The notes under the pieces: generated by a model | What the model was told of the DNA's origin: nothing | Seen by the model: the letters and a program-made list of their open reading frames with translations, nothing else | Database searches by the model: none | Shown here: piece after piece, positions 1-64,000 of the stretch | Numbering within the stretch: the first letter of the stretch is position 1 | Layout: each line of letters begins with the position of its first letter | DNA from: Astropecten irregularis | Lineage: Eukaryota > Echinodermata > Asteroidea > Paxillosida > Astropectinidae | Direction: 5' to 3' | NCBI GenBank assembly: GCA_963971285.1 | Contig: OZ020244.1 | Coordinates: 17,856,001-17,920,000, forward strand | Length of the DNA stretch: 64,000 nucleotides | Position numbers and translations under genes: made by a program

Positions 1-304
1 ACTGTGACTATAAATACTGTTCCAAAGGTAGCATGGATCATGGTCCCGTTTGATCAACACATGACCTGAGTTTTGTTTGTTTGGTTGATTGTAACCATTG
101 AGACAGCAAAACAGCATGTATGCGCTGCACATAGTATTGATGGTGTTTAACAAACTGTTGTACACATAGGCCTCGGAAACTTGTGTATGTCATGATTGGT
201 TAAGCTGGTATCAAGATGACAAAACAAAACATCGCTGGTTTAAACTTTGATGCGGCAGAATTTGTTCGAAACAAAATCTCGGGGATAATCCTATGGCACT
301 GTTT

Positions 305-405
305 TAATACATACTTTAATCACGAGTCGTTTAGACTATTGTAATAGTTTATTTTTATGGTTTACCGAGTTTGCAACTCATTAAGTTACAGAGAGTATAT
401 GAGCC
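305..405 (+). repeat. LINE (CR1/L2-like) fragment, truncated copy
   Basis: The conceptual translation resembles the TSRLDYCNSL-type segment near the C-terminus of CR1/L2-clade reverse transcriptases. The rest of the fragment, present at 6565-7075 and 16559-17072, is deleted here. Confidence 0.5.
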
Positions 406-1130
406 TATAGTGTGGTTTCGTTCCCAGTGCGAGATGCGGTGGTCGCCATGACATATGACACCTGGGGCGCGCATTACATTTTACAACGTGAAATTAACTG
501 TGAATATCATGCGCATCAAGACGGCAAAGAAAGGTGGCGCAGGAGGAACATCGAACATCAGAAATATCTTCCCACATAATGTTTGATACATCGTACATCA
601 CAAATTCACAAAATCTGCGCAGTTTTGTTATGCGGTGTTTTCACATACATTATAATGACGTATAACGATACATCGTACATCAGAAATCTGCGCACATTTT
701 TCTTTGTGTGTTTTTATAGTGCGATGATTTCTTTTCTGACTAATCTTTACTTGCTTTAGTTTATGATAATTAGACATCAAGTGAAATGCACACAAACAGT
801 TATTAAAACAGCTGTCAACTGCCGCGAAAAGCGCAATAACAGTATGCAGTTAGTGGTTGCGATTCGACCAAAATGTCATATGTCATGGCGGCCACAAAAA
901 TGCGCAAGGACACACTTGTGATCTTTTAAGCTCAATCTGAATTTTTAATCATGCACTGTGCATTGGAAGGGCGCAACATAAATACAATAAATTATTAATT
1001 ATAATTATCATTATATGGTCCAAGTCAAAATGTGGAAGAAATAATGTCTCCATCAAAGGAGAATCAGTCGGATATCATTGTCCTACTAAGTAAATGAACA
1101 GTGATGCAGTAGTATGCATGAAGAGAGGAG

Positions 1131-1723
1131 TCGGTGAGAGGGCTCAGTGAGAGGGCTTGGCGAGGGGGCTCTCACGGAGCCCTCTCCCCAATCCTTCTCA
1201 CTGAGCCATCTCATTGAGCCCTCTCCCGAATCCTTCTCACTGAGCCATCTCATTGAGCCCTCTCACTGAGCCCCCTCGCCAAGCCCTCTCACTGAGCCCT
1301 CTCCCAAGCCGTCTCACTGAGCCATCTCATTGAGCCCTCTCCCCAATCCTTCTCACTGAGCCATCTCATTGAGCCCTCTCACTGAGCCCTCTCACTGAGC
1401 CCCCTCGCCAAGCCCTCTCACTGAGCCCTCTCCCAAGCCGTCTCACTGAGCCATCTCATTGAGCCCTCTCACTGAGCCCTCTCACTGAGCCCTCTCACTG
1501 AGCCCTCTCACTGAGCCCTCTCCCAAGCCGTCTCACTGAGCCCCCTGGCCAAGCCGTCTCACTGAGCCGTCTCACTGAGCCCTCTCATTGAGCCATCTCA
1601 CTGAGCATCTCATTGAGACGTCTCACTGAGCCCCCTCACCAAGCCGTCTCACTGAGCCATCTCACTGAGCCGTCTCACCGAGCCCTCTCAATGAGCCGTC
1701 TCACTGAGCCCTGACCCAAGAGC
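1131..1723. repeat. Minisatellite of CACTGAGCCCTCT units with an inverted left end
   Basis: About 45 units of a 13-bp repeat (cactgagccctct and close variants) run through the segment. The first ~50 bp, starting ggtgagagggctcagtgag, carry the same unit in reverse orientation, so the array folds back on itself at its left end. Related arrays lie at 7935-8386 and 17937-18358. It may be the remains of a fold-back transposon with very unequal arms, but no target duplication was found. Confidence 0.8.
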
Positions 1724-1835
1724 CCACACTGAGATAATATCTAAACCTCCTTGGTTTGATTGAAACTATATAATTATGATTTTGACAGTAGAATCTGAGA
1801 GTCTACTTCCTGTGTTGTGAAGGTTCTATACAGTC

Positions 1836-1985
1836 ATGGGCGTAGATCCCGGGGGGCAAGGGGGGGGGGGGCAACCCCCCCAGGTTTTCACTTTTTATAT
1901 ATATAAAAAAATATTTTGTGCACAAACGTATACGAAAGTACGACCCAGCTACACGATCAACCCCCCCCCCCCCCCCCCCCCCAGG
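1836..1985. repeat. G-rich/C-rich low-complexity patch
   Basis: Runs of G (near 1851-1872) and C (near 1961-1982) flank about 90 bp of ordinary sequence. The start gggcgtagatcc resembles the termini of degenerate hAT-type elements, but there is no matching inverted end and no duplication, so the origin is open. Confidence 0.35.
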
Positions 1986-2004
1986 TCTGAGGACATGTAT
2001 CTAC

Positions 2005-2535
2005 ACTACTGTATACAGTATTTCGAACTGGGCGGTTTCATGGGTTTCTCCACCTCGACATACGACTGTAGATCCTTCATCATAGCGATGTTTACCTATA
2101 AGCCTCTTTTGACAGAATAGGACCTCCATCATACGCCGTCTCCCAACCAGGTTGTGGATGATTCCCATCCCAGCTGCACGTTTGGTCGTATTAAAGGCCT
2201 GAGCAGATTGGCACCGACTGTTTCGAACCTGGTCCCAGCATGGTACTCCTTGTAAGACAAGCCCTCAGGCTCATAGTAACCTCTCTTCGACTCATATTAA
2301 AAGCAATCCAAGAAAATTTGTCGGATGCCCAGTGTCACAGCAGCATATCTGTCTGCGAAATGCATGATTTCCTTGCTGTAACCCATACCTTGCCTGGATT
2401 TCTCTACGCACAACGACTTAAAATACAAACTATTGAATCAAAGAGCAAGGTAGTCAGGGTTGTCTCCTCGACAGCGAGTCGATGCAATCTATTCGCTCTA
2501 CAATGCGGCCAGATGCTTTCTGGATTTCTGGATAT
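2005..2535 (-). pseudogene. NAA80-like N-acetyltransferase fragment, pseudogene
   Basis: The minus strand matches the middle and C-terminal coding part of the intact NAA80-like copies. The PQPGWETAYDGG-type segment, the QGMGYG-like acetyl-CoA loop region and the ETTG/HRLAV region are all recognisable. The frame is broken repeatedly and a stretch between the acetyl-CoA loop and the N-terminal third is missing. The first ~26 codons are absent: the copy stops at the junction with the next copy at about 2540. It looks like an old, truncated duplicate. Confidence 0.7.
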
Positions 2536-2541
2536 TGGAAT

Positions 2542-3200
2542 CTATACATCTTGTGTTGTGAGGGTTTTGTTCAGTATTTGGAACTGGGCGGTTACATGGG
2601 TTTCTATATACGACTGTAGATCCTTTAACAAAATGGTGTCACCCGGTGCTTCTTCTGACAGAATAGGACCTCCATCATACGCCGTCTCCCAACCAGGTTG
2701 TGCATGATTCCCGTCCCAGCTGTACGCTTCGTCGTATGACTTGAGCAGATTGACACCAATTGTTTCGAACCTGGGTCCATGATACTGCTTGTAAGAAAAA
2801 CCCTCATAGAAACCTCTCTCCGACTCTGAGCACCTCATGAACATTAATTTTGTCGGATGCCCAGAGTCACAGCAGCATATCCCTCTGTCGAATGGATGAA
2901 TTCCTTCCCGTAGCCCATACCTTGCATGGATTTCTCCACACATAACGATTCACCAAACGCACTCTTTGGCGTGTCAGGTTTGGCTACCGGGAACAACCGA
3001 GTGTGCCCGATGACTTTATCTGGGACATTCTTTCCATGTTTGATAAGAATCAAAGAGCAAGGTAGTCCGGTTGTCTCCTCGACAGCGAGTCGATGCAATC
3101 TATCCGCTCTACAATGCGGCCAGATGCTTTTCATCAGGTTTACGCACGAATCGAGTAGATCCAGTCGAGAATTCATGGAACGCATTGAAATGGTCGCCAT
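2542..3200 (-). pseudogene. NAA80-like N-acetyltransferase, frameshifted copy
   Basis: The N-terminal 117 codons (start at 3200) read well: MATISMRSMNSRLDLL, the IWPHCRADRLHRLAV segment and the acetyl-CoA loop QGMGYG. The frame then ends shortly after LGIRQ near 2850. The remaining C-terminal region, with RCSESERGFYEGFSYKQ and PGWETAYDGG-like segments, is open in another frame down to 2542. One frameshift near residue 117 explains the pattern. It is probably a pseudogene, although an N-terminal-only product cannot be excluded. Confidence 0.7.
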
Positions 3201-4197
3201 ATTGAGCAGTGACTATAAATGAAGTTTTAAAGCTAGATTCATACATGGTGCACGGACGTCATAATAAAAAAACCTGGACTGGCAATACTCCCTATAAGCC
3301 CACATGGTCACTGAAGCCACAGGCATCCGTCTTGGAGGGCCAAATACAAAGGTAATACAAAGACGAGCTCACCATTGTTAGTTAAATCCGTATGGCAACA
3401 ATAATTACCGCAATGTATCTGGCACGGTATGATGGTCGCCGGTGGCTTTAGTTGATACAAAAGCATTGCAAGTCCAGATTTTTTTTTATATACGTCCGTG
3501 ACATGGTGACGTTCGATCAACATATGACCTGAGTTTTCTTTGTTAAGCTGAATAATTATAATCATTGGACCGAATACCTGACATGTACTGTTGGTGTGGT
3601 GTGGTGGAGACAGCATAACAACAGTACTGTATGCGCCACAGTATTGACACATTACAGTCCAAGGATACTAAAATGATTATTGTGAGATACATGTACATGT
3701 AGAAATAGATTTATTTATAACCATGAGAGGTTAAGAGAAACATTTCAATTATAACACAAGTAAGCAAAATATGCATTAAGACAAAGAGAACACAAACATG
3801 CAATATTTACTTAGATATTTCATCAAAAGATCTAAAATATAGGTAAAAATGACGAAAGTGACAACAACCAAGAAAATAAACCATAAAAGAGGACCCAAAA
3901 AGCTTCCAAAAGCTGAATTCTGAAGTAATTCAATATTCTCATGAATTATTAACAAGACTATTGAAGACTGACAGAGAAAGTTTAAAAGCTCAAACAACAA
4001 CCAGATGGTGATCCACTGATAATATTCAGGAATTTCCTGAAGATTTTCTGAATAAAGAACGAAATATAGAATCAAAAATGGCTTCCCTTTATAGTCTTGT
4101 TGGAGTATGTATAATATGGAGTTATCAAATAACAACTACACTATAAACATGCAATAACAAGGTCCAATCTGAGTTAACGTTAAGTTTGTTTGCAGTT

Positions 4198-4198
<1 letters not shown>

Positions 4199-4260
<62 letters not shown>
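4199..4260 (+). repeat. (TTG)n microsatellite
   Basis: This is an uninterrupted run of about 20 TTG units. The homologous tracts at 10877-10997 (about 40 units) and 14184-14260 (about 26 units, one TTA interruption) differ in length, so this is a fast-changing tract inside otherwise near-identical duplicates. Confidence 0.95.
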
Positions 4261-4806
4261 AGTCGTTGTACGCATGGTAACAATCAAATATTGATATACA
4301 TATTTACAAACAGAGAGACACTGAAATCCAGTCATTGGAGGAAAAATTTTGTTCTCAATCAAATCGACTCATAAATCATAAATGGAAAGGGAATTTCATC
4401 GTCTTTCCAAAACCGCTACTCCCAGCATGATCAAGACACGTTGAAAATTTCTGCACCTTTGGCAATTGCCTCATACCCCACAAGTTAAAGATAAAAATGA
4501 TCAGTGGTTTTTTTTTTCGTTTTTCTAAATTAGACATTCAGTGGACTTAAGGCCAAAAGAATGAATTTTCATAAACTGCAACCCCCAGAAGTGTACGACT
4601 GTTCTTTCTGGGGATAAAAGTTATTCGTGTTCATTTTCCCCTCGATAAAGCGTGATGTGTGGAATTTCTGGTGAAGCGGATGCGCGCTTGTTTCCATTAT
4701 GCTTGACCCATCTGATCTTGATCCTTGATATAAGCTAAACACTCCATGGTTTGATTGTCATTGACAGCAGAATCTTGAGGTCTTTGAATTCTTGTGAAGG
4801 TTCTGT

Positions 4807-5448
4807 TCAGTATTTGGAATTGGGAAGTTGGATAGGTTTCTCCACCTGGACATACGACTGTAGATCCTTCGTCATCTGAATGCTATCCAGCGCTTGTATA
4901 GCCCCCTTTGACAGAATAGGACCTCCATCATACGCCGTCTCCCAACCAGGTTGTGGATGATTCCCGTCCCAGCTGTACGCTTCGTCGAATGACCTGAGCA
5001 GATTGGCACCGACTGTTTCGATGCTGGGTCCATGGTTCTCCTTGTAAGACAAGCTCTCAAAATAACTTCTCTTCGACTCTGAACAGCCTGAGAAAAATCG
5101 TCGGATACCAAGTGTCACAGCAGCATATCTCTCTATCAATCGGATAAATTCCTTGCCGTAACCCATACCTTGCATTGATTTCTCCATACATAACGATTCA
5201 CCGTACGCACTCTTAGGCGTTTCGGGTTTGGTTACAGGTACCAACCGAATGTGCCCGATGACTTTATCTGGGACATTCTCTCCGTGTTGGATAAGAATCA
5301 AAGAGCAAGGTAGTCCGGTTGTCTCATCGACAGCGAGTCGATGCAATCTATCCGCTCTACAATGCGGCCAGATGCTTTTCATCAGGTTTACGCACGAATC
5401 GAGTAGATCCAGTCGAGAATTCATGGAACACAGTGAAATGGTCGCCAT
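4807..5448 (-). CDS. NAA80-like N-alpha-acetyltransferase (intact copy 1)
   Basis: A single-exon frame of 213 codons starts at 5448 (MATISLCSMNSRLDLLDSC) and stops at 4807. The fold is GNAT. Residues 11-45 (RLDLLDSCVNLMKSIWP, then RADRLHRLAV) match the N-terminal core of human NAA80 (FUS2/NAT6). Residues 65-72 match its VGHARL strand, residues 93-98 (QGMGYG) form the acetyl-CoA pyrophosphate loop, and residues 126-136 (KRSYFESLSYK) match its FYTHLGYQ segment. NAA80 acetylates the processed acidic N-terminus of actin in the cytosol; that this paralog does so is inference. The frame stays open upstream of 5448, but that part reads through the fold-back element, so I chose the ATG conserved in all copies. 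The same protein is encoded at 11603-12244 and 14804-15445. Confidence 0.82.
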   Translation of the reverse strand: MATISLCSMNSRLDLLDSCVNLMKSIWPHCRADRLHRLAVDETTGLPCSLILIQHGENVPDKVIGHIRLVPVTKPETPKSAYGESLCMEKSMQGMGYGKEFIRLIERYAAVTLGIRRFFSGCSESKRSYFESLSYKENHGPSIETVGANLLRSFDEAYSWDGNHPQPGWETAYDGGPILSKGAIQALDSIQMTKDLQSYVQVEKPIQLPNSKY

Positions 5449-5543
5449 ATTGAACTGTGACCGTGCTCCAAAGGTAGCATCTATATCATGGTCACGCTTG
5501 GTCAACACATGACCTGAGTTTTGTTTGTTTGGTTGATTATAAC

Positions 5544-6225
5544 GTTTTACAGTCACTTCGCCCATTTTCCACTTCGCCCACAACCACTTCGCCCCCAACC
5601 ACTTCGCCCACACGTCACTTCGCCCACGCGTCACTTCGCCCACGCGTCACTTCGCCCACAACCACTTCGCCCACGCGTCACTTCGCCCACGCCGCCATAC
5701 ACAACAGCCATACATGAACAGCCGCAACATAACAGCGCACGCACCGCAACTTTTTTGTAAAATCTGAACATAATTATTGTGTGATAATTGGGTATATTTT
5801 TTTCAAGGAAGGTTGGGAAGGAAAGAGTCATTATAATGTTGTTATTATTATGAGTATTAATTAATAGGTAAATATAGTAAGTAAATAATTTAGTTTGGGA
5901 GTGCTTTTATTGGAATTGGGTATATAAATATTATTATAATTATGTTATTGCCTACGAATTGCATTCTAAATCTAGAGTAATTGAAGGTGGGAATTCCTTC
6001 GTGGTCGGGGTTTGCGATAATTAGCTTATTCGTTGTTAAACTTTGTTTATACATGTATTTAAAATTGCGTTGGTAAGTGGGCGAAGTGACACGTGGGCGA
6101 AGTGACTCGTGGGCGAAGTGGTGAGTGGGCGAAGTGGTAAAGTGGGCGAAGTGGCGCGTGGGCGAAGTGGTTGTGGGCGAAGTGGTTATGGGCGAAGTGG
6201 AAAGTGGGCGAAATGACCGACATCC
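5544..6225. mobile_element. TU-like fold-back transposon FB1 (682 bp), copy 1
   Basis: The left arm is a tandem array of 15-16-bp units (cacttcgcccacaac and variants). The right arm is the reverse complement of that array (gtgggcgaagtgg units, about 6070-6215). The middle (about 5700-6060) is AT-rich and has no coding frame. The element is flanked by an exact 8-bp duplication, attataac, at 5536-5543 and 6226-6233, and the empty site is kept at 88-95. The ends read GTTTTACAGTCACTTCGCCC on the left and GGATGTCGGTCATTTCGCCC on the inverted right. Arms of minisatellite units plus 8-bp duplications match the architecture reported for sea urchin TU elements. It encodes no transposase and must be mobilised in trans. 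Confidence 0.88.
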
Positions 6226-6397
6226 ATTATAACCATTGGCAGCAAAACAGCATGTACGCGCCGCACATAGTATTGATGGTGTGTTGTACACACAGGCCTT
6301 GGAAACTTGTGTATACGTCATAATTGGCTAAGCTGGTATCAAGAGGAAACAAAAAATCACTGGTTAAAAATTTGATGCGGCAGACTTTGCTCGAAAC

Positions 6398-6526
6398 AAA
6401 GGGCCTGTTCAGTTGTTTAATGCACAGGATCATGAAAATTGCGGATTTTTATCCTATTTTTAGCGTACCCTGCATAGGAGGTGGATCCCTAAATACCGGA
6501 TCCCTTGCATTAAACAAACAGGCCCT
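6398..6526. mobile_element. Short hairpin MITE with GGGCCTGTT termini, copy 1
   Basis: This ~129-bp element has inverted ends (GGGCCTGTTCAGTTGTTTAA on the left; GGGCCTGTTTGTTTAATGCA from the right). It is absent from the homologous site near 262-285. Other copies are at 16393-16521 and, diverged, at 42152-42267. The target duplication is not clear. Confidence 0.75.
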
Positions 6527-6564
6527 ATATCTTTCTCGGGGATAATCCTATGGCACTGTTTTAA

Positions 6565-7075
6565 TACATGCTTTAATCACGAGTCGTTTAGACTATTGTT
6601 ATAGTTTATTTGTATGGTTTACCGAGTTTGCAACTCATTAAGTTAAAGAGAGTTCAGAATACAGCTGCCTGAGTTATAACCGGTGCTACTAGATGCAACC
6701 ACATAATTACATGTAACACCTATTCTATGCCAGTTGCACTGCCTATATACCTGTTTCTTTTAGGATTCCATTTAAATTAATCCTCTTGATATTTAAATCT
6801 CTCCACAGTTTGGCTCCACAATACCTTACTGAATAATTAAACATCAAAACAAATTGTAATTATTCATTGAGATCGAACAACACTATATTACTAAACTATC
6901 CTAAAGCTAAAACAGCAAACAACTCGGACAGCGGGCTTTAAGTGTAGCACCTCCTACCTTGTGGAATTCATTACCAGTTACAATCTGCCAAATTTCATCT
7001 CTGGCTAATTTTAAAACTCAAGTTAAGACGCACTTATTTAGAGCTGCCTTTCAGAAGTAGTTGAGTTTTATCATG
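6565..7075 (+). repeat. CR1/L2-like LINE 3' fragment, copy 1
   Basis: Conceptual translation gives, in order, LITSRLDYC, VQNTAA, RIPFKLILLIFKSLHSLAPQ and FKTQVKTHLFRAAF. These are the hallmark end of CR1/L2/Rex-type reverse transcriptase ORFs. Stops and frame changes interrupt it and only the last ~170 codons' worth is present, so it is a dead 5'-truncated insertion. It was copied with the block (second copy 16559-17072). Confidence 0.8.
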
Positions 7076-7199
7076 TTTCATTAATAGGTTTTCCACTTTT
7101 TTGTTGTATGGTTATTTTATGTATTTTACATGTAACGTATATTACTTATTACTGATTAGTATTAATGGTACACCTACAGTATATGGTTTCGTACCCAGT

Positions 7200-7690
7200 G
7201 CGAGATGCGGTGGTCACCATGACATATGACACCTGGGGCGCGCATTACATTATTCACAACGTGAAATTAACTGTGAATATCATGCGCAAGACGGCAAAGA
7301 AAGGTGGCGCAGGAGGAACATCGAACATCAGAAATTATCTTCCCACATATTTGTGATGTTTGATACATCGTACATCACAAATTCACAAATATCTGCGCAG
7401 TTTTGTTATGCGATGTTTTCACATACATTATAATGACGTATAACAATACATCGTACATCAGAAATCTGCGCACATTTTTCTTTGTGTGTTTTTATAGTGC
7501 GATGATTTCTTTTCTGAATAATCTTTGTTTGCTTTAGTATACGATAATTAGAAATTAAGTAAAATGCACTCAAAAAGTTAATAAAACAGCTGTCAACTGC
7601 CGCGAAAAGCGCAATAACGGTATGCAGTTAGTGCATGGTTGCGATTCGACCAAAAATGTCATATGTCATGGCGGCCACAAAAATGCGCAA
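7200..7690. repeat. Inverted-repeat element with CCATGACATATGAC arms
   Basis: The segment ggtggtcaccatgacatatg near 7210 recurs inverted near 7655-7675 (catatgtcatggcggcc). The arms are short, about 25 bp, and enclose some 430 bp containing the degenerate acatcgtacatcaca palindromes. Copies lie at about 430-905 and 17195-17685. It is possibly a MITE; no target duplication was established. Confidence 0.45.
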
Positions 7691-7934
7691 GGCAACTATT
7701 GTGATCTTTTAAGCTCAATCTGAATTTTTAATCTTGCACTGCGTTTTTGAACAGGCAGTATGAAGGGCGCAACATAAATAAAATAAATTATTAATTATAC
7801 TTTTATCATTATAATGGTCCAAGTCAAAATGTGGAAGAAATAATGTCTCCATCAAAGGAGAATCTGTCGGAGATCATTGTCCTATAAATAAATGAACAGT
7901 GATGCAGTAGTTTACCAGTATGCATGAAGAGAGG

Positions 7935-8386
7935 ACTCGGTGAGAGGGCTCAGTGAGAGGGCTTGGCGAGGGGGGGGGGGCTCCCCGAGAGGGCACGTGC
8001 CTCCCCAAGCCTTCTCATTGAGCCGTCTCACTGAGACCTCTCACTGAGCCCTCTCCCAAAGTCTTCTCACTGAGCCGTCTCTGAGCCCTCTCGCCAAGGC
8101 CTCTCCCCAAGCAGTCACTGAGCCGTCTCGGGGAGTCCTCTCCCCAAGCCGTCTCACTGAGCCGTCTCACTGAGCCGTCTCACTGAGCCCTCTCACTGAG
8201 CCTCCTCGCCAAGCCGTCTCACTGAGCCGTCTCACTGAGCCGTCTCACTGAGCCGTCTCACTGAGCCCTCTCACTGAGCCCTCTCACTGAGCCCTCTCAC
8301 TGAGCCCTCTCACTGAGCCCTCTCACTGAGCCCTCTCACTGAGCCCTCTCACTGAGCCCTTTCACTGAGCCTAGAGCCCTCAATGA
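7935..8386. repeat. CACTGAGCCCTCT minisatellite, copy in block 1
   Basis: This is a 13-bp tandem array like that at 1131-1723, again with a short inverted head (tgagagggctcagtgagagg) and a G-run at 7970-7980. Its 3' part is a homogeneous run of cactgagccctct units (8250-8360). The homologous copy at 17937-18358 is shorter there, so the array has changed since duplication. Confidence 0.85.
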
Positions 8387-8469
8387 GATAATATCTAAAC
8401 CGATCCGTGGTTTGATTGAAACTATATAATTATGTTTTTTGACAGTAGAATCTGAGAGTCTATTTCCTG

Positions 8470-9062
8470 TGTTGCGAAGGTTCTATTCAGTATTTGGAAC
8501 TGGGCGGTTTCACGGGTTTCTCCACCTCGACATACGACTGTAGATCCTTCATCGTAGCGATGTTTACCTATAAGCCTCATTTGACAGAATAGGACCTCCA
8601 TCAAACGCCGTCTCCCAACCAGGTTGTGGATGATTCCCGTCCCAGCTGTACGCTTCGTCGTATGACCTGAGCAGATTGACACCAATTGTTTCGAACCTGG
8701 GTCCATGATACTGCTTGTAAGAAAAACCCTCATAGAAACCTCTCTCCGACTCTGAGCACCTCATGAACATTAATTTTGTCGGATGCCAAGAGTCACAGCA
8801 GCATAATAACCTCTGTCAAATGGATTAATTCCTTGCCGTAACCCATACCTTGCCTGGATTTCTCCACACATAACGATTCACCATACGCACTCTTTGGCGT
8901 TTCAGGTTTGGCTACTGGTACCAACGACCAACCGAGTGTGCCCGATGACTTTATCTGGGACATTCTCTCCATGTTGGATAAAAATCAAAGAGCAAGGTAG
9001 TCCGGTTGTCTCCTTGACAGCGAGTCGATGCAATCTATTCGCTCTACAATGCGGCCAAACAC
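8470..9062 (-). pseudogene. NAA80-like copy truncated at the N-terminus (block 1)
   Basis: The minus strand encodes recognisable pieces: RCSESERGFYEGFSYKQ, PQPGWETAFDGGPILS, and upstream the acetyl-CoA-loop region. The frame is broken between these pieces. The first ~26 codons are replaced at about 9062 by unrelated sequence. It is carried in both large blocks (second copy 18443-19035). Confidence 0.75.
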
Positions 9063-9085
9063 TCTTCAATAGTCGTGCGCACGAA

Positions 9086-9202
9086 CAGGCGCGGTTCTAG
9101 AGCCAACATTTTGAGGGGGCTAGAAGAGCCATTATTTTTTTTGGGGGGGGGGCTAAAAAAAAACAATATTTTGGGTTCTTCTAACACTCGCTTCTGCTAT
9201 GT
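9086..9202 (+). repeat. Possible hAT-type 5' end fragment (block 1)
   Basis: It begins caggcgcggttctagagcc, which resembles the CAG-N-GGCGG start of many hAT elements, followed by G-runs. It is cut at 9202 by the palindromic satellite. The copy at 19059 continues further. No matching right end is seen. Confidence 0.35.
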
Positions 9203-9216
9203 ATGGTGGCGCAGGA

Positions 9217-9546
9217 GGGACATCGCACATCACAAATATCTGCAAACATATTTGTGATGTACGACAGTCGTACATCACAAATATCTGCAAACAAATTTGT
9301 GATGTACGATGTTTGCATATATTTGTGATGTGCAAACATCGCACATCACAAATATCTGCGCATATATTTGTGATGTACGACGAATCGTACATCACAAATA
9401 TATGCGCACATATTTGTGATGTACGATGTATCGCACATCACAAATATGTGCGCACATATTTGTGATGTACGACGAATCGTACATCACAAATATATGCGCA
9501 CATATTTGTGATGTGCGATGTATCGTACATCACAAATATGTGCGCA
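9217..9546. repeat. Palindromic tandem satellite (acatcacaaata units)
   Basis: Alternating inverted copies of tcgtacatcacaaatatatg and its complement make a chain of near-perfect palindromes of about 40 bp, joined by short spacers (cgaa, tgta, cagt). Six to seven palindromes are present. A short copy lies at 12762-12852 and degenerate single units at about 7319-7480 and 17340-17470. Such DNA can extrude cruciforms. It also forms the left end of the 3.3-kb tandem unit. Confidence 0.85.
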
Positions 9547-10874
9547 CATTTTCGTGGTGTGTTTTTTCAAGAAGCTGAAGGGTCTCATATTGAGCGTAGT
9601 CTGGTTTCCGACCATGTGTAAGGAGAAGAGCAAAATCATACATGTGACCGTGGAAAAGACAGACCAAGAGAATAGTCCCCATAGTTTGACCAAAAAGCAA
9701 ACAAGTTGATATATAATGTGGTAAAACATATAGAGTCATCTTAGTTTGATTAAAAGTGCCGATACACGGAAAAAGAAATACCGGTTGCTCTCTTGAAAAT
9801 TTAATGAGCTTATCAATAGTGTATAAAGTCCCAAAATCAACTCTTTTAGGACGAGTATTTTGTACAGCTCAAGAAACTTAAAGAGGCATGATGTAACGTT
9901 CTATCTGAAAGCTAGATTCATACATGGTGCACGGACGTCATAATAAAAAAAACCTGGACTGGCAATACTCCCTATAAGCCCACATGGTCACTGAAGCCAC
10001 AGGCATCCGTCTTGGAGGGCCAAATACAAAGGTAACAAAGACGAGCTCACCATTGTTAGTTAAATCCGTCTGGCACCAATAATTACCGCAATGTATCTGG
10101 CACGGTATGATGGTCGCCGGTGGCTTTAGTTGATACAAAAGCATTGCAAGTCCAGATTTTTTTTATATACGTCCGTGACATGGTGACGTTCGATCAACAT
10201 ATGACCTGAGTTTTCTTTGTTAAGCTGAATAATTATAATCATTGGACCGAATACCTGACATGTACTGTTGGTGTGGTGTGGTGGAGACAGCATAACAACA
10301 GTACTGTATGCGCCACAGTATTGACACATTACAGTCCAAGGATACTAAAATGATTATTGTGAGATACATGTACATGTAGAAATAGATTTATTTATAACCA
10401 TGAGAGGTTAAGAGAAACATTTCAATTATAACACAAGTAAGCAAAATATGCATTAAGACAAAGAGAACACAAACATGCAATATTTACTTAGATATTTCAT
10501 CAAAAGATCTAAAATATAGGTAAAAATGACGAAATTGACAACAACCAAGAAAATAAACCATAAAAGAGGACCCAAAAAGCTTCCAAAAGCTGAATTCTGA
10601 AGTAATTCAATATTCTCATGAATTATTAACAAGACTAATGAAGACTGACAGAGAAAGTTTAAAAGCTCAAACAACAACCAGATGGTGATCCACTGATAAT
10701 ATTCAGGAATTTCCTGAAGATGTTCTGAATAAAGAACGAAATATAGAATCAAAAATGGCTTCCCTTTATAGTCTTGTTGGAGTATGTATAATATGGAGTT
10801 ATCAAATAACAACTACACTATAAACATGCAATAACAAGGTCCAATCTGAGTTAACGTTAAGTTTGTTTGCAGTT

Positions 10875-10997
<123 letters not shown>

Positions 10998-11602
10998 CGT
11001 CGTTATACGCATGGTAACAATCAAATATTGATATACAGATTTACAAACAGAAAGACACTGAAATCCAGTCATTGGAGGAAAAATTTGATGGGAAAAAAAA
11101 TGATCAGCGGTTCATAAATCATGAATGGAGAGGGAATTTCATCGTCTTTCCAAAACCGCTACTCCCAGCATGATATGACTATAGGTTCTCAAGACACGTT
11201 GACAGTAATTAGTAACAGTAAACAGTTGACAGTAAACAGTAATCATTCGTTCTGCACCTTTGGCAATTGCCTCATACCCCACAAGTTAAAGATAAAAATG
11301 ATCAGTGGTTTTTTTTCGTTTTTCTAAATTAGACATATGGACTTAAGGCCAAAAGAATTAATTTTCATAAACTGCAACCCCCAGAAGTGTACGACTGTTC
11401 TTTCTGGGGATAAAAGTTATTCGTGTTCATTTTCCCCTTGATAAAGCGTGATGTGTGGAATTTCTGGTGAAGCGGATGCGCGCTTGTTTCCATTATGCTT
11501 GACCCATCTGATCTTGATCCTTGATATAAGCTAAACACTCCATGGTTTGATTGTCATTGACAGCAGAATCTTGAGGTCTTTGAATTCTTGTGAAGGTTCT
11601 GT

Positions 11603-12244
11603 TCAGTATTTGGAATTGGGAAGTTGGATAGGTTTCTCCACCTGGACATACGACTGTAGATCCTTCGTCATCTGAATGCTATCCAGCGCTTGTATAGCCC
11701 CCTTTGACAGAATAGGACCTCCATCATACGCCGTCTCCCAACCAGGTTGTGGATGATTCCCGTCCCAGCTGTACGCTTCGTCGAATGACCTGAGCAGATT
11801 GGCACCGACTGTTTCGATGCTGGGTCCATGGTTCTCCTTGTAAGACAAGCTCTCAAAATAACTTCTCTTCGACTCTGAACAGCCTGAGAAAAATCGTCGG
11901 ATACCAAGTGTCACAGCAGCATATCTCTCTATCAATCGGATAAATTCCTTGCCGTAACCCATACCTTGCATGGATTTCTCCATACATAACGATTCACCGT
12001 ACGCACTCTTAGGCGTTTCGGGTTTGGTTACAGGTACCAACCGAATGTGCCCGATGACTTTATCTGGGACATTCTCTCCGTGTTGGATAAGAATCAAAGA
12101 GCAAGGTAGTCCGGTTGTCTCATCGACAGCGAGTCGATGCAATCTATCCGCTCTACAATGCGGCCAGATGCTTTTCATCAGGTTTACGCACGAATCGAGT
12201 AGATCCAGTCGAGAATTCATGGAACACAGTGAAATGGTCGCCAT
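11603..12244 (-). CDS. NAA80-like N-alpha-acetyltransferase (intact copy 2)
   Basis: This 213-codon single-exon frame starts at 12244. Its protein is the same as that of the copies at 4807-5448 and 14804-15445, including the acetyl-CoA loop QGMGYG at residues 93-98 and the KRSYFESLSYK segment. It lies in copy A of the 3.3-kb tandem unit. Its identity to the others points to very recent duplication or gene conversion rather than to an independent role. Confidence 0.82.
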   Translation of the reverse strand: MATISLCSMNSRLDLLDSCVNLMKSIWPHCRADRLHRLAVDETTGLPCSLILIQHGENVPDKVIGHIRLVPVTKPETPKSAYGESLCMEKSMQGMGYGKEFIRLIERYAAVTLGIRRFFSGCSESKRSYFESLSYKENHGPSIETVGANLLRSFDEAYSWDGNHPQPGWETAYDGGPILSKGAIQALDSIQMTKDLQSYVQVEKPIQLPNSKY

Positions 12245-12337
12245 ATTGAACTGTGACCGTGCTCCAAAGGTAGCATCTATCATGGTCACGCTTGGTCAAC
12301 ACATGACCTGAGTTTTGTTTGTTTGGTTGATTATAAC

Positions 12338-12757
12338 GGTTTACAGTCACTTCGCCCATTTTCCACTTCGCCCACAACCACTTCGCCCCCAACCACTTCG
12401 CCCACACGTCACTTCGCCCACGCGTCACTTCGCCCACTTGCCACTTCGCCCACGCGTCACTTCGCCCAAGCCGCCATACACAACAGCCATACATGAACAG
12501 CCGCAACATAACAGCGCACGCACCGCAACTTTTTTGTAAAATCTGAACATAATTATTGTGTGATAATTGGGTATATTTTTTCAAGGAAGGTTGGGAAGGA
12601 AAGAGTCATTATAATGTTGTTATTATTATGAGTATTAATTAATAGGTAAATATAGTAAGTAAATAATTTAGTTTGGGAGTGCTTTTTATTGGAATTGGGT
12701 ATATAAATATTATTATAATTATGTTATTGCCTACGAATTGCATTCTAAATCTAGAGT
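12338..12757. mobile_element. FB1 fold-back element, truncated copy
   Basis: The left arm and most of the middle of FB1 are present after the target sequence attataac (12330-12337). The right arm is missing because the tandem-duplication junction falls inside the element. Confidence 0.85.
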
Positions 12758-14178
12758 AATTTGTGATGTACGACGAATCGTACATCACAAATAATATGCG
12801 CACATATTTGTGATGTGCGATGTATCGTACATCACAAATATGTGCGCACATTTTCGTGGTGTGTTTTTTCAAGAAGCTGAAGGGTCTCATATTGAGCGTA
12901 GTCTGGTTTCCGACCATGTGTAAGGAGAAGAGCAAAATCATACATGTGACCGTGGAAAAGACAGACCAAGAGAATAGTCCCCATAGTTTGACCAAAAAGC
13001 AAACAAGTTGATATATAATGTGGTAAGACATATAGAGTCATCTTAGTTTGATTAAAAGTGCCGATACACGGAAAAAGAAATACCGGTTGCTCTCTTGAAA
13101 ATTTAATGAGCTTATCAATAGTGTATAAAGTCCCAAAATCAACTCTTTTAGGACGAGTATTTTGTACAGCTCAAGAAACTTAAAGAGGCATGATGTAACG
13201 TTCTATCTGAAAGCTAGATTCATACATGGTGCACGGACGTCATAATAAAAAAAACCTGGACTGGCAATACTCCCTATAAGCCCACATGGTCACTGAAGCC
13301 ACAGGCATCCGTCTTGGAGGGCCAAATACAAAGGTAATACAAAGACGAGCTCACCATTGTTAGTTAAATCCGTCTGGCACCAATAATTACCGCAATGTAT
13401 CTGGCACGGTATGATGGTCGCCGGTGGCTTTAGTTGATACAAAAGCATTGCAAGTCCAGATTTTTTTTATATACGTCCGTGACATGGTGACGTTCGATCA
13501 ACATATGACCTGAGTTTTCTTTGTTAAGCTGAATAATTATAATCATTGGACCGAATACCTGACATGTACTGTTGGTGTGGTGTGGTGGAGACAGCATAAC
13601 AACAGTACTGTATGCGCCACAGTATTGACACATTACAGTCCAAGGATACTAAAATGATTATTGTGAGATACATGTACATGTAGAAATAGATTTATTTATA
13701 ACCATGAGAGGTTAAGAGAAACATTTCAATTATAACACAAGTAAGCAAAATATGCATTAAGACAAAGAGAACACAAACATGCAATATTTACTTAGATATT
13801 TCATCAAAAGATCTAAAATATAGGTAAAAATGACGAAATTGACAACAACCAAGAAAATAAACCATAAAAGAGGACCCAAAAAGCTTCCAAAAGCTGAATT
13901 CTGAAGTAATTCAATATTCTCATGAATTATTAACAAGACTAATGAAGACTGACAGAGAAAGTTTAAAAGCTCAAACAACAACCAGATGGTGATCCACTGA
14001 TAATATTCAGGAATTTCCTGAAGATTTTCTGAATAAAGAACGAAATATAGAATCAAAAATGGCTTCCCTTTATAGTCTTGTTGGAGTATGTATAATATGG
14101 AGTTATCAAATAACAACTACACTATAAACATGCAATAACAAGGTCCAATCTGAGTTAACGTTAAGTTTGTTTGCAGTT

Positions 14179-14183
<5 letters not shown>

Positions 14184-14259
<76 letters not shown>

Positions 14260-14260
14260 A
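14184..14260 (+). repeat. (TTG)n microsatellite, third copy
   Basis: About 26 TTG units with one TTA interruption shared in position with the tract at 10877. Confidence 0.95.
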
Positions 14261-14803
14261 GTCGTTGTACGCATGGTAACAATCAAATATTGATATACAT
14301 ATTTACAAACAGAGAGACACTGAAATCCAGTCATTGGAGGAAAAATTTTGTTCTCAATCAAATCGACTCATAAATCATGAATGGAAAGGGAATTTCATCG
14401 TCTTTCCAAAACCGCTACTCCCAGCATGATCAAGACACGTTGAAAATTTCTGCACCTTTGGCAATTGCCTCATACCCCACAAGTTAAAGATAAAAATGAT
14501 CAGTGGTTTTTTTTTTCGTTTTTCTAAATTAGACATTATGGACTTAAGGCCAAAAGAATGAATTTTCATAAACTGCAACCCCCAGAAGTGTACGACTGTT
14601 CGTTCTGGGGATAAAAGTTATTCGTGTTCATTTTCCCCTCGATAAAGCGTGATGTGTGGAATTTCTGGTGAAGCGGATGCGCGCTTGTTTCCATTATGCT
14701 TGACCCATCTGATCTTGATCCTTGATATAAGCTAAACACTCCATGGTTTGATTGTCATTGACAGCAGAATCTTGAGGTCTTTGAATTCTTGTGAAGGTTC
14801 TGT

Positions 14804-15445
14804 TCAGTATTTGGAATTGGGAAGTTGGATAGGTTTCTCCACCTGGACATACGACTGTAGATCCTTCGTCATCTGAATGCTATCCAGCGCTTGTATAGCC
14901 CCCTTTGACAGAATAGGACCTCCATCATACGCCGTCTCCCAACCAGGTTGTGGATGATTCCCGTCCCAGCTGTACGCTTCGTCGAATGACCTGAGCAGAT
15001 TGGCACCGACTGTTTCGATGCTGGGTCCATGGTTCTCCTTGTAAGACAAGCTCTCAAAATAACTTCTCTTCGACTCTGAACAGCCTGAGAAAAATCGTCG
15101 GATACCAAGTGTCACAGCAGCATATCTCTCTATCAATCGGATAAATTCCTTGCCGTAACCCATACCTTGCATTGATTTCTCCATACATAACGATTCACCG
15201 TACGCACTCTTAGGCGTTTCGGGTTTGGTTACAGGTACCAACCGAATGTGCCCGATGACTTTATCTGGGACATTCTCTCCGTGTTGGATAAGAATCAAAG
15301 AGCAAGGTAGTCCGGTTGTCTCATCGACAGCGAGTCGATGCAATCTATCCGCTCTACAATGCGGCCAGATGCTTTTCATCAGGTTTACGCACGAATCGAG
15401 TAGATCCAGTCGAGAATTCATGGAACACAGTGAAATGGTCGCCAT
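14804..15445 (-). CDS. NAA80-like N-alpha-acetyltransferase (intact copy 3)
   Basis: A 213-codon single-exon frame, start at 15445, with the same predicted protein as the copies at 4807-5448 and 11603-12244. The 5' flank runs about 90 bp to the FB1 insertion, as in the other intact copies, so all three genes carry this transposon just upstream, where the promoter would be expected. Confidence 0.82.
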   Translation of the reverse strand: MATISLCSMNSRLDLLDSCVNLMKSIWPHCRADRLHRLAVDETTGLPCSLILIQHGENVPDKVIGHIRLVPVTKPETPKSAYGESLCMEKSMQGMGYGKEFIRLIERYAAVTLGIRRFFSGCSESKRSYFESLSYKENHGPSIETVGANLLRSFDEAYSWDGNHPQPGWETAYDGGPILSKGAIQALDSIQMTKDLQSYVQVEKPIQLPNSKY

Positions 15446-15538
15446 ATTGAACTGTGACCGTGCTCCAAAGGTAGCATCTATCATGGTCACGCTTGGTCAA
15501 CACATGACCTGAGTTTTGTTTGTTTGGTTGATTATAAC

Positions 15539-16220
15539 GTTTTACAGTCACTTCGCCCATTTTCCACTTCGCCAACAACCACTTCGCCCCCAACCACTTC
15601 GCCCACACGTCACTTCGCCCACACGTCACTTCGCCCACGCGTCACTTCGCCCACAACCACTTCGCCCACGCGTCACTTCGCCCACGCCGCCATACACAAC
15701 AGCCATACATGAACAGCCGCAACATAACAGCGCACGCACCGCAACTTTTTTGTAAAATCTGAACATAATTATTGTGTGATAATTGGGTATATTTTTTCAA
15801 GGAAGGTTGGGAAGGAAAGAGTCATTATAATGTTGTTATTATTATGAGTATTAATTAATAGGTAAATATAGTAAGTAAATAATTTAGTTTGGGAGTGCTT
15901 TTTATTGGAATTGGGTATATAAATATTATTATAATTATGTTATTGCCTACGAATTGCATTCTAAATCTAGAGTAATTGAAGGTGGGAATTCCTTCGTGGT
16001 CGGGGTTTGCGATAATTAGCTTATTCGTTGTTAAACTTTGTTTATACATGTATTTAAAATTGCGTTGGTAAGTGGGCGAAGTGACACGTGGGCGAAGTGA
16101 CTCGTGGGCGAAGTGGTGAGTGGGCGAAGTGGTAAAGTGGGCGAAGTGGCGCGTGGGCGAAGTGGTTGTGGGCGAAGTGGTTATGGGCGAAGTGGAAAGT
16201 GGGCGAAATGACCGACATCC
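15539..16220. mobile_element. TU-like fold-back transposon FB1, copy 3
   Basis: The full 682-bp element has the same attataac duplication at 15531-15538 and 16221-16228. It matches 5544-6225 apart from a few substitutions and was carried by the block duplication rather than inserted anew. Confidence 0.88.
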
Positions 16221-16392
16221 ATTATAACCATTGGCAGCAAAACAGCATGTACGCGCCGCACATAGTATTGATGGTGTGTTGTACACACAGGCCTTGGAAA
16301 CTTGTGTATACGTCATAATTGGCTAAGCTGGTATCAAGAGGAAACAAAAAATCACTGGTTAAAAATTTGATGCGGCAGACTTTGTTCGAAAC

Positions 16393-16521
16393 AAAGGGCC
16401 TGTTCAGTTGTTTAATGCACAGGATCATGAAAATTGCGGATTCTTATCCCATTTTTAGCGTACCCTGCATAGGAGGTGGATCCCTAAATATCGGATCCTT
16501 TGCATTAAACAAACAGGCCCT
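16393..16521. mobile_element. Short hairpin MITE with GGGCCTGTT termini, copy 2
   Basis: Duplicate of the element at 6398-6526, copied with the 6-kb block. Confidence 0.75.
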
Positions 16522-16558
16522 ATATCTTTCTCGGGGATAATCCTATGGCACTGTTTTA

Positions 16559-17072
16559 ATACATGCTTTAATCATGAGTCGTTTAGACTATTGTTATAGT
16601 TTATTTGTATGGTTTACCGAGTTTGCAACTCATTAAGTTAAAGAGAGTTCAGAATACAGCTGCCTGAGTTATAACCGGTGCTACTAGATGCAAGCACATA
16701 ATTACATGTAACACCTATTCTATGCCAGTTGCACTGCCTATATACCTGTTTCTTTTAGGATTCCATTTAAATTACTCCTCTTGATATTAAAATCTCTCCA
16801 CAGTATGGCTCCACAATACCTTACTGAATAATTAAACATCAAAACAAATTGTAATTATTCATTGAGATCGAACAACACTATATTACTAAACTATCCTAAA
16901 GCTAAAACAGCAAACAACTCGGACAGCGGGCTTTAAGTGTAGCACCTCCTACCTTGTGGAATTCATTACCAGTTACAATCTGCCAAATTTCATCTCTGGC
17001 TAATTTTAAAACTCAAGTTAAGACGCACTTATTTAGAGCTGCCTTTCAGAAGTAGTTGAGTTTTATCATGTT
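16559..17072 (+). repeat. CR1/L2-like LINE 3' fragment, copy 2
   Basis: Same fragment as 6565-7075, with the FKTQVKTHLFRAAF-type C-terminus and internal stops. Confidence 0.8.
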
Positions 17073-17936
17073 TCATTAATAGGTTTTCCACTTTTTTGTT
17101 GTATGGTTATTTTATGTATTTTACATGTAACGTATATTACTTATTACTGATTAGTATTAATGGTACACCTACAGTATATGGTTTCGTACCCAGTGCGAGA
17201 TGCGGTGGTCGCCATGACATATGACACCTGGGGCGCGCATTACATTATTCACAACGTGAAATTAACTGTGAATATCATGCGCAAGACGGCAAAGAAAGGT
17301 GGCGCAGGAGGAACATCGAACATCAGAAATTATCTTCCCACATATTTGTGATGTTTGATACATCGTACATCACAAATTCACAAATATCTGCGCAGTTTTG
17401 TTATGCGATGTTTTCACATACATTATAATGACGTATAACAATACATCGTACATCAGAAATCTGCGCACATTTTTCTTTGTGTGTTTTTATAGTGCGATGA
17501 TTTCTTTTCTGAATAATCTTTGTTTGCTTTAGTATACGATAATTAGAAATTAAGTAAAATGCACTCAAAAAGTTAATAAAACAGCTGTCAACTGCCGCGA
17601 AAAGCGCAATAACGGTATGCAGTTAGTGCATGGTTGCGATTCGACCAAAAATGTCATATGTCATGGCGGCCACAAAAATGCGCAAGGCAACTATTGTGAT
17701 CTTTTAAGCTCAATCTGAATTTTCAATCTTGCACTGCGTTTTTGAACAGGCAGTATGAAGGGCGCAACATAAATAAAATAAATTATTAATTATACTTTTA
17801 TCATTATAATGGTCCAAGTCAAAATGTGGAAGAAATAATGTCTCCATCAAAGGAGAATCTGTCGGAGATCATTGTCCTATAAATAAATGAACAGTGATGC
17901 AGTAGTTTACCAGTATGCATGAAGAGAGGACTCGGT

Positions 17937-18358
17937 GAGAGGGCTCAGTGAGAGGGCTTGGCGAGGGGGGGGGGGGCTCCCCGAGAGGGCACGTGCCTCC
18001 CCAAGCCTTCTCATTGAGCCGTCTCACTGAGACCTCTCACTGAGCCCTCTCCCAAAGTCTTCTCACTGAGCCGTCTCTGAGCCCTCTCGCCAAGGCCTCT
18101 CCCCAAGCAGTCACTGAGCCGTCTCGGGGAGTCCTCTCCCCAAGCCGTCTCACTGAGCCGTCTCACTGAGCCGTCTCACTGAGCCCTCTCACTGAGCCTC
18201 CTCGCCAAGCCGTCTCACTGAGCCGTCTCACTGAGCCGTCTCACTGAGCCCTCTCACTGAGCCCTCTCACTGAGCACTGTCACTGAGCCCCTCACCAAGC
18301 CCTCTCAATGAGCCCTCTCACTGAGCCCTTTCACTGAGCCTATATAGAGCCCTCAATG
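17937..18358. repeat. CACTGAGCCCTCT minisatellite, copy in block 2
   Basis: Homologous to 7935-8386, with a contracted 3' part. Confidence 0.85.
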
Positions 18359-18442
18359 AGATAATATCTAAACCGATCCGTGGTTTGATTGAAACTATAT
18401 AATTATGTTTTTTGACAGTAGAATCTGAGAGTCTATTTCCTG

Positions 18443-19035
18443 TGTTGCGAAGGTTTTATTCAGTATTTGGAACTGGGCGGTTTCACGGGTTTCTCCACCT
18501 CGACATACGACTGTAGATCCTTCATCGTAGCGATGTTTAACTATAAGCCTCATTTGACAGAATAGGACCTCCATCAAACGCCGTCTCCCAACCAGGTTGT
18601 GGATGATTCCCGTCCCAGCTATACGCTTCGTCGTATGACCTGAGCAGATTGACACCAATTGTTTCGAACCTGGGTCCATGATACTCCTTGTAAGAAAAAC
18701 CCTCATAGAAACCTCTCTCCGACTCTGAGCACCTCATGAACATTAATTTTGTCGGATGCCCAGAGTCACAGCAGCATAATAACCTCTGTCAAATGGATTA
18801 ATTCCTTGCCGTAACCCATACCTTGCCTGGATTTCTCAACACATAACGATTCACCATACGCACTCTTTGGCGTTTCAGGTTTGGCTACTGGTACCAACGA
18901 CCAACCGAGTGTGCCCGATGACTTTATCTGGGACATTCTCTCCATGTTGGATAAGAATCAAAGAGCAAGGTAGTCCGGTTGTCTCCTTGACAGCGAGTCG
19001 ATGCAATCTATTCGCTCTACAATGCGGCCAAACAC
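18443..19035 (-). pseudogene. NAA80-like copy truncated at the N-terminus (block 2)
   Basis: Duplicate of the pseudogene at 8470-9062, with the same truncation point and the same broken frame, plus a few private substitutions. Confidence 0.75.
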
Positions 19036-19058
19036 TCTTCAATAGTCGTGCGCACGAT

Positions 19059-19356
19059 CAGGCGCGGTTCTAGAGCCAAAATTTTGAGGGGGCTAGAAGA
19101 GCCATTATTTTTTGGGGGGGGCTAAAAAAAACAAATATTTTGGGTTCTTCTAACACTCGCTTCTGCTATGTCTTAATTGGGGTCGAAAAAATGCACAATA
19201 TAGCCCACACAACGCGTTTTTATGTAATTGGCGCTTAATAACTGAAAAGATTTTTTTTTTTCACTTGCATTTTTTGCCCAAAGATTATTAAAAATCTTCG
19301 ACAGACAATAGTCGGGAGCTTTTGGGGTCCGGGAACCAGACTAACGTACTGGATGG
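19059..19356 (+). repeat. Possible hAT-type end fragment and unassigned sequence
   Basis: It starts caggcgcggttctagagcc, then G-runs, then about 180 bp of unassigned sequence. No gene is seen. Confidence 0.3.
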
Positions 19357-20318
19357 GGGTACACCCAAGTAAATAGGGCCAAAATCCGTCCGCCGAGCTC
19401 ATGAATACAAGTTAAGCACTCAATATATTTTAAATAAGAGAGTTGTGAGAGCTATGGAAATGAAGGATTGAAGAAATATGGCACTGGACCTCCTGCCTGG
19501 ACTCTGAGCTTCCATTTGTGAAAATTTTTGATGCTATCGGGTGAGAAAGTGGGTCTATTTCAGCCGCTTTGCAGAGGGATGTTTTTTTGAAAATGGCTTC
19601 TTTGATTGGAGTGATCCATACCTTGTTTTAGGGGTGGTCAGCTGAGAATGAGTATATCTCAAAAATTCAATGGTCACCCTACCATAAAATGAAAAGAAAA
19701 TGAAAGGTGACATGTTTCTCATCATTTTTCTGTGTAACTTGAACAGCTGTGAGAGTTCTGTATATTTTTAAATGATTTTTGAAGTTCGAGGATTTATCAC
19801 TGTTGTCTATGGGAGTTTAATTGGGTGCACCCATGGGAGACTTGTGGGTGCAGACCAGTAAATAATTTCCCATATGCTCCCATGCAAAATGACAAATTTC
19901 AAAAAAATATTAAAAATACTCAGAAGTCTCTCAGGCAATCGAGTCATACAGCAAAATAAAGCTGAAATCTTCAATTTTCATTTTCTGTTCAATTTTATAT
20001 AGGGTAACCAATGACTTTTTGAGAAAAATCCATCCAAAGAAAAATACCATGAAAACGGCCATGTTGACTGGTGGCAGACTACAAAATTGAAAATGTACCC
20101 CTCCATTACATGCCCAAATAGAGCGATTTGGGGGCCTGATTTCACCCAAACAGCTCAAAACTGAAAGTCCAAACTCTGGTGACCGGGTTCCATCCATTTC
20201 CTTTACAAGACTTTGTCTTTAGGCCTCAGCAAATGCTTTTATTAAAAAGATTTTGAGGGTATACAAATTATTAATGAGCTCCGCGGATTGATTTGGACTT
20301 ATTTACTGGTCTGCACCC
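19357..20318. mobile_element. Inverted-repeat element with GGGTGCAGACC termini (about 960 bp)
   Basis: The left end (gggtacacccaagtaaatag, then CCGCCGAGCTCATGAATA) pairs with the inverted right end (GGGTGCAGACCAGTAAATAA, then CCGCGGAGCTCATTAATA). The arms are about 50 bp with mismatches. A third copy of the terminal motif lies inside at 19846-19865 in the left-end orientation, so either a second element is nested or the arm was duplicated. No coding frame is recognised and no target duplication is clear. Confidence 0.5.
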
Positions 20319-20555
20319 TTTTGGAGAGTCGGTCTTGAGTCAACAGCGCATTGTAGGACACATACGAAGCCCCTAAAGGGACTGGAAAACATTTTAGGAT
20401 TGAAAATTTTTTTTTTTTCTCGTTTTGTTTCTTAGTTGTTATTACTCTCTCCTTTGTACATTCTTTCAAACCTTTTTTAAATGAAATTTTCAAACTATTA
20501 ATTATAAGTGCATTTTTATTTTCTCTATTTCCTAATAAATATTTTGCTATTAAAA

Positions 20556-20757
20556 AGTGAACAAAGAAAAATTGACTGGAGCGTGATTTGAACCGGCGAC
20601 CTCCTGAATATCGTACAGGCGCTCTACCAACTGAGCCATCCAGCCCAAAGTTGGTGGTGTCCCTAATAGTCAACTATCTTTGTTCGTTTGGCAGTCAGAA
20701 ACCATGAAACCACGCACCCAACGCCATACCCCAAAGATCATTTCACCGATATTTTGC
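20556..20757 (-). repeat. tRNA-like inverted repeat unit (SINE-like), copy 1
   Basis: On the minus strand, 20646 to about 20574 reads as a tRNA-like body. It has an A-box region (TGGCTCAGTTGGTAGAGCGC), a B-box region (GGTTCAAATCA) and an acceptor-like stem GGCTGG/CCAGTC with one wobble pair. The tail AATTTTTCTTTGTTC beyond the body recurs inverted on the other side (tagtcaactatctttgttc), so the unit is bounded by inverted copies of its own tail. A further conserved stretch (gcagtcagaaaccatgaaac) follows. Repetition at 29947 and 63056 argues against a working tRNA gene. Confidence 0.7.
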
Positions 20758-20759
20758 TA

Positions 20760-21299
20760 TTGGTATATTAAATTATTCATATAATGTTTATCTCTATATC
20801 CCAAGGTATAATTAAATCTATTTGTACATCTGTACATGTATCCCACAATTGTAATCGTTTTTAATGAAGTATTGATTATTAGTTAACCCATTGTAATGTA
20901 AACCACATGCATTTTGGCTGCGGCCGTCGGACGCGTTTTAATTAAATATCAACTTTGAAATGAGTTGATTTGAAAAACCATGGAAGGTAATTGACAATTT
21001 TGAACCATGCCATTGTTGGGCGGGATGAACTCGGTTGCTAAAAGAAAAAGTGAAAGCCAGTGAAACGAGCTCAACTGCCCGGCGTGCCTGGATGTCTAGG
21101 TCATCTGAGCACGCACGTCGCACCGCAATGGACCAATTTCGTTTGCGGTGCACGTGCGTAGTATGACATGTTTTGCATAAGTTGGTCTCTAGACGCAGTC
21201 ACGCGAGATATCTAAACAAAATATAGCATACAAAATTAGGTCATTATGTTGACCATAACGTGACCATGATCCTTAATTGTAATTTAGTCACTGCTCAAT
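20760..21299 (+). promoter_or_regulatory. Conserved 5' flank of the plus-strand NAA80-like gene
   Basis: This 540-bp stretch has no gene. Its parts recur upstream of the other plus-strand copy: 20760-20935 resembles 23030-23229, and 20935-21190 resembles 26785-27030, the match being split by an insertion there. Copying of upstream DNA shows that these copies arose by DNA duplication, not retrotransposition. A promoter here is inference from position. Confidence 0.45.
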
Positions 21300-21938
21300 A
21301 TGGCGACCATTTCAATGCGTTCCATGAATTCTCGACTGGATCTACTCGATTCGTGCGTAAACCTGATGAAAAGCATCTGGCCGCATTGCAGAGCGGATAG
21401 ATTGCATCGACTCGCTGTCGAGGAGACAACCGGACCACCTTGCTCTTTGATTCTTATCCAACATGGAGAGAATGTCCCAGATAAAGTCATCGGGCACTTT
21501 CGGTTGGTACCAGTAATCAAACCCGACATGCGTAAGAGTGCGTACGGTGAATCGTTATGCGTGGAGAAATCCATGCAAGGTGTGGGTTACGGCAAGGAAA
21601 TCATGCATTTCGCACACAAATATGCTGCTATGACACTTGGCATCCGACAAATTTTCATGCACTGCTTAGAGTCGAAGAGAGATTTCTTTGAGGGATTGTC
21701 TTACAAGGAGTACCATGGGCCCAGGTTCGAAACAGTCGGTGCCTTTCTCCTCAGGTCTTCCGATAAATTGTACAGCAGGGATGGGAATCATCCACAACCT
21801 GGTTGGGAGACGGCGTATGATGGAGGTCCTATTCTGTCAGATGAGGCTTTACGAGCGCTGGGTGGCATTTCTATGACGAAGGATCTACAGTCCTATGTCC
21901 AGGTAGAGAGGACCTTCCAACCGCCCAGTTCGAAATAG
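21300..21938 (+). CDS. NAA80-like N-alpha-acetyltransferase, divergent intact copy
   Basis: An open single-exon frame of 212 codons. The N-terminal core (RLDLLDSCVNLMKSIWPHC), the GHFRLVPV strand, the acetyl-CoA loop QGVGYG and the segment FFEGLSYKEYHGPRFETVG are all present. It ends SYVQVERTFQPPSSK. Against the three identical minus-strand copies it differs throughout, including the helix after the acetyl-CoA loop (IMHFAHKYAAM), yet stays open over its whole length. This is therefore the best candidate for an older gene kept under selection. Actin-directed NatH activity is the family function and is inferred here. Confidence 0.8.
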   Translation: MATISMRSMNSRLDLLDSCVNLMKSIWPHCRADRLHRLAVEETTGPPCSLILIQHGENVPDKVIGHFRLVPVIKPDMRKSAYGESLCVEKSMQGVGYGKEIMHFAHKYAAMTLGIRQIFMHCLESKRDFFEGLSYKEYHGPRFETVGAFLLRSSDKLYSRDGNHPQPGWETAYDGGPILSDEALRALGGISMTKDLQSYVQVERTFQPPSSK

Positions 21939-22142
21939 CGTATTAAGCTACTCCCCAACACAGGATATCTACGAAGGAGAGCAGATGGTCTGAAAAGTTT
22001 TATTTCCATTTCCTTATTATTTTGTATAATTGTCTCTGGAAGGAAGTTAGACTGTAGATGAAAAACAATTTGATTACCTTTAAAATCATTTTTACAAACG
22101 TTACATTGAATAAGATTTGAGGCATGGTGGACGTACGGTACG

Positions 22143-22527
22143 AGTGCCATTGAACTTATCCAGATAACCACAACTTATCTATCTAAGTCGAACTTTTTGC
22201 GGTAAAAGTCGATTGGTCTCAAAAATTATCTCAACAAGATGAACTTTCGGTGGGAACGAGAAATCGACATTGGCAAGTCAACGAAGTGAATCTAAAAATT
22301 CGTCTTATCCGGATAACCTCAATTTTAGTGAGTCGTCTTTGCAAGATCATACTTGTATTGGGACAAGTCGACTTTGTGTCTTTTAGTAAACCGCCTCGGC
22401 ATGATTATGTCGACTTCTTTGTTTATCTTGCCCGGATAAATGATCTCGATAAGTCGACTTTCAGGGCTTAATAAGTCGAATTGGCGTGATGAATTATGTT
22501 TTTATCTGGATAAGTAAAAATGGCACT
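22143..22527. mobile_element. Fold-back element with AAGTCGA subrepeats
   Basis: The left end agtgccattgaacttatcc pairs with the inverted right end AGTGCCATTTTTACTTATCC. The interior repeats an aagtcgactt-like palindromic module about eight times in both orientations. The first bases resemble the ends of the fold-back elements at 5544 and 52662. Flanking 8-mers (acggtacg and atggtgca) are only loosely alike, so a target duplication is uncertain. Confidence 0.55.
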
Positions 22528-22535
22528 AATGGTGC

Positions 22536-23229
22536 ACCGTATGCATGAGATTAGATGCAGTATACGTGACTCACACAGTTTAACAATACTCGTTTGAGTA
22601 TGTTAACTCGACGTTCTCATGATGGCGGTTGAATTGGTAATGTGGAAATATTAAAACATAAGTTTCTTTTTCAGAACAGAGTAGAGCAGACAGTAGGCCT
22701 ATCCTCAAGTAAAAATATCTGAAGTATTGTTAATGTTGCATTTAAACATCTTTGATTCTTGTGATGTCGTGGTATCTATGTGTAGTGTTGCAGGACTTGA
22801 GTTATTAGCAAACTTCTCAACCATGACTGTATTTATTGGTTCCATTTTGTTTAGACATTGAAAGTGTAGTGTATAGTTGTAGTTTGAGCTCCCAATTTCT
22901 CTTTATCAGTCTTGTAAATTATCAGTGGTGTTTTGAATTGCTTTTTAATTGAGCTTTTGGGTGCTTTTCGTATCATTTTTGTTCCTTTATTGGTTATTTT
23001 GACTTTCAACTTTCAACGGCAAACCGTTTTATGAAATACCCAAATTATGAATAATACATTGATTAGTGGTATATTGTAACTGTAAAAAGGGTTTCTTTTA
23101 ACTTCCCAAGGTTATTGATAAATCTTTTTGTATATGTACGTGTGTCCTTTAATCATTTTTAATGAAACATTGAATATTACATGCAGTTAATGAAAAACAC
23201 ATGCAATTCGGCTTTGGCCTTCGATCGTC
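22536..23229. other. Non-coding spacer
   Basis: AT-rich sequence with no recognisable gene. Its right part (from about 23030) resembles the distal 5' flank of the gene at 21300. Confidence 0.5.
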
Positions 23230-23820
23230 GATGTTTTCACGAAGGGGCGAATTGCCCGCCTGGACGTTGAAACATAGTTTTGAGAAAATCGGCTTTGAAG
23301 TTTGTTCCTTTTTAAATTGTATATTTCGCCCATTTTTAAAGGAAATGTTGATTAATTTTTCATACCTGTTTCAAGCTGAAGACTTTCCCTTACACTACGT
23401 ACCAAATAATAGTTGATAGAGCTTATGATTGCGGAGTAATTAGCGTTCAAAGAAATTCGCCCTTTCGTGAAACCTTTTTTTCCAGATTTGATCCAAAACT
23501 CTCTCCATACAAACATGCACAAATTCGTCCTTTGTGTAAGCTAAAAATAGCACACGCGCGCGCGCGCTGGAATTCGCCTCTTCGTGGAAAACGTAAATTC
23601 GCGTTTTCGCTGAAAGTGCCCCATAGAACCAGCGGCGTAGCTAGGATTTTTTCAGCAGGGGGGCACTGGGGGGGCCTTGGAATTTTGTGGGGGGGGGCAC
23701 CCGGATTTTTTTCAAAACTGGAGATTTGCAAAATATGAGAAATGCGGGGGGGGGGGCGGATCCAGCGGGCGTGGGGCAACCTTTTCTTCAAGCAAAAAAA
23801 AAAAAAAAATAAAAATAAAA

Positions 23821-25735
23821 ACTAGACATTGTGGTTGTGGGAACAACCACTAGGTGTTCGGGGTCTCAATTCGTACTGGAACTATTATGAGAATGTCTGT
23901 TGGAACGCATGTGGGGCGTTGAAATACACTTAAACTGTGTGACGGAGCAAATACTGATTTGTATTCGTATTATGTACACTGACTGATAGCGTATAGAAAA
24001 TGGTGTCACCTTTAAATAATGTAAAATTGTCCAGACGATAACTTCCGGTTAGTTCATCACAAACAACTGAAAATTTGCAGAAATCATCGAATGCGTACGA
24101 CGTAAACAATTTGCAATTTGCACTGATGTACGTCATGTAATTACTGAATAAACAGTATTTGAATAATAACATCATGTTTCCTTTAAAAACGCATAACTTC
24201 CGGTTGAATGACGTCACAAATTTCAAACTTCACACATAGGTCGAGGTGCATTAGTGCTTCACACTCACTAAATTTGGCGGAAATCCGTTGTTTACTTTTG
24301 GATTACGTAATCACTGTATAACTTTAATCCACCGTAGAGGGCGCTATACAGCCCGTATGACGTCATCGTTTATATTTTCTGAAAGCTTAAGACCTACTTT
24401 ATCTTTTACCCAGAGAGGTTTTATGTGCCCAAATCCTTCCGTTTTCGAGTTATTTTGTGTCAAACTTCAACTTCCGGTAACACCGGAAGTGAAGGTCATT
24501 TTTACACAACACTAAATATGTTAATTGTTGAGATTCACGTGTTGAGTAACATATGTCAATATCAAAATCGTAGGTCATGTGGTTCTCAAGTTATAGACCA
24601 CGAAAGTTTTTCATAAAAACGCGTGTAATTTGATACCCGATGACGTCATCATGACGTCAATCTTCTAAATACAACTTGACATCATGACCAAAGCTCCCAC
24701 CAAGTTTCATGTCAATATCTTGTACCTGTGACCAAGAAGTCCTGCTGACAAGTTTGGGAAGAAAAAAAAAAAAGAAAAAACTAGACATGTGGTTGTGTTA
24801 ACAACCACTAGGTGTTCGGGGTTTCATTTCGTAGTGGAAATGTTATGTGAATGTTTGTTGGAACGTATGTAATCAATGGCATATTGAAATACTGCGTAAA
24901 TATATTGCGTGATACTGATCATGCTGATTGCCGTATTCATACACTGACAAATAGCGTATACATAGAAAATGGTGTCACCTTTAAATATGTAATATTTGCC
25001 TGGACGATAACTTCCGGTTAGTTAATCACAAACAACTGAAAATTTGCAGAAATTATTCAATGCGTACGATGTAAATATTTTGCAATTTTCACTGATGTAC
25101 GTCATGTACTTAACGAGTAAACAGTATTTGAATAATTACATCATTTTCCCTTTAAGAACGCATAACTTCCGGTTCAATGAAGTCACTGATTTCAAACTTC
25201 GCAAACATGTCAAGGTGCACTAGTGCTTTACACTTACCAAATTTGGGGGAAATCTGTTGTTTACTTACGGATTACGTAATCACTGTATATCTTTAAGACA
25301 CTGTAGAGGGCGCTATACAGCCCGTATGACGTCATCGTTTATATTTTCTGAAAGCCCAAGCACTACTCTATCTTTGAGCCCTCTCGGTTTTATGTGCCCA
25401 AATCCTTCCGTTTTTGAGTTATTTTGAGTCAAACTTCAACTTCCGGTAACACCGGAAGTGAAGGTCATTTGTACACAACATTGAATATATTAATTTTTGA
25501 GATTCACGTGTTAGGTAACATATGTAAATATCAAAATCGTAGGTCATGTGGTTCTCAAGTTATAAAGCACCAAAGTTTTTCCTAAAAACGCGTGTAATTT
25601 GATACCCGATGACGTCATCATGACGTCAATCTTCTAAATACAACTTGACATCATGACCAAAGTTCCCACCAAGTTTCAACTCAATATCTTGTACCTGTCA
25701 CCAAGAAGTCCTGCTGACAAGTTTGGGAAGAAAAA
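23821..25735. repeat. Tandem pair of ~960-bp units rich in CRE-like and ETS-like motifs
   Basis: Unit 1 starts near 23821 and unit 2 near 24780; both open with ctagacat, a gtggttg/caaccac hairpin and taggtgttcggg. They align along their full length at clear but imperfect identity. Each unit contains several acttccgg motifs, one as the palindrome acttccggtaacaccggaag, and several tgacgtca palindromes. No coding frame is seen. A role as a mobile regulatory cassette is inference. Confidence 0.8.
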
Positions 25736-25759
25736 AATAAAAAAAATAAAAAAAAAGAA

Positions 25760-25868
25760 AACTCGAACAATAACAATAGGTGTTCGGCTTGAACCCGAAC
25801 ACCTAAAAAAAAAAAGTAAAAACTCGAACAATAACAATAGGTGTTCGGCTTGAACCCGAACACCTAAT
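25760..25868. repeat. Duplicated hairpin aggtgttcggcttgaacc
   Basis: Two copies of a palindrome (aggtgttcgg, loop, ccgaacacct), each preceded by aactcgaacaataacaat, follow the tandem 960-bp units and match the aggtgttcgg motif at each unit's start. Confidence 0.7.
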
Positions 25869-26784
25869 AAAAATAAAAGGGAAACAGAAAGACTCCAAAA
25901 GAGCTGAAAAAGAGGGGAAGACAAAATTAGCTAGCTTTGATCGCCCCGAAACGCATCCGTCGGTATTGAATTGGCGTATTTTATTTCCACGCTCCCTGGA
26001 AAATCATGGATAAGCGCGAAGGCCTTGCGGCCGGGGTCCAGGGCCCGCTTAAGGGCCGTGGAAGCTCAGGGGTTCTAGATATTCTTTGGTGCAATCTGAG
26101 CCTTATTTTGGAAGCAATTGTTCCGATAAATGTATTCATTTATTTATATTATAACTTCATTATTTCTTTTTAATCCAACACTCTTGAGCGGGAGAAATTC
26201 AATCTGGGGACCATAACTAGCTAAACCAGATAAAATGGCAGATGGGCTGTTTTGAAGTTCGCAACCGTTTATAAGCGCGTAAGAAAATTGCATTTTTACA
26301 CTGAAATGTTGCACAAATGTCTTTACTGTAGGGTTTTAAGGACTCATGAACATTTGCTGAAAGTAAAAAATTTCATTTTGGAACAGTTAAAGCTGTTAAG
26401 TTGTTTTTATTTCCTTTATAGCTATCATACCCTACAGATAACGGTTTTTTTGTCTATACCCACGATTTTTTGTGGGGGGGCACCTGGGGGGGCACGCCGA
26501 ATTTGTGGGGGGGGGGGCACGTGCCCCCCCAGGCCCCCCCGTAGCTACGCCGCTGCATAGAACAACGTGCATTTTTGACAATTCGCCCCTTCGTGAAAAC
26601 GTGAAACAGCACTTTAGGTGAAATTCACCCTTAACTGATTTTCATGATCTAGTTGATTTAATTTGATTTGGACAAAATTATTTCGCCAAGATGTTCGTTA
26701 CAATACCCCTAATCGATTTTGGCCAAAAAAAGAATTTCGAGCAAAATCTCGATTTTTGCCAAATTCGCCCCTTCGTGAAAACGT

Positions 26785-27258
26785 TTATGTTTCACTGGGT
26801 AAATATCGACTTTGAATTCAATTTATTTGAAAACCCGAAAAAGGTATTTGACAATATCGAACCATGCCAACATTGGGCGGGATTAATTCAGTTGGTATAA
26901 GAGCCAGTGTAACGAGCTCAACTGTCCGACGTGCCTGGCTGTCCGGGGGACCCGAGCAGCCATGTCGCATGACAATGGACCAATTTCGTTTGCTCTGCAC
27001 GTGCGTCATGGTATGACATGTTTTGATCTTATTTTACATAATTTGATCCCCAGAGGCAGTTTGGCGAGATAATATATTCATAACCATGCCGAAATATGAA
27101 AAACCAACTGTTACCAGCCAGGTTCATGTTTTATTTAGTTTGTCAGCCGTCATAATTATATTGCATACCAAATTAATGCAACGACAACACAGGCTCTTAA
27201 TTATAACGAACGGACTCATGTGGAGGTTGAACAATTTTCTGACTAACTGTTTTTTTCT
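26785..27258 (+). other. 5' flank of the 27.3-kb NAA80-like pseudogene
   Basis: Homologous to 20935-21190 for its first ~250 bp (aaccatgcc, attgggcggga, cgagctcaactg, gtatgacatgtttt). The rest is unassigned. No gene is seen. Confidence 0.5.
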
Positions 27259-27815
27259 GACTCGCTGTCGAGGAGACAACCGGACCACCTTGCTCTTTGA
27301 TTCTTATCCAACATGGAGAGAATGTCCCAGATAAAGTCATCGGGCACATTCGGTTGGTACCGGTAACCAAACCCGAAACGCCTAAGAGTGCGTACGGTGA
27401 ATCGTTATGTATGGAGAAATCCATGCAAGGTATGGGTTACGGCAAGGAATTTATCCAATTGATAGAGAGATAGGCTGTTCAGAGTCGAAGAGAAGTTATT
27501 TTGAGAGCTTGTCTTACAAGGAGTGTCGTGATATGGGCCCAGGATCGAAACAGTCGGTGCCAATCTGCTCAGGTCATACGACGAAGCGTACAGCTGGGAC
27601 GGGAATCATCCACAACCTGGTTGGGAGACGGCGTATGATGGAGGTCCTATTCTGTCAACAGAGGATTTACAAGCGCTAGGTAACAGCGCTATGATGAAGG
27701 ATCTACAGCGATCGTTTGTCCAGGTGGTGAGGTGGAGAAACCCAAGCGCTAGGTAACAGCGCTATGATGAAGGATCTACAGTCGTATTTTCAGGTGGAGA
27801 ACCACTGAAACCGCC
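27259..27815 (+). pseudogene. NAA80-like pseudogene, plus strand
   Basis: Homology to the intact copies begins at the CGCTGTCGAGGAGACAACC segment (about codon 38), so the N-terminal part is missing. A deletion removes the stretch after GYGKEFIQLIER. A second disruption follows the SLSYKE segment, and the frame changes. Near the 3' end a segment beginning aagcgctaggtaacagcgct is present twice (about 27670 and 27743). It is a dead copy sharing upstream DNA with the gene at 21300. Confidence 0.75.
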
Positions 27816-28176
27816 CAGTTCGAAACACTGAACAGAACCTTCACAACATAAGATGTAGACTCACAGATTCTGCTGTCACTGACTAGTATCAATCAAACCA
27901 TGGATGTTCAGCTATTATCAACATGCAGAGGATCAAGATCAGATGGGTCAGCAGTGTTTTTTTTTTCTACTAATAAATTGTGTACACAGTAATATTCCCT
28001 CTCGAAGGAAACTGCCTTTTTGATGTTAGTATAGGGTGGTCATTGTCAAAGAATGTCGCGATTGACAGACATATTTTCAAGGATTCACAGGTTTTGAACA
28101 ATTCCTGGCTTGATTTTAAGCCTATAGGCCTAATCTTTGATTGGAAATAATAATACAAAATGCATGTACATGTATA

Positions 28177-28609
28177 CAGGGTGTCCCCAAAAAACGCAAC
28201 ACTTGTGTCGAGAGCTATTATATGAAAACTAAACTGTTCATCAATTCAAGATTCAGATATGTGATACAGCTATGTCTTGACTATCATCATGTAGAATTTG
28301 AGCAAAATTTGACTAAAATTTAGTGAAAAAACTAAGACTGAATCACCCAATCTCAAAACCCGATTTTCATCTTTCTTTCATACACATTATGTGTGTATTG
28401 AACACTATGCGTGATTGTTATCCTTGCAAATTTGTTTTTAAGGAGTACTCTTTCAATTGGTCATATTTTCGCCAATTTCAGCCCCAATATGCTTAAATTC
28501 TACATGGTGATAGCCAAGACATGGTTGTATCACATATCTGAATCTTGAAATGATAAACAGTTTAATTAATGGGTCTCGACACAAGTGTTGCGTTTTTTCT
28601 TGGACACCC
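28177..28609. mobile_element. TA-flanked MITE with CAGGGTGTCCCC ends, copy 1
   Basis: The inverted ends begin CAGGGTGTCCCCAAAAAACG and match the complemented right end (cgttttttcttggacaccct). The inverted arms extend about 110 bp inward, through the gattcagatatgtgatacag segment. It is flanked by TA. A second copy of nearly equal length (431 bp) is at 47886-48316. TA targets and such ends fit the mariner/Tc1-like group. No transposase is present. Confidence 0.8.
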
Positions 28610-29945
28610 TATAGTTGTATATTGGGACTTCATGAAGAACAGTTTGTAATGACATTAAAATAATTATATTGCATAGTTTTGAGAGGAAACCTTTTTACAA
28701 ATTTAGCCTAAAACCGATTTCCTGTAAAATAAAATGCTGTCCTCGTCTAGAAAACAGTGACAACAACAACACCACCAACAACACAATTGAACAACAACAA
28801 TAATAACAAAAACAACATTTGGGCTAGCGATAAAACAAATCGGATATATTTTTTCATTTAATACTGTACATCAAAAATCCACAAAGCATAATGGAAGTAC
28901 AGGTCCATCCATATATGTTGTTCTTCGGAAGGGAAAAAATTTTACATTGACGCACACAGCACAAGATTAATTATACAATGCATAAAATATATAAAATATA
29001 TCATGTAAATCTCTTCTTCTTTTTTTCTCTCTCTCTTTTTAAAAGCCTGTTGGTTTGTTCAAAACCAAACTTGGAATGTTACAAGTGGCATAATTCTACT
29101 TTTGATGAATCAGATAGGCAGAGTATATAGGTTTCCATGATACTGGCCATGGAACGCCTTGTTCAGAAATATAAGAACAAAATGAAAATAGTGGAAATAA
29201 TGCCATTGAAAGATACATAAAATAAAGGATCTGCCAATTATTAACAAATTGATTACTAAAAAGGTAACAGTCCACAAAAATAAGCAACAAACTTCAAGGA
29301 AATTAGCAAAATAATTCGAGCCCCATAACAAGCATTAGAATATTCTAAAAGAAAATACATACAGTATATATATTCCTAGCGTGCCCAGCATATTCTTGTA
29401 TTAAATTGCGGTTAAATATATTACAATCTGTATTTGCTTTGCCACACATAAAAGCTAAGTTATCGAGCAAAATATTATTAATAATGTTTTGAATTCTGTT
29501 GTAGCAATGCAACAATATGAAGTAATTACAGTACTTTTCAACACACAATCATGAAAAAACCAAAAACAGACGTAAATCATACCAAATCATATCCAACATT
29601 TCACAGCAGCCTAAAAAACATGGCTTCTTTTTTAAAGATTGAAGTACGAAACAAGTTTCTTTATAATTAACATGGGACCAAGAATGATTTTTAGTTGTCA
29701 AACCCACCGACTCAGAAAGGGCCAACTTTCATTTCTTGCTAAGTACACTCTGCATGCAGCTGCTTGATGAGGCAGCTATGTGTATATCACACCTTGCATT
29801 GGTTACCAGTGATCACATTGCAAAGCTATGATTCTTTTTTTTTTTCGGGGGGTAAGGGTGGGAGGGGGAATGAGGGAGTGATCTCAGCCAAGTGATCCTT
29901 TTTGAAACTCTATGGATATTACCGTGTGGAATTATTAATTGACAA
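28610..29945. other. AT-rich spacer without recognised genes
   Basis: Contains caacaa-type simple repeats near 28760-28810 and a pyrimidine tract near 29008-29040. No coding or RNA gene is supported on either strand. Confidence 0.5.
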
Positions 29946-29946
29946 A

Positions 29947-30212
29947 AGTGAACAAAGAAAAATTGACTGGAGCGGGATTCGAACCGGCAACCTCCTGAAA
30001 TACCGTACAGGTGCTTTACCAACTGAGCCATCCAGCCCTATGTTGGCAGTGATGGCCCCAATAGTCAATTATCTTTGTTCGTTTGGCAGTCAGAAGCCAT
30101 GAAACCACGCACACACCGCCAAACCCCAAGGATCATATCACCGATATGCGCAGCAATGCTGCAACCTGGGAACGGTACATGGGGGATCACTCAAAGAGGA
30201 TACGGCTTTTTT
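29947..30212 (-). repeat. tRNA-like inverted repeat unit (SINE-like), copy 2
   Basis: The minus strand from about 30037 to 29964 has the A-box region TGGCTCAGTTGGTAAAGCAC and a canonical B box GGTTCGAATCC. Its tail AATTTTTCTTTGTTCAC recurs inverted at 30062-30080. The following ~130 bp (gcagtcagaagccatgaaac to actcaaagaggatacggc) are shared with 63056-63330, which shows a repeat longer than the tRNA part. Confidence 0.75.
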
Positions 30213-30525
30213 AATTAATATAATCATAATGGGGAATTATTAATACTGCATTGGGTTTATGAGCACGGGATTGTCAATTTCATTTTAATAAATACAAATA
30301 TTAATGCTGAATTAACAGAAATAAGACGGCAAAATAATATAGTTCCAGCACTGAATACATATGCAGAGGTTCAAGACATAAAAGTGAAAGCAATTCATAT
30401 CGTGGTTCTTTCCACTCTGAATGACAAATAAGCCTTAAAATTGAACAATGTCTGGTACACTGAATTCTTTCACTGTACGTTGGCATCAAAACCTGAATTC
30501 TCCAGACTAAAGACACTGATGCTGG
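30213..30525. other. Left flank of the LTR element
   Basis: A non-coding, AT-rich stretch with no repeated structure seen. Its last bases (gctgg) do not match the right flank of the LTR element. Confidence 0.4.
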
Positions 30526-31339
30526 TGTGGGAGAATGGAATTTTTGCCCCTTTAATGTAATACACTGTGCGTGTATGAGGGCTGTACGAAGCGTGTTCTG
30601 CCACGCAGTGTGTTAGTCCCTTTAATGAGCGTCTACTGTATCTGGGCAGATGGCTCTTTGCTCATGTAAACAAGGCGTACGTCCGCCGACGTAAAGTAGT
30701 GCCATTCGTGTTATTTCTTGAGTATGACTTTAAATTACACAATGATGGCTGTTCATTCCTATGAACACCCTGTAGGGTATATTGGGATCTGTTAAGGTAT
30801 AAATTGTATACTTAAATAATTTTTGAGTTGATTGTTAGAAATAACTTGTCCGCGGATTAATAGTAAACATTGTCCGGGTACTGGGCTGGCAGCGAGGCTT
30901 ACACGCTCTCCGTCTTTTACTACTGCTTAAATGACATCGTATGATGATTGCTGGTTGAATTTGGCTCCAAATCTTGCCTTAAAAAGTTGATAGGTGTTTG
31001 AACCACCCACTGGAGTAGCCTTGACTGAGTGGATGAAGGGAGCACGTTGGCTGGCTGGCTTGGGGGTTTTTTTCTGTTGTCATCTTTAATTACTACCGGA
31101 CCGGGTTCCCACTTCATATGTACTATCTGACTGATGGCGGCATATTGACGTGCTGTATGAGAAGTGTGTATTAAAAGCCTACCGGCCCTGGATTGTGAAA
31201 CTACCGAATAGCACCATTGTCTGTACATACTGTGACTGTGTTGTGTAATCACCTTGAGAGGTCCACACCCTCACATCCCCGAGGTGGAACTTCACCCCAC
31301 CTTCCTCGACAGGAGCTGACCCGCCCCTGTTCCATGACA
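30526..31339 (+). repeat. 5' LTR
   Basis: Begins TGTGGGAGAATGG and ends CCATGACA, with the usual TG...CA ends. A TATAAA motif lies at 30798-30803. It appears identical to 38552-39365. Confidence 0.93.
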
Positions 31340-31341
31340 AG

Positions 31342-31359
31342 TGGCGTCGTAGACAGGAT
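31342..31359 (+). promoter_or_regulatory. Primer-binding site, tRNA-Ser-like
   Basis: Two bases after the 5' LTR, TGGCGTCGTAGACAGGAT is complementary to a tRNA 3' end that would read ATCCTGTCTACGACG plus CCA. A G discriminator and this acceptor stem are typical of eukaryotic tRNA-Ser. The exact isoacceptor is inference. Confidence 0.7.
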
Positions 31360-31906
31360 TTCAACACTTCGTAGCCGGTATATAGAGTTATCATTTCTAA
31401 TTCTATATGCTAATTATGTAATGGTGTTATACTGTATGAAACGTTTAATATGGAAACCCCCAGGCCATGTTAAAGAAATTTTGTGATAGGATTACCCATG
31501 TGGTTGATTTCCTTGAATTTTGAGATTTAACTACATTTTGTGTGTTTTGGTTATTTTGTGATGTACATGTGTACATGTTATATACATAAGTGTACATGCA
31601 TGTAGGCCTACATTTAAGTACATATGGCTAGGCCTAACTAGTATTTTGGTGTCACAAGTATTTTTGTTTTTTTGCTGACCACTCAGCTGTTTGCATTATT
31701 CCTAGTGCGTATGTTTTGGCTCTATTACTAGGATTATATGATATTATGACTTGTGAATATGCTTTGTATGCATTATCGATTCCCGAGTTCCATGGGAGTG
31801 GTGTCATTTTAAGCTATTGAATTAAGTAGTTGTCTCAAGTTGAACTAGTGAATAATACGGGCCCAGCTTTACATAAGATTTGGGACTTTTCCTCATCTGT
31901 TCAAAC

Positions 31907-32926
31907 ATGGCCAAGGCTGAAGGCTTAGCGGAGGTCCTTGCCAAATCAAATGAGGCCCTTGCTGAAACACTTGCTAAGGCACTACAGGGTTTAAAGTTTT
32001 CAAGGGCACCTAAACCGAGATTGACCAAATTTTGTGGAACACCTGAGAAATCTGGTGGCCTGACTCTTGGAGAATGGGCAGAAGAACTTGATTCTTATGT
32101 TAGGCAACTCGAGTTGGCAGATGACGAACAGGTGGGGGTAGCTCTTGACCATTTGGGGGGCGTGGCTAGGGAGGAGGTGTTATGCAATCCCCCAGAAGAA
32201 CGGGATACCTTGGACAAGTTGTTGACCCTGTTGTTGCGGATGTTTGGGCCGGCCGAGACTATCGCTTCCTTGACTAGTGCATTTTATGCGCGCTCACAGA
32301 TGGAAGGGGAGACACTTGCCGAATTCAGTCGCGCTATCGTGCGCTTACATGATCGGATGGAACGGCAAGCCAAGGGTGCAGAACTGGATGCTTTACGAGT
32401 GATGCGTAATAAGATTCTCATTGAACGTATGGTTCAGGGCGCATATGACCATGTTATTCGTCGTGAGTTGCGCCGCATACAGGTTGAAAAACCTGGCTTG
32501 CCTTTTCACAAATTTAGGGAGCATGCCCTTAAACTACTATCTGAGTCAGAGCAGAAGTTGACTCGAAAGACTAGGGCTAGGGAAGCGATGGCTATTGAGA
32601 AGCCTGGTGAGATATTGTCTTGCGCTGCCGAGAGATTTGATGATAGTTGGCCACAGTCGATAGTAAAGTCGAATAAGTTGGTGGCAGATAGGTTAGAGAA
32701 CCTTGCGCAGCAGCAAGCTGCAACGAATGCGCAATTGTCGGAACTGACCTCTGTTTTGACGAAGAAGCTTGACTCCGCCATTGCAGTTGGGTCAGCTCGC
32801 TCCCCGGTAGTATGCCATTATTGTAAGAAGAGTGGTCACATCTCCCGAAATTGTTGGAAGAAACAAGAGGAAAATCGTGATGGGGCAAAACCAAATGTGT
32901 CGGGAAACCCAAGTCCTTCACCATAG
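31907..32926 (+). CDS. gag: Gag of the Ty3/Gypsy element
   Basis: The frame starts at the ATG at 31907 (MAKAEGLAEVLAKSNE), which has a good context (aaacATGG). The middle (LTLGEWAEELDSYV through FYARSQMEGETLAEFSRAIV) is a retrotransposon gag/capsid-type helical domain. A CCHC zinc knuckle (C-x2-C-x4-H-x4-C, CHYCKKSGHISRNC) is encoded at 32813-32854. The product would form the particle and bind RNA. The frame ends as pol begins in another frame, the arrangement for which this family uses programmed frameshifting. Confidence 0.9.
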   Translation: MAKAEGLAEVLAKSNEALAETLAKALQGLKFSRAPKPRLTKFCGTPEKSGGLTLGEWAEELDSYVRQLELADDEQVGVALDHLGGVAREEVLCNPPEERDTLDKLLTLLLRMFGPAETIASLTSAFYARSQMEGETLAEFSRAIVRLHDRMERQAKGAELDALRVMRNKILIERMVQGAYDHVIRRELRRIQVEKPGLPFHKFREHALKLLSESEQKLTRKTRAREAMAIEKPGEILSCAAERFDDSWPQSIVKSNKLVADRLENLAQQQAATNAQLSELTSVLTKKLDSAIAVGSARSPVVCHYCKKSGHISRNCWKKQEENRDGAKPNVSGNPSPSP

Positions 32927-35900
32927 TGGGCAAGGTGGTGGAGGTGGAAGACCTGCCCAAACCGGAACCTAACGAGTTGGCGAATGTTGAGTCTTTAGAG
33001 ACAAATCAAGTTGAGACTTTGGGGATTGATCGTTCTTATACTGAAAAGCAGTTGCGAGCGAAATTGATTGCCAGTAGTCCCACAGCTGAAATTATTATGG
33101 GAGATGTGACCACTCAGTGTATCTTGGACAGTGGTGCTGAAACATCCTTAATAACTTCATCATTTTATAGGAAGCATTTGGCCAACATAGTGGGCAGTTT
33201 GAGGCCGGTTGGGAGGTTTATCAGATTGATGGGAGCCAATGATCTAGACATACCCATTAAAGGCTATCTGGAGATTCCTATAACTATTTTTGGCTTGACA
33301 ATTTCTGCCTGTTTCCTGGTTCGGGACGACGGTTCGGATGTACCCAATGAACGTCGTGAGATATACCCTGTGCTCCTTGGGTGTAACATTTTGCGCACTC
33401 TTTCTAAGATGCGGGCCACCCCGTGTGGACCATCCAGAGATGAATGGATGGTCGCTTTACAGTGGTTCTGTTGCTTGAGTGAAGGGCAGGATGGTGAAGT
33501 GTGTAGGCCGGTGTTACCAACGCAAGAGGTTGTTGGTTGTGTTTGCATGGCTCGAGATGAGACCATTGCCCCGTTTTCGGCCTGTGTTTTATCCTGCGTT
33601 GTGAGTGGACCATTGTCAGTTTCTTCCCGTGGTGCAAGCGTTCTGATACAGCCATTTCCTTCCAGGGTGCGTGTTGATGATACACTGGAGGCAGTGGCGG
33701 AGACTTTCCACGTTGTTGAGGGTGTACAAGTTTTGGAAGACTCGTCTGTGCACGTCTTGGTGTGCAATTTGGGCGAGACTCCGGTAACTCTTCCGGAGAA
33801 GTTCAGGATTGCAACGGCTGTTGAGGCTAAACTAAGCGATGAGGTTCACCTTTGGGAGGTTGAGGATGGGTTTCGGGTGACTGTGGAGAAGGTCATAGTT
33901 GACCAAAGCCCTGATTTTTCAAGAGATCCCGAAAACAATGATGAGGATGAGACAGATGGAATGGGAGTTTCGGGTTCGCCTACTGCGAACAGAGAAACAA
34001 TTGTTTTTCCTGATGGTTCCTCATATCTACTCCCTCCTGGTATCAGTCTTAGAGGGTTTGATCATGGTGAAGCTTGTCTGATCGCTGATGTGATTAGGAA
34101 ATACGAGGGAGCCTTTTCAATGGGTCCCTTGGACATAGGGGAGTGTGCACTTATCCCACATGAGATAAAGCTCTCTAGTGACCAACCTATCCGACAGCCA
34201 TACAGACGTATCCCTCCGCAACACATGAAGGAGGTGCAGGCATTGTTACAGGATTTGCTGGAGAAAGGGGTCATCCAACGATCTGGTAGTCCCTATGCAA
34301 GCCCTACGGTTCTTGTTCGCAAGAAAGATGGGTCGATTCGGCTCTGTATAGATTATCGTAGGCTAAACGCCATTACATTGAGAGATGCATTTCCTCTCCC
34401 GCGGATCGAGGAGACTTTGGAGGCATTGGGGGGCTCTCAGTATTTCACTTCGTTGGATATGGCTCATGGATATTTTCAGTTGGTCATGCATCCAGATTCT
34501 GTGGATAAGACCGCGTTTCGAGTTCCCTGGGGGCTGTTCTCATTCACTCGTATGCCCCAAGGACTTTGTAATAGTCCCAGTACTTTTCAGAGGACCGTTG
34601 AGTTGATTTTTGGGGACCTGAACATGTCCAAGCTGATTTTGTACCTTGATGACATTCTAGTGTTTTCGGCTACATTCCAAGAACATCTTGAGAGACTTGG
34701 TGTCGTGTTTGAGAGACTCATCAAGCACGGGCTGAAACTCAAGGGCAGTAAGTGCCGTTTCTTGCAAGGTGAGGTCAAGCATCTGGGTCATGTTGTTGGA
34801 AGTAGTGGGGTTGCAGTGGACCCCGATAAGGTGGAGCGGATTGAGAACTGGCCAACTCCAAGGAGTGCCGAAGAACTCCGTTCATTCCTCGGACTCGCGT
34901 CGTATTATAGACGCTTCATAAGTGGATTTTCTAAGATAGCAGCTCCGTTGCATGTAATGGTTGCTATGACCGGGTCGAAAACAGGGAAGAGCCCGGAGTT
35001 CAAGTGGTCGCCTGTAGCCGAGGGTGCTTTTCAGGAGTTGAAAAGGGCGCTGTGCACGACTCCTGTGTTGGCATACCCTAACTTCGACAAGGATTTTGTG
35101 TTGGAGGTTGATGCCTCTCTCAAGGGTCTTGGTGCCTGTTTGCTACAGGTCGGGGATGATGGAGCTTTTCATCCTATAGCCTATGCAAGTCGTGGATTAC
35201 GCGGGGCGGAGAGGAATTACTCCGATTTCTCAAGCTTTAAGCTCGAATTGTTGGCATTGAAGTGGGCCGTTGCGGAGAAATTCCGGGATTATCTGATGGG
35301 GTCCAGGTTTGTGGTTTATACCGACAATAATCCCCTCGCTCATTTGCAGAATGCTAACTTGGGAGCGACAGAGCAGCGTTGGGTTGCCCAATTGGCACCC
35401 TTCAACATGGAAGTTAGATTCCGTCCCGGAAAGGCTAACAAATGTGCGGATGCCCTTAGCCGGCGCCCAGTTGAAGTAGTCGAGGTTGTGGATGTGGTAC
35501 ATGATTGTACCACCGTACCGTGTGAAGTTCGCTCTGCCGGTGAAGAAGGGTGCGCTAAGGTTTTTGATGTTCCCAAAGGAGAGTCTAAACACTCAGCTGT
35601 CCTACCGTCATTCACATCATGTGAGTTAGCAGCAATGCAAAAAGTTGATGAACAGTTGGGAGCAGTTTGGAGACACTGGTCGGACAAGTGGCAGTCTGTG
35701 CAAGGGGGCGACGAGTTGAATGTTCCTGGCCTGAATGGATGGTTGAGAGAACGAAACCAGATAGTAGAGAAAAATGGCGTTCTCTATCGGAAAACAAGGG
35801 ATGCTGTGCTTGGTGTTGTTTATCAGTTGCTTACGCCTAAGAAGCTTCAGAAATGGATGGTCGAGTCAGTTCACGACAACTGGGGCCACCAAGGTGTTAA

Positions 35901-37179
35901 CCGTACACTGTCACTTCTCCGAACACGGTGTTTCTGGCCGGGGATTGCCGGTTATGTGAGGGAGCATGTTCGTAACTGTTTCAGGTGCGTGGCGTCTAAA
36001 CCACCTACACCGACTGTGCGCACACCAATGCGGCATCTTTTGGCCTTTCGACCAATGGAACGAGTGGCTATTGACTTCCTCAAGCTAGACCGAGGTAAGG
36101 GAGGCTTTGAGGATGTCTTAGTTATGACCGATGCGTTCACAAAGTACGCGTTGGCCATCCCCTGTAAAGACCAGACTGCTCCTGTGGTCGCTAAGGCCTT
36201 GCGGGACCATTGGATCTCTCACTATGGCATACCTCTTCAGTTACATTCCGACCAGGGACGTAACTTTGAAGGAAGGTTGATTGGAGAGCTGTGCAAGCTG
36301 TACGGGGTTAGGAAAACCAGAACTAGTCCATATCACCCCGAAGGCAACGGCCAGACCGAGAGATTCAACAAGACCTTGTGCTCCCTGATAAAGTCCTTGG
36401 AGGTTTCAGAACGGAAGAGGTGGCCTGAACTTCTCCCCCACATGGTATACATGTATAATGCGACGCCTCACAGCGTCACTGGTGTTACGCCGTGGACCTT
36501 GCTGTTTGGACAGCAACCGACGATTCCCATAGATCATCTGGTGGGGAACTCCCATCAAGATCTAGGGGAGGAGTTTGTCCTTGAGCAGGCCAAGTTCTTG
36601 AGACGTGCCCATGACATCGTCAAGGATCGTCTTATCAAGGCGGCTGACAGGAACAAGAAGTATGTAGATGCTAAATGTAAGCCTGTACAGTCATTGATGG
36701 TTGGGTCCCGGGTTCTGGTCAAGAATTGTGCATTTAAAGGGAGGCACAAATTGAGTGATCACTTTAGTCAGGAACGGTATGTTGTCACCAAGTGCAATGA
36801 TGAGGAGGATCTGTTTGCTGTACGTCCTATCTTAGGAGGTAAGGACAGGTGGGTAAACAGGAGGCTACTGATCCTCGATCCGAGGGAGGAGTTTGAGGCC
36901 TTCAAGTGTCTACCTGAGCTTGATGGTTCGTCTGATCATTTAAGCTCTTCTGATGATTCAGACCATCAAGAACCAGAACCTCAGGATGAAAGTTCCTCGT
37001 CTGATGATGAAGTTTTGGTGTGTGACCCTCCCGAGACTACCCAATTTCCGGAACCTAATCCGCATGTCAAGTCTGACTCCTCAGGGGGAAATACTGTCCC
37101 GATTGTAGAACCTCGTCGATCTGAAAGGCTGAGATCGAAGCGTCGTCAGTCGAATAACTGGCCAAGTGCCATTACCTAG
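32926..37179 (+). CDS. pol: Pol of the Ty3/Gypsy element (protease, RT, RNase H, integrase)
   Basis: A continuous frame of about 1417 codons. Approximate residues from 32926: aspartic protease DSGAETSL at 68; reverse transcriptase with YLDD at 573; RNase H with DASLKGLG at 729 and YTDNNPLAHL at 798; integrase zinc finger, His near 983 and the C-x2-C near 1018; catalytic D 1050, D 1109 and E 1145, the last two with DD35E spacing. The C-terminal tail is acidic and serine-rich (SSDDSDHQEPEPQDESSSSD), and I see no chromodomain. There is no ATG at the gag boundary, consistent with expression by frameshift as the family is known to do. Confidence 0.94.
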   Translation: MGKVVEVEDLPKPEPNELANVESLETNQVETLGIDRSYTEKQLRAKLIASSPTAEIIMGDVTTQCILDSGAETSLITSSFYRKHLANIVGSLRPVGRFIRLMGANDLDIPIKGYLEIPITIFGLTISACFLVRDDGSDVPNERREIYPVLLGCNILRTLSKMRATPCGPSRDEWMVALQWFCCLSEGQDGEVCRPVLPTQEVVGCVCMARDETIAPFSACVLSCVVSGPLSVSSRGASVLIQPFPSRVRVDDTLEAVAETFHVVEGVQVLEDSSVHVLVCNLGETPVTLPEKFRIATAVEAKLSDEVHLWEVEDGFRVTVEKVIVDQSPDFSRDPENNDEDETDGMGVSGSPTANRETIVFPDGSSYLLPPGISLRGFDHGEACLIADVIRKYEGAFSMGPLDIGECALIPHEIKLSSDQPIRQPYRRIPPQHMKEVQALLQDLLEKGVIQRSGSPYASPTVLVRKKDGSIRLCIDYRRLNAITLRDAFPLPRIEETLEALGGSQYFTSLDMAHGYFQLVMHPDSVDKTAFRVPWGLFSFTRMPQGLCNSPSTFQRTVELIFGDLNMSKLILYLDDILVFSATFQEHLERLGVVFERLIKHGLKLKGSKCRFLQGEVKHLGHVVGSSGVAVDPDKVERIENWPTPRSAEELRSFLGLASYYRRFISGFSKIAAPLHVMVAMTGSKTGKSPEFKWSPVAEGAFQELKRALCTTPVLAYPNFDKDFVLEVDASLKGLGACLLQVGDDGAFHPIAYASRGLRGAERNYSDFSSFKLELLALKWAVAEKFRDYLMGSRFVVYTDNNPLAHLQNANLGATEQRWVAQLAPFNMEVRFRPGKANKCADALSRRPVEVVEVVDVVHDCTTVPCEVRSAGEEGCAKVFDVPKGESKHSAVLPSFTSCELAAMQKVDEQLGAVWRHWSDKWQSVQGGDELNVPGLNGWLRERNQIVEKNGVLYRKTRDAVLGVVYQLLTPKKLQKWMVESVHDNWGHQGVNRTLSLLRTRCFWPGIAGYVREHVRNCFRCVASKPPTPTVRTPMRHLLAFRPMERVAIDFLKLDRGKGGFEDVLVMTDAFTKYALAIPCKDQTAPVVAKALRDHWISHYGIPLQLHSDQGRNFEGRLIGELCKLYGVRKTRTSPYHPEGNGQTERFNKTLCSLIKSLEVSERKRWPELLPHMVYMYNATPHSVTGVTPWTLLFGQQPTIPIDHLVGNSHQDLGEEFVLEQAKFLRRAHDIVKDRLIKAADRNKKYVDAKCKPVQSLMVGSRVLVKNCAFKGRHKLSDHFSQERYVVTKCNDEEDLFAVRPILGGKDRWVNRRLLILDPREEFEAFKCLPELDGSSDHLSSSDDSDHQEPEPQDESSSSDDEVLVCDPPETTQFPEPNPHVKSDSSGGNTVPIVEPRRSERLRSKRRQSNNWPSAIT

Positions 37180-37329
37180 TGTCTTAGACCGGAATTTTGT
37201 TTAAGGACCATGGGGATCGAGTGAAACCTTCATGGGATGGTTGTAGGTTAAGTAGCAGTAGTTCTGTGGAACGAATGAATACAGTTTACATGTATCGTAA
37301 GTTGTTTCTCTGGGATGGAACTTTCATTT

Positions 37330-37357
37330 AATTTTTTTTGTGTGTTTTTCTTTTAAG
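37330..37357 (+). promoter_or_regulatory. Possible splice acceptor before the third gene
   Basis: A pyrimidine-rich tract ends in TTTTCTTTTAAG at 37357, about 190 bp upstream of the third gene's ATG. Env-position genes of this family are often expressed from a spliced mRNA. No donor was assigned. Confidence 0.4.
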
Positions 37358-37546
37358 GCCCTGCGGATTCAGAGTTCAGTGAGGAGGCTGCCGCTTCAGC
37401 GGATCTGGTGTAAACCACTCTGACCTGAACTTGGACCGAGGAAAAGTGTGGGTAGCCACATTTCAGCTACTGCTGCGTTTTAGAGACTTTTAACTGCATA
37501 CAGAGTTTCAGAGTTCTTTGATAGTTATTGTTGTTCTGCTTTCGAC

Positions 37547-38146
37547 ATGTCTAATAAGCGAAATGTATATATTTACGGACATTCGTTTCCCGCTCGGTTT
37601 TTGAGGTCGGCTCGTCGGAATCGCCAGACTGTTAGTAGGTTGCTCCGCGTTGAATCGAGCAACAACGTTCATGTCGAAGGGCACTCAGGGCTTACGTATA
37701 ACATAATTTTTAGTAGTGGGGATCGGTTCTTTAAGGAACTCAAGCGCCACTCAGTGGACTTGTTGTGCATTGATCTCGGATCGAATGACTTGTGTGGGAC
37801 AGGGGGTACCCCCGCAGTTGTTGTTCAAGATACCCTCCGTTTCCTTGCGTCATTGGAAAGTCAAGAGTTACTCCCCACACATGTTGTAATCCTTTCTGTC
37901 ATTAGGAGGTCCAAAATAACTCGACCTGGTCAAGTTTCGGTGACTACCTTTAACCATAGGGTCAAGAGGTATAATGCTCTTCTCAATGAGGAACTGCAGA
38001 AACACTATCCGACTGTGAAAATGTATTGTCAAAGGAAAACGAACCATCCGCAATATATTTCAGAAGATGGTTGTCATCTTAATGACGAGGGTCTTATCAA
38101 GTATGGCAAGGGTCTCCGAGAAGTAATTCTTGGTTGTAAGGACTAA
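37547..38146 (+). CDS. SGNH/GDSL hydrolase-like protein in the env position
   Basis: A frame of 199 codons. All SGNH blocks are visible: block I YIYGHSFPARF (nucleophile Ser13), block II VEGHSGLT (Gly48), block III IDLGSNDL (Gly78, Asn80), block V DGCHLN (Asp174, His177). The length suits a single SGNH domain. There is no signal peptide and no membrane segment, so it is not an envelope protein. SGNH enzymes are esterases, lipases or carbohydrate deacetylases; the substrate here is unknown. SGNH-type domains are known from ORF1 of some CR1/L2 LINEs and from Ngaro-type YR retrotransposons, so capture of an esterase fits a wider pattern. It lies between pol and the 3' LTR, on the same strand. 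Confidence 0.85.
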   Translation: MSNKRNVYIYGHSFPARFLRSARRNRQTVSRLLRVESSNNVHVEGHSGLTYNIIFSSGDRFFKELKRHSVDLLCIDLGSNDLCGTGGTPAVVVQDTLRFLASLESQELLPTHVVILSVIRRSKITRPGQVSVTTFNHRVKRYNALLNEELQKHYPTVKMYCQRKTNHPQYISEDGCHLNDEGLIKYGKGLREVILGCKD

Positions 38147-38551
38147 GATATGTTATGATGGATCATACCAGTTCTTCCACGGTGTTCTGTGAAGTGTCTG
38201 CTCTTCAGTGAAGAGTGAGGGGTTCTGTCTCCCTGCACTTCCGGGACTTTTGTTTTTATTGTTAAATGTTTCAAATTTGATAAAACGTTAAGCTGTTTGT
38301 TATACATGTATAAGCATTCTCCTTGGTCGAGCTAGTCACTTATAATTGTATAAGAGGTATTGATGATACTGTTATTTCTGTTTTGTAATTTGAATGTCGA
38401 CTTTTAAGTTTCTTAAATGCTGCCTTAGATTAAAAGCAATTGGGTTTAGGGGAGGACAAGATGGCTGTCCTTTGAAATCATTCATTGCATCATTGTATCA
38501 AAATTTGGATTTTAACCATTCGAGGTCGTATGGTTCGTAAAACAGGGAAGG
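38147..38551 (+). other. Non-coding tail and polypurine run of the LTR element
   Basis: No frame is supported here. The purine-rich aaaacagggaagg (38539-38551) abuts the 3' LTR, as expected for the plus-strand primer. Confidence 0.65.
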
Positions 38552-39365
38552 TGTGGGAGAATGGAATTTTTGCCCCTTTAATGTAATACACTGTGCGTGT
38601 ATGAGGGCTGTACGAAGCGTGTTCTGCCACGCAGTGTGTTAGTCCCTTTAATGAGCGTCTACTGTATCTGGGCAGATGGCTCTTTGCTCATGTAAACAAG
38701 GCGTACGTCCGCCGACGTAAAGTAGTGCCATTCGTGTTATTTCTTGAGTATGACTTTAAATTACACAATGATGGCTGTTCATTCCTATGAACACCCTGTA
38801 GGGTATATTGGGATCTGTTAAGGTATAAATTGTATACTTAAATAATTTTTGAGTTGATTGTTAGAAATAACTTGTCCGCGGATTAATAGTAAACATTGTC
38901 CGGGTACTGGGCTGGCAGCGAGGCTTACACGCTCTCCGTCTTTTACTACTGCTTAAATGACATCGTATGATGATTGCTGGTTGAATTTGGCTCCAAATCT
39001 TGCCTTAAAAAGTTGATAGGTGTTTGAACCACCCACTGGAGTAGCCTTGACTGAGTGGATGAAGGGAGCACGTTGGCTGGCTGGCTTGGGGGTTTTTTTC
39101 TGTTGTCATCTTTAATTACTACCGGACCGGGTTCCCACTTCATATGTACTATCTGACTGATGGCGGCATATTGACGTGCTGTATGAGAAGTGTGTATTAA
39201 AAGCCTACCGGCCCTGGATTGTGAAACTACCGAATAGCACCATTGTCTGTACATACTGTGACTGTGTTGTGTAATCACCTTGAGAGGTCCACACCCTCAC
39301 ATCCCCGAGGTGGAACTTCACCCCACCTTCCTCGACAGGAGCTGACCCGCCCCTGTTCCATGACA
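38552..39365 (+). repeat. 3' LTR
   Basis: An 814-bp LTR, apparently identical to 30526-31339, ending CCATGACA before ctatatcaaatg. Confidence 0.93.
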
Positions 39366-40104
39366 CTATATCAAATGATTCAAGGCAAGCTTTTGTTTAG
39401 TTACATAACAGACGTCTTGCACCAATATATGCACTGTTCATAATGGATAAGAATGGCACAAAGGAAACCAGTCCACTCCAGATAGAGATGGGTATCGCTA
39501 TGCAAAAGCTTGCCCCGAATCATATGATATTGCAACTGTCTGGGAAATTCAAACTTGGGTGTTAAAAATGCAATGAAAGAAGCCTGTGTACCAGATACTA
39601 TTCAGATTTGACTCGCAAATGGGTTATAAGGTGTAAAGTTGACATCAGATAAGCATTACATTATGGTCGATGTGGAAGAATCTGTTTGAATCTGTTTACA
39701 TTTTTTGATAGTTTATTCCAACAAAATGCAGCTTTGAAAGGCAGTACAAGCTTATGGCACTTTAGAGGCTCAATTTCGTGCAGCTGCTCTGCAGTTACAA
39801 AATCTCTATACCGGTACTCAGCAAATATCTGCAAGGGAACCAGTCTTAAACCAATGCAAACTACATGTCATTTTGGTTGGTAACCAGTGCTTGCTAAGAT
39901 TGTTAAGCTGAGAACCAGGCACCAACCAATAAATATTACGTGGCATTTTGGTTGGTAAACTGTCTGCCAAGCAAACAGCGCTCATAAAATTGGCCCCTCG
40001 CAACTTTCCACGCTGTTAGTATGTAAGAAAAGAACAATCTCCTTCCAGATTGAGGCTATGAGGCGCAGCATTCTTCCACATCTCCAACTCCTGCTCCTAA
40101 AACA
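39366..40104 (-). other. Probable 3' UTR and downstream flank of the EF-hand gene
   Basis: No coding frame is seen. On the minus strand an AATAAA signal lies at 39717-39712, about 390 bp after the EF-hand gene's stop codon. It is the nearest plausible polyadenylation signal, and the LTR element begins only 350 bp further on. Confidence 0.4.
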
Positions 40105-43100
40105 TCATCTGAGCTGGAGGAAGTAGGGTAGGAAGGCTAGGAACTCCACCTTGTCAATGACCGAAGTCAGATCCTGTTGGTTCAAATGCACAAAAACCAT
40201 CAAATTCTGTATCTTCTTCAAGGGTAGTAGTCTTGGTCCAAGACTGTAAAGCTTGATAAAGGACTCGATCATGCCATTGCGCCCTCTCGATCGTGACTTC
40301 ATTTCACCCAGCTCGCATTACAGTCTTGGGAATCTCCTACGAACCGAGGCATTGCCTTTGTATGCAAGATAGGTAGCTTATTATGAATACAGTAAAACCT
40401 CAATAACTCAAACTTGGATAACTCAAAAGTCCACTTATAAACTCAAAGTGATGCTTTGTTCCCGCCGAAAGAAAAGGCTTCTGTGTACATAAATACTTCC
40501 GTATGTCAAATTACCTGTGGCCAAAACCCTGCTTAAGTCAATTTCTTTCCCTCCGAACAACGAAACAAATCGTAGCTGAGTCTGTCCTTATCAGGTGCTG
40601 TAGGTATATAATTGAAAATGAAGTACATGCACATGTAATTTGGCCTATGTAACATGCCACTTCTATTGTGAGTCAACTTTATGTGCACAAACCCGCATGA
40701 AGACGACTGACAATTCAAGTTGCGTTAGGCAAAGTCTGGATAACTCAAAGTTTACATTCATTCCCTTGAGGTTTGAGTTATCAAGGTTTTACTGTATTCA
40801 AAATTTACTCTGGAATGCAAAATAGGATACCAAGCGAGCTGTGGGAGCATTGGAGCTGCTGAAATGCAAACAAACGCGAGATTTGGGTCCGCTAATGTTC
40901 GGTATAGCGGTACAATTTAGGGTATTTGTTCCACTGTGCCGTGACATGAAAACTTGAAAACCAATTACCTTTCCGATTGTGGTCAAAATGTCACCAGTCA
41001 GACTCGGATCCGATACGAGGTCCTTGTCAGTCACCATGGACAGCAACTCCAAGAGAGCTGCTACTGAGATGGTGCCCATCTGCTGCCGGTCCACCGATGA
41101 AAACATCATCTGTGTAGGTTGGCAAGAGAAGGAGAGTTATAAGAGAAGAAGGCCAACAATCGGAAACCAAGCACTGAAGCCTTATGATCTGTTGCACTTA
41201 CTGGGGTCTTTCTTGAGAGAGTAAGGCTTGCGGTAACACCATGCATGTATCATAAATCTCTTTTAGAAAGATGTGTGGTCCTGAAAAGGACCGATGAGAG
41301 TGGGGTCTTTCTTCACAAACCTGACAATAAGCTAGCTCTTTACAAGAGGTGACATCAACTTTCCAAGCTATCAATTTTCCAGGACAACACACGTGCACAT
41401 GCGTTACTTCTGAAGTCAGGCACAGCCATTAACATACACGTATATGTCCGTGCATGCAGGTTAGTGCAGGTACCGGTACTTATACATATTCAACAGTGTG
41501 TCATGCAACTCATGGCCTTTACAGAATTCCCAAGACGTTGTTATAGAGAGGTGTTTGCAGGTCAGTAATGGGAATGGGTTCGTGCGTTCCATCCAGTAAT
41601 AAAATCCTTGTGAACCAAGACTATTTACTTGCAAGACTGGATATTATAGACAGTGGAGCCAAACCCTGAGGTATAGTGCCTATCACAAGGTTCCACCAAA
41701 GCTCTTGTCGCAAGTTTACAATCGTACCAAAGTCTCAGAAAAAAACACAAACAGGATAACTTACAACAAACTGCATGATGTTCTGCTGGAGGTTGGTCAG
41801 ATTGACCGAATCGTATGCATCCATGGCGGAGTCTGGCAGTTTGGTCAACTTGTCCCCGAGACACGTCACGCCAACAAATTCCTCCAGGCCGAAAAACGTG
41901 CTGCTGCTGACCGCCTCATACACCTGTTACACAGGGAGGAACAACATCAGGAACTTAAAAAAGAGAAGCCCGTTTAGATTGGAGGTTCTGTTTACAATAT
42001 CCGAATGAAATTCTACAAATTAGGTATTGGGAGGGGGAGGGCGTGATGAAGAGACCAGAAACAAGAATTCACAGTTGAGAATACACACACACATTAGAAA
42101 CAGTTCACAACACTACATACCGTACTCACACCAAAGAGCCTAATGGTAATGGGCCTGTTTGTTTCACGCACAAGATCACGGATCCTCCAGATCCCATTTT
42201 AGTGTATCCTGCATGGGACGACGTGGATCTGCAGAACTGGGATCCCGTGCGTTAAACAAACAGGCCCACTGTCTCGTAATAAAGGGAAGTCAACACAATA
42301 TGAAATCCGAACTGATAAACTTTCCAGTAGTTTCCAGAGTCAAGGATGGCCTTCTCAGTGCAGTAAGGACCACAAGAAGCAGATAGAGAGAGAGTCTAAC
42401 GGGTGCTCTTGTGCCAAATCTAAGATTTTTAGAAATGGAATCTTAAACATCAAACCCAGAATCTTGGACACAACGGTGCTTGTAATGTGCTATTCAACAG
42501 ATAATGTTCAAGACAAAGCAACACAAGGCAAGATAGAGTTACTGAGCAGTGGGGCACCCAGGATTTCCCAGGGTTTGGGCAATTCTAAAAAAAACCAAGA
42601 GGATTCGATGAAAACCTCCATCACCCTCGCCCCTAAGGCAGGAACACCAAACATCCTGCCGTCTTTCAACAACTTGCAACGGCACTCTGCATCGGTGCCA
42701 CCCAAACATAAAAAAACAAACAAACAAACAACAATCACCACCAACAGCAATCAAACTTATAACTATCCACAACCCCCTTCCTGGAAAGCTCAAGAACCCC
42801 CCCCCTCCTTCCATCCAATCCCAGCCCCCCTGGGTGCACCACTGGTTCTAAAGGAACTTAAAAGAATATTAAAACTGAACACAATTAATTGATTCGTTAT
42901 GAACCCAACAGCCTAAAAAGAAACAGAGAACTTAGAGAAGGATTGTGAGATTTTTTATACTCAAATTAACAGATAATAATTACAAGAGTTATTTTATTTA
43001 CTTGGAAATTTAAAATAAAATGGAGAAAAAGACACACTCACAGATGGTTGAGTGTTGAAATTTGTTTAAAAATTCATTTATAAAGGCATGCTTTGCAAAT

Positions 43101-46100
43101 TAGTTGTATTCAAGTTTTGGGTTTTTTTTTAACTTGAACAAAGAAAATAGAAAGTATACAAAAATAATAGAAGAGTTTAATAATTATTATTTCAAGGATA
43201 GAAATTTCTCTTCGCAATCTTCAATAGGGGTTAGTATTACTCCGTTCACTACTAGATCATAGCAGGGTTATTTCAAAGATCCAGGCCAAGAAATTCTAAA
43301 AAAGAAAAACTTTGTTTATAATTAGAAATACGAGAGACATTCCTTAGTTTTCACCAAAAACTCACCCGGAGAAACTGTGTTTTTTGGCAAAAATAAAAAT
43401 ATAAACAAAATAAATTGTCAGCAAAATCACAATCGGTGCAGAGATTTGCTTTTAATAAAATGGTTCATCGTTTCTTAAAGAAATTATTTTGAAGGACAAA
43501 AAAATGTATTCTCAAACTTAGGAATGTTGTTTTATGATTATTTTTGAGATGGGAAATATAAAACTAGGAATTGACTTGGAATTGAACCAGAGACCAATTG
43601 AGCACACCACAACCTCTTCCATTTGAGTTTTCCACTCCTGTGACAGCTAGGGCCTCCCACCCTAACAGCCCAACTAAGCCCAAACCCGTAACTCCCACAG
43701 GTAGTTCTGTTGCGTTTTGGCATGTTTAATTTGGTACCAAACAGTAAGGACCTGTTGTTGGGGTTTGTTTGATTCAGTACCAAATTTCAGGAGTACACAG
43801 TTTAATTCTGTTTATTAGGTTCAGGGAAATAAGGCATGAGACATGTGAAACAAGTGTTGGAGTTTGTGGCAGTGCACTGGCATTTATTTTGTGGGTAAGG
43901 TTACCCATGACCTAAAGCACAGTTGCTGGCGGAATTTGTGGTGGTGATATTGTGTGTTCAAATTAAGGCACTGTTACTGTGGCATTTTGTTGGGTTTGGG
44001 ACAGTTGGTCTAGTATCTACAGTCACACATTAAGGCATAGGTCAAAATTGATCATTGCCTTTTATGTTATTATATTAGCTGATCAGAATTTCTGTGAATT
44101 TCCGCATTCTTGTCATGTCTGTTCTTGTTTTTGTCTTGTCTGTATGTCATGTCTGTCCAAAGGCTGTTCCCTATACATGTAAGTCCCGGCTTCTCCAAAC
44201 AGCCTCAACAAATGTTGACCCATGTCATTATTAATATATGCATTTATTCTGTTTAAAATTAACTTCTTGGAATTTATTACCTTCTTGTGCTTATTTTGCC
44301 TTGTAACTTGAACATGTATGGAAATAAATGTGAATAGCACTCCGCACTAATGACGTCACAAAGTCCAGGGAAGTCAGACAAACATTGTCTCACACACGTA
44401 GTGTACATGCACGCGCACACCCACACACCCCTGCATGGTTGCAATGTTTGTCTGAGGTCCGGTGCTTTTTTTAGCGCAAGTGCGGAGCGCTATTGAATTG
44501 AATTGAATTGAATACTAGCAGTGAGTGGCAGCCAGGATTCTGTACACCATGAGGATGAATTTAACACCAACAAAATTCAACCAAGCGTGAGCCATAGTAG
44601 GACTGAAATCGTGGCATGGATTTCACAAACTTTTCACCAAATTTTCAAACACTGTAACTGAGGAATGGAACAAAATTTACAATAGCGCTCCGCAATTGCG
44701 CTAAAAATAGCACCCGATCTCAGACAAACATTGCAACCATACAAACGTGTGTGCGTGTGCGCGTGCATGTACACTACGTGCGTGAGACAATGTTTGTCTG
44801 ACATCCGGGGATTTTGTGACGTCATTAGTGCAGAGCGCTATTTCTACAATGTGTGAGAAAATGTCCAGATTTCCAAAACAGACTCATATCAGGGGCCAAA
44901 CTTACCTCTTTGACAAACTTTTTCTGCGATTTGGTGAGAGCTTCCGGGAGAACACTTGTCAACTCTTGGAAAGTAATATGCCTAAAAATACAACGAGCAA
45001 GCATGAAAAGATATCGTTATTGGTGCCTAGAATACAGAAAATCATGGGGGGGCATTTTGGCGGACGTGACCAGGAAAGAGTTTCTGATGTCACTCTTGAT
45101 GAACAGAAACAAAGTTGGAGGAGGGCACAAAAACCCTTTTGGAAAATGTAAACAATAATGGCGTCCAACATGGCAGAAGGAGTCAGACCACTGAGCGGGT
45201 AGCGCATGTCTGCATACCTTTCCACCATGTTAGACTGACAATGACAGATCGTAAACCAATCCCAACCATGTCAACCCTCGATTCTTTTTCAGTTGAACCA
45301 ATGACATCATTGAAGCAGAACCGGTCGCCAAAACGCCGAACCAACATGACCAGTATAACCAGCGCAGACACATGTTCACGGTTCGAGCTGCCAAAATGCG
45401 CTCCGGTATATTCTGTCAAGAAGAATCACTCCTTTCCCACCTTTTAAGGATAATGTTGGGCAACTGATGGAACCTAGAAGGGGGGACCTTACCCATCTTG
45501 ATTGGCATCCAACTTGTTGAATCTCTGGGACAGTTCTTCTTTCTGACTGCTGGAGATATGCAGGGTGATGTCGATGCATGTTAGGGGGTTAGGAGAGGGT
45601 CCTTTAGGAGTAACGGTGCCAGGGTGGATACTGAGCCTGCTTGGCTCCTCATCCTGAACATCCGTCTCCATCACGGAATCGGGTCTGTCCCAAGAACAAA
45701 AACAGAGACGACAAAGAAGAGTCAACTGTAAGTGAGACAGGAAGTTATACTACAACCCCACAGACCAAGGGCCCGATCTCCTTGGTCATCGGTTTAAACA
45801 GCTTACAATCACAATGCTAATCCTTACAGTGGCTGACAGTAAGATTGTGTGCTTACACAGTATTAAGCAAAGAAAGCTATAAAGCTAGCATGTGGACCAG
45901 CCAAAGTTTCTGGCTTAACCCGCTTAAGCACTCCTCATGGATGATACGCTATGCAAACAAGAGCTGAAAATATAAATACAAAATAAACATATTATATTTG
46001 GTTGGTAATCCTGTTTTCACTATCAAAGCTAGACTTTTCATGCTTAGTAGATTTCTCTGTTTAAGCAGCTCCATGGATGGCGACCCTTTCTTTTCTGCCC

Positions 46101-49100
46101 AATTACCAGGCTATGTATTAATAACAGAACACTTAAGTATACTTTTGCTGAATAAAATAAAAAAGCTTCTCAATCATTGGGTATCGATCGCGTTGAGGAT
46201 GAACAGCATACCTGGCCTCTTCTGATGCGACTTCAGCAGCCTCTTCTACCTCTTTGCCTTCCTCTGGGATAGTCTGGACCTCAACGACGGTAGAATCGCC
46301 CCCCTCGTCATCCCTCTCCATATCCACCTCCTGCTCCTCAACGGGATCTGGGCCAGCTCTGTCAGAACTGCAAGAGAGAGAAACCATCCAAGAATCGTAC
46401 ACACAATCCCTTTTGAATACGCTTCAATTACAAAATGACCAAGACTCTGGTCTTGTCACAAATGCACATTTTTAGAATTTGAATTCCATGATTTGAGTAC
46501 ACACAGTTCTAGCCTGATAGGAGTTCAAAATCTCTCAAAATGAAAGCTTTTAGAATGAATATGATGCCCTTTCGTTTGCCGTTCTCGTCCACTGGCCAAT
46601 TTTAAAGCTTCACTGTAAACTTAATTCCTAGTACTAGAGATTACTATTTTATGTATTAAAGTGAAAATCTTCAAGACTCGGAATTCCAAGAAATAAATAC
46701 ACTTGGCAGAGAAAGTGATCTATCAAGGCTAGCGTTGACGCATGAGGCAAACAGCATCTGAAACACTACAGCAAAGCATGCAGGTCTCATGCTAATCTGC
46801 TGCTGGATCAGAGACATGGTTTCTGTGTGAGTCATGGGAGGGAGAGTATGTGAATCATAAGCGTGGGCCCAGTTTGCTTGGCGAGGTGGAAACTTACGCA
46901 GGAAGCTTTGAGTCTGCAACAAGTGTCTCCTTCTCGCGTTTCAGCTTCTCGTTCTGTGGAGCCTTCCCGGCATTACTGCCTCTCCTGGACACCTCAGAGT
47001 TCCTCCTGGTCAGCTCAGCGTGAGACTTCCTCCGCTCCGGCTTCCTGCTCAGCCCTGATCTCTCGCTAGCTACGCTGCTGTGAGCGTCTGAATCGTGATG
47101 CGAAATGGTGTGGGAGCGGGTTACTTTTGGCGGCGGGTGGCTGGTGGAATACCTTGGTTTGGTGTTCGGCGCTTCAGGTTTGGATGCTAGTGGAGGGTCT
47201 GCTGAGGAGGCTCCGGTCGGGGCAGGGTCTTCCGTCGCTGCAGCTGGTGCTGAATTCGGCAGGGTGTATTCGGAGTCGATCTTGGCTTTCCAGTCAATCC
47301 TCCTCCTGTTCACGGAATGCGATCTGAAAGCAACAATTGAAACTAAACGTTTTACAGCGGCAAGCAACATTGAAGTATTCATCAAAAATGATCGACTGGT
47401 ACCGAGAATTCGAAGCAATTTAGAAACAGGGAAGCTACATGTACAGAGCTTTTTATGAACACCATCAGTTGGAGTTAAGCTCTCCACTCCTCAGAATGTC
47501 ACAGCTTCAAACAACAAACGCAATACGAGAAGAAACTACAAGTCTCACTCCATACAAATATTGACACAATGATCAACAGTAAAGACCCTGGCATATAGAA
47601 GGTCTTGATTTGTGAGTAACTGCTATTCCAGACACAACATTGTTGACAAATAATCTTTCTTACTCGGGCAGTGTTATTCCTCGTCCCATGTACAGCTCTT
47701 GCGCATTCTCAGGAAGAACCATGAACCTCAGGTTGTCAGCCTCTGTTTTGTAGTCAAACCTGGAAATGGAGGGAGAGAGAATTTTGTGGAAACCTTTAAA
47801 GGTAACATACTTCAAAGAAATGCAGATTCATTTGTTCTCTTTTTAAAGCACTTACAACGCACTCTGTTTTAATATAGTGAATATACAGGGTGTCCCCAAA
47901 AAAACCAACACTTTGTGCCAAGAGCCATTATATTAGACTATTTACCACTTCAATATTCAGATATGTGATACAGCCATGTCTTGGCTATCACCATGTACAA
48001 TTTGAGCAAAATTGGACTGAAATTGAGGGGAAAAACTAAGACTGAATTACCCAAACTCAAAACCCGATTTTTATCATTCTTTCAATAAACATTATGTGTG
48101 TATTGACCACTTATTCTGAAATACTGCATTTTGTTTTTAAAGAGTACTCTTTCAATTGGTCATATTTTCGCCAATTTCAGCCTGATTTTGCTAAAATTCT
48201 ACTTGGTGATAGCCAAGATATGGCTGTATCATATAACTGCATCTTGGAATGATAAACAGTTTAATTTTAACATAATGGTTCCCGACACAGTGTTGCGTTT
48301 TTGCTGGGACACCCTGTATAATGTTGGTGAAGGACAAACCTTTTGAGATTATAATACTATCCAACCTTTGAAGAGATAAAACAATGAAAAGTATGCAAAC
48401 CATTTTAGACCTTAAAGCCTAGTTCCTAATCCCTGCAATTTATGATGCGAAGCAAATTTTTGCAGACGTAAAAATGAATACGTGCAAGACAATGGGAGAC
48501 TTTTGAGACGTTGGCAGCAGCAGACTGAAGTCTCTTTTCTGCTGAGTTCTGAGCATGCGCGCCCAATTGTGAGCATGCGCGCGTGCGCTATCAAGTTGAA
48601 GACCCAGCCCCAAAGTCTCCCATTGGCTTGGCTTGAGTCTGCAAGAAGTATGAACTGGGTTTGAGAGAATTAATTCTGCCCTTACTTGGAATTGATCTGG
48701 GATGTGTTCCCGCCAACGAAGAGATCGTTGTAACCTTGTCGGTGGGATGGAACACCGTATTTCCTCTTCTGACCTCTGGCCTCGAGCAGTTTCTCCTCTT
48801 CCTCAAGAAACCGAGATGGAAGACTCCTAGTCCTGCCATTTTGAAGGAAACAAAAAATAAAAAATTGTTAAAATATTCTTTTAACTACCTAAAAATTCAA
48901 TCATTGGTATTTTTGAAGGAGATCATCTCACGCAAATTACCAAATTCCATTGACACATTTATGATAAAAGTAGGGTGTGAAAGTGTAGGTGACCCTATCA
49001 ACACCATCGATCAGGCTGCTCCTTGCAAGGCCCATCCGCCCTTGAGAATTATCCCAACCAACTGTCTAAATGAAGTACATTTGGAAATTCTTTTATCAAG

Positions 49101-51227
49101 GACCTCTCTACGACCTCTGCATGACTTACTCGCTCTGCTGACTGGCTTTGTCTTTGGCCTGCCACAAGAACGGCTTGGTGTAGAACGACATGTGCTTGGT
49201 CTTGGCAAGTGGGCCTGGCTTGGATCGGGCGGCGGCGCTGAACATGTCCCGATGTCGCTTACTGACTGGCACCGCTTTCATCTTTGTTGTTGATCTAAGA
49301 GAGATGGAAAACAAACTTGTTTACTAATATAAAAGTCTATTCATCAAATGACCATTAAGAGGAAACTGACTGGATATATCATTTACTCATTGAACTGTGA
49401 ACAAAGGAGATGGACTGGACCAGGATTCGAATCTGCAGCCTGGGCCTGCCTGGCTTGCAGAGCGCCAGTAGAGTATTATGGAGGTCACAGGCTCGAATCC
49501 TACTCCTGTAATTTTTCTGTGTTCATCTTTCAATCAAGGGATAAAAGACAATTACATAGCTGTAACAAGGACACAGTTAAAACCTACAAAACAACCTGCT
49601 GAAAATGACAAATGACCAAATTTCTTAATTCTAATTGATCAAAACAAGATGTTCAGCCTGAGAGGGTCGTGTCTGGGCAATTTTGTGGACAACCAACTTG
49701 CTGCTTTGGTCACCCTGTTTTCCCTTCAATCTGTAGATCATATAGCACTGTACTGTTCATGTTGCTCAGTTTAGAAGGTGTCTTGTTTTCATGCTAAATT
49801 GGCACATCTACGATATACATTATCAAATCCCATATTGAATAAATATAATAAAAATTTGGGAGGGTAACTCCCATCTTTTAATCAAGGGATCGATAGCTGG
49901 GGTGCTGAATTGTGAAGGATGCGGCTACAACATGATTGAGTTGAGGGCATGCATGGGCGCCCTTGGCTGCCAGCCACGTCATCCCATATTGACCACTGAG
50001 CATAGCCCGAGATTTGAAAATGATTGATTTTTGTGGAGGAAGAAAAACCCTAGTAGCACAGGAGAGAACCAACACACAACTCTGCTCGCATATGACCCAA
50101 GCTGGGATTGAACCCGGGCCACATTGGTGAGAGACGAGTGCCCTAAACACTTATCACCTATTCCATCCTTCCATTAATACTGACAGCTACTGAATTTATG
50201 TAGAGATGGAAAACAAATGAAAAGTGTTGGTATTAAAAGTGTGAATTGAACATTGTTTTCTTTACTTACCGGAAGGACTGGCATTGATATGGCATGGGAT
50301 CAGCTTTAATTTCATGGAAGTTTTCTGGAATTTTGCTACCTCTTGACTCTGTTGGCAATGTCTTCTTCAATGGAAACTTCTTTGTGACCTTCCAAAAAAA
50401 ATGAATTCACCTTTAAATATTATTTGGAACAAAACAATGAACAATTAGATTTATTTATTATTAGAAATAAAATGAACAAAGAAAACTGACAATGTTTGAC
50501 CCTGCCAAAAATTGGGTTGGTACATGGTATTTTGGAAGTTGTCGCAGGTTGAAATCCCGCTCCAGTCAATTTGTCAAGGTTCACCTCTGTTTTCATATTT
50601 TCAGAGCTTGATGATTCATAGCATTCTCATTGGTTGCGATGATCGCATAAACCCTAGGCCATAACTACATTCTCACACGAAACCAAAATAAAATTTAAAA
50701 CTCTTAAAGTATGAAAAGCATTACAGTGGAACACCGCTATAACAAACATTTGGCTATACCGAATATCATCCTTGACTCCCAATTTTTGTGCTACAATATT
50801 TAAAGGCCTGTTGAATAACAGACAATTTCTGTGGATCCCAGTGTGTTTGTAAGAGTGGCGTTCCACTCAAGAACTTGCAATGGTCCTTCATAACCCTTGG
50901 TCTGACATAGGGACATGGTCTGTCCTTGTTCACATGGCCATGTCAGACCAAGGGTTACGAACTTACGATCATCGCAGCTAAGCATATTTATCTTTTGTCA
51001 CATACCTTTGGCAGTGATACATTTGCTGCATTTGTCTGCAATTCCTTACTTCTGCCGTCTCCATCTCCCGATTGGACCAGCACTGGGAGTTGGATGGAGG
51101 ACTGTTTCAGGGATAACGGGATAGAATCCGTGGTCTTGGTAGGCGAGGGACAGTTGGACGGAACGAAATAATGCGTAGGATTCTGGATGACGGGAAAAGT
51201 CTGTTTGTTCGGATCTGGCAACGCCAT
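40105..51227 (-). CDS. EF-hand protein of unrecognised family, 12 coding exons (664 residues)
   Basis: Exons: 51227-51006, 50388-50270, 49294-49130, 48826-48686, 47759-47664, 47323-46898, 46367-46212, 45684-45493, 44981-44906, 41923-41765, 41109-40969, 40206-40105. Each has AG/GT borders, all phases agree, and the total is 1995 nt including the stop. It starts MALPDPNKQTFPVIQNP. Middle segments include HMSFYTKPFLWQAKDKASQ and NLRFMVLPENAQELYMGRG. Exon 6 is basic and Ser/Arg-rich; exon 7 is acidic. The C-terminus has one canonical EF-hand loop, DANQDGHITFQE, spanning exons 8-9, then degenerate EF-hand-like stretches (SSSTFFGLEEFVG, DRQQMGTISVAA, LNQQDLTSVIDKVEF). There is no signal peptide or membrane segment. 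A calcium-sensing scaffold is inference. It is divergent to DNAJC2, with about 1.27 kb between the ATGs. Confidence 0.85.
40390..40794. mobile_element. TA-flanked MITE with CAGTAAAACCT ends
   Basis: The left end CAGTAAAACCTCAATAACTC matches the inverted right end CAGTAAAACCTTGATAACTC, with TA on both sides (405 bp). The interior repeats taactcaaa. Such ends are typical of non-autonomous pogo/Tigger-like elements, which is a family guess. It lies in the last intron of the EF-hand gene. Confidence 0.75.
42152..42267. mobile_element. Short hairpin MITE with GGGCCTGTT termini, diverged copy
   Basis: The ends gggcctgtttgtttcacgca and (inverted) GGGCCTGTTTGTTTAACGCA define a 116-bp relative of the MITE at 6398 and 16393. 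It lies in intron 9 of the EF-hand gene. Confidence 0.7.
44334..44841. mobile_element. Long-stem inverted-repeat element (508 bp)
   Basis: Arms of about 160 bp (44334-44496 and 44681-44841) are near-perfect inverted copies. They include cactaatgacgtcacaaa, gtcagacaaacattgtctca, tagtgtacatgcacgcgcac and ttgcggagcgctattg. The loop is about 180 bp and carries gaatt repeats. Transcribed from either strand, it would form a long hairpin RNA. It ends 64 bp from exon 9 of the EF-hand gene, inside the intron. Confidence 0.85.
47886..48316. mobile_element. TA-flanked MITE with CAGGGTGTCCCC ends, copy 2
   Basis: Same family as 28177-28609, with both ends complete (CAGGGTGTCCCC and GGGACACCCTG) and TATA on each side. 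It lies in intron 4 of the EF-hand gene. Confidence 0.82.
49385..49537. repeat. tRNA-like inverted pair of B-box halves
   Basis: A minus-oriented half (gaacaaaggagatggactgg, then ggattcgaatctg) is followed by a plus-oriented half (ggctcgaatcctactcctgt, then tctgtgttcatc). Two inverted 3' halves of the tRNA-like unit thus make a fold-back. It lies just 5' of exon 3 of the EF-hand gene, in intron 2. Confidence 0.6.
50471..50600. repeat. tRNA-like unit, degenerate
   Basis: It starts tgaacaaagaaaactgac on one side and ends with gttgaaatcccgctccagtc and aaggttcacct on the other. These are inverted tails of the same family with most of the tRNA body lost. It lies in intron 1 of the EF-hand gene. 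Confidence 0.5.
50897..50957. repeat. Small hairpin ccttggtctgacatagggac
   Basis: The segment taacccttggtctgacat recurs inverted as atgtcagaccaagggtta about 20 bp later. This is a short stem-loop in intron 1 of the EF-hand gene, with no assigned function. Confidence 0.55.
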
Positions 51228-52494
51228 TTTCTTTTTTTGCACTGACATTCAACTGCACGCAGAGACTTGCACACGTCTTGCAGCTAATCAATGGGAATGT
51301 TGTGACATTTGATGCCAAAACTCGATCACATTAAGATCATCATGGATTAGTGCGTGCGGCATTTGTTTATGTCAACTGCAATTTATCTTCTCTCTTGTCT
51401 CTACAATGTCGATCTCTGGTTAGACGTACCATCTCCACACTGTAAAAACAAACAAAACAAAACCAATCGTTTTGCAGTCAATCTGTGAAGTAAACAAGCG
51501 AAAAACAAAACAAAAACAACAACAAACCATTTTGAAATTCTTAACTCTTGATTAAGATCAGCAGTTCACATGTAAAATTAATACACAGAATTAGGCCTAG
51601 GCCCTACTCCATTTTAAGAGGCCAGTATCATGAAATGAATTACACAACACTGTGAACATGGTGAACGGGGTTAAGTGAAACAAACAAACCGGTAAATGCT
51701 GTGATGTCTATTCAATTAATTAAATTAGGCCTAGCAAAATTTGGAAAGAGGGCAGAGCAGACTGGTGATCGTAAAAAGTAAAAACACGGAAGTTCAACTT
51801 CAACCACTGTCTTTGGTCAGTTTCCAAACAATTTCAGACCATACAACAAAACAATTTCGGGTGAACAAACCTGTTGATGCTTCTTGCTTTCAGCGCTGTA
51901 ATTTACTTCCCAAAATGATGTTATTTCTTTGCGTGTCGTTTCACTTTCTATTTTGCTCGATATTATCAATCAATCATTTCAATCAATTTTCTGGTTTACG
52001 TGTGTAGCCATGGCATTGCTGAACAGTCTGGCGAAATACACACGTATGAACAACTTCCGAAGTTGGAGACGGGAAACTAGGCCAGATGGGCGACTCTGTC
52101 CGGATTACTCACCTGACAGTGGCTACGGCTTAGTATTATACACAATTCAATGGAAAGTGGTACTGGTAGCAGCCGCTACCCCTAGTCTGTGTGTCAATTT
52201 AAGCCGTAGCCAAGCAATCCGCTCTGGATTACTGGATGTGGCTAGAAATTATACACAGGCCTATGTGAATTTGCTGAAGCCTCTAGAAAGCGGCTTCCAT
52301 GGCAACATTGGCTAAGTCGACATTGGTTTCATTTTCAACAGAGGGCGCCCAATACGCCATGCGCATTATTGTGACAATTATGCCATGTATGCCACATGTA
52401 GGCACTACGCAAAACTTGGGTACTTGTGTCGAATTTGTTTGAAAACATCGCTTGATGGTTGTAGACTGAGTGAAAAATCACCCCGATTATCAAA
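51228..52494. promoter_or_regulatory. Shared 5' region of the divergent EF-hand and DNAJC2 genes
   Basis: About 1.27 kb separates the two start codons, so both promoters and 5' UTRs should lie here. A possible bidirectional promoter is inference from layout. The region has no supported coding frame. A ~120-bp hairpin (52101-52221) with ggctacggctta arms sits in it. Confidence 0.55.
52101..52221. repeat. Hairpin element with CGGATTACT/GGCTACGGCTTA arms
   Basis: The segment cggattactc...gtggctacggctta recurs inverted as taagccgtagccaagcaatccg. It is a short MITE-like hairpin 270 bp upstream of the DNAJC2 start codon. Confidence 0.55.
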
Positions 52495-55400
52495 ATGACA
52501 GGAGTAACAGCAGCACCGCCTGCTTCATCTTGTGTTGCGAAGTCCAAAGTTTTCGGCACTTTGTCACGTGAGTCAATTTCAAACAAGTAAAAAGATATTT
52601 TTGTGTCCCATGGCATGGCACTCAGGCACTGGCACTGTCTCTGTGCATGCTGACTACCTGGGGGTGCCAGTCAACTCGGTCCGTAACCAACTCGGTCCGA
52701 GTCAACTCGGTCCGTGACCAACTCGGTCCGAGACCAACTCGGTCCGAAGCCAACTCGGTCCGTGATCAACTCGGTCCTTGGCCAACTCGGTCCTTGGCCA
52801 ACTCGGTCCGTGTCCAACTCGGTCCGTAACCAACTCGGTCCGTGACCAACTCGGTCCCTATGGGAAAACGTACACAAACAAGAATCCATGCAGTTTGCAG
52901 CAGCAGTGTACAACATGTAGGCTACTTGCATTAATGTTTTTTAATGTCATTATAGCATAATTATATGTTTTGCTTGTGGCTGAAACCGTAAAGAAATAAA
53001 TTATGTCTTATAATGTTGATAATACCATAATTATTATTTGATAAAATGGCACAATACAATTTTAATTAAAATATCAATTAAATTATACACGAAGTCAAAT
53101 GCCTTATGAAAACGTGCTTTTTATGTTTAAAATTAATAGGCTAAATCAATTAATGAATAATAATGATGATTGTTTTGTGTTTTTGTTTTTTATTTTTTAG
53201 CTTTGTTTAATTAATCTGTGTATATACATATATAAATAAGATTTATAATTGGCAGGTGTTTGGGAAGGCACGTCTTTTGATGACAGTTTTTGGTTTTTTT
53301 ACTTTTTGTCATCCCTGGGCAGCACCTGCCAATTAATTTTTTTATGTTTTTAAGATAATAAATGAATAAATAAATCAATAGGCCTAAATAAATAGTTAAA
53401 TTCACGCAATTTGCGAGACTACGTACTCGTTTTGCTGCAACAAAATTACCAGACGTTTTTGCGTGCATTTTCCCATAGGGACCGAGTTGGTCACGGACCG
53501 AGTTGGTCACGGACCGAGTTGGTTACGGACCGAGTTGGCCTCGGACCGAGTTGGTTACGGACCGAGTTGGTCATGGACCGAGTTGGTTACGGACCGAGTT
53601 GGTCACGGACCGAGTTGACTCGGACCGAGTTGGCTACGGACCGAGTTGACCTGAAGCCCTACCTGGCTATCCCGCCGAATGTGTGTGGCCAGTCAATTTT
53701 ATGGGGGTTTGCTGTGGCGATTGTAAACATATAAAGTTCGGGACACAAAGAAAATGCTATGCAATAAACCTTATGTACAGCATGTACAACGAAATGTATT
53801 CACAATACATTACAGTCATGGAAGGGCGATTGTGGGTTGACGGGATCCCAAAACACATTGATTTTTTTGGCTCTGAACTAACTTCTGCTCCTAAAAAATG
53901 ATACTTTAGACTTCCAGCAAATGTTCCTGGGTCCTTAAAAGCCTAGATTGAAGAAATTTGTTAAACATTTCAGGGTTAAAATTAAATTTTCTTACGCGCT
54001 TCTTGTAAACTTTAAAACAGGCCGTCTGATCGCGTGAGGCCATTTTGTCTGGTCTGGTTTAGTCTAGTGCCCAGACCCAACAGACCAAGAGTCCTCAAAA
54101 TGTCAGAGTGGAAACCAGACTATTCTCGTGTGCGGCCGTCCGTGCAGCGGTGAAATGTTACAATCTTGGTTACCGTTTTTACCCCATAATTTCCCTCAAA
54201 AATCAAAGCCCTGCCCTCTTTCCAAAAAATTAACCTTGGTAATATAGAGGAGAAGACCAACAAAGTATATGTAGGTAAGTTACTTTTCAAAAAGAAGTTT
54301 CCTTTCCTTTATAGTTTTAGGACCCGTAAAGCTACAATCCCCCATGGAAGTGTGTGATAAAAACATTGGCCCGTTGGGGGGTGGGGGGGTCCCGAAAATT
54401 AACAATCATTCAACAATTATTGCCGCAATTTTTACCTTAATACTAATAGGCCTACTTAATATTTAGCTTAATATGCTCACCCCCTTGCCAACTCGCCCAT
54501 TACCAAGCCTTGAATTTAACTGAGGCCATGGCCTTCGTTGCCCTGGTTCTTGTACTTGATACTAGGGGGCCTACTACTAGTGCTGTGCATTTTTGGAGCT
54601 TTTGGAAACCGGAAAATGCTTGATCAGTTGCCCAAGCTCCGATTTTATAAATATAAAAATGAATGACAGCGCTTTATTGCGCACGTGTCGATAATGTGCA
54701 CGATCAATGGATGCATACCGCTGTATATAGGACTAGGAGTGTGTAAAACATGCTACAAGATCGTTGCGGCGACGTATTATATAGGCTAGTCCTGTGTTTC
54801 TGGTCTCGATCTATGTGTGTGTTCGGGAATCTTGCGATGATTTGGTGCCGGTGTCGTGCCAAAAGGTGTCCGTTACCATTGCCATATAGTGTCCGCGGAG
54901 CATGCGCAGTGAGGCCTGGACACTTTTTGGCATGCTGCCAAATAGTGTCCGAGCACAGCCCATGCGTATACGCACGCAATGTACGTATACGTACATTGTA
55001 CTATTCTTGATCCTTTCTGATGTGCTTTTGCATGTCATTTTTAAGGTATTGCAGGAGTCTAGAGAGGTGTTATGGATAATACATATTTTCCAGGGAGTTA
55101 AAACAGCACAATACGCATGCTATAAACAAATAAAAACACACAAGGCACTTTCATTTACGATAAAAAAAAACCCACGATATTGCGTGACTTTGATCACTTG
55201 CTTTTCCATCTACCCTATTTTTACCTCCATGATCTACTGCGATCAAACCTTTTCCTTTCTATTAGTAATAACGTAAACGATCTGCCAAGTTTAATGTCAG
55301 CCCGATCATTCTCAACTGCCCTTGTAGATTTCACATGATAATTTTCGTCGAATAGCCATAACGTGGTCCTTTTTACGGACTTTGAATGAAAAACTTCGTC

Positions 55401-58400
55401 TTGCTCTCTTAGTACGTACGTGAAGAGTCAGCCCGACTCGATAGGACGCACGCTAAGCGCGGACACTATTTAGCAAACTTGCATAATTATGTGACGTAAA
55501 CAGCGCATAGCCAATCAAATCCCGGTATGCTAATTAGCGGACACTATTTGGCAACGGACACCTTTTGGCATGACACCGGCAACACATAATATTCAATCAG
55601 AATTGTTCATAACTTGCTTTAGCATGACATGTCACATTTCTTACTGCAAAATCTGTGCCAAGCCGGCCGCAACCCATGGTATTGAGCGCGACTTGACTGC
55701 ACCAAATACACACGATAAGTATTTACGACATGTAGGCTTGCACTTCCTGCCCGATTGCGAATTCTCGACTGTGTACTTCGCTGGTGCACTCCGTATGCTT
55801 TGACTGGTGTGACATGGATACCAATCATAGAATTTTCTGGATGCAATGCTGCTGCAAGGACCGGGCCATGCGGCCACTTGATGTGCATGCGGTGTGCATG
55901 ATGCATCGTACGGGATGTGTTTATGTCGTCTTTCATGCGATCGTTGCTCGTAAGGCTGTTCACAATATTTTTGTAATCATGTATGCGAACAGTTTGTTTC
56001 TACTTGGCAAAATGGACCAAATTCAAGGCCTGCATCACCAACTCGATCGTCCCATGGCTGATTCCCCCCAATTGCCTCGCTCCCTGGCCAATTCACCCTG
56101 ATCTATTCAGAAATGAGACAAAAAATGTGAAGATCCTTTCCACCCCTTCTTTAGGGCCTACTATTTGTGTTTATTTTGAACATCTTAAGATCTTCCCTCT
56201 TGACATGTTTTTGTTCATTTGTAGCTTCTTTTTTTTTTTTTTTTTTGCTCATTGACATATTGTTACCTTGTATTATGTTGAATATCTCTATTTTCTCCCT
56301 AAAGAGACTATCTCTGTGAAAATTGAGCCGGTCGGTCGTTGGTTCGAAGCCCATCTTCACCGACGGCACCATCACCACACCTTGTCACACACCTCGGGCT
56401 CCCTAGCATCCGACTCGTCCTCGGACAGCTCTGATGACGATGACATTGATTACGACGAGGACGATTCAATGCTGCTAACCCTTGACCCCAAAGACTGGAA
56501 GGTACCTAGCTCCTAGCCATGGCAGTTGAAACAGTTTTTCACAGCATTAGCTGGATCTGAATGAACAGCTACGGCTATGGCTTACTGCTGTTGCTAAGAT
56601 TTCTGCCTATAGATATCTCATTGCACATAGACATACATTAACTGTTGTCATTACAAATAATGTGGCATTAATAGACGTAGAAACCAAATAGAAAAGATTA
56701 GTCTGGTGGTAGCCCTTTAGTAAACTAGGCATTTTTCGTGATGCAATGTACTTGGGGAACCAGACCAGCATTTGTTTTGCATAGCTACAGGAAACACCTC
56801 TAAGATGATTGATTTGCACTAACTTTATGAGACATGAATTATACTCTTTTTTTAAAGTTGGGTGGCTCTAAAAAGAGCCGGTTAACTTGACGTTTCGGCC
56901 TTTATACTCTGGCCGTCTTCAGGAGATTACTGAAAACATTTGTATTCATCACTGAAGGCTGTTGTTGTCTTTTTGTTGCTTGATCTTGCTTTGTATTCCT
57001 TGATTTGTCTGATCAGAATCAGGATCATTACGCCGTCCTGGGTCTGTCTAAGGTTCGAATTGAGGCTACCGCCGATGACATCAAAAGAGCACGTAAGTAA
57101 CGAAGCATCAACTGTCCCTAATGATAATCCACCAAAGTCCATTCTTGGTATCGTGGGATTTTAAAGAACTTGCAAGACAGCGACTTCATCTAGGGCTTGC
57201 TGGCATAAGTTGTTGCAAGTTAAAACAATTTCTGTCAGGTTACAGACTGGTTAGAGTTAGGTTAGGTTACAGATTTGATGTTGTGAGCACCGGTGTTTTG
57301 TGTAATTGCCAATGGAAAATTGATTCAATTGAAGCTATGGTAGGGCGCCAGTACGGTATTCTGGTGGTCAATGGTTTGAATCCCGCTCCAGTCAATTTTT
57401 CTTTGTTCACTTTTCAATGACAGTTGATGATTAGTTAAGATTTGAATCTCAAACTTCTTTCTTGCAAGAGTAGCAAAATCCCATATTTCCAAGTGGGCTG
57501 TGAGTTTCATTCTCAAACTACCTATGTACATTACATGTAAGTCCTCAGATAACCCCCCAAAATTTCTAGTTTTGCTCTTTGGCTTGCTTAGTTTGGTCAA
57601 TTTAGTAATGTGAAGGCTGTGTCCAACGACAGTACGAGGAAAGTGTACAATTTTTACCAGCAAGGCACTGATGTAGGTTTAGGTCAAGAATGGGTATTAG
57701 GGAGCTTTAGATTTTCATGTTGACTGCGTCGATTGATACGTCTTTGCACTTGCATCAAGTCATCACCAACGTTGTCTGAGTTAGTCGAGGATGCCCAAAC
57801 TACGGTTCTGACGTACAGCACGACATTCTCGCATTTGTGGTCGACATGAACGAGGTCCACGTTCTCACCAATCTAAAGCTCCCTATTAACCCTAACTAAC
57901 CCTCTATACTTAGCACACAAGACAAGAGCTGCTTATCACACATTATTATAGTGTCCTTTTTCGGGACCTTTTTCGGGACTGAATCATAAACTTACCACAG
58001 GAAAAACCAAAGATTATAGCGCTACGCGCAAGATGGGGAACTGTCCACTGAAACGTGTAATCACCATGGACGCCATTCTGGTGTGAGGGCGGGCGCTCCA
58101 CGTATGGAGTTTCCATAGCATGATATGAGCGATGTGTGCAGAACTTGCAAAAGTAGGTCCAGAAAACCACAAAAAATCGCCGTTTTCATATTCAGCTGTT
58201 TGACACCAATGTCAAATATGTCTATTTACAATAAACAATAGGTTTTAATCGAATTCGGGCCAAAATTTTGCCTAACACCCCTTTTCTTTGATAAATCTCC
58301 CAGCCCACATATGTCCCGTGTATAAACTACTCGCTATTTGCACACCAGAATGGCGGATCGTGCACACCAGAATGGCGGATCGAGGCCTCCATACCAATTA

Positions 58401-61400
58401 CCACGCGCCCTATGGTCAGTTATCCAGTTTGCGCATAGCACTATATAATCTTTGGGAAAAACCGTGTGTGAGATTTCATTGTGTTATGCATGTGGGTTAG
58501 GGTTGAGGAGAATGGAAAAACCGTGACATGGCCTATTTTGATTTTTTGGTTCCACAACAGACAAGCGCATGGTTCTGAAGCATCATCCAGACAAGCGGAA
58601 GCACAAAGAAGGAGTGGCTAAGGTCAGGAAGGAAGGTGATGATGACTACTTCACCTGCATCACTAGAGGTAGGAACAAGCAGGCAGTAGCTGGCATTGGG
58701 GAAAGAAGAGGACAGGGTAACATGGTGCCCGGGAAACGTCATAGTGAACTGTTGGTGACTGTGTCACATATTGTAACCTGTGCTGGATTTATCTTCAGAT
58801 AAGTTGCCAGTATTACCGTAGTGATTTGTATATTGACATCACACTTTGCCCAGCAATTAAGATTGATTCACACCACCGACATTTCAGAGTGAAAATACCG
58901 TCATCGTCATTGGCCTTCTTCTGTCTCGGAAGACAATGGGTGCACGGTGTGGTATTCACTGTCAGGTGCTGCATCTCCCGCTGTGGCCCCTTTCCTTTGA
59001 AATTGTTGCGTATCAGTTTTAGGTGTGATAACTTTGCAGAATGACCAGGGGTCGATTTCACCAAACTCATCGTAACTTAATATCAATTGTAGGACTTATG
59101 ATGCATGGCAACCCCTGTGTAGAAGTCAAAGGATACGATGGGTTATCCTTCGTACCTGGAGTTGCGATCGATCGTAGGGCTTCGTGAAATCGACCTCAGG
59201 GCCAGTTTCATAGGGCTGCTTAATAGAGGGACTTCACATTAGCGGCGTCTGCGCATATCCGCATCGTAACAGATGCTCTCTGCGCTGAACTTCGGCCATT
59301 CCACCGCAGCCACTTCGCTCTAGCAGACCCGGAAAGAGCATGGTGTATGTACACACACCTGCATGCTTGAGAAGTGGACACAGACTGCCTCGTTTTCGAA
59401 CGTGGAAGTGTGCAGATCAATTCAAAACATGTTAAATGAACCCTTCTATGGTCAACATCTATATGCTAAACTATCAGACTATAGTAACAGAAGCAGCTGA
59501 AGCATATGCATATCTCACAAGTCGGCAAGAATGTTAGGCTCGGCACTGACACACATTTACCATGGATTCTTACCGTTACGTCACGCATTTCCTCTAGCAA
59601 TAAGTGCCAAAAGGGTACCATGCCCTTTCTAGTGCTGGCTGGGAAAAAAATCTTTCACAGCTCAAAGTACAAAAAAATGGCAGGCAAGCAGCACTGAGAA
59701 TTGGGACCTTTGAAGTTAAAGAAATTCCTTTGAGATCTCATACCGTTACGAAATGAACCATGCAAGGAAACGGGCGTCTTAAGTTTGATTTTTCTTTTGG
59801 GTGCATTTTTGCAGCATATGAAACTCTGGGCAACAGGACCAAGAGGCGATCGTACGACAGTGTGGATTCCACCTTCGACGACTTCATCCCTCCCATCAAC
59901 AATAATTCCAGGGAGAACTTCTTTCAGGAATTTGTCAAGGTCTTTGCACGAAATGCTAGGTGAGTGAGGTTAATAACGTGACCTCAGAAACCAGAACCCT
60001 ATACTGGTAATCATTCTAAATTCTAATTAAGAAAAATGGACTGGAGAGAGATTCAAACCAATGACCTCCGCAGTACCGTATCTTAAATTATACTTGGGAT
60101 ATAGCGGTATGCAAGTGGTTTTGTGGGGCTGGATGGCTCAGTTGGTAGAGCACCGGTACTGTTTTCTGTTGGTTGTTGGTTTGCATTCTGTTCCAGTCAG
60201 ATTTGCTTTGTTCACCTTATTTACTATATACTCCCAGGGAGTTGAGATTGTTTTAGGAATATAAATGAGGCCCAATTACCAGGGATAATAATAATATTGT
60301 TCGTGCTGTGATTTTAGTTCACTAAAAAGAGCATTTAAAATGCTGGTTATTATTTGCAGTGACGAAAAATTGTTGTCTCATAAAATTATGTCAGACAGTT
60401 TTTGATTAACCGATTCTTAATGATTTTTAAAAATGTTTATCCTAGGTGGTCCAAGAAGAAGAGAGTGCCCCCTCTTGGTGATGCAAATTCAACCCTGGAG
60501 GAAGTGAATAAATTCTACAACTTCTGGTGAGTTTTAGGCAGGAAAATCCTTCGAAGTTACAGGACACGATTGGGAACATACCCAAACAGAAATGTCCACA
60601 GATTTACGTATAACTTTCAGGATATGAAAATGGTGATAATAGAAACATACTGTGAAAATATTTTCTTCTGAAATGCTGCATTTATCCAGAGGTTTTTAAA
60701 ACAACAACCGAAAACAGTTTTGATCTTGGGGTAAGATCAAAATCATTCTTTATGTTTGATAAGAAAAATTAGTCAGGTTTTCGCTATTTTCTAATGACTT
60801 GAGCTGAAATCTTCACAGATTTATTTTTACATGTTTATGCTGGATTAGACAAAGTGTGAGTCCTGTTCTGTGACCTTTACCAATCATACCTTTAAAGGTA
60901 GTATCATACTTAAATGGTAAGAAACCAAAACAGAAATGTTCACAGATTTACGTATAACTTACATGGTATGAAGATGCTGGTGGTAGAAACATACCGTCCA
61001 AATCTTTCCGCTTGAAATTGGGTATTTATCAAGAAATTAGTAAAACAATGGCCGAAAATCTTTTTGATCTCTTAAAAGATAAAAGACTTAAGAAGTACTG
61101 TGGCCGTTTTTCACTGTTTTCTCAAAAAGTGGGCACCGTATGGAACTGGAAGTTTTACAGATGACTGTTACTGTATCTTCCTTGATATCTTTGCCCATGA
61201 ATCTGCATTTCGACAAAAACCAAAGGGCATGTACAATATTGGTGACAAACCAAAACAGAAATGTTCACAGATTTACTTATAACTTGCAGGGCATAAAGAT
61301 GGTAGAAACATACTTTTAATTTCTTTCTGCCTGAAATGCTGTATTTATCCAGAAAAGAATAAAACGAAACGCCAAAACATTTTTTATCTTGGAGAGACAG

Positions 61401-62920
61401 GCATTCCCACACAATATGGTGTAACAATATGCAACGGTTTGTCATTGTTTTCTACTGTTCACAATAATCAATTGAGCTGAAAATTTAACAGGTTTGTTTT
61501 TATTCCATGACAAATCGATTTATGAACAGCCTGCAGCTGCTCTGTCACCTTTATCAATGTTGTGCATGCCCTTTAAAAAGAAAATAAAATGAAGAAGTTT
61601 TGGATTCTTCTTCTAACTTTGTATACTGATGGTATGTGTTTTGGGAAGGTATGACTTTGACTCATGGAGGGAGTTTTCTTACCTGGACGAGGAGGAGAAA
61701 GAGAAAGGAGAGAATCGTGAGGAGAGACGGTGGATTGAGAGGCAGAACAAGGCGGCCAGGCAGAGCAGGAATAAAGAGGAGACAGCCAGGATGAGGCAGC
61801 TGGTCGGTGAGTTTCCCTGAGTTTCTGGGGTCTACTGCTGAGGCATGGGCCTTGTGCTATAACATGCTGACGGGGGAGGATAGTTGGTGTAATAGCCCAC
61901 TTGGCAGTCAATATGTGTACACTAGTGCCCTCATTGCTGGTCAATGTTTACTAGTGCCCTCATTGCTGGTCAGTATGGGTATCCTAGTGCCCTCATTGTC
62001 AGTAAACATCCTTGCGCTATTGCCTTTAATTGCCAGTCAATATACACTCTAGTGCCCTCAAAGCAATTGTACAATCATTGAAACAGGTATTATACACAAA
62101 TGTCTATTTCAACAAGAAGACAAAAGATGAGTGCACTAATTAATCACATTCTAATTAATACAAGAGTACCGTCAATAAAACACTTATATACAAACATGCA
62201 ATTTACCATATTTAAAACAACATTTGAATAAAATGCAAAATTACAACAATTGAAACAAGAAAACGAGACGACTGTATTATGACCAATGAATAAAAATGAT
62301 GTGACACTGCATGAGTAGTTCTGCTGCATCTAATGTTCATTCCAACGTGCTGATCAAACGATCCATGATATATAACAATTCATTAATAACAGGTTTGACA
62401 ACATGATTGGGCCAAGTAAATTTTATTTTCGCGTTATCGAGACCATAGGCGGAACGAGACTGAGACCCCAGCTCCTAAGACCGAGACCAAGACAAAGACC
62501 AGCAAAAAGTGGTCTTGAGACCTACAACACTGATTGCTAGTCAATATGTCTACACTAGTGCCATCACTGCTAGTCAATATTTGTACACTAATGATCTCAT
62601 TGCTAGTTAATATGTGCACACTAGTGCCCTCACTTTCAACTCAGTGTACATTTTCTAGTTTTCCCCTATTCCTGGTCAGTATATGTGCATATCACCCTAT
62701 GTCCATCTATATCCCCCCCCCCCTTACAGACAACGCCTATGCCTGCGATCCTAGGATCAAGAAGTTCAAGGAGCAGGAGAAAGAGAAGAAAGCAGCTGAG
62801 AAGAAAGCCAAGCAAGATGCGGCGAAGGCCATGCAGATGGAAAAAGAGCGGGAGAAACGAGAAGCCCAGGAAAGAGAGAGACTGGCCAAGGAGAAAGACG
62901 AGGAAGAAGCAAGGGCAAAG
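52495..62920 (+). CDS. DNAJC2: DNAJC2 (zuotin/MPP11), 5' part, eight exons, continues beyond the window
   Basis: Ribosome-associated J-protein; with HSPA14 it forms the RAC complex that drives Hsp70 on nascent chains, and it also has a chromatin role. Exons: 52495-52567, 56305-56501, 57017-57092, 58561-58668, 59815-59959, 60446-60526, 61649-61806, 62730-62920. All have AG/GT borders and consistent phases (343 codons). Landmarks against human DNAJC2: EPVGRWFEA; an acidic stretch; [18 protein letters not shown]; the J-domain HPD in [69 protein letters not shown], then the charged helix. The start [12 protein letters not shown] was chosen because exon 1 is open, ends at GTGAGT and joins in phase. 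The C-terminal SANT domains lie to the right of the window. Confidence 0.95.
52662..53658. mobile_element. TU-like fold-back transposon FB2 (997 bp) in DNAJC2 intron 1
   Basis: The left arm is about twelve 16-bp units (caactcggtccgtgac and variants, 52671-52858). The right arm (53478-53650) is their reverse complement. Next to the units an inner inverted stretch is also shared (ccctatgggaaaacg and cgtgcattttcccataggg). An exact 8-bp duplication, ctacctgg, flanks it at 52654-52661 and 53659-53666. The ends GGGTGCCAGTCAACTCGG and, inverted, GGCTTCAGGTCAACTCGG resemble those of FB1. The AT-rich middle has no coding frame. Confidence 0.9.
54842..55585. mobile_element. Fold-back element FB3 with CCAAATAGTGTCC modules in DNAJC2 intron 1
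   Basis: The left end tgccggtgtcgtgccaaaag and following gtgtccgttaccattgcc pair with the inverted right end TGCCGGTGTCATGCCAAAAG and GTGTCCGTTGCCAAATAG. The module gccaaatagtgtccg occurs several times in both orientations near each end. No target duplication was found and no frame is recognised. Confidence 0.7.
56859..56879 (-). other. Histone-type 3' stem-loop sequence, orphan
   Basis: On the minus strand GGCTCT-TTTT-AGAGCC is followed by ACCCA. This is the metazoan replication-dependent histone mRNA 3' end: 6-bp stem, 4-base loop and conserved 3' flank. A purine run (AAAAAAAGAG), which could mimic a histone downstream element, follows 5 bp later. No histone frame is adjacent. It lies in DNAJC2 intron 2, antisense to the gene. 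Confidence 0.55.
56889..56923 (-). other. Hammerhead-ribozyme-like motif or Penelope-type remnant
   Basis: The minus strand reads CTGAAGA, then a GGCC/GGCC helix with a ~10-base loop, then GAAACGTC. These are the order and bases of a hammerhead core (CUGANGA, stem II, GAAA), with one extra C before stem II. Such motifs occur in Penelope-like and other retroelements. The remaining helices were not established. Confidence 0.3.
57335..57420 (+). repeat. tRNA-like unit, 3' half
   Basis: The plus strand contains a B-box-like ggtttgaatcccgctccagt followed by the family tail tttttctttgttcactttt. The A-box half is degraded. It lies in DNAJC2 intron 3. Confidence 0.6.
58345..58386. repeat. Tandem 21-bp duplication
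   Basis: The unit gcacaccagaatggcggatc occurs twice in direct succession in DNAJC2 intron 3. A related inverted segment (cgccattctggtgtg) is at 58070-58085. Confidence 0.7.
59046..59199. repeat. Hairpin element with GGTCGATTTCAC ends
   Basis: The segment ggtcgatttcaccaa recurs inverted as cgtgaaatcgacct about 150 bp later. It is a MITE-like hairpin in DNAJC2 intron 4. Confidence 0.6.
60027..60222. repeat. tRNA-like units in inverted arrangement
   Basis: A minus-oriented 3' half (ggactggagagagattcaaa, 60037-60085) is followed by a nearly full plus-oriented unit (ggctggatggctcagttggt at 60128, B-box-like region and tail gctttgttcacctt). It lies in DNAJC2 intron 5. Confidence 0.6.
60576..61345 (+). 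repeat. Three-copy tandem repeat of about 330 bp in DNAJC2 intron 6
   Basis: The line aaacagaaatgttcacagat, followed by ttacgtataactt and gaaacata, begins three diverged repeats near 60576, 60926 and 61247. They are non-coding and fill most of the intron. Confidence 0.75.
61915..62055 (+). repeat. Minisatellite of ~33-bp units, left part
   Basis: Units of the type ctagtgccctcattgctggt followed by caatatgtgtaca repeat about four times. The array resumes at 62530-62645, so the ~470 bp between look like an insertion splitting one array. It lies in DNAJC2 intron 7. Confidence 0.75.
62530..62645 (+). repeat. Minisatellite of ~33-bp units, right part
   Basis: About three more units (attgctagtcaatatgtcta, cactagtgcc) of the array at 61915-62055, just upstream of the last exon seen. 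Confidence 0.75.
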
Positions 62921-63055
62921 GTCAGTCATCTGAAATTAATCTGAAGTTTTTTCCCCCTATTTTTCAGTAACTTTCCTCCCTCTTTTAAAATGTTTCTTCA
63001 CTTTCTGCTCCCCCCTCTTTGTTCAGCTTTTCTATTTTGTTTCCTTGTCATTAAA

Positions 63056-63330
63056 AAGTGAACAAAGAATAATTGATTGGAGCTGGATTCGAACCAGCCA
63101 CCCCCAGAATGCCGTGCCGCCTACGCTCTACCAACTGAGCTACCCAGCTCTATGTTTGTGGTGTCCCTAATAGTCAATTATCTTTTGTTCGTTTGGCAGT
63201 CAGAAGCCATGAAACCACTCACATACCACTATGTCCCAAGGATCATTTAAGATGCACGCAGCATTTCGCAATGCTGCAACCTAAGAAACGGTAAATGGGG
63301 GGATCACTCAAAGAGGATGCAGCTATTTAA
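63056..63330 (-). repeat. tRNA-like inverted repeat unit (SINE-like), copy 3
   Basis: The minus-strand body 63150-63077 has TAGCTCAGTTGGTAGAGCGT and a B box GGTTCGAATCC. The tail recurs inverted at 63172-63192 (tagtcaattatcttttgttc), and the longer flank (gcagtcagaagccatgaaac to cactcaaagaggatgcagc) matches copy 2. It lies right of the last visible DNAJC2 exon. Confidence 0.75.
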
Positions 63331-64000
63331 CGAGCTGCAAAACTGAGCAAAGTTATGTAATGCCCCGTCCCGTTATGTCTGTCCCGTCCGCTGTATGAAA
63401 TTTGCTTCAAATTTCCGTGTAGATGGGAATTCTTAACAACTGTTACACTATAGATTTGAAAATGCCATTGCTACCTGCTCCTACATGTAGTTCGAGTGGT
63501 GCACCGTTTCAGTCATAGCTCAGTAAGTTTGCTATTGTAGAAGACCTTGTACTACAAGTCTTATTCCCCGATTTGCTGGGGTCGTGTGGCTAGTAGTACA
63601 TTGCTAATGATTTCTAATACAGCCTTTAGAACAGTACTTAGACAGTGAGTTTGCTTTTGTGGGTCTTTCACTGAAAGTCTTATCCTCTGATTTGCAGTGC
63701 CGGAGTTCTAACTCGGTACTCGTAATGCAAGTACTCGGCCTATACTCGATTAAAAGTACTCAAAAAAATGTACTCAGCCTTTGTTAAATTCCTCATACAG
63801 GTAGTCAAATTCTGGATGTAATCGACCATTATGTACTCAACCCCAGTACTCGAGAAAGATAAATTCCCTTTTCCATTTATTACATTGCTCAACCTCGAAC
63901 ACAATGTAAGCGTGGTAGCACTATCAAAGTCATGTATGGAAGGCTTTTCTTGCCCTGGGTGCAAGGCGGCAATTTGTAGTATATGTTGTCAAGTTTCCTC
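63331..64000 (+). other. Right-edge intron sequence of DNAJC2
   Basis: No further exon is seen. A ~60-bp segment (cagtaagtttgctattgtag; cagtgagtttgcttttgtgg) is duplicated at about 63523 and 63644. An aagtactcg-type module recurs several times in 63715-63855, partly inverted. Confidence 0.5.

What the first reader, a model, noticed from the sequence alone, without database searches (positions are those of the whole stretch)
37547..38146. An SGNH hydrolase carried as the third gene of a Ty3/Gypsy LTR retrotransposon
The frame between pol and the 3' LTR is not envelope-like. It has no signal peptide or membrane segment but shows all SGNH blocks (Ser13, Gly48, Asn80, Asp174/His177). SGNH domains are established in ORF1 of some CR1/L2 LINEs and in Ngaro-type YR elements. 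One in a DDE-integrase Gypsy element would suggest repeated capture of an esterase by unrelated retroelements. I infer a role on lipid or glycan during particle entry, exit or trafficking.
Basis: partly seen in the sequence, partly recalled or inferred. Interest (0 to 1): 0.88.

Follow-up and report, generated by a model that had tools for sequence, protein, structure and literature searches.

The report
Jumping gene carrying its own esterase
A retrovirus-like jumping gene in an animal genome carries, where a virus would have its envelope gene, a small enzyme of the ester-cutting kind that looks intact; similar cases were known from rotifers, and here it belongs to a different family of elements.

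The parts
30526..31339 (+). 5' LTR, 814 bp, TG...CA
   Evidence: identical to 38552-39365 over all 814 bp
31342..31359 (+). putative primer-binding site (TGG..., 2 bp after the LTR); tRNA not identified
   Evidence: position and sequence; inference
31907..32926 (+). gag, 339 aa: PNMA-like capsid region and one CCHC knuckle, both just below Pfam's cutoffs
32902..32908 (+). GGGAAAC -1 frameshift heptamer in register with gag; a hairpin is predicted about 6 nt after it, but it folds no better than shuffled sequence
   Evidence: heptamer and register; hairpin control: z -0.53, 57 of 200 shuffles fold at least as well
32881..37179 (+). pol, 1432-aa open frame: protease (DSGAETS), RT (YLDD), RNase H, integrase (H2C2 + rve DDE)
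   Evidence: Pfam RVT_1 5.3e-32, RT_RNaseH_2 5.5e-30, RT_RNaseH 6.4e-26, Integrase_H2C2 5.3e-15, rve 1.1e-11; motifs at residues 83, 588, 1065, 1122, 1155
37335..37357 (+). best candidate 3' splice site (20-nt pyrimidine-rich tract then AAG, ending 37357) for an ORF3 mRNA; a second, weaker candidate ends at 37483
   Evidence: 85% pyrimidine (70% for the one at 37483); all 6 ATGs between pol stop and ORF3 lie upstream of both, none in the 189 nt between 37357 and the ORF3 ATG; 45 of 1277 sampled 188-nt stretches of the window lack ATG; no good splice donor found; splicing not shown
37547..38146 (+). ORF3: SGNH/GDSL hydrolase, 199 aa; Ser13, Gly48, Asn80, Asp174, His177
38539..38551 (+). polypurine tract AAAACAGGGAAGG next to the 3' LTR
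   Evidence: sequence
38552..39365 (+). 3' LTR, 814 bp
   Evidence: identical to the 5' LTR

Best explanation
The frame encodes a probably active, cytosolic, basic SGNH esterase that is a genuine third gene of a Ty3/Gypsy lineage and has been kept by selection along with pol. It may be translated from a spliced subgenomic mRNA (candidate acceptor ending at 37357), while pol is made from full-length RNA by -1 frameshifting. Most likely mechanism (inferred): the positively charged enzyme docks on acidic intracellular membranes or acylated proteins near the assembling gag particle and cuts an acyl or acetyl ester, helping particle assembly, trafficking or vesicle-mediated exit, an analogue of what is proposed for the ORF1p esterase of the ZfL2-1 LINE. 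Shown by computation: the element, the ORF, the predicted fold, the conserved catalytic residues, the shared contig lengths. Inferred: catalysis, selection, splicing, frameshifting, membrane role. Rough confidence: identity as SGNH third gene kept by selection 0.9, catalysis 0.8, intracellular membrane or lipid role 0.4.
For: Pfam hits for ORF3 and pol. Identical 814-bp LTRs with gag, pol and ORF3 all open. 66 relatives at E<=1e-3, nine of them already found by the single-sequence search. Catalytic residues kept in 45-46 of 46 rows although identity to the window protein is 34-51% for 43 of the 45 relatives (81% and 22% for the other two). Exact contig-length matches between SGNH and pol relatives at 8049, 3029036, 764437, 2377792 and 4677478 bp. 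Identity matrices of the six pairs correlate (r 0.82, 14 of 720 permutations equal or higher). The nearest SGNH (P0001, 82%) and nearest pol (P0068, 81%) are equally diverged, though they are not shown to be from one element. SGNH fold with acylhydrolases, sialate O-acetylesterases and PAF acetylhydrolase as matches. pI 9.65; 43 of 46 rows above 8. ATG-free stretch after the best acceptor. The ZfL2-1 esterase hydrolyses esters and binds acidic phospholipids and liposomes, driven by surface charge (PMC3905857, abstract and passages).
Against: 24 of 29 pol relatives on contigs of at least 8 kb, including several at 51-53% identity, share no contig length with an SGNH hit, so the gene may be missing or undetected in part of the lineage (the 8-kb line was drawn after the matches were seen). 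Four of five linked pairs lie on contigs of 0.76 to 4.7 Mb, where gene and pol could belong to different copies, and two of the five linked pols are partial. The first co-divergence run, on pairwise columns, was weaker (r 0.61, 19 of 720). Of 67 relatives, 22 are partial and were left out of the residue count; none of these holds all three motif blocks, so decayed copies are common or fragments were sampled. Three full-length rows have lost Ser, Asn or Asp. The hairpin behind the frameshift site is not better than shuffles. No DNA of relatives was available, so no dN/dS. No experiment tests substrate or role.
Confidence: 0.65

Rival explanations
1. Passenger: a host esterase gene picked up once by this element, with no role in its life cycle.
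For: The presence pattern among pol relatives is patchy (5 of 29 large contigs), and 22 of 67 relatives are partial. LTR elements can transduce host genes (general knowledge).
Against: 66 relatives; catalytic residues in 45-46 of 46 near full-length rows; one 8,049-bp contig length shared with pol.
Confidence: 0.06
2. Protein or thioester deacylase: it removes fatty acyl or acetyl groups from gag or host proteins rather than acting on lipids.
Against: No tested substrate. For the LINE esterase a histone deacetylation assay was negative (PMC3905857 passage), though that is another protein.
Confidence: 0.2
3. Envelope substitute working on surface glycans, like viral hemagglutinin-esterases (recalled) that cut sialate O-acetyl groups.
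Against: No signal peptide or membrane segment in the window protein. The three N-terminal stretches lie in extensions before the conserved block whose start sites are unproven; the other three (P0016, P0027, P0030) are inside the fold.
Confidence: 0.1
4. Non-catalytic RNA or particle scaffold, as for the non-catalytic SGNH protein Oskar, using the fold but not the enzyme.
For: Strong basic charge (pI 9.65). Oskar is named a non-catalytic SGNH protein in PMC3905857 (figure legend).
Against: Catalytic residues nearly invariant, which a scaffold would not need.
Confidence: 0.08

Closest known systems
Vesta LTR retrotransposons of bdelloid rotifers with GDSL ORF3 (Rodriguez, Kenefick and Arkhipova 2017, PMC5408684)
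   Same: LTR element, gag-pol, SGNH/GDSL esterase as ORF3 in the env position, catalytic residues intact, no TM or coiled coil
   Different: Vesta pol carries a dUTPase domain between PR and RT in a rotifer-specific lineage, and bdelloid LTRs are 159-551 bp; here no dUTPase match, LTRs of 814 bp, and pol relatives from sea cucumbers and a sea urchin, further off fish and frogs. The ORF3 and pol sequences of the two were not compared here.
ORF1p esterase of CR1/L2/RTEX LINEs, e.g. ZfL2-1 (PMC3905857)
   Same: SGNH esterase serving a retroelement; basic surface; membrane role proposed
   Different: LINE, esterase domain within a multidomain ORF1p with coiled coil; here a free-standing protein beside a true gag
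Ngaro-like YR retrotransposons with an SGNH ORF (PMC9210276)
   Same: extra SGNH ORF in a retroelement, after the YR
   Different: tyrosine recombinase and split direct repeats instead of DDE integrase and LTRs
Terminon/Athena and Neptune Penelope-like elements with GDSL esterases (PMC5408684, PMC6431247)
   Same: retroelement-borne GDSL esterase
   Different: Penelope-type RT, no LTR/integrase architecture
texim SGNH genes associated with fish Helitrons (PMC4021074)
   Same: SGNH gene associated with a transposon
   Different: intron-bearing gene beside a DNA transposon; not a retroelement ORF

Membership tests
Ty3/Gypsy (Metaviridae) LTR retrotransposon | pol order PR-RT-RNaseH-IN with DDE integrase | tested here: met
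   Pfam order for RT, RNase H, integrase; protease and DDE by motif
Ty3/Gypsy (Metaviridae) LTR retrotransposon | two LTRs with TG...CA, PBS, PPT | tested here: met
   814-bp identical LTRs; TGG at the PBS position; purine tract; primer tRNA not identified
Ty3/Gypsy (Metaviridae) LTR retrotransposon | short target-site duplication of the insertion | tested here: not met
   GCTGG against CTATA beside the LTRs; recombinant ends or an assembly join could explain it; the family assignment rests on pol and gene order
SGNH/GDSL hydrolase superfamily | Ser (block I), Gly (II), Asn (III), Asp-x-x-His (V) | tested here: met
   all present in the window protein; S 45/46, G 46/46, N 45/46, D 45/46, H 46/46 in the alignment; 22 partial relatives not counted
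SGNH/GDSL hydrolase superfamily | SGNH fold | tested here: met
SGNH/GDSL hydrolase superfamily | esterase activity | not testable with these tools
   needs purified protein
Vesta clade of bdelloid LTR elements | dUTPase between PR and RT | tested here: not met
   no dUTPase family among the Pfam matches of pol at E<=1 (weak matches above about 0.1 may be filtered)
Vesta clade of bdelloid LTR elements | pol grouping with Vesta | not tested
   no Vesta sequences identifiable in the material at hand
Env-bearing errantivirus-like elements | ORF3 with signal peptide, fusion peptide, TM anchor | tested here: not met
   no hydrophobic stretch; SGNH fold over the whole ORF

The most novel reading that the evidence does not exclude
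A free-standing SGNH esterase is an old, vertically inherited core gene of one broad animal Gypsy lineage: present before its main pol branches split, co-diverging with pol, and filling the place of env as a soluble intracellular enzyme.
Probability: 0.45. Interest if true: 0.65.

Novelty: new variant of a known kind. Interest (0 to 1): 0.5.

Why it matters
It shows that an esterase as third gene is not confined to the rotifer elements: a Gypsy lineage without dUTPase match carries one with intact catalytic residues, and relatives of the gene occur on many contigs. With the LINE, Penelope and Ngaro cases this makes ester or lipid chemistry look like a recurrent need of retroelements without envelope. 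A copy with identical LTRs and open frames is a convenient object for testing what the enzyme does.

Tried and rejected
Context of relatives: SGNH single-sequence and profile scans of viral contigs and a profile scan of genome contigs gave no relative. A pol profile found none in viral contigs and 11 loci in prokaryotic MAGs (best-segment identity 23-41%); 0 of 11 contain a match to the SGNH profile at E<=10, all contigs of 3.7-5.3 kb. No second copy of any element part in the window beyond the LTR pair, no second SGNH of this family.

The idea that a stimulating hairpin follows the frameshift heptamer did not stand: z -0.53, 57 of 200 shuffles fold as well. The co-divergence matrix used pairwise columns; it was redone on columns shared by all six, and both are reported. 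Rows dropped: 22 of 67 SGNH relatives (partial) from the alignment; from the pol contig table the window and P0108, which has no stated contig. Host species not determined; a named Gypsy clade was not assigned for lack of reference sequences.

Literature searches for Gypsy or LTR elements with SGNH/GDSL/esterase: (one search showed 20 of 102 papers, 10 of 87). Among the papers opened, only PMC5408684 and two reviews (PMC5718144, PMC6431247) speak of an LTR-element ORF3 of this kind; other listed papers, e.g. PMC11939994 and PMC10606437, were seen as listings only. Seen of papers: PMC5408684 text parts 1-3 of 5 and passages; PMC3905857, PMC9210276, PMC6431247, PMC5718144, PMC4021074 passages; PMC9025612 and PMC7599744 one passage each, a reference-list entry; PMC8556966 and PMC6238403 term searches without hits.

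Full report
What is there. The finding lies in a full-length LTR retrotransposon at 30526-39365. The two LTRs (30526-31339 and 38552-39365) are identical over 814 bp and end in TG...CA. A TGG primer site follows 2 bp after the 5' LTR, and a purine tract precedes the 3' LTR. gag (ATG at 31907) has a PNMA-like region and one CCHC knuckle, both just below Pfam's cutoffs. gag and pol overlap. A GGGAAAC heptamer at 32902 stands in the register needed for -1 frameshifting; a hairpin is predicted about 6 nt after it, but it is no better than shuffled sequence (z -0.53, 57 of 200 shuffles). pol is open for 1432 codons, with RT, RNase H and integrase domains by Pfam and protease and DDE motifs. No dUTPase is matched. 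No 4-6 bp target duplication flanks the element, odd for a copy with identical LTRs; recombination between copies or an assembly join could explain it.

Is it a real gene of the element? A single-sequence search found 10 relatives and the profile search 66 at E<=1e-3, nine of them among the first ten: 67 in all. Of these, 45 near full-length ones and the window form the alignment; 22 partial ones were left out, and none of the 22 holds all three motif blocks, so the count that follows is for whole proteins. Ser13, Asn80 and Asp174 are kept in 45 of 46 rows and Gly48 and His177 in all 46. The exceptions, P0050 (Ser), P0035 (Asn) and P0037 (Asp), all fall in one clade of 18 closely related rows. 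The search tool gives no genomic context, but it gives each protein's longest contig. Five lengths occur both in the SGNH list and among the 120 pol relatives listed (of 2015 found): 8049, 3029036, 764437, 2377792 and 4677478. An accidental match of such lengths is very unlikely (inference). An 8,049-bp contig can hardly hold more than one such element; on the longer ones the two proteins could belong to different copies. Of 58 pol relatives in the window's clade with a stated contig (clade), 29 are on contigs of at least 8 kb, and all five matches are among them (5 of 29; 0 of 29 on shorter ones; the 8-kb line was drawn after the matches were seen). The 24 unmatched large contigs are a real caveat: elements without the gene, genes missed by the word-based search, or clusters whose longest contig is another one.

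Co-divergence. For the window and the five linked pairs, identity matrices of SGNH (195 shared columns) and pol (744 shared columns) correlate with r 0.82; 14 of 720 relabellings do as well. A first version on pairwise columns gave r 0.61, 19 of 720. Two of the five linked pols are partial (P0128, P0136). Read as unrooted splits, both trees separate the window and P0002/P0091 from the other four pairs; with many unlinked pols in between, the rooted order cannot be compared. Six pairs support only coarse agreement; finer branches of the SGNH tree are weakly supported (24 of 60 inner branches open). The nearest SGNH (82%) and the nearest pol (81%) are equally diverged, which suggests similar constraint but is not a measured dN/dS, and the two are not shown to come from one element.

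Expression. Six ATGs lie between the pol stop and ORF3; all are upstream of the best candidate 3' splice site, ending at 37357 (85% pyrimidine in the 20 nt before it), and of a weaker one at 37483 (70%). The next ATG after either is the ORF3 start. Of 1277 sampled 188-nt stretches of the window, 45 lack an ATG. No good donor was found; the one pattern hit in the leader, at 31377, is weak. This fits a spliced ORF3 message, which PMC5408684 calls typical for ORF3s of LTR retrotransposons, but it is not proof. The leader before gag holds 19 ATGs, so gag may also depend on splicing or internal entry.

What it most likely does. Inference from class: a soluble esterase made beside gag in the cytosol. 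The nearest studied analogue, the ZfL2-1 LINE ORF1p esterase, hydrolyses esters and binds acidic phospholipids and liposomes; [quoted passage not shown]). The basic charge of the present family fits that. Thioesterase or deacylase action on proteins is the main rival; surface-glycan action is less likely without a secretion signal; a purely structural role is hard to square with the nearly invariant catalytic residues.

What is known. GDSL/SGNH ORF3s in LTR retrotransposons were described for bdelloid Vesta elements, with GDSL genes also in Penelope-like elements and independent of the LINE esterases (PMC5408684). SGNH ORFs in Ngaro elements are described for Xenopus (PMC9210276). The present element lacks a match to the dUTPase that marks Vesta, Juno and TelKA. 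Its pol relatives include sea cucumber and sea urchin sequences within its own clade and fish and frog sequences outside it, on a midpoint-rooted tree. So this is a new variant of a known kind. In the open-access library the ten searches brought up no report of it outside rotifers among the papers I opened; several listed papers were not opened, and Repbase and subscription literature were not searchable.

Limits. The window's own genome could not be searched, so copy number, selection and expression remain open.

Noticed in passing
4807-5646 (-), 11603-12295 (-), 14804-15496 (-), 21288-21938 (+): Four long single-frame GNAT acetyltransferase copies: 11603 and 14804 encode the same protein from non-identical DNA, and 4807 matches them in 226 of 231 positions counted from the end. 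A local gene family; two of the four were Pfam-checked (PF00583).
   Followed up: partly
30516-30525 and 39366-39375: No target-site duplication around an element whose LTRs are 100% identical: recombinant ends or an assembly join.
   Followed up: partly
31340-31906: 19 ATGs in the 567-nt leader between 5' LTR and gag ATG, suggesting a spliced leader or internal initiation.
   Followed up: no
41252-41297 (-), 56838-56884 (-): Two Rfam histone 3' UTR stem-loop matches without an evident histone ORF next to them (read by eye).
   Followed up: partly
P0010, P0028, P0031, P0032, P0035-P0037, P0041, P0048-P0050, P0053-P0057, P0059, P0064: A clade of 18 SGNH relatives, most with short branches, looking like a recently amplified family in one or few genomes; it holds all three rows with a lost catalytic residue (P0035, P0037, P0050).
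   Followed up: no
L001-L011: Gypsy-type pol sequences in contigs filed under prokaryotic MAGs (e.g. Trichormus, Kapabacteria, Giesbergeria), most likely eukaryotic contamination of the bins.
   Followed up: partly
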